The notes beneath the pieces were generated by a model. The model worked only from the letters and a program-made list of their open reading frames with translations, searched no databases and was not told the DNA's origin. This document shows, piece after piece, positions 1-37,641 of a stretch of DNA of 37,641 nt (position 1 is the stretch's first letter; each line of letters starts with the position of its first letter). The DNA comes from Candidatus Accumulibacter contiguus. GTDB lineage: Bacteria; Pseudomonadota; Gammaproteobacteria; Burkholderiales; Rhodocyclaceae. The stretch spans positions 1 to 37,641 of the forward strand of contig NZ_SPMX01000021.1 of NCBI RefSeq assembly GCF_012940005.1, written 5' to 3'. Position numbers and translations under genes: made by a program.

Positions 1-384
1 GATGCGCGTTATCGCGATCTGCAAAAAGTCGAGCGCAACTTCCGCACCGTGAAAACCACCTTTCTGGAAATTCGCCCGATCTTCCTGCGCAAGGCCGAGC
101 GGACCAAGGCGCATGTCTTCGTGGCGATGCTGGCCTTAAAAATCACGCGGCGGTTTGAAGCGGCTCTGCGGCAGACCTTCGGCAGCACCGAAGACGACCC
201 CGCCGCCATCACCCCGGACGACGCCCTGGTGGCCCTCGGACGATTGACCTATCTCTACACCACCGACCGCAACGGTCAGCGTCACACGCATCTGCCACGC
301 CCGGACGATCAACAGGCCAAAATCCTCAGCGCCATCGGTCTGTCCTTCCCGCTCAAGGCCAAAGCCGACAAGCTCGCCGCGTAG
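1..384 (+). CDS. IS1634-family transposase, C-terminal fragment (cut by window edge)
   Basis: The frame is open from base 1 and ends at TAG 382-384, giving about 127 residues of a longer protein. The segment VERNFRTVKTTFLEIRP followed by a conserved RxxAHVFVAMLALK-type helix is the C-terminal signature of IS1634-like DDE transposases, including the last catalytic Glu region (Y-x-x-L-x-x-VE-x-x-FRT-x-KT). The N-terminal and central catalytic parts lie outside the window, so whether the element is whole cannot be judged. The GTG at 49 is an internal Val codon, not a start. The element lies directly upstream of, and in the same direction as, a yceH gene that lacks its front, so it is the likely cause of that truncation. 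Family assignment is from motif recall. Confidence 0.8.
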   Translation, partial: DARYRDLQKVERNFRTVKTTFLEIRPIFLRKAERTKAHVFVAMLALKITRRFEAALRQTFGSTEDDPAAITPDDALVALGRLTYLYTTDRNGQRHTHLPRPDDQQAKILSAIGLSFPLKAKADKLAA

Positions 385-473
385 GCAGGCGCCGCTTTTG
401 CGGCATCGGCTATTTTTTTAACAAAAACCGATAGTTACAGCATAACTGCGCTTGCTGGCTGGGGGAAGATCCG
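385..473. mobile_element. Right end of the IS1634-type element and junction with yceH
   Basis: These roughly 90 bases lie between the transposase stop and the first codons that match yceH (CTG ACC CTG GGC TGC, from about 475). They hold a hairpin-like GC stretch, a run of seven T residues near 413-419 and no coding potential I can support. The exact terminal inverted repeat cannot be fixed because the left end is outside the window. The junction position is inferred from where yceH homology begins. Confidence 0.5.
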
Positions 474-474
474 T

Positions 475-999
475 CTGACCCTGGGCTGCAACCAGAAATC
501 CGCCCGCGAGCCAGTGATCAGCGCCCCGGAAAGCGAGGTGCAGGCGGCTCTCGAAGAACTGCGCGGCCGCGTTCTGGTGCTCGAAACCTATGGCGCATCG
601 GGTCGTGTCCTGCGTTATGCACAGAATTTCGGCAAGGTGTACGGCGTGCCGCCAGCGAGCGTGGCGCTGCTCGCGATGCTGGCGCTGCGTGGCCCGCAGA
701 CGGTCAGCGAGTTGCGCGCCAACAGCGAGCGACTGTACCGCTTCGACGATAGTTCCTCGGTCGAGGCTTACCTGGAGGAACTGGCTGAGCGCAGCAGCGG
801 CGCTCTGGTCATCCGGCTGCCCAAGCAGGCCGGTTCCCGCGAACATCGCTGGGCACACCTGCTCTGCGGCGCAGTCGCCCTGCCGTCTGAAGAGCCAACT
901 CGTGAGACAAGCGGCGAGCGGAGAGAACTCGAAGAACGGGTGACTCGCCTGGAGGTGCAGGTTGCCGAACTGCAGGCTGCTCTCAAGGATCTCCTCTAA
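475..999 (+). pseudogene. yceH: yceH (DUF480 family), 5' truncated
   Basis: The frame reads LTLGCNQKSAREPV from about 475 and continues unbroken to TAA 997-999. This matches the YceH/DUF480 family of tandem winged-helix proteins from roughly residue 30 onward, including the RGPQTVSELR and HRWAHLLCG segments and a C-terminal coiled coil rich in Glu and Leu (RVTRLEVQVAEL). A normal YceH has about 215 residues and begins with a conserved LEARVLG-type helix, which is absent here. Upstream sequence belongs to the IS1634-type element. The GTG at 514 could serve as an internal start, but the product would lack the first winged helix. The function of YceH is not established. It is called a pseudogene because of the lost N-terminus; the remaining frame shows no decay. 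Confidence 0.75.
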
Positions 1000-1006
1000 C
1001 GACAAA

Positions 1007-1567
1007 TCACCAGCCGCCTACGAGTGCCTTTTCCGCCCAAAACAGCCCGGTGATGGTCTTGGCGTCAGTGATGGCGCCGCTGCGCACCGCTGCCAGCGCT
1101 TCATCCAGCGGCAGGCTGAGTAGATCCATGAACTCGCCACTATCGAGGGTCTGGTCCGCTTCACGCTGCAGACCGCGGGCAAGAAAAATCTCGATTCGCT
1201 CATCCGAATAGCCGACGCAGGGGTGCATCACACCGAGGTAGCGCCATTTTGCCGCGCGATAGCCGGTCTCTTCGAGCAACTCACGACTAGCGGTAGTGAG
1301 AATGTCTTCGCCAGGATCAATTTTGCCAGCCGGCAGTTCAAGGAAAGAACGGCTGAGGGGATAGCGATACTGGCGTACGAAGAGGAGTTCGCCATCATCG
1401 AGTTCGGCGATGATCGCCACTGCCCCCTGGTGTCGCACGTATTCCCGCAAACACTCCCTGCCGTCCGGCAGTAAAACCCGGTCACGACGCAGATCGAGCA
1501 ACTTGCCGTGGAAGATCTGTGTGCTCTCGAGTGGCTCCTCGTAGAGGTGTGGATATTCTTCTTCCAT
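1007..1567 (-). CDS. nudF: Nudix hydrolase, ADP-ribose pyrophosphatase type
   Basis: This 186-residue protein probably hydrolyses ADP-ribose to AMP and ribose 5-phosphate. The Nudix box G-x5-E-x7-REUxEExGU is complete (GKIDPGED, then RELLEETGY), with an upstream RQYRYP strand and the FLELPAGKIDPGE arrangement typical of ADP-ribose pyrophosphatases. The ATG at 1567 is preceded by GGAAGG at a six-base spacing, so it is preferred over an in-frame GTG or ATG ten codons upstream (1597). It lies downstream of nuoN in the same direction but beyond the nuo terminator, so it needs its own promoter. A 13-bp inverted repeat sits 22 bases upstream of the start. The Nudix class is certain; substrate specificity is inferred. 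Confidence 0.88.
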   Translation of the reverse strand: MEEEYPHLYEEPLESTQIFHGKLLDLRRDRVLLPDGRECLREYVRHQGAVAIIAELDDGELLFVRQYRYPLSRSFLELPAGKIDPGEDILTTASRELLEETGYRAAKWRYLGVMHPCVGYSDERIEIFLARGLQREADQTLDSGEFMDLLSLPLDEALAAVRSGAITDAKTITGLFWAEKALVGGW

Positions 1568-1588
1568 TGCTTTCCTTCCGTAAATGCC

Positions 1589-1638
1589 AACGGTCATGAC
1601 TCATGGAACCACTTCGATGGAGAGAAGTCATGACCGTT
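1589..1638. repeat. 13-bp perfect inverted repeat upstream of the Nudix gene
   Basis: AACGGTCATGACT at 1589-1601 is repeated as its exact reverse complement AGTCATGACCGTT at 1626-1638 with a 24-base spacer. Each arm also contains the small palindrome GTCATGAC. It lies in the leader or promoter region of the minus-strand Nudix gene. It could be an operator, an mRNA hairpin or part of an intergenic repeat. Confidence 0.7.
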
Positions 1639-1682
1639 TCCCTCACCCCCGGCTCCTCTCCCGCATCCGGACAAGGGGAGGT
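1637..1682. repeat. REP-like intergenic sequence
   Basis: The stretch beginning TTTCCCTCACCCCCGGCTCC and ending in AAGGGGAGG has the CCCTCACCCC...GGGGAG layout of dispersed palindromic intergenic repeats found in many proteobacterial genomes. Only one copy is visible in this window, so repetitiveness is inferred from recall. Confidence 0.4.
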
Positions 1683-1711
1683 TCTTGAGTCGCGGACGCG
1701 ACTTTCATGGT

Positions 1712-1740
1712 AATGAAAACGCCCCGGCTGGCGGGGCGTT
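1712..1740 (-). terminator. Rho-independent terminator of the nuo operon
   Basis: Read on the minus strand, AACGCCCCG, a five-base loop and CGGGGCGTT form a perfect 9-bp stem, followed by TTTCATT. It begins 27 bases beyond the nuoN stop codon and is the natural end of the nuo transcript. Confidence 0.85.
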
Positions 1741-1766
1741 CCGGTCAACGAGGCAGTATGATACCG

Positions 1767-3254
1767 TTAGAGCGAGCGCAACAGGGCAAAAGCGCAAAGC
1801 GACATCAGCGCCTGCGGAAAGATCCCGAGCAGGGCAACCGCCAGGCCATTGGCCGACATCAGCACCTTCACGTCGAGTGGCGCTGCGATCGGGGTGGGGT
1901 TGGTCGGCTGATCAAAGTACATGATTTTGACGACGCGCAGGTAGTAGAAACAACCAATCAGCGAGAAGAAGATCGCAACGATGGCCAGCCACAGGTAGCC
2001 CGCAGCAACCACCGCCTGCAGCACCGAGAACTTGGCAAAAAAGCCGACGAAGAACGGTACGCCCGCCATCGAGAACATCATCATCATCATCATTGCTGCA
2101 AACCATGGGCTACGCTTGTTGAGACCCTTGAAGTCGTCGATCTCATCCGATTCGAAACCGGCACGCGCCAACAACAGGATCATGCCGAAGGTCCCGGCAC
2201 TGGTCAGCACATAGGTGATGACATAAAACATCGACGAACTGTAGGCATTGAGTGCAAAACGCGCGTCGCCGCCAACCACGCCGGTGACCATCCCGAGCAG
2301 CATGAAACCCATGTGTGAGATTGCCGAATAGGCCAGCATCCGCTTCAGGTTGGTCTGCGCGATGGCGGCAATGTTGCCTATGCCCATTGACAGCACCGAA
2401 AGCAGAATCAGCATCGTCTGCCAGTCCTGGGAGAGGACGATCAGCCCGTTGACCAGCAGGCGAATGACCATCGCAAATGCCGCCAGTTTTGGTGCGGTGG
2501 CAATGAACAAGGTGACCGCTGTCGGTGCGCCATGATACACGTCCGGAATCCACATGTGAAAGGGCACCACGCCCAGCTTGAAGGCAATGCCAGAGACCAG
2601 GAAGACCACACCGAATACCAGGATCGTCCCGTCTGCCTGTCCGCTGTACAGGCGCTCGGCGACGGCCGTGATTTCCAGGGTACCGGTCGCGCCGTAGATC
2701 ATCGACATGCCGTACAGGAGGAGACCGGAAGCCAGCGCGCCCAGGACAAAATACTTCATCGCCGCCTCGGTGGCCGGAATCGAGTCACGATTCATGGCCA
2801 CCATCGCGTACAGGGAGAGCGACAGCAATTCCAGACCGATATAGACGGTGACAAAATGGTTTGCCGAAATCATCACCATCATGCCCAGCGTGGCAAAAAG
2901 CGCCAGGGCGTAATACTCGCCCTTGGCCATCTGCTCGCGCTCGAGGATATAGCCTCGGGAATAGAACAGCACCACCATCACCGTCAGATACAGCAACAGC
3001 TTCAACAGGTCGGCCATCAGATCACCGACGTACATATTGCTGAAGGTGTAGCTGATTTCACCCGAACTCGTCGAAAAGGTGATCACCGCCGCACCGATCA
3101 GGGTCAACTGGGTGGCGACGAAAGTCGCCGTGCGCTTCCTGTCCTTGGCCAGAAGATCGAACAGGAGGATCAGGCAAGCCATCAGCAAGATGAAGATCTC
3201 CGCAGTTGCAATGCGAAGGTCCGGCGTCAGGAACTGCATTTCGGCAAGAGTCAT
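1767..3254 (-). CDS. nuoN: NADH-quinone oxidoreductase subunit N
   Basis: NuoN is one of three antiporter-like membrane subunits of respiratory complex I that couple quinone reduction to proton translocation. The 495-residue polytopic sequence carries family signatures such as [20 protein letters not shown], which contains the buried Lys of the proton path, and [19 protein letters not shown]. An ATG at 3254 is chosen because it gives the usual MTLAEMQF-type start. A TTG at 3266 overlapping the upstream junction is possible, and neither has a strong ribosome site. It is the last gene of the operon, 12 bases after nuoM and just before a terminator. Nothing is unusual in length or motifs. Confidence 0.95.
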
Positions 3255-3266
3255 AGCGGCTACCAA

Positions 3267-4751
3267 TTATTGGATCTTGCTGAGGGCGACGTGACGCAGC
3301 AGCTCATTGACCGAGCTGTGCATGACTTCAGTAAAGGGTTGGGGATAGAGACCCATGCCCAGCGCGCCAATGGCGAAGAGGACGAAGATGAAAAACTCGC
3401 GTGCATTGATGTCGGTGAGTTCGGCGACGTGGTGATTGGCCACGGCACCAAACACCACGCGCTTGTACATCCACAGCGTATAGGCGGCGCCGACAATCAT
3501 CGTCGAGGCAGCGGCGAAAGCCACCCAGAAATGGTGATCGACGGCAGCGAGGATGACCATGAACTCGCCAACAAAGCCCGAGGTGGCCGGCAGACCGGCG
3601 TTGGCCATCGCAAAAAGCATGAAGAATGCGGCAAACTTGGGCATCTTGTTGACCACACCGCCGTAATCCGCGATCTGTCGCGAATGCGCCCGATCGTACA
3701 TGACACCGATCGAGAAGAACATCGCACCCGACACAAAACCGTGCGAGATCATCTGCACCAGTGCGCCTTCGATACCCAGGGCGCTGAAGATGAAGAAACC
3801 AAGGGTCACGAAACCCATGTGTGCGATCGAGGAATACGCGACGAGTTTCTTCATGTCCTCCTGAGCAAGAGCAACGAAGCCGATGTAGATGATGGCGATC
3901 AACGATAGCGCAATGACCAGTCCGCCGAGAGCATGTGAAGCATCCGGGGTGATCGGCAGCGAGAAACGGAGAAAACCATACGCGCCGAGTTTCAGGGCGA
4001 TCGCCGCCAGCACGATCGATCCACCCGTCGGCGCCTCGACGTGCGCGTCGGGCAACCACGTGTGCACCGGCCACATCGGTACCTTGACCGCAAACGCCAC
4101 CAGGAAGGCCAGGAACAGCCAGGTCTGCGCGGTCATGCCGATCGGCAACTGGTGCCAGTCGAGAATCGAGAAACTGCCGCCGGATGCGATGAACAGGTAC
4201 AGCAGCGCGATCAGGAAGAGCAGCGAACCGAAGAGGGTAAAGAGGAAGAACTTGAATGCCGCGTACACCCGTTTCGGGCCACCCCAGATGCCGATGATCA
4301 GGTACAGAGGGATCAGCGAGGCTTCGAAGAACACGTAGAACAGCAGGCCATCGAGTGCCGAAAAGATGCCGTTCAATAAACCGGACATGATCAGGAAACC
4401 CGCGTTGTACTGCGCCACCTTGTTGTCGATGACCTGCCAGCCGGCGAGGACGACAGTCACCGTGATGAAGCTGTTGAGGATGACAAAAAGCATCGAGATC
4501 CCGTCAACACCAAGATGGTAGTTCACATTGAAACGCGGAATCCAGGTCTTGAGTTCGACGAACTGCATCGCCGGCGTGTGCATGTCAAAACCGGTATACA
4601 GCGGAATCGTCACCAACAGGCCTGCGAGAGCACCCATTAGCGACAGCATCCGGGCCAGCGGTGCATTGCGATCGGAGCCCGTCGCCAGGACAATCAAACC
4701 GGCGAGGATCGGAATCCAGATGGCAAGAGAGAGAAGCGGCGTGCCTGACAT
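3267..4751 (-). CDS. nuoM: NADH-quinone oxidoreductase subunit M
   Basis: NuoM is the central antiporter-like proton-pumping subunit of complex I. It has 494 residues and about 14 membrane helices. The functional Glu of helix 5 is visible in FYVFFEASLIPLYL (Glu143). The helix 7 Lys is in AVKVPMWPVHTWLPDAHVEA (Lys223), the position equivalent to the key lysine of the family. LKLGAYGFLRF and KKLVAYSSIAHMGFVTLG are further signatures. The start MSGTPLLSLAIW fits the family. It lies 23 bases after nuoL and 12 before nuoN, in operon order. Confidence 0.96.
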   Translation of the reverse strand: MSGTPLLSLAIWIPILAGLIVLATGSDRNAPLARMLSLMGALAGLLVTIPLYTGFDMHTPAMQFVELKTWIPRFNVNYHLGVDGISMLFVILNSFITVTVVLAGWQVIDNKVAQYNAGFLIMSGLLNGIFSALDGLLFYVFFEASLIPLYLIIGIWGGPKRVYAAFKFFLFTLFGSLLFLIALLYLFIASGGSFSILDWHQLPIGMTAQTWLFLAFLVAFAVKVPMWPVHTWLPDAHVEAPTGGSIVLAAIALKLGAYGFLRFSLPITPDASHALGGLVIALSLIAIIYIGFVALAQEDMKKLVAYSSIAHMGFVTLGFFIFSALGIEGALVQMISHGFVSGAMFFSIGVMYDRAHSRQIADYGGVVNKMPKFAAFFMLFAMANAGLPATSGFVGEFMVILAAVDHHFWVAFAAASTMIVGAAYTLWMYKRVVFGAVANHHVAELTDINAREFFIFVLFAIGALGMGLYPQPFTEVMHSSVNELLRHVALSKIQ

Positions 4752-4774
4752 ATCGTTCCCAGTCTTTCTCTAGC

Positions 4775-6862
4775 TCAGGCGCGCGTGACCCACAGGGTCA
4801 TCAAGATGAACACGCCGATAATCATCGTAAAAGCGTAGTGGTAAATGTGACCCGTCTGGAACAGACGTAGCAGGGTCGCAAACCAGCCTACGAGGCGTAC
4901 AGAACCATTGACGATGATGCCGTCGATCAGGCCAGCGTCGCCACCCTTCCAGAGGCCTCGGCCGAGAAGGCGTGCGCCACCGGCAAAGATCACGTCGTTG
5001 AACTTGTCAAAGTAATACTTGTTGTCAAGCAGGGTGTACAGAAATCCACAACGGTCCTTGATGGTTTCCGGAATGTCCGGGCGCTTCATGTACAGAAACC
5101 AGGCCAGCGCCACGCCGAGGAAAGCCAGCCAGAAAACCAGCGTGGTGACCGCGTGTGTCGCCATGGCGAAAGCGCCGTGGAAGTGATGCGCAAGCTCCTC
5201 TACGACCGGATGCGCCTCGACATCGACAAAAATTGCGCTCTTGAAGTAGTCGCCAAAAAGCATCGGCTCGATCGCGATGTAGCCGATGACCACCGATGGG
5301 ATCGCCAGCAGGATCAGGGGCAAGGTCACCACCCAGGGTGTCTCGTGCGGCTTCTGACCCGGGGCAAGGCCATGGTGTTCGGCATGCGCGTCATCCGCCG
5401 GATGGGCGTGATCGGCATCTGCCAAATGATCGTCGTGGGCCGCATGATGAGCTGCTTTGCCGTGCGTGGCATGATCCTCATGTGCTGCCTTGCCAAAGCG
5501 CTCCTGGCCATGAAAGACCAGGAAATACATGCGGAAAGAGTAGAAAGCGGTGACGAAAACCCCGGCCAGGACGCAAAAATGGGCAAAACCGGCGCCGGGG
5601 ATGTGTGCCAGGGCAACCGCTTCGATGATCGAGTCCTTGGAGTAGAAACCGGCAAAAAAGGGCGTTCCGATCAGCGCCAGAGAGCCGATCAAAGAGGTAA
5701 TCCAGGTGATCGGCATATACTTGCGCAGGCCACCCATATTGCGGATGTCCTGATCGTGGTGCATGCCGATGATCACCGAACCAGCAGCGAGGAACAACAG
5801 TGCCTTGAAGAAGGCGTGCGTCATCAGGTGGAAGATCGCCACCGAATAGGCCGAGGCGCCAAGGGCGACGGTCATGTAGCCGAGCTGGGACAGCGTCGAA
5901 TAGGCGACGACGCGTTTGATGTCATTCTGGATGATGCCGAGGAAGCCCATGAACAGTGCCGTGACCGAACCGATGACGATGACAAAGGAGAGTGCCGTAT
6001 CGGAAAGCTCGAACAGTGGCGACATGCGCGCAACCATGAAGATGCCCGCAGTCACCATCGTCGCGGCATGGATCAGCGCGGAGATCGGTGTCGGGCCCTC
6101 CATCGAGTCGGGCAGCCAGACATGCAGTGGAACCTGCGCCGATTTGCCCATCGCACCAATGAACAACAGGATGCAGATCGCCGTCATCAACGCGACACCC
6201 TCGCCTTCGCCAAACAATACGATGCTGGTATGGGAGGCCACTTCCGGCGCCTTGGCAAAAACGGCAGCGTAATCGAGCGTACCAAAGTGGGCAAGCACCA
6301 GACCAATGCCCAGGATGAAGCCGAAGTCACCGACACGGTTGACCAGGAACGCTTTCAGGTTGGCGAAGATCGCCGTCGGCCGGGTATACCAGAAACCGAT
6401 CAGCAGATAGGAAACCAGACCGACGGCCTCCCAGCCAAAGAAGAGTTGCATGAAGTTGTTGCTCATCACGAGCATCAACATCGAGAACGTAAATAGGGCA
6501 ATGTAGCTGAAGAAACGATTGTAGCCAGGATCGTCCTGCATGTAGCCGATGGTGTAGATATGCACCATCAGCGAAACGAAGGTGACGACCAGCATCATGG
6601 TGACCGTCAGTTGATCGATCAGGAATCCTACTTCGAAACGATAGTCGCCAGACGTCAGCCACTGGTACACCGGGCCGTTGTAGGTATTGCCGGCCATCAC
6701 GTCCTTGAAGATCACGTACGATGCGATGCAGGCGATCGCCACCCCGCCAGTGGTCACGGTGTGCGCCACCCAGCGCGGGAGCACGCGGCAGAACAAGCCG
6801 GCAATGATGGCACCAAGCAACGGTGCCAGAGGAACCAGCAGGTAGAGCTTTTGCATTTCCAT
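4775..6862 (-). CDS. nuoL: NADH-quinone oxidoreductase subunit L
   Basis: NuoL is the distal antiporter-like subunit of complex I, with a long lateral helix at its C-terminus. At 695 residues it is longer than the E. coli protein of about 613. The extra length includes a His/Asp/Ala-rich loop at about residues 452-507 (4 codons in 10 are His or Asp), placed between membrane helices. Key residues are present: Glu145 in FFGWEAVGLVSYLLIG and Lys240 in GAMGKSAQVPLHVWLPD. The start ATG is one base beyond the nuoK stop, so translation is probably coupled. The His-rich loop could bind metal ions, but this is inference. Confidence 0.96.
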   Translation of the reverse strand: MEMQKLYLLVPLAPLLGAIIAGLFCRVLPRWVAHTVTTGGVAIACIASYVIFKDVMAGNTYNGPVYQWLTSGDYRFEVGFLIDQLTVTMMLVVTFVSLMVHIYTIGYMQDDPGYNRFFSYIALFTFSMLMLVMSNNFMQLFFGWEAVGLVSYLLIGFWYTRPTAIFANLKAFLVNRVGDFGFILGIGLVLAHFGTLDYAAVFAKAPEVASHTSIVLFGEGEGVALMTAICILLFIGAMGKSAQVPLHVWLPDSMEGPTPISALIHAATMVTAGIFMVARMSPLFELSDTALSFVIVIGSVTALFMGFLGIIQNDIKRVVAYSTLSQLGYMTVALGASAYSVAIFHLMTHAFFKALLFLAAGSVIIGMHHDQDIRNMGGLRKYMPITWITSLIGSLALIGTPFFAGFYSKDSIIEAVALAHIPGAGFAHFCVLAGVFVTAFYSFRMYFLVFHGQERFGKAAHEDHATHGKAAHHAAHDDHLADADHAHPADDAHAEHHGLAPGQKPHETPWVVTLPLILLAIPSVVIGYIAIEPMLFGDYFKSAIFVDVEAHPVVEELAHHFHGAFAMATHAVTTLVFWLAFLGVALAWFLYMKRPDIPETIKDRCGFLYTLLDNKYYFDKFNDVIFAGGARLLGRGLWKGGDAGLIDGIIVNGSVRLVGWFATLLRLFQTGHIYHYAFTMIIGVFILMTLWVTRA

Positions 6863-6863
6863 G

Positions 6864-7169
6864 TCAACCCTTCAGGCTGTCCAGATCATCCACGTGGATG
6901 GTCTTGAGATTGCGGAACAGCACCACGAGAATCGCCAGCCCGATTGCCGACTCGGCTGCGGCGACGGTCAGGATGAAGAACACGAAGACCTGTCCGGCAA
7001 GATCCTGCAAGTAGTGGGAAAAAGCGATGAAATTCATGTTCACTGCCAGCAGCATCAACTCGATCGACATCAATATGATGATCAGGTTCTTGCGGTTGAG
7101 GAAGATGCCGACGACGCTGATCGCGAACAGGATCGCGCCCAGGATCAAAAAATGGGACAGTGTAAGCAA
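6864..7169 (-). CDS. nuoK: NADH-quinone oxidoreductase subunit K
   Basis: NuoK is a small three-helix membrane subunit of complex I. The family length of about 101 residues is reached only with a TTG start at 7169 ([14 protein letters not shown] follows the start). This TTG is preceded by GGAGG at the right distance, whereas the next in-frame start lies 40 codons upstream inside the nuoJ-nuoK gap. The two membrane Glu residues of the family are seen in [12 protein letters not shown] and [11 protein letters not shown]. It lies 79 bases after nuoJ, the largest gap in the operon, and one base before nuoL. Confidence 0.94.
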
Positions 7170-7194
7170 GGTGCCTCCCTGATTCCTTCTGCAT

Positions 7195-7217
7195 GGGGTG
7201 GAAGGTTTCGCCACCCC
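7195..7217 (-). other. Intercistronic hairpin between nuoJ and nuoK
   Basis: GGGGTGG (7195-7201) and CCACCCC (7211-7217) are perfect 7-bp partners around a nine-base loop. The hairpin lies in the only sizeable gap of the nuo operon. There is no T-tract on the minus strand after it, so it looks more like an mRNA processing or stability element than a terminator. Confidence 0.55.
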
Positions 7218-7248
7218 TCTTATTGTCAGTCTTGGTGCTGCCGTCTGT

Positions 7249-7851
7249 TCAGTCGCGCTTCTCGGCAGGCATCTGCAGTACGCGCACACGATCCCTGGCT
7301 TTCACGAAAACCTGCCGTGATGCATCGACCGACTTGTTCTTGCGCTTCTCGCGCTGTGTCAGCGCCACCGCCGCGACAATCCCGACGAGCAGAATGACCG
7401 AGGCCAGTTCGAAGGGATACATGTATTCGGTGAACATCAGCCGCCCGACGGACTGGACGTTGCTGGTATCAGCGCCTGCCTGCGCGACGTTGCTCTCGAA
7501 CAGCCCGAGGTAATTGCCCCCCAGAACCAACGCCATTTCAGCGACCATCAGCAAGGCAATGATCGCTCCCAGCGGCAGGTAACTCCAGAATCCTTCACGC
7601 AGGCGGTCGAGGTTGATGTCGAGCATCATGACCACAAACAGGAAGAGCACCATCACTGCGCCGACATAGACCAGCACCAGGGCGATTGCCAGAAACTCGG
7701 CCTGCAACAGCATCCACACGCCACTCGCGGAAAAGAACGCGAGCACCAGATAGAGCGCGGCGTGCACCGGATTGCGTGCAGTGATCACGCGCAGCCCGGC
7801 AAACACCAGAATCGCCGAGAGAAAGTAAAAAACGAAGGTCTTGAATTCCAT
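7249..7851 (-). CDS. nuoJ: NADH-quinone oxidoreductase subunit J
   Basis: NuoJ is a five-helix membrane subunit of complex I. The 200-residue protein begins [20 protein letters not shown] and contains [14 protein letters not shown] and the conserved helix 3 motif [19 protein letters not shown] with its pi-bulge region. The Lys/Arg-rich C-terminal tail ([15 protein letters not shown]) is soluble, as usual in the family. It follows nuoI after 12 bases and precedes nuoK by 79 bases. Confidence 0.95.
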
Positions 7852-7863
7852 CGCGTCGGCCTG

Positions 7864-8352
7864 TCAGCGGTATTTCGAGTCGAGTTCGCGGTCTTCGGCG
7901 ATCTGCGCTTCGTAGCGGTCACCATTGGCCAGCAACATCGGCTTGGTGTAGTAGAGGTCGCCCCGTGTCTCCCCGTGGTACTCGAAGATCCGTGTCTCGA
8001 CGATGGCATCGACCGGACAGGCCTCTTCGCAAAAGCCGCAGAAAATGCACTTCGTCAGGTCAATGTCGTAACGGGTGGTCCGCCGCGAACCATCCTCACG
8101 CTGCTCCGACTCGATGGTAATGGCCATCGCCGGACAAACCGCCTCGCACAACTTGCACGCAATGCACCGCTCCTCACCGTTCGGATAGCGTCGCAGCGCG
8201 TGCAGGCCGCGGAAGCGGAAGCTCTGTGGTGTCTTTTCTTCGGGGTACTGCACGGTGATCTTGCGGGCAAACATGTAGCGCCCGGTCACTGACAAGCCCT
8301 TCAACAGTTCCTTGAGCAGGAGGCTGTTGAAAATTTCCTTCATTGAACCCAT
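7864..8352 (-). CDS. nuoI: NADH-quinone oxidoreductase subunit I (two [4Fe-4S] clusters)
   Basis: NuoI is the peripheral-arm ferredoxin subunit that passes electrons to NuoB. In 162 residues it has two Cx2Cx2Cx3CP motifs, [12 protein letters not shown] (Cys63, 66, 69, 73) and [12 protein letters not shown] (Cys102, 105, 108, 112), for clusters N6a and N6b. The ATG at 8352 has a GAGAGG ribosome site at about six bases. The alternative ATG three codons later would lose only MGS. It sits 10 bases after nuoH and 12 before nuoJ. Confidence 0.96.
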
Positions 8353-8362
8353 GACTAGCCTC

Positions 8363-9415
8363 TCACTTCCAGATGTTCAAGGGCGACATCATCCAGGTGC
8401 CGACCACAACCAGCCATATCAGGCACAGCGGGATGAACACTTTCCAGCCCAGACGCATGATCTGGTCGTAGCGATAGCGAGGGAAGGTAGCGCGAACCCA
8501 GAGGAAGACGAACAGAACCGCCGAGATTTTCAGGAATAGCCACAGAATCCCATCCGGCAGGAAGCCCACCGGCGACAGCCAGCCGCCGAGAAACAGGATT
8601 GCGGTCAGCGTTGACACCAGGATCATGTTGGCATATTCGGCAAGGAAGAACACCGCAAAAGCCATTCCCGAATATTCAACGTGGAAGCCAACGATCTCGG
8701 ATTCGCCTTCCGCCAGATCGAATGGCGCACGGTTGGTTTCGGCGACGACCGAGGTCAGATAAACAACAAACATCGGCAGCAGCGGCAACCAGTTCCACGA
8801 CAGGAATCCCAGCCCCCGATCAACGAAGTAGCCCCGCCCCTGGCCGTTCACAATGTCGCCAAGGTTGAGGCTGTTCGAAACCATCAACACCACCACCAGC
8901 GCCAGCCCCATGGCAACTTCGTACGAAATCATCTGGGCTGCGGAGCGCATGCCCCCGAGAAAGGCATATTTCGAATTCGAAGCCCAGCCCGAAAGAATGA
9001 TTCCATAGACGCCGATCGAGGTGATTGACATGATGTAGAGCAGGCTGGCGTTGACGTTCGCCAGGACCAGCGTGTCGTTGAACGGAACCACCGCCCAGGC
9101 GGCCAGCGCCGGCGCAAAGGCGAACATCGGCGCGAGCAGAAAGACGCTCTTGTCCGATCCGGTCGGGATGACCACTTCCTTCAACAACAGCTTCAGGCCG
9201 TCGGCGATCGGCTGAATCAGCCCCCAGGGACCGACACGGTTCGGGCCGATACGCACCTGCATCCAGCCGATGACCTTGCGTTCCCAGAAAGTCAGATAGG
9301 CAACGCAGAGCAGCAATGGCGCGATGATCAGAACGATCTTGAGCAGAACCCAGATCAGCGGAAATACCGACCCGAAAATCCCTTGCAACAATCCCTGCAG
9401 CGCATCGATCATCAT
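8363..9415 (-). CDS. nuoH: NADH-quinone oxidoreductase subunit H
   Basis: NuoH anchors the peripheral arm of complex I and forms much of the quinone-binding chamber. The 350-residue polytopic protein contains the signatures [31 protein letters not shown] and [20 protein letters not shown], the last holding the acidic loop close to the quinone site. The start overlaps the nuoG stop by four bases (ATGA), which favours ATG 9415, though a second ATG follows at once. It is the usual length. Confidence 0.96.
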
Positions 9416-11739
9416 GCACGCTCCACGTTGATCGCACCGAACATTTCACCCAGCGCTGCCGTCGTCACATGCGCTGCAGAGATGCGAACACAGCCCGCAG
9501 GTACCGTTTCGTCGGCCCTGGCGGTGAGAACAGCCTCGCAGCTCCCCTGGCTGATACGTACCGGAGCCCCGTCGGTGACGACCAGCCTCGCCAGCGTTGC
9601 CGCATTCATGCGCGCCGTCGGAGCCACCGCATCACGCGTCTTCTGGAGTGACGGAGCGCGACGAGCAATCGGGTCGGCAAAATAGATCGGCACATCGGCA
9701 ATGCGCTGCAACTCGCCAGTCGTCTCCGTCAGTGACAGGGAAACGCCGCTGACGCCGTTGTCCAGGCCGGCAACGAATGCGGCTCCTGCGGGAACCATTT
9801 CGTCTCGCACATGCTCACTCGAATTCTGGTCGAAACCGGGTAGTGCCAGCAGATTGCCCAGTACGCGCAGCACTTTCCAGCCGGGGCGCGCATCGCCCAG
9901 GGGGCGAACGACACCGGTGAAACTCTGGATACGGCCTTCGGTGTTTACGAAGGACCCCGAAGTCTCGGTAAAGGGCGTGATCGGCAGCAGGACGTCGGCG
10001 TAGTCCCTTGCCGCGCCGTCGCTGAATGGCGTCAACATCACGACCAGTGCGGCGTCCTTGAGTGCGGCCATGGCCTGTTGCGGGTCGTGACAATCGAGTT
10101 CTGGTTCAAGGCCGAGCAGGATATAGGCCTTGCGGGGTTGAGCGAACATTTCGTAAGCGTTGAGCGCTGTCGGCAAAGCCTTCGCGACATACCCACCAAC
10201 GCTATTGGCGGCCTCTCCGATGAAGCCACAGGTGGCACCTGTCAGCCGTGCGAGTTCGACGGCCAGGGCGTGCAGTTGCGCTGCCTGTGGATGTTGCTCG
10301 GCTGCATTGCCAAGGAAAACCGCCCGCTTCTCGCCTTCGAGCAGGCTCCTGGCGATCGCCTGGCTGGTCGCACCAGGGTCGACCGACTCGAGTCCGGCTG
10401 GCACCAGCTCGCCTTTCAATTGTGCCGCCGCCTTGACAATCATAGCCATTGCCAGCGGCAGTTCAGCGGGAGAAACGGTCAGCTGCGCGTGCAAATTGAT
10501 CAGCGAATCGTCGCCACTGGACGAAAGCAGGCTGACCTTGCCCCATTTCTTGGCCAACTGACGCAAACGCTGAGCGAATAGAGGATGGTCCTTGCGCAGG
10601 AAGCTGCCCACCACCAATGCTGCGTCGAGATCCTTGATTTCGGAGAGCTTGAGACCGAGCCAGGGAATGCCACCAAGCTTGCCATCGGCCGAAAAGTCAC
10701 GACGCCGCGGACGAAAGTCGACGCTGCCCGATCCGAGAGCACGCGTCAGCTTCTGCAGCAGGTAGAGTTCTTCGAGCGTCGCCTGCGGCGAGGCCAGCGC
10801 TGCCAGCGCTGCTGCGCCGCTATTGCCGACGACATCCTTGAGGGCATGCGAAACGTAATCGAGGGCGACATTCCAATCGACTTCGCGCAGCGCCCCATCG
10901 ACACGAATCATCGGCTTGCCGAGCCTGGCCGGAGAATTCAGCGCTTCGTAGGAAAAGCGTTCCTTGTCGGAAATCCAGCACTCATTGACGTCTTCGTTGT
11001 CACGCGGCAGAACGCGCATCACGACGTTGTTCTTGACCTGCACGGTCAGGTTGGCGCCAATGCTGTCGTGCGGACTGATCGACCGGCGCCGCGACAACTC
11101 CCAGCTCCGTGCCGAGTAGCGAAAAGGCCGGGAGGTCAGAGCACCCACCGGGCACAGGTCGATCATGTTTCCGGAAAGTTCCGAATCGACCGAGCGACCA
11201 ACAAAAGTCGTGATCTCCGAGTGCATGTTGCGACTGGCCATGCCGAGTTCCATCACGCCGGCAATTTCCTGCCCGAAGCGAACGCAGCGAGTGCAATGAA
11301 TGCAGCGTGCCATTTCCTGCATCGAGATCAGAGGACCGACATCCTTGTGGAAAACGACCCGTTTGTCTTCCTGAAAACGCGATGCGCCGCCGCCGTAACC
11401 GACCGCCAGGTCCTGGAGTTGGCACTCACCACCCTGGTCGCAGATCGGGCAATCCAGCGGGTGATTGATCAGCAGGAACTCCATCACGCCTTTCTGCGCC
11501 TTGACCGCCAGTTCGGAATGAGTGAACACCTTCATGCCGTTGGTGACCGGTGTCGCGCAGGCAGGCAGGGGCTTCGGCGCCTTCTCTACCTGCACCAGAC
11601 ACATCCGGCAATTGGCAGCGATCGAGAGCTTCTTGTGATAGCAGAAATGCGGGATATAGGCCCCCAACTGCTGTGCAGCATCCATGATGGTACTGCCATC
11701 AGGCACCTGTGCCATCTTGCCGTCGATTTCGATTTCCAT
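9412..11739 (-). CDS. nuoG: NADH-quinone oxidoreductase subunit G
   Basis: NuoG is the largest peripheral subunit (775 residues) and carries Fe-S clusters of the electron path. The N-terminal [2Fe-2S] ferredoxin domain has Cys33, Cys44, Cys47 and Cys61 ([10 protein letters not shown] region). It is followed by the His/Cys cluster segment [18 protein letters not shown] and by [10 protein letters not shown] plus CPVGALTS for [4Fe-4S] clusters. The rest is a molybdopterin-oxidoreductase-like fold with no evident cofactor role. The protein starts 11 bases after nuoF and overlaps nuoH by four bases. Length is ordinary for betaproteobacteria. Confidence 0.96.
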
Positions 11740-11750
11740 CGTCTCGTACC

Positions 11751-13079
11751 CTAAACCGTTGCCATAAAGAAGCCACTGCCGGCACGCTGCACATCAACGG
11801 GCACGAGGCACTTCTTGTGTTCGATGTGGTACGAGAACTCGTCGCGATAATGTTTGATAAAGCTCTGTACCGGCATCGATGCGGCATCGCCAAGCGCGCA
11901 AATGGTGCGGCCCATGATGTTGGTGGTCACACTCTCGAGCAGTTCGAGATCATCGGGACGACCCTTGCCGCTCTCTATTCGATGCACCACCTTGTAAAGC
12001 CAGCTGGTTCCTTCACGGCATGGCGTGCACTGGCCACAGGATTCCTCGTAGTAGAAGAACGAGAGCCGCTCGAGCGCCTTCACCATGCAGGTCGTCTCGT
12101 CCATGACGATGACCGCGCCCGAGCCCAGCATCGAGCCCGCCTTGCTGATACCATCGTAGTCCATGGTGGCATTCATCATCATCGCCGCGGGAACGACCGG
12201 CGCCGAGGAACCACCCGGAATACAGGCCTTCAATTTCCGACCACCACGCATGCCGCCAGCCATTTCGAGCAGCGTGGCGAACGGTGTCCCAAGGGGAATT
12301 TCGTAGTTCCCTGGCCGGTTTACGTGACCCGAAACCGAGAATAGCTTGGTCCCGCCGTTATTCGGCTTACCGGCTTCGAGATAGGCCTCGCCGCCAAGAT
12401 TCATGATGTAAGGGATCGAGGCAAAGGTTTCGGTATTGTTGATCGTGGTCGGTTTACCATAAAGGCCGAATGAGGCAGGGAAAGGCGGCTTGAAGCGCGG
12501 CTGCCCCTTCTTGCCTTCGATCGATTCGAGCAGCGCAGTTTCTTCGCCGCAGATATAGGCACCGTAACCGTGATGCGCGAAGAGTTCAAAATTGAAACCC
12601 GAGCCCAGTAGGTCGGAGCCGAGAAAGCCAGCGGCTCGAGCTTCATCGAGGGCTTCCTCGAAGCGCTCGTAGAGTTCCCAGACTTCGCCATGGATGTAGT
12701 TGTAACCCCGTGCGGCGCCCATCGCGTAGCCGGCAATGACCATCCCCTCGATTACCGAATGCGGGTTGTAGCGCAGGATGTCGCGATCCTTGAAAGTACC
12801 GGGTTCGCCTTCATCGGAATTGCATACCACGTACTTATCCCCGGGAAAGGAACGTGGCATGAAACTCCATTTGAGGCCGGTCGGAAATCCGGCGCCGCCG
12901 CGACCCCGCAGAACCGACTTCTTGACCTCGTTGATGACCTCGCCCTGGGGCATCTTTTCTTCGAGAACTCGCCGTAGCGCCGAATAACCGCCACGCTTGA
13001 CGTAATCCGCCAGGCGCCAGGCCTTGTCGCCGTCCAGACCGACGCTGAGCATTGGGTTGAGTGCACCGAGAATCGCCAT
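11751..13079 (-). CDS. nuoF: NADH-quinone oxidoreductase subunit F (NADH, FMN, [4Fe-4S])
   Basis: NuoF binds NADH and FMN and starts electron transfer in complex I. In 442 residues it shows the FMN/NADH glycine-rich motif [13 protein letters not shown], the second glycine-rich region [18 protein letters not shown], and the cluster ligands [12 protein letters not shown] plus [11 protein letters not shown] 13079 overlaps the nuoE stop by one base (TAATG) and gives the typical [10 protein letters not shown] start. An upstream in-frame extension of 18 codons would run into nuoE and is rejected. Confidence 0.96.
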
Positions 13080-13552
13080 TACTTGAGCTCCGCCAGCAGT
13101 TTGTCGATTTGCTCGGGATTCATCCAGCTGCACATGCGACGGTTATTGACGATCATCACCGGCGCGTCGCCACAGGCACCCATGCACTCACTCTCCTTGA
13201 GCGTGATCAGTCCGTCGGGAGTCGTCTCGTTGTAGCCGATTCCCAATTTTTTCTGCAGGTATTCGCCGGCATCGACTCCGCCGGTGAGCATGCATGGCAA
13301 GTTGGTACACACCGACACCTTATACTTGCCAACCGGCTTGAGGTCGTACATGTTGTAGAAGGTCGCCACCTCGTAGGCGGCGATCGGCGGCATGCCAAGG
13401 TAGTTGGCAACAGCCTCGATGGCTTCGCTGGAGAGCCAGCCCAGCTGTTCCTGCGCGATGGCGAGCGCCGCCATGACCGCTGACTGTTTCTGGTCAGCCG
13501 GGTACTTGGCAATTTCGCGATCAATTCTCTTGAGGGATTCTGAAGTCAACAT
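13079..13552 (-). CDS. nuoE: NADH-quinone oxidoreductase subunit E ([2Fe-2S])
   Basis: NuoE is the thioredoxin-fold [2Fe-2S] subunit that pairs with NuoF in the NADH dehydrogenase module. The four ligands are visible as Cys82 and Cys87 (VCTNLPC) and Cys123 and Cys127 ([11 protein letters not shown]) in a protein of 157 residues. It overlaps nuoD by one base and nuoF by one base, so translation of D, E and F is tightly coupled. Confidence 0.96.
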
Positions 13553-14805
13553 CAGCGGTCAATCTCGCCAAAAACAACGTCCTGGGAACCAATGATCGTC
13601 ACCACGTCGGCCAGCATATGGCCGCGCACCATCTCATCCATTGCCGACAGGTGCACATAACCCGGAGGACGGATCTTCAAGCGATAGGGCTTGTTGGCAC
13701 CGTCGGAAATCACGTAGATGCCGAACTCTCCCTTGGGGTGCTCGACCGCTGAATAGACTTCACCCTCCGGCACATGCATGCCTTCGGTACAGAGCTTGAA
13801 GTGGTGGATCAATTCTTCCATATTGGACTTCATCGCTTCGCGATCCGGCGGCGCAACCTTGTGATTGTCGGACATCACCGGACCCGGGTTCTGCCGTAAC
13901 CAGTCGATACACTGTTTGACGATGCGGTTGGACTGGCGCATTTCTTCCATGCGGACCAGATAGCGATCGTAGGAATCACCGGTGACGCCTACCGGGATGT
14001 CGAAATCCATCCGGTCATAGACTTCGTAGGGCTGTTTCTTGCGCAGATCCCAGGCAATACCGGACCCACGCAACATCGGCCCGGTAAAGCCGCGCTGCAG
14101 CGCCCGCTCCGGTGAAACGATGCCGACATTCACCAGACGCTGTTTCCAGATGCGGTTATCCGTGAGCAGCGTTTCGTACTCGTCGAGCAACTTCGGAAAG
14201 CGACTCACGAAATCGTCGAGAAAGTCCAGCAGGGAGCCGCTGCGCACCTCGTTGAAGGGCTTGATCTGGGCGGCGCTCTTCCACTTCGACTCCTGATACT
14301 GTGCCATGCGATCAGGCAGGTCGCGGTAAACACCGCCCGGCCGATAGTAGGCGGCATGCATGCGTGCGCCCGAAACCGCCTCGTAGGCATCAATCAGGTC
14401 TTCACGCTCCCGGAAGGCATAAAGCACCATGGTCATTGCACCGACGTCGAGGCCGTGACAGCCGACCCAGAGCAGATGATTGAGGATACGGGTGATCTCG
14501 TCGAACATTACCCGGATGTATTGGGCACGGATCGGCACCTCGACATTCAACAGCCTTTCGATCGCCATGCAGTAGGCATGCTCGTTACACATCATCGACA
14601 TGTAGTCGAGGCGATCCATGTAGGGCACCGACTGGATCCAGGTCTTGTTCTCGGCAAGCTTTTCGGTAGCGCGGTGGAGCAAGCCAATATGCGGATCGGC
14701 ACGCATCACCACTTCACCGTCCAACTCAAGCACCATCCGCAGAACACCGTGCGCCGCCGGATGCTGCGGCCCGAAATTCAGGGTAAAGTTGCGCAGTTCA
14801 GGCAT
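13552..14805 (-). CDS. nuoD: NADH-quinone oxidoreductase subunit D
   Basis: NuoD is the 49-kDa-type subunit, related to NiFe hydrogenase large subunits, that forms the quinone reaction chamber with NuoB. The 417-residue protein has [11 protein letters not shown] at residues 13-23, the hairpin region that contacts quinone, and [13 protein letters not shown]. It ends with the conserved [21 protein letters not shown]-like tail. nuoC and nuoD are separate genes here, overlapping by eight bases, unlike the fused nuoCD of E. coli. Confidence 0.96.
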
Positions 14806-15403
14806 TGTCGACGTTCCCGTAGGTCGCTTCGCGAACGATCCGCGGCGTGATCTCGCGCGGCTCGATGGTCACCGGCTGATAGATGACCCGCTGCTGCTCC
14901 GGGTCGTAGCGCATTTCGACATAGCCTGAAATCGGGAAATCCTTGCGGAACGGATGTCCGATAAAGCCATAGTCGGTGAGGATGCGGCGCAAATCTTCGT
15001 GCCCTGGGAAAACAATTCCAAACAGGTCGAAAGCCTCGCGCTCAAACCAGTTGACACTGTTCCAGACCGAGGTAACCGAAGGCAGAGAGGGGAAATCGTC
15101 ATCGGGCGCAAAGCAGCGAACGCGCAGCCGCCAGTTCCTGCTGATCGACAAGAGCTGACTGACCGCAGCGAAACGCCGCCCCTCTCGCTGCACGTTGCCA
15201 TAGACCGAATAGTCGACGCCACAGAGGTCGATCAATTCTTCGAAACACAGTTCCGGCTCGTCGTGAAGAGTCTGCATCACCACCAGGTAGTCGGCGGCAT
15301 CGACCTCGATGGTCACTTCACCGAGCGCCACCTTCAGGGATTTGACTCGATCACCGAGATGTTTCTGCAAATTCTGGCTAAGCGCTTCCAGCGTGGCGGA
15401 CAT
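14798..15403 (-). CDS. nuoC: NADH-quinone oxidoreductase subunit C
   Basis: NuoC is the 30-kDa-type structural subunit of the peripheral arm. The 201-residue protein has the family signature [21 protein letters not shown] and then [16 protein letters not shown]. It lies 23 bases after nuoB and overlaps nuoD by eight bases. Nothing is unusual. Confidence 0.95.
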
Positions 15404-15426
15404 GGCTCACTCTCGGTTGGTTGTTT

Positions 15427-15903
15427 TCAGCGGGCGATGGTACTGGTCCGACGAATCTTGTTCTGTAACTGAATCAGGCCGTAGATCAACGCCTCGGCAG
15501 TCGGAGGGCAACCCGGAACGTAGATGTCGACAGGAACGATCCGATCGCAACCGCGTACCACGGAGTACGCGTAATGATAGTAACCGCCACCATTGGCGCA
15601 GGAACCCATCGAAACCACCCAGCGCGGCTCGGCCATCTGATCGTAAACTTTGCGCATCGCTGGCGCCATTTTGTTGGTCAGAGTCCCGGCAACGACCATC
15701 ACATCGGACTGCCGAGGGCTGGGGCGAAAAACGATTCCAAAACGGTCCAGATCATAGCGCGAGCAACCGGCATGAATCATCTCGATGGCGCAGCAGGCGA
15801 GCCCGAAGCTCATCGGCCAAATCGAACCGGTTCGAACGTAATTGATCAGCTTGTCGGCCGTGGTGGTGACGAAGCCTTCCTGAAGAATGCCTTCAATGCC
15901 CAT
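15427..15903 (-). CDS. nuoB: NADH-quinone oxidoreductase subunit B (cluster N2)
   Basis: NuoB carries cluster N2, the last Fe-S cluster before quinone. The tandem cysteines are in [11 protein letters not shown] (about residues 37-38), with the remaining ligands in GSCANGGG and [11 protein letters not shown]. The protein has 158 residues from ATG 15903, which has GGGAG six bases upstream. A GTG one codon earlier (15906) is possible. The nuoA stop is three bases before the ATG. Confidence 0.96.
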
Positions 15904-15906
15904 CAC

Positions 15907-16281
15907 TCACTCCCAATCCAGCGCGCCTTTGGCCCAGGCGTAGATGTAACCCACGACGAGGATGGCGATGAAGACCAGCATCTCGATGAAACCGAACCAC
16001 CGGACCGAATCGGTCTGCGTGATTTCCTTGAAGATCGTCGCCCAGGGCAACAGAAAGGCCACTTCAAGGTCGAAAAGGATGAAGATGATGGCGATCAGGT
16101 AATAACGCACGTCGAACTTCATGCGTGCATCTTCGAAAGCCTCGAAGCCACACTCGTAAGGAGAGAGCTTTTCGCTGTCCGGGCGATGCGGCGCGACCAC
16201 CAGGCCAGTCACGACGGGCGCAATACCAAAGGCAATGCCAATCAGTATGAAGACAAATACCGGGAAATAGCTTTCCAGCAT
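15907..16281 (-). CDS. nuoA: NADH-quinone oxidoreductase subunit A
   Basis: NuoA is a three-helix membrane subunit of complex I. The 124-residue sequence includes the family core [22 protein letters not shown]-like loop (positions about 42-63), whose Cys sits by the quinone channel, and helix 2 [23 protein letters not shown] 16281 has GGGGCGG upstream and gives [15 protein letters not shown] four codons earlier is less likely. It is the first gene of the nuo operon, 58 bases after the tRNA gene. Confidence 0.95.
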
Positions 16282-16338
16282 GATCCGCCCCACAAGTGCT
16301 CATTTCAGACTTCAGCCACCCGACCGGATGGCTTCTCC

Positions 16339-16423
16339 TGGTGCCGACGATGAGACTCGAACTCATACGACCTAAGTCACTACCCCCTCAAGATAGCGTG
16401 TATACCAATTTCACCACGTCGGC
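16339..16423 (-). tRNA. tRNA-Leu (anticodon GAG)
   Basis: The minus strand folds as a class II tRNA of 85 bases with encoded CCA. The acceptor GCCGACG pairs with CGTCGGC. The anticodon stem CTATC/GGTAG encloses the loop TTGAGGG with GAG at positions 34-36, which reads CUU and CUC. A long variable arm follows, then the T arm ATGAG-TTCGAGT-CTCAT. It lies between secG and nuoA and is probably excised from a common transcript with them. Confidence 0.95.
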
Positions 16424-16490
16424 ACTACCACGGACAGCGGACGAGTCAACCGAGGAATCCTGCATCTCTCGCCGCCACCTTGAAACCAGA

Positions 16491-16864
16491 TTACTTGGGA
16501 ATATCCTTGGCCTTCGAATCGGGACCCGCCAGACCTGTTCCCTGCTCAACGCCACTCGCAGGCGGCGCTGAAACAGGCCTGGAGTTTACCGCATCCTGCA
16601 TCACACTGCCAGTCGTTTTTTGGTTTGCTCGATGCCAGATAGGCAAGCGACATGCTGGTCAAAAAAAAACACCGTCGCCAGAACGGCAGTAGCGCGACTC
16701 AGGAAGTTGGCGGAACCGGTGGCGCCGAACAGGCTTCCGGAAGCACCGCTACCAAAAGCAGCGCCCATGTCGGCGCCTTTTCCGTGCTGAACCAGAACCA
16801 GGCCGATCACGCCGATCGCCGCCAGAATGTGCACCGCCAGCACCACAGAAAAAAGATAGTCCAT
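16491..16864 (-). CDS. secG: SecG preprotein translocase subunit, interrupted by two apparent frameshifts
   Basis: SecG is a two-helix subunit of the SecYEG protein-export channel. From ATG 16864 (AGGTGAT ribosome site) the frame matches SecG through GSASGSLFGATGSANFLSR-like residues to LATVFF. It then reads into nonsense after nine T residues (A9 at 16661-16669 on the plus strand). Removing one T gives FLTSMSLAYLASSKPK, the normal second helix. A second run of six A residues (T6 at 16616-16621) must also lose one base to reach TTGSVMQDAVNSRPV and a Pro/Ala-rich tail ending at TAA 16491. The repaired protein has about 123 residues, a usual length. As read, the frame stops at 16601 after 87 residues. 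Assembly error is the likeliest cause. Confidence 0.85.
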
Positions 16865-16928
16865 ATCACCTCTTGTTCGACCCAGCGCCGGACAGTCGCA
16901 GGCTGGAGCACGCCGAAAAAACCTGTGG

Positions 16929-16958
16929 AGTATAGCCAGTTTGAACCGTTCTGGTCAA
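16929..16958 (-). promoter_or_regulatory. sigma70-like promoter for secG-tRNA-nuo
   Basis: On the minus strand TTGACC (16953-16958) and TATACT (16929-16934) are separated by 18 bases and lie 65 bases before the secG start. Five of six bases match each consensus hexamer. It is the best promoter upstream of secG and may drive the tRNA and nuo genes too. Confidence 0.7.
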
Positions 16959-16964
16959 TTGCCC

Positions 16965-18740
16965 CGGAAGGAATGAAGGAATGGTAGAACGAAGCGAGGA
17001 GGAGCGCTATCAAGAGCAGATGGCGCGCCACCACTACCTTGGTGCGCTGGCGAAGATTGGTGAAACGGTGTGGTACGTGGCGACGTGGCGTGAACAGTGG
17101 GTGGCGCAACTGAGTATTTCAGCGGCTGCCCTGAAATGTGGTGTACGTGACCGGTGGATCGGCTGGGACTTTCGCTCGCAGTATGGGCGGCTCAAGCTGA
17201 TCGCCAACAATAGTCGCTTTTTGATTCTTCCCGAGTGGCATTGGCCAAATGTCGGCTCACGAGTGCTCTCGCTGACTGAACGCCGGGTCGTCGCGGACTG
17301 GCAGGCACGCTTTGGTCATCCGTTGCTGTTGCTGGAGACCTTTGTCGATCCCAGGCAGTTTCATGGGGGCGTTTATCGTGCGGCCAACTGGATTGAACTG
17401 GGGCTGACGCAAGGGTATCGACGGACCCGGGAAGGTTACAGCGCCGAAGCCGAGGCCCCCAAACGCGTCTTTGTTCGTCCCCTATGCCGCACGCCCCAAG
17501 TGCAATTGACCCACCCTGACCGGGCACACCTTCAACTCACAGGAGCCGCCAAGATCATGCTCAACGCCGACCAGATGCGCCAGTTGCCGCAGTGTTTTAC
17601 GAGGATTCCCGATCCCCGCCGTGCGCAAGGACGCCGCCATCGCCTGCCCGTGGTGCTGGGCATTGCGGCCGGTGCGACGCTGTGCGGCATGCGCGGCTAC
17701 AAGGCCATCTCGAACTGGGCCGATGCCTTGGGACAGAAAGCGCGCGAACGATTTGGCTGTCGGCGCGAGAAGGGACAGTACCTGGTCCCCAGCGAGTCCG
17801 TCATTCGCGACTGCCTGGTTCGTATTGAACCGGATGCGATGGATGGCGCACTCAACACCTGGAACCAGGCCTGGGGGACGCAAGACGAGGCGCTGGCGCT
17901 GGACGGAAAGACGATGAAAAAGGCCATCGACGAGACAGGAGAGCAGGCGCACATCCTGAGCGTGGTCGGGCATGACTCGAAGACCTGTTACGCCCAAAAA
18001 AAAGTCGGCACCTTACCGGTAGCAGGAAGTGACGAGCAAAAGCGGACCAACGAAATCGGCATGGCGATCCCCTTGCTCAAAACCTGCGACCTGGCCGGCA
18101 AGGACATCACGGCGGATGCTCTGCTGACCCAACGCGCGCTGGCTACCTATCTGGTCGAGCAGCAGGCGCACTACCATTTCACCGGAAAAGGTAACCAGCC
18201 CACGCTGGAACGTGATATCGCTTTGCTGTTTGAGAAGCGCCAAAAACCAGACTTCGTCGAGATCACACCTCCCGATCACGGTCGCATAGAGACGCGGAGC
18301 ATTTGGTGCAGCACCGCACTCAATGCCTACATCCCCTTCCCCCACGTCGCTCAGGTCTTTCTGATCGAGCGGGAAATCATCGAGAAAAAAACCGGTCAGT
18401 ACGCGCGTGAGATCGCACTGGGGATTACCAGTCGCACGCCGCAAGAAGCCTCTCCGCAACGCGTACTGGCCACCAACCGAGGGCACTGGAGTGTCGAGAG
18501 CGTTCACTACATCATCGACTGAAACTACGACGAGGACCGTTCCCGAATCCGGACCGGCTTCGGCCCGGAAAACGTCACTCGCCTCCGACGCTTCGCCGTC
18601 GGCATCCTCAAGTCCTTCCAGAAACCTTCGCAATCCATTGCCGAAATGATGCGTTTGCTTTCCTTCCGGACCCGCCTCGTCTTCGACTCCTTGCGTATGA
18701 CGAAAAACTCACTCACCGGATCGAGAGCTTCTTGAGAACA
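16965..18740 (+). mobile_element. ISAs1-type element remnant with DUF4338 domain
   Basis: The element occupies the space between the secG promoter and the rplM promoter. Its one long gene is a DUF4338/ISAs1 fusion with an internal stop. Terminal repeats could not be recognised, and the winged-helix segment that normally precedes the DUF4338 core in such proteins is missing, so the left end may be truncated. The limits given are those of the gene plus a few bases. Confidence 0.6.
16981..18735 (+). pseudogene. ISAs1-family transposase with N-terminal DUF4338, internal TGA stop
   Basis: Residues 1 to about 185 resemble DUF4338 (RWIGWDFRSQYGRL, NNSRFLILP, LLLLETFVDPRQFHG). From about residue 190 an ISAs1-family DDE transposase follows (FTRIPDPRRAQGRRH, LALDGKTMKKAID, LLTQRALATYLVEQQAHY, RGHWSVESVHYIID). 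At 18520-18522 a TGA replaces the Trp codon of the conserved IDWNYDEDRSRIRTG motif. The same frame then continues with clear homology (NYDEDRSRIRTGFGPEN) to TGA 18733. A single G-to-A change explains it. The catalytic Glu region lies beside the stop, so the product is probably inactive. The start has AAGGA upstream. An A8 run at about 18 kb stays in frame. Confidence 0.85.
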
Positions 18741-18770
18741 AATTTACCGTGGGAATGGGCGAAACAGCAA

Positions 18771-18800
18771 TTGACACCAGTCGCTGACTTGCAATACCAT
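18771..18800 (+). promoter_or_regulatory. Promoter of rplM-rpsI
   Basis: A perfect -35 hexamer TTGACA (18771-18776) and TACCAT (18795-18800) are 18 bases apart and 43 bases before the rplM start. It lies just beyond the ISAs1-type element, so the element did not destroy it. Confidence 0.65.
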
Positions 18801-18843
18801 GTCGGGCTTTCCGTTATCAGGCAAAAAAAGGACGGCGTTCTTG

Positions 18844-19273
18844 ATGAAGACTTTCTCTGCCAAACCGCACGAAGTGTCACGCGAATGGCTTCTGGTTGAT
18901 GCCACCGACAAGGTGCTGGGTCGCCTTGCGACCGAAATTGCTCGCCGCCTGCGTGGAAAGCACAAACCCGAATTCACTCCGCATGTGGATACCGGTGACT
19001 ACATTGTCGTCACCAATGTCGAGAAGTTGCGCGTCACTGGCAACAAGGCTGATGACAAGAAATACTATCGCCACTCGGGCCACCCGGGGGGGAATCTACG
19101 AAACGAACTTCACCAAGATGCAGCAGCGTTTCCCGGGGCGCGTCCTTGAACAGGCCGTGAAGGGCATGCTCCCCAAGGGACCGCTCGGTTACGCAATGCT
19201 CAAGAAAATGAAGTGCTACGCCGGCGCAACGCATCCGCACGCTGCCCAGCAGCCAAAAGTTCTGGAACTCTAA
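18844..19273 (+). CDS. rplM: 50S ribosomal protein L13, with an apparent frameshift
   Basis: L13 is an early-assembling protein of the large ribosomal subunit. The first frame reads [15 protein letters not shown] through [19 protein letters not shown] run of seven G residues (19086-19092) then moves the sequence into another frame, where [20 protein letters not shown] continues L13 to KVLEL and TAA 19271. Dropping one G restores a complete protein of 142 residues, the normal length. A real loss of L13 would be severely harmful, so an assembly error is much more likely. rpsI follows after nine bases, the standard pair. Confidence 0.92.
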
Positions 19274-19282
19274 GGGGTCACA

Positions 19283-19675
19283 ATGGCTGAAAATTACTTC
19301 TATGGCACGGGACGGAGAAAGTGCGCCGTCGCGCGCGTCTTCATGAAGCCCGGCAGCGGCAAGTTCGTCGTCAATGGCAAACCGGTCGATGAATTCTTCT
19401 CTCGAGTTACGGGGCGCATGATTGTTCGGCAGCCACTGCAATTGGTCGAGCAGACGACAGGCTTTGACATTCTCGTCAACGTCGCCGGTGGCGGCGAGTC
19501 CGGCCAGGCTGGCGCGGTTCGGCATGGCATTACGCGGGCACTGATTGCCTACGACCTGTCGCTCAAACCGGCGCTTTCCAAAGCAGGTTTCGTCACTCGT
19601 GACGCTCGTGAAGTTGAGCGCAAAAAAGTTGGTTTTCACAAGGCCCGCCGGCGCAAGCAGTTCTCCAAGCGCTGA
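19283..19675 (+). CDS. rpsI: 30S ribosomal protein S9
   Basis: S9 is a small-subunit protein whose C-terminal tail reaches the P-site tRNA. The 130-residue protein starts [20 protein letters not shown] and ends with the basic tail [11 protein letters not shown]. It contains [19 protein letters not shown]. It is transcribed with rplM and followed by a terminator. Confidence 0.97.
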
Positions 19676-19696
19676 TCGCATCCCTTGCACAGCGAG

Positions 19697-19724
19697 AGCC
19701 GCCTTTGGGCGGCTTTTGTATTTT
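19697..19724 (+). terminator. Rho-independent terminator after rpsI
   Basis: AGCCGCC, loop TTTG and GGCGGCT form a 7-bp stem followed by TTTGTATTTT. It lies 22 bases after the rpsI stop and before argC. Confidence 0.85.
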
Positions 19725-19767
19725 CTGGGGCTGGGAGCTATCATTGCCGGCTCTCGTGGAGACTCTT

Positions 19768-20796
19768 ATGATCAAGGTTGGAATCGTCGGAGGCACTGGC
19801 TACACCGGCGTCGAATTATTGCGGCTGCTGGCGCAGCATCCAGAAGTGCAACTCGTTGCCATCACCTCTCGTGGAGATGCTGGAACGGCAGTCTCGAGCA
19901 TGTTCCCGAGCTTACGCCGACGACTGAGCTTGCAGTTTGAAGATCCGGCCAGAGCCAATCTACAGGACTGTGATGTGGTCTTCTTCGCCACACCCAACGG
20001 CGTGGCCATGCAGCAGGCACCGGCACTGCTCGACGCCGGGGTGCGCGTGATCGACCTCGCCGCTGATTTCCGCATCAGAAATGTCGCCGAGTGGAGCCAG
20101 TGGTACGGGATGCAGCACAGCAGCCCGGAATGGGTCGCCGATGCAGTCTATGGACTACCGGAGTACGACCGGGCCGACATCCGCAACGCTCGTCTGCTAG
20201 CCAATCCAGGCTGTTACCCAACGGCGGTGCAATTGGGTTTCCTGCCGCTGCTCGAAGCCGGTGTGGTCGAACTGGATCATCTGGTCGCAGACGCCAAATC
20301 GGGCGTCTCCGGGGCCGGACGCAAGGCCGAGATTCCAACCCTCTTCTCGGAAGCTGCCGACAATTTCAAGGCCTATGCCGTCCCCGGTCACCGACATCTG
20401 CCGGAGATTCGGCAGGGCCTGTCGAGAATGGCTGGCAGCCCGGTCGGATTGACCTTTGTTCCTCACCTGACTCCCTTGATCCGTGGCATTCACGCCACCC
20501 TCTACGCGCGCATCAAGGATGAGGCCGACTTTCAGGCAATCTTTGACACGCGTTACCAGGACGAGCCTTTTGTCGATGTCCTGCCGCCGGGCTCACATCC
20601 CGATACACGCTCGGTGCGGGCCGCAAACATCTGTCGTATCGCGGTGCATCGCCCACAAGAGGGGAATGTTCTGGTTGTGCTCTCGGTAATCGACAACCTC
20701 GTCAAAGGCGCCGCAGGCCAGGCGGTGCAAAACATGAACATCATGTTCGGCCTGCCCGAAACCACAGGGCTCTGGCAACTGGCGGTGTTTCCCTGA
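19768..20796 (+). CDS. argC: N-acetyl-gamma-glutamyl-phosphate reductase
   Basis: ArgC catalyses the NADPH-dependent third step of arginine biosynthesis, reducing N-acetylglutamyl phosphate to the semialdehyde. The 342-residue protein has the nucleotide-binding start [27 protein letters not shown] and the catalytic cysteine in NPGCYPT (Cys149). It also has the [10 protein letters not shown] loop and a PGHRHLPEI segment with the active-site His. ATG 19768 has GGAG seven bases upstream. An in-frame extension to 19705 would begin in the rpsI terminator and is rejected. Transcription must begin in the short gap after that terminator. Confidence 0.96.
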
Positions 20797-21058
20797 ACCT
20801 GAACCGGTCCGCAAGGTGCAAGCACAAAAATGTTATGATCAGGGGCATCGACATGGATGCGATCGGAGTCCTGGAACCTCTGGAACCTCTGGAACTCCTC
20901 GCAAGCAGACCTGTCTGATTTGACGTTGAAGAGCGTCATGCTGCTTGACAAGCGCCTGTCCGATCAGGCAGGCATCAGAACCGTAGCACACAAACTGGCC
21001 ACAACTGACCGATCCTGGCTCGAATCGGCGCAGATATCAGATTTTGGAGAATAATGTA
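20797..21058. other. argC-erpA intergenic region
   Basis: These 262 bases contain no gene I can support. They include three copies of a nine-base unit, CTGGAACCT, CTGGAACCT and CTGGAACTC, at 20871-20897. A TATGAT that could be a -10 element lies near 20835, without a convincing -35. The erpA ribosome site GGAGA is at 21046-21050. Confidence 0.5.
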
Positions 21059-21409
21059 ATGAATGTAGCGACAGACATGCCGATGCCCTTTGTTTTTACC
21101 GACAGCGCGGCTGGCAAGGTGAAAGAGTTGATCGAAGAAGAAGGCAACCCGGATCTGAAACTGCGGGTGTTTGTAACCGGCGGCGGGTGTTCGGGTTTCC
21201 AGTATGGGTTCACCTTTGACGAGGTGGCCAACGACGACGATACCGCGCTGCAAAAGAACGGCGTCACTTTGCTGGTCGACCCGATGAGCTATCAGTATCT
21301 GGTCGGCGCCGAAATCGACTACACGGAAGGGCTGGAAGGTTCGCAGTTTGTAATCAAGAACCCGAACGCCTCTTCGACCTGCGGTTGCGGTTCCTCGTTC
21401 TCGGTGTAG
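21059..21409 (+). CDS. erpA: Iron-sulfur cluster insertion protein ErpA
   Basis: ErpA is an A-type carrier that delivers Fe-S clusters to target proteins. The 116-residue protein has the three conserved cysteines of the family, Cys44 in [11 protein letters not shown] and Cys108 and Cys110 in the C-terminal CGCGSSF. The start at ATG 21059 has GGAGA at about eight bases. An in-frame TTG five codons earlier is less likely. Clients could include the Fe-S-rich complex I encoded nearby, but that link is inference. It is monocistronic, with the next gene convergent. Confidence 0.94.
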
Positions 21410-21488
21410 CTCGCTGACAGGCAGCGAGAGGACTGCCAACAACAGCGCGGTCGCCCGGACATTCCTCAGACGCAGGCCTGGCTCGGAG

Positions 21489-22538
21489 TCAGGCTGAGTC
21501 GCCCGGCAAGCGCGCCGCCCGAAGTTCGTGGTTCAACCACAGCAGCAAGCCGAGGACGACCATCGCCCCGCCTTGATGCGCAGCCCCCAAGCCCACCGGA
21601 ACCGCCAGCAGCAGGGTGGCGATGCCCAGCGCGATCTGGATGAACACCCCTCCCAACAACAGCGTTGCCGCCAGGCGAGCCGAAGCGGAAACGGCCGCAT
21701 TCCTGATCTTCCACCAGAACCAGGGCACCAGAAAGGCCAGCAGCCAGGCGCCCAGGCGATGGTCAAACTGGACCAGCGCCATGTTGTTGAAGAAATTCAA
21801 ATACCAGGGATCGATGAGAAAGCTTTCCGGCGGCAGCACGTGCCCGTTCATCAGTGGAAAGCTGTTGTAGGCCTTGCCGGCGCGAATGCCGGCGACAAAG
21901 CCGCCGCTGATGACCATATAGCCGACCAGGATCGTCAACCAGAAACCGGTCCGCTGCAGCCCTTGTAGCGCAACATCACGACTGACCCGGCTACGCTCGG
22001 TGAGCAGACCCAGCGCCACCCAGAACATCGACAGAAAAATCAGGAAAGCCAGCGACAAATGCGCGGTCAGTCGATAGTGACTGACGCGCGGGTCGTCGAC
22101 CAGGCCGCTCTTGACCATGTACCAGCCCATCGCTCCCTGCAGGCCCCCGAGCACGAAGATCCCCAGCAGCTTCGGGATCAGCGGCGGTGCAATCCTGCCT
22201 CGCAACCAGAAGTAGAGGAACGGCAGCAGGAAGACCATCCCGATCAGACGTCCGAGAACGCGGTGCCAGTACTCCCAATAGAAAATGCTCTTGAACTCTT
22301 CGAGCTTCATCTGGTGGTTGACCTGCTGATATTCCGGGGTCTTCTTGTATTTCTCGAAGGCCTCATCCCATTCGGTCGGATTGAGCGGTGGGATGATGCC
22401 GACAATCGGCTGCCACTCGACGATCGACAGGCCGGAATGGGTCAGACGCGTGACGCCACCGACCACCAGAATGGCGAAAACCATGGCACTGCAAATCAGC
22501 AGCCAGAGCGCAACTTGTCGGCGAGCAACTTGATCCAT
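21489..22538 (-). CDS. ctaA: Heme A synthase (COX15/CtaA)
   Basis: CtaA oxidises the methyl group of heme O to the formyl group of heme A at the cytoplasmic membrane. The 349-residue polytopic protein matches the proteobacterial/COX15 class. It has GGVTRLTHSGLSIVEWQPI near the N-terminus, the E-x-x-x-H element in FYWEYWHRVLGRLIG, GGLQGAMGWYMVKSGL and HYRLTAHLSLAF. FDHRLGAWLLAF and AHQGGAMVVLGL supply C-terminal heme-ligand histidines. It diverges from the heme-copper enzyme operon across a 289-base region. Its presence shows that some enzyme in the cell uses heme A, not necessarily the neighbouring one. Confidence 0.93.
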   Translation of the reverse strand: MDQVARRQVALWLLICSAMVFAILVVGGVTRLTHSGLSIVEWQPIVGIIPPLNPTEWDEAFEKYKKTPEYQQVNHQMKLEEFKSIFYWEYWHRVLGRLIGMVFLLPFLYFWLRGRIAPPLIPKLLGIFVLGGLQGAMGWYMVKSGLVDDPRVSHYRLTAHLSLAFLIFLSMFWVALGLLTERSRVSRDVALQGLQRTGFWLTILVGYMVISGGFVAGIRAGKAYNSFPLMNGHVLPPESFLIDPWYLNFFNNMALVQFDHRLGAWLLAFLVPWFWWKIRNAAVSASARLAATLLLGGVFIQIALGIATLLLAVPVGLGAAHQGGAMVVLGLLLWLNHELRAARLPGDSA

Positions 22539-22691
22539 GACCGATCACCGGGTAAAAAGCGAAGCCACGGATTATATGCCCTTTGCGATGCTCTCCCATC
22601 CTTCCGGCGGCCTGCGACCCTGGGTCGCAGCCGCAACCCTGCGATGCCCATGCCTGCTGGCTTTGCCGACCAGCATCGGGTTTCCCGGTTC

Positions 22692-22705
22692 TTGACCTGA
22701 ATCAA
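22692..22705 (+). promoter_or_regulatory. FNR/Dnr-type binding site
   Basis: TTGACctgaATCAA matches the FNR-family consensus TTGAY-N4-RTCAA in both half-sites. Its centre (22698.5) lies about 42 bases before the start point predicted from the TATCCT -10 element, the class II activator position. The regulator could be an oxygen-sensing FNR/Anr or an NO-sensing Dnr/NnrR protein; the site alone does not distinguish them. Confidence 0.8.
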
Positions 22706-22728
22706 ATCAATGGCAGCTCGGCTGCAGG

Positions 22729-22734
22729 TATCCT
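22729..22734 (+). promoter_or_regulatory. -10 element of the heme-copper operon promoter
   Basis: TATCCT follows the FNR/Dnr-type box at the spacing expected for an activator-dependent promoter lacking a good -35. The predicted start near 22741 leaves a leader of about 87 bases before the first gene. The rest of the 22539-22827 gap holds no gene that I can see. Confidence 0.55.
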
Positions 22735-22827
22735 TTGCCCAATTGTGCCCGGAAGGCCCAAGAAATTCGTCCTAATCCGCAACTTACCAGCCGCCACAAG
22801 CGCAAATCATTGATGGAGGATACAAAC

Positions 22828-22977
22828 ATGGCCGTCAACAACGATGATGACGTTCCGTTCATGCAGAAGCTGCTGGACAACCACTTCCTGCTGCTGTTTC
22901 TCGGCGTGGCGTCACCAGGTCTGCTCTACATCCTGTGGGGCATCATCGACATCATGAATACGCCGCTCGCCAAGTAA
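22828..22977 (+). CDS. 49-residue single-helix membrane protein, candidate small oxidase/NOR subunit
   Basis: The ATG at 22828 has GGAGG at seven bases spacing. The peptide has an acidic N-terminus (MAVNNDDDVPFMQKLLDNH) and one hydrophobic helix (FLLLFLGVASPGLLYILWGIIDIM). It is 46 bases before the CuA subunit gene in the same operon. Small one-helix subunits (subunit IIa) occur in ba3-type heme-copper enzymes, so that role is the natural inference. I recognise no family with certainty. An in-frame ATG five codons upstream overlaps the ribosome site and is rejected. Confidence 0.75.
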   Translation: MAVNNDDDVPFMQKLLDNHFLLLFLGVASPGLLYILWGIIDIMNTPLAK

Positions 22978-23007
22978 GCCAATCAGTCACTTCAGGGAGA
23001 GTCAATT

Positions 23008-23547
23008 ATGAGTGCAATTCTGCCGCCGTCGGATCGGCTCTGGTGGAAGCAACCCATCGACAAGGTCGAATGGGCATGGATCGCGATCGCTTTCGTCTGG
23101 GGGATGATCATGTTCGCGATGATGATTTACTGGCATGTTTACGGCAAGCAGAACTTGTCCAATGAAGCCTATAAAACCACCCCCGAGATGTTCGCCGCCA
23201 AGGCCGAGAAGTTCATCGCCGAAAACACCGTCCGTACCGAAACCGATCAGAACATCCCCGTGGTCAAGGTACCCGCTGGCGGTGACGGTTACCTGATCGC
23301 CCGGCTGTGGGCATGGTATCCGATCCTTGAACTGGAGAAGGGGCAGACCTACAAGATCCACCTCTCGTCAATGGATTACAACCATGGCTTCTCGCTGCAG
23401 CCCGTCAATATCAACATCCAGGTCATCCCGGGCTACGAGCACGTCGTCAAGATGACGCCGACCAAGGAAGGCACTTACGCCATCGTCTGCAACGAATACT
23501 GCGGCATCGGTCACCATTCGATGCTCGGCCGTATCTACGTGAAATAA
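23008..23547 (+). CDS. CuA-containing subunit II of a B-type heme-copper enzyme (oxidase or NorS-like)
   Basis: The 179-residue protein has one N-terminal membrane helix (about residues 22-45) and a periplasmic cupredoxin domain. All CuA ligands are present: His126 in DYNHGFSL, and Cys161, Glu163, Cys165, His169 and Met172 in CNEYCGIGHHSM. It would accept electrons from a periplasmic donor such as cytochrome c and pass them to the catalytic subunit. The short one-helix form resembles subunit II of ba3 enzymes rather than the two-helix subunit II of aa3 oxidases. In the norSY-senC clusters of ammonia oxidisers a similar subunit accompanies an NO reductase. GGGAGAG precedes the ATG. The catalytic subunit gene follows after 16 bases. 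Confidence 0.9.
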   Translation: MSAILPPSDRLWWKQPIDKVEWAWIAIAFVWGMIMFAMMIYWHVYGKQNLSNEAYKTTPEMFAAKAEKFIAENTVRTETDQNIPVVKVPAGGDGYLIARLWAWYPILELEKGQTYKIHLSSMDYNHGFSLQPVNINIQVIPGYEHVVKMTPTKEGTYAIVCNEYCGIGHHSMLGRIYVK

Positions 23548-23563
23548 GGGAGGAACAAACAAG

Positions 23564-25258
23564 ATGGCAACGACCTACCGTACCTGTCCCGTCTCCGGAC
23601 TGCAATTCGAGGACCAGGCCGAGAAACTGATGCGCTGGAACGCCGTCGCCGGCGTCCTCTGGCTGCTCGTCGGTGGCATCACCGCCCTGCTGGTCATCCT
23701 CACCCGCTGGCCGGCGATCAAGCTGCTGCCGGCCGACCAGTTCTACCTGATTCTCACTGCCCACGGCATCGACATGCTGATCCTGTGGATCCTGTTCTTC
23801 GAAATGGCCGTTCTCTACTTTGCCTCATCGACGCTGCTGCGCTGCCGGCTGGCAACGCCGAAGATCGCCTGGCTCGGTTTCTGGCTGATGGTCGTCGGCG
23901 GCATCATGGCCAACGTCGCCATCTTCCAGGGCGAGTCGAGCGTGATGTTCACCTCTTATGTGCCGATGCAGGCCGCCCCCCACTTCTACCTGGGGATCAT
24001 CCTGGTCGCTGTCGGCGCGCTCCTCGGCGTCGCCGTCTTCTTCGGCACACTGGTCGTCGCCAAGAAGGACAAGACCTATCAGGGCTCACTGCCGCTGGTG
24101 ACTTTCGGTGCGCTCACCGCAGCGATCATCGCCACCTTCACGATTCTCGCTGGCGCCGGCATCCTGCTGCCGACCTTCCTGTGGTCGGTCGGACTGATCA
24201 AGGAAATCGACGCGCAGCTGTATCGCATGGTGTGGTGGGGTCTGGGACACTCATCGCAGCAGATCAACGTCGCTGCGCACGTTTCCGTCTGGTACCTGAC
24301 CGCCGCCGTGATCTTCGGAGCCAAGCCCTTGTCCGAGAAGGTGTCGCGCTTCGCCTTCCTGCTCTACATCCTGTTCCTGCAGCTCGCCAGCGCACACCAC
24401 CTGCTCTCCGACCCCGGCATGAGCGCCGAATGGAAGGTGCTCAATACCTCTTACTTCATGTACTTTGCGGTGATGGCATCGATGATCCACGGCTTTACGG
24501 TTCCTGGAGCGATCGAAGCGGCACAGCGGCGCAAAGGTTACACCAACGGCCTGTTCGAATGGCTGCGCAAAGCGCCCTGGGGCAACCCGGTGTTCTCCGG
24601 CATGTTCATCTCGCTGGTCAGCTTCGGTTTTCTCGGCGGCATCTCGGGGGTCGTGCTCGGTACCGAGCAGATCAACATGCTGATGCACAACACCTTCTAT
24701 GTTCCGGGCCACTTCCATACCACGGTGGTGACCGGCACGACGCTGGCATTCATGTCGATCACCTATCTGCTGGTGCCGGTCCTGTTCCGGCGCGAAATGA
24801 TCCTGCCGAAGCTTTGCCAGATCCAGCCTTACCTGTTCGGCATCAGCATGTCGGTACTCGGACTGGTGATGATGGGCGCCGGAACGCTCGGCGTCTCCCG
24901 CCGGCACTGGGACATGGCTTTCTCGGGCGCACCGTTCCAGTATGAATGGCCGGGTGCCGCCTACCTGATGATGGGTCTGACCGGGATCTTCGGCGTCATC
25001 GCCGTGATTGGCGGTGGGCTGTGGATCCTGCTCGTCGTCGGTTCGCTGCTGTTCGGCAAGAAACTCGACGGCGGCAAGGTATCCGACCGGCCGACGCCGA
25101 TCCCGGGTAACACCCAGGCCGCTTCGGCGGTGGCACACGGTAGCGACCACGTCCCGGTTCCGGGCACCGTCGTCCTGGCGCTGCTGCTGTTCGTCTGCTT
25201 CGTCCTTTACTACTTCGTCAACTGGAAGTACCTTTCCGAAGTCTGGTTGCTCAGCTGA
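23564..25258 (+). CDS. B-type heme-copper catalytic subunit lacking the cross-link tyrosine (candidate CuA-dependent NO reductase, NorY-like)
   Basis: This 564-residue polytopic protein keeps the ligands of the superfamily. These are His67 (TAHGIDM), His229 (GLGHSS), His278-His279 (ASAHHLLSDPG), and His383 and His385 (HNTFYVPGHFH). The HH-x4-DPG and HNT-x3-PGHFH motifs are those of B-family (ba3-like) enzymes. In oxygen reductases helix 6 reads GHPxVY and the Tyr is bonded to the CuB histidine. Here it reads GHSSQQIN, with Gln233 at the Tyr position. cNOR has a Glu at the equivalent i+4 position and lacks the Tyr. With a CuA subunit, a SenC gene and an FNR-type box, NO reduction is the better hypothesis. 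Ordinary databases would probably label it cytochrome c oxidase subunit I. GGGAGGA precedes the ATG. Confidence 0.9.
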   Translation: MATTYRTCPVSGLQFEDQAEKLMRWNAVAGVLWLLVGGITALLVILTRWPAIKLLPADQFYLILTAHGIDMLILWILFFEMAVLYFASSTLLRCRLATPKIAWLGFWLMVVGGIMANVAIFQGESSVMFTSYVPMQAAPHFYLGIILVAVGALLGVAVFFGTLVVAKKDKTYQGSLPLVTFGALTAAIIATFTILAGAGILLPTFLWSVGLIKEIDAQLYRMVWWGLGHSSQQINVAAHVSVWYLTAAVIFGAKPLSEKVSRFAFLLYILFLQLASAHHLLSDPGMSAEWKVLNTSYFMYFAVMASMIHGFTVPGAIEAAQRRKGYTNGLFEWLRKAPWGNPVFSGMFISLVSFGFLGGISGVVLGTEQINMLMHNTFYVPGHFHTTVVTGTTLAFMSITYLLVPVLFRREMILPKLCQIQPYLFGISMSVLGLVMMGAGTLGVSRRHWDMAFSGAPFQYEWPGAAYLMMGLTGIFGVIAVIGGGLWILLVVGSLLFGKKLDGGKVSDRPTPIPGNTQAASAVAHGSDHVPVPGTVVLALLLFVCFVLYYFVNWKYLSEVWLLS

Positions 25259-25268
25259 TCTGGCACCT

Positions 25269-25291
25269 CCCCCACACCATCGGCGTGGGGG
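25269..25291 (+). other. Strong hairpin after the catalytic subunit gene
   Basis: CCCCCACACC and GGCGTGGGGG pair over ten positions with one A-C mismatch around the loop ATC. No T-tract follows. It starts 11 bases after the stop codon and could protect the upstream mRNA or reduce read-through into ctaB. Confidence 0.55.
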
Positions 25292-25389
25292 CCTGCCTCA
25301 ATCGGTCCTGGTCACCACAGGCCCGATTCAAGCAGGTCCACCGCACAGGCCACCCGATCATCACCTTGACCGCTACCCTATCGACACCC

Positions 25390-26280
25390 ATGCCATCCAT
25401 CCGCGCATCGAACAGCACCTTTCCCATCCGCGCCATTCTCGGCGTGTTCAAGCTGCGCATCGGTGTCGTCATCACCTTCACCGCCCTTGCCGGTCTGGCG
25501 GTCAGCTCCGGCCCCAGCCTGAGTCTGCTGCAGCTACTCGTGCTGACCCTGTCGGTACTGCTTTCCTCGGCCAGCGCCGGTGCCTTCAACCAGTATTACG
25601 AACACGACAGCGACCTGCTGATGTCGCGAACCAGCAAGCGACCCTTCGTCACCGGTGAACTTCGGCACGAACCGGTCTGGTTGCTGGTCATCGCCGCCCT
25701 GATGACGCTGTCGGTCGGCGCCGCCTGGATCGCCCTGAATGCCTGGTCGGCGCTGTTTGTCTTCCTCGGCGCTTTCTTCTACGCCATCGTTTACACGGTT
25801 TGGCTAAAACGGCGTACCTGGCTGAACATCGTCTTCGGCGGGCTGGCCGGGAGTTGGGCGGTGCTCGCCGGCGCCACCGCCGCCAATCCGCAGCTCGGCG
25901 TCGTCCCGCTGGCGCTGGCACTGGTTCTCTTTCTATGGACGCCACCGCATTTCTGGAGTCTGGCGATTGCTTTTCGGGACGACTATGCCGCCGCCGGCGT
26001 GCCGATGCTGCCAGTCGTCGTCGGCGATCAGCAAGCGGCGAACACGATTTTCCTCAGCACTCTGGCGCTGGTCGCAGCCAGCCTGTTGCCACTGCTCTTC
26101 GGCCTCGGCGCGATCTATGGTGTCGGCGCCATCGTTGGCGGCTTCCTGTTCATTCAGAAGGCCTGGCGACTGACTCGCGACCCCTGCCGCAAGTCGGCGA
26201 TGATCTGCTTTCACGCCTCGCTGATCCAGCTGACACTAGTACTGCTCGGGGCCATCCTCGACGCGCAGTCCGGTTTCTGA
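25390..26280 (+). CDS. ctaB: Protoheme IX farnesyltransferase (heme O synthase)
   Basis: CtaB/CyoE attaches a farnesyl group to heme B to make heme O. The 296-residue UbiA-type membrane protein has the prenyl-diphosphate site N-x3-E-x-D-x-D-x4-R-T-x2-RP (NQYYEHDSDLLMSRTSKRP, residues 67-85). It also has YTVWLKRRTWLNIVFGGLAG and WTPPHFWSLAI. ATG 25390 is chosen by family length; no good ribosome site is visible. Upstream in-frame starts at 25285 and near 25367 lie in the gap after the hairpin and add no homology. It probably belongs to the operon of the heme-copper subunits. Confidence 0.92.
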   Translation: MPSIRASNSTFPIRAILGVFKLRIGVVITFTALAGLAVSSGPSLSLLQLLVLTLSVLLSSASAGAFNQYYEHDSDLLMSRTSKRPFVTGELRHEPVWLLVIAALMTLSVGAAWIALNAWSALFVFLGAFFYAIVYTVWLKRRTWLNIVFGGLAGSWAVLAGATAANPQLGVVPLALALVLFLWTPPHFWSLAIAFRDDYAAAGVPMLPVVVGDQQAANTIFLSTLALVAASLLPLLFGLGAIYGVGAIVGGFLFIQKAWRLTRDPCRKSAMICFHASLIQLTLVLLGAILDAQSGF

Positions 26281-26300
26281 TTCGTCCATTGCCCATTCCG

Positions 26301-27291
26301 GTGAATAGTCGCTTCTCTCACGCGCTACTTGCATCCATCTTCCTGCTCGCTGCGCCACCGCTCGTCGCCGACGACGCAGCGGCAGGGAAACCCAAACTCA
26401 CCGCTCGCCCACAGGGAGTCAACAGCGGCCTGGTACTGACGGCCCTCGACGAAAAAAGCTGCTTTCGAATTCTCGCAAAGCGCCATCGGCAAAGCGGTCG
26501 GAGACTTCGTACTCCTCGATCGCCAGGGCCAGCCGGTCGAACTGTCGCGTTACCGAGGCAAGCCGCTGCTGGTCAACTTCATCTACACCGCCTGCTTCCA
26601 GGTCTGCCCGACGACCACCCGCAACCTGCAGAAAGCCGTCGAGAATACGGTCAGCGTCATGGGTGCCGATCGCTTCAACATGATCAGCATCGGTTTCAAT
26701 CAGCCGTTCGACTCGCCGGCCGCGTTGAAGGACTTCGCCAGACAATACGGCATCCGTCTGCCCAACTGGGAATTCCTGAGCCCTGCCCCGGCGATCGTCA
26801 GCGATCTGACACGCAATTTCGGTTTCAGCTTTGTCGCGACTGCGGCTGGCTTCGATCACCTCAACCAGGTGACCATGGTCGATGCCGACGGGATGATCGT
26901 CCGCCAGGTCTATGGCGAAAAGTTTACTGCCGAGGACATCGCCGAACCACTCAAGATTCTGATCACACGCTCGGCGATCCCACCGGAAGTCGGCACTCTC
27001 AATGAACTCATGCAGCGCGTCAGAATCATCTGCTCGATCTACGATCCCGTGACCGGCAGATATCGGACCAACTACTCCTTGTATTTCCAGATTGCCGGCT
27101 TCATCACCTTTGTCGGCTTCATGATCTATCTGTCGATCAATTTCTGGAAGAACCGGCGCCGCCATGAAGAAAAAAACGTCCTGAATAGCCGTGCTTCGCG
27201 CAACGGCGCTTCTGGATGGACAAGCCGTTATAGCGCACATCCTCCGAATCAGCAGAGGGCAGAATTTTGGTTTGCACGCACTTCTTGTTAG
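26301..27291 (+). CDS. SCO1/SenC-family copper chaperone, with an apparent frameshift
   Basis: SCO/SenC proteins insert copper into the CuA or active site of heme-copper enzymes. The first frame starts at GTG 26301 with a signal peptide (HALLASIFLLAAPPLVADD) and runs to LTALDEK. A run of six A residues (26452-26457) then breaks it. Dropping one A gives LTALDEKAAFEFSQSAIG and joins the second frame. That frame carries the thioredoxin-like domain with the copper pair CFQVC in IYTACFQVCPTT and the His in GFDHLNQV. An unusual C-terminal membrane helix (FITFVGFMIYLSINFW) follows. A seven-A run at 27170-27176 may be another extra base: one fewer gives HEEKTS and a stop at about 27184, removing an odd tail. 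It lies 20 bases after ctaB. Confidence 0.85.
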
Positions 27292-27294
27292 AAT
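27267..27294 (+). promoter_or_regulatory. Putative sigma70-like promoter of the TPR-exporter operon
   Basis: TTGGTT (27267-27272) and TAGAAT (27289-27294) are 16 bases apart, 45 bases before the ATG at 27340. It lies in what would be non-coding sequence if the SCO gene ends near 27184. Confidence 0.5.
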
Positions 27295-27339
27295 CGGCCG
27301 CTCAAGTGACGCCCAACCACGGCAAGGCAAACCATAAGC

Positions 27340-28575
27340 ATGCGCTCGAACTCTCCCAAGCCTTTACGGGCGCCCTTTCCTGCCGTGATGGCCGGCCTCC
27401 TGTTGGCCTGCTGGATCGCCCCAGCCATTGCAGACGAGATCTCGGATGCGCGGCGTCTATTGAAACAGGGGCAATCGGCTGAGGCCCTCGCAAAGCTTGA
27501 TGCCTACATTGCGAGCAGGCCGAAAGAGGCGCAAGGGCGATTCCTCAAAGGATTGATCCTGATGGAAATGGGCCGTCCGAGCGAAGCCTTGATCGTGTTC
27601 AGCAAGCTCAACGAGGACTATCCGGAACTGCCGGAGCCCTACAACAACCTGGCTGTTCTGTATGCCCAGGAGCAGCAGTTGGACAAGGCTCGTACCGCAC
27701 TCGAGATGGCCATCAGGACGGATCCGGGATATGCCATCGCCCGCGAGAACCTGGGTGACGTTTACGCCCGGCTCGCCAGCGAATCGTATGGTCAGGCACT
27801 GCAGCTCGACCCGGCAAGCAAATTGACACAGTCCAAGCTGTCCAGACTGCGTGAACTCAACCTCAGCGCTTCTGGCAGCGATGCTGGCAGGCAGGGCGAG
27901 GAACTGCGACCAGTCCCCAAGTCGACCAGAAAGACCGGCGCCGCGCCGACCAGGGGGTCTGCTGCGCCACCGCCCGCCGCAAGCACTGCTGCAACCAGGC
28001 CCGTGCCAAAGGTGACGCCGCTTGCTGCTGCGGAAACCCTGCCAGACAAACCGGTACAGAAACCTGCGATGACCGCAGTTGAGGCTTCCGGCAATCCATT
28101 GACCGCTGTCGCCATGGATCAGACCGCCTTGAGCCAGGATCCGGAACGAGGGATCGCTGCCGGTGGCTGGGATCTGGCCTTCAGCCCATACACGGTCCAT
28201 TACAATCCAGACAAGGATCACAAACCGGTGGTCATGCTGGGACTCAACAAGGCTCTGGAAGGGCGCTGGTTTGCCGGTGGGGTCGCGTTTGCCAACTCCT
28301 TCGGGCAGCCAAGCGCCTACGTCTACGCCGGGCAGCGTTACGTCAACCCCTTCGGCTTCGAAAACTGGTACCTGCAGTGGACAGCAGGTCTCCTGTACGG
28401 TTATGTCGGTGAGTATGAAGACAAGGTACCGATGAACTACAAGGGCTTCTCGCCGGGATTCGTGCCCAGCATAGGCTACCGGTTCAACAAGTACCTCTAC
28501 GGTGAACTCGACATCCTGGGCGCTGCGGCGCTGATGTTCACCGTGGTCGCCCCGCTGCCGAAGGACTGGCCCTGA
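27340..28575 (+). CDS. TPR protein fused to an outer-membrane beta-barrel-like domain
   Basis: The 411-residue protein has a signal peptide (VMAGLLLACWIAPAIA, cleavage near residue 31). Tetratricopeptide-type helices follow at about residues 34-160 (GRPSEALIVFSKLNEDYPEL, LAVLYAQEQQLDKARTALEM). Then comes a Pro/Ala/Thr-rich linker of about 85 residues. The C-terminal domain from about 255 has alternating aromatic strands (WDLAFSPYTVHYNPDKDHKP, NSFGQPSAYVYAGQRYVNPF, NYKGFSPGFVPSIGYRFN). It resembles small periplasmic or outer-membrane proteins sometimes labelled sn-glycerol-3-phosphate transporter. These two parts are usually separate proteins in betaproteobacteria, as far as I recall. Function is unknown. 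The adaptor gene of an exporter follows after 26 bases, suggesting one envelope operon. Confidence 0.8.
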   Translation: MRSNSPKPLRAPFPAVMAGLLLACWIAPAIADEISDARRLLKQGQSAEALAKLDAYIASRPKEAQGRFLKGLILMEMGRPSEALIVFSKLNEDYPELPEPYNNLAVLYAQEQQLDKARTALEMAIRTDPGYAIARENLGDVYARLASESYGQALQLDPASKLTQSKLSRLRELNLSASGSDAGRQGEELRPVPKSTRKTGAAPTRGSAAPPPAASTAATRPVPKVTPLAAAETLPDKPVQKPAMTAVEASGNPLTAVAMDQTALSQDPERGIAAGGWDLAFSPYTVHYNPDKDHKPVVMLGLNKALEGRWFAGGVAFANSFGQPSAYVYAGQRYVNPFGFENWYLQWTAGLLYGYVGEYEDKVPMNYKGFSPGFVPSIGYRFNKYLYGELDILGAAALMFTVVAPLPKDWP

Positions 28576-28601
28576 GCCACCGCCGACGCTACGCCGTTAG
28601 C

Positions 28602-29735
28602 ATGCTTCTGGTATCGCTGCTGATTGCCGCCGGCGTCTGGTGGGCAAGCCGCCCGAAACCGGTCGCCGTGGTGCTGAAAGAGATCGAACGTGGCCTGGTC
28701 GAATCGACGATCGCCAATACCCGTGCCGGGACGGTTGAAGCCTGTCAGCGCACCCGCTTATCCACGATTACCGGTGGCCGCATCGAGGTCCTGGCAGTCA
28801 AGGAGGGAGATCGCGTCAGCAAGGGGCAACTGCTGATGAAGCTCTGGAACGACGACCAGCAGGCGCAAAGCGCATTGGCCATCGCACAGACCACCACTGC
28901 CCGCCACCACATCAGCGAGGCCTGCGCCGTGGCTGCCAATGCCGAACGCGAAGCCGAACGGCAGTCGGCGCTGCGCGCCAAAGGTTTTGTCTCGACCGCC
29001 AGAGAGGACAGCGCGCGTAGTGAGGCGATCGCCCGGCGTGCCGGCTGCGAGGCCGCCCGCGCCGACCTCGCACAGGCCGAGGCGAAGGTCCGCCTGACGC
29101 GCGTCGAGCAGGGACGAACGGTACTCTATGCGCCGTTTGCCGGCACCATCGCCAAGATTGTCGGCGAAGTCGGCGAATACTCGACGCCGTCGCCGCCCGG
29201 CGTGCCGACGCCGCCGGCGATTGACCTGATCGACGACTCGTGCCTGTACGTCAAGGCCCCGATGGACGAGGTCGATGCACCCAGGATCAGCGCCGGACAG
29301 CCGGTCCGCATCAGCCTCGACGCACTGCCGCGGCAATCCTTTCCGGGCAGGGTCAGGCGCGTCGCGCCATACGTATCGGCGGTCGAGAAGCAGGCGCGCA
29401 CCGTCGATATCGAGGCCACCCTCGATGACCCGAGCGCACCGGGCCGACTCCTGGTCGGCTATAGCGCCGATGTCGAAGTGATTCTGGCGGTTCGCGAGCA
29501 GACCGTTCGCGTTCCCACCCCGGCGCTGCTCGAAGGCGGTCGCGTGCTGGTCGCAGGCGCTGACGGTAGCCTCGAAGAACGCCGGGTGAAGACCGGCCTC
29601 GCAAACTGGGAATATACAGAGGTTCTCGAAGGCCTGACCACCGGCGAACGCGTGGTCACTTCGCTCGAACGTGCGGGCGTCAAGGCCGGAGCGCATTATT
29701 CGGTCGAGTCCCGGCCAGCGGCGGCCGGCAAGTAA
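28602..29735 (+). CDS. HlyD/MacA-type periplasmic adaptor protein
   Basis: This membrane-fusion subunit links an inner-membrane ABC transporter to an outer-membrane channel. The 377-residue protein has an N-terminal anchor (LLVSLLIAAGVWWAS) and a first lipoyl half (GGRIEVLAVKEGDRVSKGQLLMKL). A helical hairpin rich in Ala and Glu spans about residues 85-165. The second lipoyl half is VLYAPFAGTIAKI, followed by beta-barrel and membrane-proximal domains. No good ribosome site is seen at ATG 28602, so translation may depend on the upstream gene. An ATPase and two permeases follow, defining a MacAB-like exporter of unknown substrate. Confidence 0.88.
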   Translation: MLLVSLLIAAGVWWASRPKPVAVVLKEIERGLVESTIANTRAGTVEACQRTRLSTITGGRIEVLAVKEGDRVSKGQLLMKLWNDDQQAQSALAIAQTTTARHHISEACAVAANAEREAERQSALRAKGFVSTAREDSARSEAIARRAGCEAARADLAQAEAKVRLTRVEQGRTVLYAPFAGTIAKIVGEVGEYSTPSPPGVPTPPAIDLIDDSCLYVKAPMDEVDAPRISAGQPVRISLDALPRQSFPGRVRRVAPYVSAVEKQARTVDIEATLDDPSAPGRLLVGYSADVEVILAVREQTVRVPTPALLEGGRVLVAGADGSLEERRVKTGLANWEYTEVLEGLTTGERVVTSLERAGVKAGAHYSVESRPAAAGK

Positions 29736-29738
29736 TTG

Positions 29739-30464
29739 ATGAGCATGGCGCTGATCGAACTCTCCGGAATCGAGCGAGTCTTTCGCCTCGGTGATAGCGA
29801 AGTGCACGCCTTGCGCCATCTCGACGTCTGCATCGCAGCCGGCGAGTACGTGGCGGTGATGGGTCCATCCGGCTCGGGCAAATCAACGCTGCTCAACCTG
29901 ATCGGCCTGCTCGACCGCCCGAATGCCGGCACTTACCGTCTTGAGGGCTGCGACGTCACCACCCTCTCCGCCGAAGAACAGGCACACCTGCGCAGCGAAC
30001 GCATCGGCTTCGTCTTTCAGAGCTTTCATCTGGTGCCACGCCTGACCGCCGCTGAAAACATCGCGCTGCCGATGACGCTGGCGGGCGTTGCACCCCTCCG
30101 GCGCGCCGAGCGTGTCGCCCGCGCACTCCGGGACTATGGCCTTGAGCAGCGCGCCAACCATCGTCCGGATCAGCTTTCGGGTGGGCAGCGCCAGCGCGTC
30201 GCGATTGCCCGCGCAACGATCATGCAGCCGGCGCTGATCCTCGCCGACGAGCCGACCGGCAACCTCGATCGCAGCACCGGCGAAGAAGTGATGCGTCTGC
30301 TCGAAGGACTCAACGACCAGGGTGTCACGCTGATTGTCGTCACCCACGATGGCAGCCTCGGTGCGCGTGCGCGGCGCCAGTTGTTGATGGCGGACGGCGC
30401 CCTGGAACATGATCGATGGCGCAGCCCCCAGGGTTTGACTGACGTATGCGTACTCCCGACCTGA
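29739..30464 (+). CDS. ABC transporter ATP-binding protein (MacB/LolD type)
   Basis: This is the nucleotide-binding subunit of the exporter. It has Walker A GPSGSGKST (residues 42-50), a Q-loop Gln (FVFQSF), the signature LSGGQRQR (146-153), Walker B LILADEPTGNLD, and the switch His in VVTHDGS. The RLTAAENIALPM segment is typical of the LolD/MacB class that drives mechanotransmission rather than classical transport. ATG 29739 follows the adaptor stop by three bases. TTG 29736 and ATG 29745 are alternative starts. Its 3' end overlaps the first permease by 19 bases. Confidence 0.92.
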   Translation: MSMALIELSGIERVFRLGDSEVHALRHLDVCIAAGEYVAVMGPSGSGKSTLLNLIGLLDRPNAGTYRLEGCDVTTLSAEEQAHLRSERIGFVFQSFHLVPRLTAAENIALPMTLAGVAPLRRAERVARALRDYGLEQRANHRPDQLSGGQRQRVAIARATIMQPALILADEPTGNLDRSTGEEVMRLLEGLNDQGVTLIVVTHDGSLGARARRQLLMADGALEHDRWRSPQGLTDVCVLPT

Positions 30465-31654
30465 TTCGTTTCGCCCGCGACGCGGCTACCGGCAACCCGC
30501 TGCGCACCTTTTTCCTGGTGCTGGCGATGGCCATCGGAGTCGCTGCCGTGGTGCTGCTGACGGCGCTCGGCGATGGCGCACGCCGCTATGTGTTGAACCA
30601 GTTTTCCTCGATCGGCAGCAACCTGGTCATCGTTCTGCCTGGCCGCTCGCAAACCGGCGGCTTCAACCCCGGTAACGCCATCACCAGCACGCCGCGCGAC
30701 CTGACCATCGACGATGCGCAGGCGCTGCAGCGCGCCAGCGCCGTGCACCGCGTCGCGCCGCTGGCGGTTGGCACTTCCGAGATCAGCGTCGGCGGCAAGT
30801 TGCGCGAAGTCATGCTTGCCGGGACCACCGCCGAATTCATCGAGGTACGCCGCCTGGCGCTCGCGCAGGGGCGTTTCCTGCCGCAGGGCGACTGGCGGCG
30901 AGGCGCTTCCGAAGCCGTCATCGGCGCCAAGATCCGCGATGAAATGTTCGCTCGTGACGAGGCGCTCGGCCAGTTGGTACGCATCGGTGACCGGCGTTTT
31001 CGCATCGTCGGCGTCCTCGCATCGACTGGCCAGGGGCTGGGAATGAATACCGACGAGTTGGTCATCGTGCCGGTATCGCTGGCGCAGGCGATGTTCAATA
31101 GCAATACCTTATTCCGCATCCTCGTCGAGGCCAGCAGCCGGGACAGCATCGACCTGGCCAAGGCCCAGTTGAGCGAAATCATCCGACTCCGCCACGAGGG
31201 CGAACAGGACGTCACGATCATCACCCAGGACGCCGTCCTCGCCACCTTTGACCGTCTGCTCGGAACCATGACCATTGCCGTTGCCGGCATCGCAGCGATC
31301 AGCCTGGCCGTCGCCGGCATTCTGGTGATGAACGTGATGCTCGTCTCGGTCACCCAGCGCACCGCGGAAATCGGCTTGCTCAAAGCGCTCGGCGCTACCG
31401 GCGCGACGATCCGCAATGCCTTTCTGACCGAGGCGGCGATGTTATCGGTGGCGGGCGCCCTGCTCGGCTTCGTGTTCGGACAGGCCGGCGCGGCGATCAT
31501 CCGCCAGATGTATCCCGAATTTCCAGCGTTTCCACCGGACTGGGCGGTGCTGGCCGGACTCGGCACCGCGCTTGGCACCGGCATCCTGTTTGGCGTGTTA
31601 CCGGCGCGGCGGGCGGCGCGGCTCGATCCCGTGCAGTCGCTGTCGAAACGCTGA
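30446..31654 (+). CDS. ABC transporter permease, MacB/FtsX type (first of two)
   Basis: The 402-residue protein has the FtsX/MacB plan. One membrane helix near the N-terminus (TFFLVLAMAIGVAAVVLLTAL) is followed by a periplasmic MacB-PCD-like domain of about 220 residues. Three C-terminal helices (IAVAGIAAISLAVAGILVMN and two later ones) end with the conserved VLPARRAARLDPVQSL motif. RTAEIGLLKALGA marks the coupling region to the ATPase. It overlaps the ATPase gene by 19 bases. A second, different permease follows, so a heterodimer is likely. Confidence 0.9.
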   Translation: MRTPDLIRFARDAATGNPLRTFFLVLAMAIGVAAVVLLTALGDGARRYVLNQFSSIGSNLVIVLPGRSQTGGFNPGNAITSTPRDLTIDDAQALQRASAVHRVAPLAVGTSEISVGGKLREVMLAGTTAEFIEVRRLALAQGRFLPQGDWRRGASEAVIGAKIRDEMFARDEALGQLVRIGDRRFRIVGVLASTGQGLGMNTDELVIVPVSLAQAMFNSNTLFRILVEASSRDSIDLAKAQLSEIIRLRHEGEQDVTIITQDAVLATFDRLLGTMTIAVAGIAAISLAVAGILVMNVMLVSVTQRTAEIGLLKALGATGATIRNAFLTEAAMLSVAGALLGFVFGQAGAAIIRQMYPEFPAFPPDWAVLAGLGTALGTGILFGVLPARRAARLDPVQSLSKR

Positions 31655-31672
31655 GCTGCTGAGCAGGATGCG

Positions 31673-32878
31673 ATGATTCGCCCCGGCGACGGACTGCAAC
31701 TTGCCTTGCGTGCCATTACTGCGCACCGCCTGCGCAGCTTTCTGACGCTCCTCGGAATCGCCGTCGGGATTGCCGCCGTCATCCTGCTGACCTCGATCGG
31801 CGAAGGGATCCATCGTTTTGTCCTGGCCGAGTTCACGCAGTTCGGCACCAATGTGATCAGCGTCGCACCAGGCAAGGTCAAGACCTCCGGCCCGGCGCCA
31901 ACCGGCATCCCGACCTCGGTGCGGCCGCTGACGCTGGAGGATGCCCGCGCCCTAGGACGTCTGCCGCATATCACCGGCATGACCGCAACCGTGTGGGGCA
32001 ACACCGAGGTCAATGCCAACGGCCGCCTGCGCCGCAGCACCATCAACGGGGTCAGCGCCGAGATGCTCAAGGTGTACCACATCCAGGTCAGCAGCGGCCA
32101 GTTCCTGCCGGCCGAGGATGCCGACAATGCGCGCGCTTTCATCGTTCTCGGTGCAAAGCTCAAGGAAGAATTGTTCGGCACTGGCAATCCCCTGGGTGCG
32201 CGGGTGCGCGTTGGCGGCCTGACCTTTCGTGTCATCGGCGTTCTGGAAGCCAAGGGGCAGTTTCTCGGCATTGATCTCGATGACGCCGCCTACATCCCGA
32301 CGGCTCGCGCTCTCGAACTCTACAATCGCGATGGGCTGATGAAAATCGATCTGTCGTACGAAGAAGGGCTAGCGGCCGCCACTGTCAGCGCGCTGGTCAA
32401 GGCAACACTGAAGGCACGTCACGGACGCGAGGATTTCACCATCACGACGCAGGAAGACATGTTGCAGACGCTGTCGAACATCCTCGACGTCCTGACCCTG
32501 GCGGTTGGCGCTCTGGGCAGCATTTCGCTGCTCGTCGGCGGTGTCGGCATCGTCACCATCATGACCATCGCGGTCTCTGAACGCACCGGCGAAATCGGCC
32601 TGCTGGTCGCTCTCGGCGCACCCCGCCGCACCATCCTCGGCCTGTTTCTCGGCGAAGCCGTCGCGCTATCGGCGCTCGGCGGGCTGCTCGGCGGCTTCCT
32701 CGGGGTCGGGGTCGCGCAGTTGCTGCACCTGCTGCTGCCGGCGCTGCCGGTGCACACGCCACTCAGTTTCGTCGTCCTCGCCGAGAGCACCGCGATCGCG
32801 ATTGGCCTGCTCGCCGGCGTGTTGCCCGCCAGGCGCGCGGCACGGCTGGACGCCGTCGACGCTCTGCGCGCCGAATGA
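31673..32878 (+). CDS. ABC transporter permease, MacB/FtsX type (second of two)
   Basis: This 401-residue protein has the same architecture as the preceding permease: helix 1 RSFLTLLGIAVGIAAVILLT, a periplasmic domain, SISLLVGGVGIVTIMTIAVSERTGEIGLL, and the tail GVLPARRAARLDAVDAL. It is clearly a paralogue but not a recent duplicate, because identity is concentrated in the membrane and coupling segments. It starts 18 bases after the first permease and ends the operon. The next gene is convergent, 55 bases away. Confidence 0.9.
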   Translation: MIRPGDGLQLALRAITAHRLRSFLTLLGIAVGIAAVILLTSIGEGIHRFVLAEFTQFGTNVISVAPGKVKTSGPAPTGIPTSVRPLTLEDARALGRLPHITGMTATVWGNTEVNANGRLRRSTINGVSAEMLKVYHIQVSSGQFLPAEDADNARAFIVLGAKLKEELFGTGNPLGARVRVGGLTFRVIGVLEAKGQFLGIDLDDAAYIPTARALELYNRDGLMKIDLSYEEGLAAATVSALVKATLKARHGREDFTITTQEDMLQTLSNILDVLTLAVGALGSISLLVGGVGIVTIMTIAVSERTGEIGLLVALGAPRRTILGLFLGEAVALSALGGLLGGFLGVGVAQLLHLLLPALPVHTPLSFVVLAESTAIAIGLLAGVLPARRAARLDAVDALRAE

Positions 32879-32933
32879 AAGCAGCGGCGGCAAACCTCAG
32901 AGGATTCCCGTGCTCCTGGCGTCGCCCGACCTG

Positions 32934-34400
32934 CTATTCATCGTTACCCACCCAAAAGCGCAGTGCGGTCGCCGGCAGTTCGGCCCAAAGACCAAACAGG
33001 TCGGCATTCGAAAGATGGGCGCCCACGCGGCCACGCGAGTCGGCCCAGACCCAGGGGCGCCACGCCAAACCCTTGAAAAACCGCATCGCCCCCTCGCGGA
33101 TCAGGACGCCATCCATGTTCATCTGCGGCGAGACGTCGGGAAGAACGCCCGATAAGGTCAGCAACGCCTTGCGGAAGAGAATGACTTCCTCGGGAAAACG
33201 CACGGCCGACGTCGATGCCAGGGTATCCATCAAAGACGTCATCCAGCCGAATCCGGGAAAGTTGCCACAACGCACCTGCCGAATCGACTCCTTGACGGCG
33301 GCTTGCACCCGAGCGTCGTCGACTGGCTGACCCAGCACGGCGATCGCCGCGCAGATGCGTCTGTCGTTCAGCGTGACAGCGCCCAGAACCAGTTGCACGA
33401 CCGCCTCGCATTGCCGTTTCGAGAGTCGCGTGGTGAGTGCCCAATCGATGATGGCCAGCCGCCCGTCCGGAGTGGCCATCAGGTTTCCGGCGTGCGGGTC
33501 GGCATGGAAAACTGCCCCTGCCTCCTGGCAAGCCCAGAAGGGCTGGGCCAGGAGGGCCCTGATGATCCGTTCGGCACGCTGTCGCATTTCCGTCGCAGGC
33601 AAGTCCTGCCGGGTCACCTTGCAGCCATCGACTCTTTCCATGGCCGTGACGGAAGGCGTCGAAAACGGGAACAGACGGGGAATGAAGATGTCGGGCGAGC
33701 ATGCGTAGAAATCAGCTGCCTGGCTCAAATGGGTCTGCTCCCGGTCCAGGCAAACTTCATTGGCAAGAAGGCGGGCCACCGTTTCCAGCGTATTGTGGTA
33801 GTCGAATACCGGCAGGCCATAGTGTGCGCAGCGTTCTTCGAGAAAGCCCCCGAGCGCGGGCCAGATGGCGAGTTCCTCATTCAACCGGTCCTGTACCCCA
33901 GGCCGCAGAATCTTCAAGACACCCCGTTGTGGCAGTGTGCCTCCTGCCTGCCGCCAGAGGAAAGGCAGGACGACGGCGACACTGGCCTCGGCAATTGCCT
34001 TCCGCCCTATCTGCAAACCCGCGATCTGGCCTAGCTCGCGCTCCAGCAGCGGACGGATTGCCACCAGCGAATCCGTGGGCACCAGCGTTTCGAGTTCCTG
34101 CAAACGTAGGCGCAGATCGAGGGACAGGCGCCGGTCATGGGCCACGACCTGCCCCAGTTTGTGCAGGGTCGGACAGAGACGGAACAGGGCGAGCATTCGC
34201 CGGGCACGACTGACATTACTCGGCAGTCCGAGTTGTGCGGCAAATATGGCTTGCTGGCGGATCGGTGAAAGCCGTTCGAGGAAATACAGCAAGCCGTCCG
34301 CCAGCAGGGGGCGATATCCGGCATAAGTCGGCGGCACCAGTTCTGTTAGGCGCAACAACATTTCCAGCAAACCGTTGTCGACATGAGGGTGGCGGATCAT
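32934..34400 (-). CDS. ABC1/AarF (UbiB-like) atypical kinase family protein
   Basis: The 488-residue protein has the hallmarks of the ABC1 family, atypical kinase-like ATPases linked in other members to quinone synthesis or lipid homeostasis. These are the KxGQ motif (KLGQ, residues 81-84), a nucleotide-binding Lys in VLKILRPG and the catalytic loop HADPHAGNLM near residue 300. The metal-binding Asp lies in IIDWALTTRL, which replaces the usual DFG-like DFG/DYG by DWA. The Ala-rich loop is less canonical than in UbiB (AEASVAVVLPF). UbiB's C-terminal membrane helices are not obvious. It stands alone, convergent with the exporter operon, so its role cannot be inferred from neighbours. Confidence 0.8.
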   Translation of the reverse strand: MIRHPHVDNGLLEMLLRLTELVPPTYAGYRPLLADGLLYFLERLSPIRQQAIFAAQLGLPSNVSRARRMLALFRLCPTLHKLGQVVAHDRRLSLDLRLRLQELETLVPTDSLVAIRPLLERELGQIAGLQIGRKAIAEASVAVVLPFLWRQAGGTLPQRGVLKILRPGVQDRLNEELAIWPALGGFLEERCAHYGLPVFDYHNTLETVARLLANEVCLDREQTHLSQAADFYACSPDIFIPRLFPFSTPSVTAMERVDGCKVTRQDLPATEMRQRAERIIRALLAQPFWACQEAGAVFHADPHAGNLMATPDGRLAIIDWALTTRLSKRQCEAVVQLVLGAVTLNDRRICAAIAVLGQPVDDARVQAAVKESIRQVRCGNFPGFGWMTSLMDTLASTSAVRFPEEVILFRKALLTLSGVLPDVSPQMNMDGVLIREGAMRFFKGLAWRPWVWADSRGRVGAHLSNADLFGLWAELPATALRFWVGNDE

Positions 34401-34588
34401 GGTGCCAACAGGCTAGCGTACTGGCGAAACAGGAGGGAAGTGGCCACTGGAGGGATTGTTTCCGGTCACGAAAGCAGGAAAGCCACCCTGAGAGTGGCCT
34501 GACTGCCGGATTCCTTGGATGTGCGTAGTTTACTACCGAACCACTCGAGATTGTGGCCAATGGGCCAATGAGCTTGACACCTATCAGT
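34401..34588. other. Gap between the ABC1 gene and the IS4 fragment
   Basis: No gene is evident. The segment contains a small hairpin, GCCAC-cctgaga-GTGGC, near 34475-34491, and the probable end of the IS4-type element around 34560-34590. No clear promoter for the ABC1 gene could be singled out. Confidence 0.4.
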
Positions 34589-35215
34589 TTAAGTTGGCAC
34601 CCAAAACGGAGGCAGCGGCGATCCAGTTTCGACGAGTCGGTAGAGCTTTCTCAAACCGCGGGTGAACCACGAGAGACAGCTACGGAGCATTTTCCGGACG
34701 CTCCAGTGATCATCCGAGGTCTGCTCCTGTGCTTTCATTTCCAAGGGGGTTGGGCGCTCCAGTTGATCTTTCCAGCCGACGCGGACGCACCAGTGCAAGG
34801 CCAGGGCCATGATGAGGAGCATCTTATCCAGGCGTTTCGCCTGTTCCAGGTGGCTTTCGGCCAACTCGAAGCCGCGCGATTTGAGGTCGGAGAACATGGG
34901 TTCAATGCCCCAGCGCAACCCGTAGTCGAGTACGCGCGCTCGCGTAGGCGGACAATCCATGGCGATGATCCTTGGTTCCGGGTGGCCAGGCTCATGCAAA
35001 ATGCCGATTGCGGTTGGTACGCCTTCCGCAAACAGCGTGACTTGAGGCAGGTAGCGTTCGCGGCACCTTGCGGCCAATTCGCCTGTGGTGGTCAGTTCGC
35101 CTTGGCCAGTATCCACGGAGAAGTTGCTTTTGAGCCTCCCAACCCCGCGCGCGGGCCAGGCGCTCTCAAAGAAACACGGAGTAGGCCCGCCGCCGGCCCT
35201 TGCGCCTACCTGTTA
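34589..35215 (-). pseudogene. IS4-family transposase, C-terminal fragment
   Basis: From ATG 35116 the frame encodes 175 residues. It is open upstream to about 35215 without a better start. YGLRWGIEPMFSDLKSRGFELAESH carries the Y-x2-R-x3-E-x6-K pattern of IS4-family DDE transposases, with the catalytic Glu in WGIEPMF. The preceding domains with the two catalytic Asp residues are missing, so the element is dead by itself. It lies next to another truncated gene and may have caused that truncation. Residues upstream of 35116 (SNFSVDTGQGELTTTG) may or may not belong to the transposase. Confidence 0.75.
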
Positions 35216-35272
35216 CTTGCTGCACATGGTTAGTGGCAGTGCCGATATGACCGACCTAGCATTGGTGTGAGC

Positions 35273-35476
35273 TCACGCGAGCCCGTTTTTGAGGATGGTC
35301 CGGGAATCGTCGGCGACCATGGTGAGCGCTGCGATGCGCATCCCGTTTTCGGGTAGGTGGTCTTCGAACACCAGTCCAAATTTCTTATCCTGCAAGGCGG
35401 CAGCCCACTCAGCAGACAGGCGCTCGCGAAGGCGAGGATCGCTGACTTGGGCGATCAGGTCGTGAATGGCGGACAA
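35273..35476 (-). pseudogene. N-terminal remnant of a type III-like site-specific DNA methyltransferase
   Basis: The first 43 or so residues (MSAIHDLIAQVSDPRLRERL, then KKFGLVFEDHLPE) match the N-terminus of large adenine-specific methyltransferases of type III restriction-modification-like systems, as far as I recall. After HLPE the homology ends and 25 unrelated residues lead to a stop at 35273. The rest of the several-hundred-residue enzyme is absent, and an IS4 fragment begins just beyond. It is the front of a deleted gene. A ribosome site GGGAGAA-like precedes the ATG. Confidence 0.6.
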
Positions 35477-35532
35477 CGGGTTCTCCCTATTCTTGTTGTG
35501 TTACGGCGGATCGCCGTCAATCGGTCACCAAC

Positions 35533-36015
35533 TCACCCCATCACCTTTGCCGACAAGAACAACAGCAGTGGATTGTCTGGAGATGCTACGAAGCCGAAGC
35601 GTTGATAGTAGCCCGAAGCCTGCTCATCGATGGCATCAACGAACAGACCGATGCCGCCACCCTCAGTGTAGATTCGTTGCGCCCGAGTAAGGGTATCTAC
35701 CAACAGCAATTCGCCGAGACCCGTGCCCTGATATTGCCGATCAACGGCCAGACGCCCCAAGCGCACACCAGGAATTCGACGCGGCAGTTTCTTACGCCAA
35801 GCCTCAGGCAGATGGTGGTTTTCGAGTTCGGCAAGCGTGAGCGCGTAGTACCCGCAGATACGATCTGGCGCTTCCTCTCGGGTGGCTACGAAGGTCTTCG
35901 ACAGCCCCTTCTCCTGATGCTGGCGGGCAACTTGCCGCAGCCAGTCGTTTAGCTCCTGGCGACCACAGTCGAAACCTTGCCGTTTATGGCTTCCAGTTAA
36001 AGGACGTACCTGCAT
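35533..36015 (-). CDS. GNAT-family N-acetyltransferase toxin (TacT-like)
   Basis: The 160-residue protein belongs to the GNAT toxins that acetylate aminoacyl-tRNA and stop translation. It starts with the family PLTGSHKRQGFDCGRQELNDWL region. It has the acetyl-CoA loop RQYQGTGLG (residues 93-101) and the C-terminal YYQRFGFV with the Tyr used in catalysis. Its start lies inside the upstream DUF1778 gene, overlapping by 32 bases, which is typical for this toxin-antitoxin arrangement. Both genes look intact, unlike their neighbours. Targets cannot be read from sequence. Confidence 0.88.
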   Translation of the reverse strand: MQVRPLTGSHKRQGFDCGRQELNDWLRQVARQHQEKGLSKTFVATREEAPDRICGYYALTLAELENHHLPEAWRKKLPRRIPGVRLGRLAVDRQYQGTGLGELLLVDTLTRAQRIYTEGGGIGLFVDAIDEQASGYYQRFGFVASPDNPLLLFLSAKVMG

Positions 36016-36295
36016 CGTCTCCCCTGGCTTCTTGATAGCGCTCGATAGCAGCCTGCAGCGTAGCGTTGGGCTTGGGTGGGTTCTCCATCAGTTCGAGCAG
36101 CCAATTCCAGTCGCGAGGGGACAGGCGGATGAGTTCTTCACGCTCGATCACAGCCTGTGCCTCCTTCAGCGCCGACTGCACCAAAAACTGATTGACCGTG
36201 GCACCAGTCAGTTCTGCCGCACGGCAAAGCGTTTCGTAAACCTCGTGGGGGACGCGAGCACCGATGCGGTCTTGCTTGGCAATGGTCGTTCCCAT
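35984..36295 (-). CDS. DUF1778-family antitoxin (TacA-like)
   Basis: The 103-residue protein has a ribbon-helix-helix N-terminus (KQDRIGARVPHEVYETLCRAAELTGATVNQFLVQSAL) and a C-terminal tail (about residues 65-103) that would wrap the partner acetyltransferase. ATG 36295 has GGAGA at five bases; a TTG six codons upstream is less likely. It precedes and overlaps the GNAT toxin gene. The antitoxin is expected to repress its own promoter; the region upstream of 36310 was not resolved into an operator. Confidence 0.88.
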   Translation of the reverse strand: MGTTIAKQDRIGARVPHEVYETLCRAAELTGATVNQFLVQSALKEAQAVIEREELIRLSPRDWNWLLELMENPPKPNATLQAAIERYQEARGDDAGTSFNWKP

Positions 36296-36430
36296 TTCAT
36301 CTCCTGCATTCAAGTGAAGTGCCAGTGTATCACTGTCGCCAAAATGACGCCAATCCCTGATTTGACACGCTACCTTGTCGTAGGGGTGGCGTGCTATGAG
36401 GTGTGAAGATGAAGATTGAAGCGGCGTGGC

Positions 36431-36718
36431 CTAGCCAACACCTGCCATCGCTGGCCGTATGTGCGCCAGGTACAGGGTTCCTCCTCCTGGAGAGACTACG
36501 GCAAAGACAGGGAAAGGTCGATCTGTTGTGATGTACTGGGAATCAGCGATCGAGACCTTCACGGAGATCGGGGAAGGCCCATTGTTGCGAGCCACGATTC
36601 GGTGGCCATCACCTTCCTTCTCTGATTCGATGGAAAACGGATAATTCTGGCTGTGATCGGCCAGGGAATTCGGACTGCAAACCAAGACGGCAAGGGCAAG
36701 AAGGACACGCCTCAACAC
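36431..36718 (-). pseudogene. N-terminal remnant of a secreted protein resembling M23 peptidase leaders
   Basis: From GTG 36718 the frame gives 95 residues: a signal peptide (LRRVLLALAVLVCSPNSLAD) and a beta-rich domain. Segments such as YPFSIESEKEGDGHRIVARN and FAVVSPGGGTLYLAHIRPA resemble the N-terminal domain that precedes the peptidase in some M23 metallopeptidases. Homology stops at HIRPA and a stop codon follows six residues later. No HxxxD or HxH zinc motif is present. I take it as a truncated gene. Family assignment is from recall and moderately uncertain. Confidence 0.5.
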
Positions 36719-36841
36719 GGCACACTCTGAAGTTCCTGTATGCAGCGATGATACCCCATCGCCAGTAACGGTGCTCTGTCCCTCTGCTATTCTGTGGTTC
36801 TACCCCATCAGCATCAACAGACTGGCCGCCCGAGAGACAAC

Positions 36842-37312
36842 TTAACTGGAGCCTGAGGGCAAAAACTCTGGCAAACAATCAACGAACGTAGGTTGGATAC
36901 CGCTCATCTCCTTGGCAAGAGTAGGGTTGCCAGACAAAATTGCCAGCATCATCCCGCTCATCGTGAGGAGACCGTTCGAATTCCGTATGACTTGGATCAA
37001 TAGAGGCAAGGGGTAACCCTCGGTCTGGCGTCTTAAGGGGTGTATTCCCCCATGTACGAAAGAGTTTAACGCCTTCAACGACACGTCCTTAAATTCATTT
37101 AGCATCTGCGTAGCAGCAGGTGGCGCCTTCCCTTCAATGGCGCCAAGCATCTCCGATAGCATTGGAAGCCTACTGGCCGCTTCTCCGCAGCAGATGCGAG
37201 CGCTGTATGCAATTTTTTCTACAACCACATCTGGTGCAGCGTACAGGAGCCAGACTGATCGTGTCAGTGCCTCGTACTGAAGGCGCATGAGGCTAATTCT
37301 ACTTTGCCACAT
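36842..37312 (-). pseudogene. DUF6988-like hypothetical protein, probably 5' truncated
   Basis: The 156-residue sequence includes MRLQYEALTRSVWLLYAAPD, LPMLSEMLGAIEGKAP, ALNSFVHGGIHPL and VIRNSNGLLTMSGMMLAILSGNP. This resembles a family of uncharacterised proteins (DUF6988 by recall) that normally have about 60 more residues at the N-terminus. In-frame sequence upstream of ATG 37312 stays open for only about 17 codons and shows no homology. No function is known. Base composition upstream falls to AT-rich, unlike the core genes. Confidence 0.5.
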
Positions 37313-37421
37313 TTCTAAAATGGTTGAAATACAGGCTATTGAGCTACATATCTAATGCTCTACCACATAAGGAGTATGACGATGAAATCGCCAAATTTAT
37401 TTATTTGGGATCGGGCGTGCG
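37313..37421. other. AT-rich intergenic segment
   Basis: No gene is visible. The stretch is markedly AT-richer than the rest of the window (for example AAATTTATTTATTTGGG near 37393-37409) and lies between a truncated gene and a transposase start, suggesting an insertion junction. Confidence 0.4.
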
Positions 37422-37641
37422 GTGGCCAGCTGCTGCGAGAATCTGACCAGCCATTTTCAGTCGTTCCGGGAGTGTTTCCGCAGTAAAACGCGAAGCACGG
37501 CCGAGCAAGCTGAACAGTACTTGCGGGGCCTTTTTCAAAGCCCTCGTGCGAACCTGGAACAGATGAGCGAGACGGTGGCGGAGACCGAGTATTACAGCCT
37601 CCACCACCTGTTGAGCGATGCTGCATGGGACTTTGAGAATG
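37422..37641 (+). CDS. IS701-like transposase, N-terminal part (cut by window edge)
   Basis: An open frame runs from a stop at 37383 to the window end. GTG 37422 is the first plausible start. The translation HFQSFRECFRSKTRSTAEQA, then YLRGLFQSPRANLEQMSE and YYSLHHLLSDAAWDFEN, has the helical N-terminal pattern of IS701-type DDE transposases (YxxGL, RxNxExM, LxHxLSxxxWD). The catalytic core lies outside the window. Confidence 0.65.
   Translation, partial: MASCCENLTSHFQSFRECFRSKTRSTAEQAEQYLRGLFQSPRANLEQMSETVAETEYYSLHHLLSDAAWDFEN

Follow-up and report, generated by a model that had tools for sequence, protein, structure and literature searches.

The question raised by this locus is whether its heme-copper operon encodes an oxygen reductase or an NO reductase. 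Such enzymes are called oxidases both in plasmid records and in PMC6446978, and a mislabelling of this kind had been predicted in the first-pass annotation of this DNA, which read the enzyme as an NO reductase. The operon lies in a window of 37,641 nucleotides, which is the whole stretch of DNA analysed, from a Candidatus Accumulibacter assembly of 5.02 Mb that is 98.7% complete. Most of the nearest named relatives are genomes of this genus, with subunit I identities of 91-99%. The results suggest, with a probability of about 0.8, that the operon encodes an NO reductase of the eNOR type, the closeness to the characterised eNOR, which reportedly came from Rhodothermus marinus, being judged second-hand from published descriptions. 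The eNOR family is already known, and the operon would be a further member of it.

The features of the locus are listed in Table 1.

Table 1. Features of the operon and its flank, with positions in the window
Feature	Positions	Strand	Basis and remarks
ctaA, heme A synthase	21489-22538	-	PF02628, E 8.4e-111; divergent from the operon
FNR/CRP-type box TTGACCTGAATCAA	22692-22705	+	between the operon and the divergent ctaA
49-aa single-span protein, first ORF of the operon	22828-22977	+	tblastn; probable small subunit
Subunit II	23008-23547	+	PF00116; CuA site and Glu21
Subunit I, catalytic, 564 aa	23564-25258	+	PF00115, E 4.4e-64; residues; tree; Gln233 replacing the cross-linked Tyr
ctaB, heme O synthase	25390-26280	+	TIGR01473 over cut-off
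SCO/SenC-type copper chaperone gene	26301-27291	+	two frames in the assembly; A-runs at 26452-26457 and 27170-27176

The first-pass annotation had placed the operon at 22828-27291, with ctaB and a SCO/SenC gene downstream of subunit I. Both genes are present and the gene order is retained, with corrections: a conserved 49-aa ORF opens the operon, and the SCO gene departs from its relatives in frame and in end coordinate. In most relatives, and in a Thermomicrobium plasmid, tblastn places the 49-aa ORF just 5' of subunit II, and a 54-aa reading of the same ORF gives zero matches in Pfam and NCBIfam. The start of ctaB was picked by homology, its reading frame being open from 25285, and ctaA has the same placement in many relatives. 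The SCO gene is split in this assembly, with its start in one frame and the CxxxC part in another, and in 78 of 78 testable relatives it has an open frame upstream. The end at 27291 is 36 codons past the stop of the 14 relatives listed. Both anomalies, the frame split and the overrun of the usual stop, fall at A-runs. These anomalies probably reflect an assembly error, with a genuine gene defect as a possible cause. Upstream of the operon, minus-strand genes that resemble those of respiratory complex I, as judged by eye from their translations, occupy positions 1770-15403, and a tRNA-Leu(GAG) is located at 16339-16423.

The pattern TTGAYNNNNRTCAA, which describes the FNR/CRP-type box, has a single match in the whole window, as compared with 0.17 expected. 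The box score is 9 or 10 of 10 in 33/74 upstream regions versus 0.3% of simple shuffles, and at least 8 in 68/74 versus 5.7%, the 74 regions being related to one another and hence not independent. The box in relatives is mostly located 76 to 168 bases 5' of the small ORF.

Subunit I has histidine at residues 67, 229, 278, 279, 383 and 385, which are the six superfamily positions, and glutamine at residue 233, the place of the oxygen-reductase tyrosine, exactly as had been claimed for it, and the alignment agrees. In a phmmer search against PDB sequences, Gln233 is opposite the helix-6 tyrosine of Thermus ba3 (GHPIVYF). The motif GHSSQQ[IV]N is present in 80/80 relatives of the genome scan, the Thermus and Thermomicrobium plasmid rows have GHGAQQVN, and two distant Pseudomonadota rows have AHSTQQ[VM]N. 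In a larger alignment, which was restricted before counting to rows longer than 480 residues, site 233 is Gln in 135 rows, Tyr in 12 B-family-like rows and in the organism's own aa3 row, Asn in two NorY-type rows, Gly in two cbb3 rows and Glu in three cNOR/qNOR rows, this Glu being the residue that had been ascribed to cNOR at the outset. Because the Gln group is defined in these counts by the Gln letter itself, the informative result is that the 34 Gln rows of the tree are on one side of a branch, as one clade with a support of 100/99. The possibility that Gln233 is a matter of chance or a sequencing error is ruled out by Gln in the 80 relatives and the 135 aligned rows. The original reading of the enzyme as an NO reductase, not an oxidase, appears to hold up, with the helix-6 tyrosine lost from this CuA-bearing, B-family-like enzyme and Gln present throughout the clade.

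Glu80, Gln232, Asn235, Asn294, Tyr297 and His309 are also invariant in the 135 Gln rows; of these residues, Tyr297, on helix 8, is absent from Tyr-type relatives. The cross-linked tyrosine of cbb3 enzymes is taken to sit on helix 7, at a place that was read off the organism's own cbb3 sequence. All 135 Gln rows have Leu or Ile at this place (position 272). Of the tyrosines supplied from another helix, which the first-pass annotation had held to speak against an NO reductase, one at the cbb3 place is ruled out by this alignment, and the invariant Tyr297 would be a possible substitute. An AlphaFold model made from 25 close rows has a mean pLDDT of 67, with values below 50 at 279-296 and 360-381; it would support the fold only, the active-site loop being below 50 and distances such as Tyr297-CuB unusable. 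In Foldseek and in the phmmer search, ba3-type or kindred B-family oxidases rank first. His385, the second low-spin heme ligand, is replaced by Lys (GHFK) in all three Thermus thermophilus plasmid copies read (L114, L207 and L208), and the Thermomicrobium copy keeps His at this place.

The residue at this site is described by family in excerpts of PMC8756737 as Asn in sNOR, Gln in eNOR, Asp in gNOR, Glu in cNOR/qNOR and Tyr in oxygen reductases. The same excerpts describe eNOR as an NO reductase of B-family origin, with the Gln mark and a cupredoxin subunit II just upstream, and their eNOR rows include one Rhodocyclaceae and one Thermus sequence. According to excerpts of PMC11388526 and PMC8879329, eNOR has been characterised as an NO reductase. 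The enzyme of this locus has Gln at the Tyr place and a CuA subunit II directly upstream, and it shares both with eNOR, together with K-type residues that are mostly kept; the ctaB, SCO and 49-aa ORF of its own branch are described here, and eNOR is compared by description only. Thermus thermophilus ba3 shares with it the fold, the six histidines, CuA and part of the K-type channel, but the Tyr of ba3 that is cross-linked to the CuB histidine, as in B-family oxygen reductases, is replaced by Gln233 and a channel Thr by His309, and Glu80, Asn294 and Tyr297 are gained. cNOR and qNOR share the expected reaction and a non-Tyr residue at the site, but this residue is Glu, and they are placed in the tree with cbb3, so that neither their Glu nor their C-family kinship is found here. 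cNOR and qNOR are not known to carry CuA. The Gln clade holds both Thermus and Rhodocyclaceae rows, and its sister is a long-branched group consisting of L111, L112 and L123 (97/93). The Tyr rows do not form a single clade, and hence the nearest Tyr kin of the Gln clade is unsure. The alignment rows of L111, L112 and L123 have Tyr at both active-site His places, and in the COX1-like protein of L111, which was read directly, two active-site histidines (HH pair and high-spin heme ligand) are Tyr.

The CuA site of subunit II, which had been claimed to be complete, indeed has His126, Cys161, Cys165, His169 and Met172. For each of these five side-chain ligands, 78 or 79 of the 79 aligned subunit II rows of the clade carry the same residue, and Glu21 is present in 78 of these rows, with one gap. 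The residues of the ba3 K-type channel, with the roles that they are assumed to have, were mapped onto subunits I and II. Tyr244 and Ser306 are present in 135/135 rows and Thr312 in 133/135 (two Ser). In all 135 rows, one Thr place is taken by His309 and one Tyr place by Val or Ile. A proton path through this altered K-type channel is plausible, a single proton channel being expected of an eNOR.

The best explanation combines the sequence, operon, clade and co-occurrence, which are observed, with a substrate, donor, heme type and proton path that are inferred. A c-type or blue-copper donor would pass electrons to CuA of subunit II, from which they would be transferred by way of the low-spin heme (His67/His385) to a high-spin heme-CuB site, at which His383 would be the heme ligand and His229, His278 and His279 the CuB ligands, and where two NO would be converted to N2O. 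With Gln233 instead of the cross-linked Tyr, the extra electron and proton for O2 splitting would be gone, and NO reduction needs two electrons only. Protons would be taken from the cytoplasm via Glu21 of subunit II and Thr312, His309, Ser306 and Tyr244 of subunit I. CtaB and CtaA would provide heme O/A and SCO would provide copper. In Accumulibacter, the enzyme would clear the NO produced by NirS.

The enzyme is present in 28/28 Accumulibacter genomes, in one full-length piece in 25 and in pieces in 3. A PF02239 match of more than 450 bits, taken as NirS, is present in 27/28, and the lower PF02239 matches are probably NirF and NirN. A canonical NOR is detected in 10/28 genomes, the same 10 being matched by the cNOR and by the qNOR query (E 1e-5), and a few of the genes are broken or incomplete. 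A NirS-class gene and the enzyme are present without a detected canonical NOR in 17/28, draft assemblies possibly concealing some. nosZ matches are found in 16/28 genomes, 13 of them above the cut-off, and a match is absent from the source genome in this search of the 28 genomes. The source genome has, at locus L173 (contig C103), genes resembling norC-norB-norQ-norD and hence a canonical NO reductase as well; NorB was confirmed by motif and searches, and norC, norQ and norD were judged by eye. The extra NO-reducing route that had been foreseen for the organism is thus consistent with its own genome, but in the 17 genomes the enzyme would be the sole NO reductase detected. Gln-type genes are present in 23/300 genomes of the order and 30/398 of the phylum in even samples. 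One Accumulibacter genome, G343 (contigs C13 and C3), has its copy as two pieces that overlap, together with a further copy that is more diverged and contains internal stops.

In excerpts of the 2019 paper PMC6446978, ba3 (cbaAB) is given as an oxygen reductase of all Accumulibacter clades, few genomes are reported to carry norZ and none to carry norBC, and ba3 transcripts rise with oxygen alongside those of aa3 and nirS-2, with a smaller change than those of the other oxidases. One site per Accumulibacter genome matches subunit I at E 1e-30, fragments and the second copy of G343 aside, and this limit was reached by Tyr-type relatives elsewhere; the 'ba3' of the literature should therefore be the protein described here, and, judged by these matches, its transcripts should be those of this gene. 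UW-LDO-IC, the genome studied in PMC6446978, has the Gln form (locus L021). Of the 136 MAGs in the 2025 survey PMC12766714, 122 have nirS, 44 have norB and 6 have norC, which the survey describes as a bottleneck; the word 'oxidase' is absent from its main text. A whole-word literature search found no papers pairing 'Accumulibacter' with 'eNOR', a PNAS 2024 article on the families concerned, which may name the genus, being outside this search.

It is unlikely that the enzyme is a ba3-like oxygen reductase of the B family that operates without the helix-6 Tyr, or with a Tyr from elsewhere such as Tyr297 of helix 8. Its closest fold is ba3, Tyr297 is invariant in the clade, ctaA and ctaB adjoin the subunit genes, and the rise of transcripts with oxygen is as expected for an oxidase; against this, the helix-6 Tyr is missing from all 135 clade rows, the helix-7 place of cbb3 does not supply one, and NO reduction is reported for eNOR in the excerpts cited above. 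Far less probable still is an sNOR (NorSY) as in Nitrosomonas, to which the first-pass annotation had likened the operon. The sNOR of ammonia oxidisers has a like gene content, with a CuA subunit, a catalytic subunit and a SCO/SenC gene, and shares the annotation as an oxidase. AmoA-bearing genomes account for 8/300 in the order sample, and subunit I was used to search 26 genomes from the Nitrosomonadaceae-like family that surrounds one of these; a close relative is absent from these 26 genomes, and weak partial matches are found in two. Any COX1-family gene was sought in 8 of the 26, and two of these 8 (L151 and L152) have the order norS-norY-senC-orf1, which is that of the published NorSY cluster in excerpts of PMC4940428. 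The identity of the two clusters as NorSY is based on gene order and sequence, not names, and ctaB is absent from both. Their NorY has GHVVIN or GHVFIN, with Asn at the site instead of Gln, and is on a separate long branch; a joint clade of Gln and NorY rows is rejected by the AU test with p 0.011, long branches being involved. The alignment, tree and inspection of residue 233 that had been proposed as a check yield a consistent Gln but not a grouping with NorY, and the kinship with NorSY is not retained.

A third reading is a refinement of the eNOR explanation, not opposed to it. An eNOR may mainly hold NO low in the presence of oxygen instead of serving anoxic NO respiration, and this is a serious possibility, at somewhat less than even odds. 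A purely anoxic role is disfavoured because the 'ba3' transcripts rise with oxygen (excerpts of PMC6446978), as do those of nirS-2. An FNR/CRP-type box is located upstream of the operon, and eNOR is said to reduce NO under microoxic conditions in excerpts of PMC11388526; but the box is silent on the sign of control. More tentatively, a proton-coupled, oxygen-tolerant eNOR could be the universal and often sole NO sink of Accumulibacter, so that what the literature calls a 'ba3' oxygen reductase would conserve energy from NO with oxygen present, the site and the channel being rebuilt around Gln233, His309, Tyr297 and Glu80.

Accumulibacter drives the biological removal of phosphorus from wastewater, and the N2O that it gives off is a concern in practice. 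An eNOR could account for how this genus deals with self-made NO. In excerpts of the survey scoring norB and norC (PMC12766714), most MAGs are concluded to make NO with nirS and to lack the next step. Should the enzyme be an NO reductase, the step after nirS is present in each of the 28 genomes examined, the predicted end product is N2O where a nosZ match is lacking, the source genome included, and one of three presumed oxygen reductases leaves the models of microaerobic phosphorus removal. The same relabelling would extend to other Rhodocyclales and Burkholderiales found in the genome scan. The reinterpretation alters the reading of a well-studied environmental genus.

Neighbour genes in relatives were called with a codon-composition filter, because wrong-frame ORFs of high-GC DNA swamp plain clustering; this filter misses genes, recovering subunit I in 67/84 sources. 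Each of the three Thermus plasmid stretches that were read has genes close by for a multicopper oxidase, an Rrf2 regulator and a DUF542/ScdA_N protein. An annotated nitrite reductase is also present in one stretch and a cytochrome P460 in another, and the setting of these copies near the multicopper oxidase, Rrf2, DUF542/ScdA_N and nitrite reductase genes is in favour of the eNOR explanation. In 31/84 sources, the genes after the operon encode a cytochrome b with fused 4Fe-4S/FlpD domains, a protein of 172 aa and an orphan COX1-like protein (for example L060:12811-14223, L063:11718-15185 and L028:13872-15779), often with a further cytochrome b fused to ferredoxin reductase. These genes seem to encode an electron-transfer complex, as yet undescribed, that is linked to eNOR. 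The orphan COX1-like protein has the motifs GGGHxLQF and IPAHYHG and a single His at the place of the HH pair of oxidases, and the one such protein tested gives zero matches in NCBIfam. A member of the source genome, L172:8362-10488, is on another contig and is fused to a thioredoxin-like domain.
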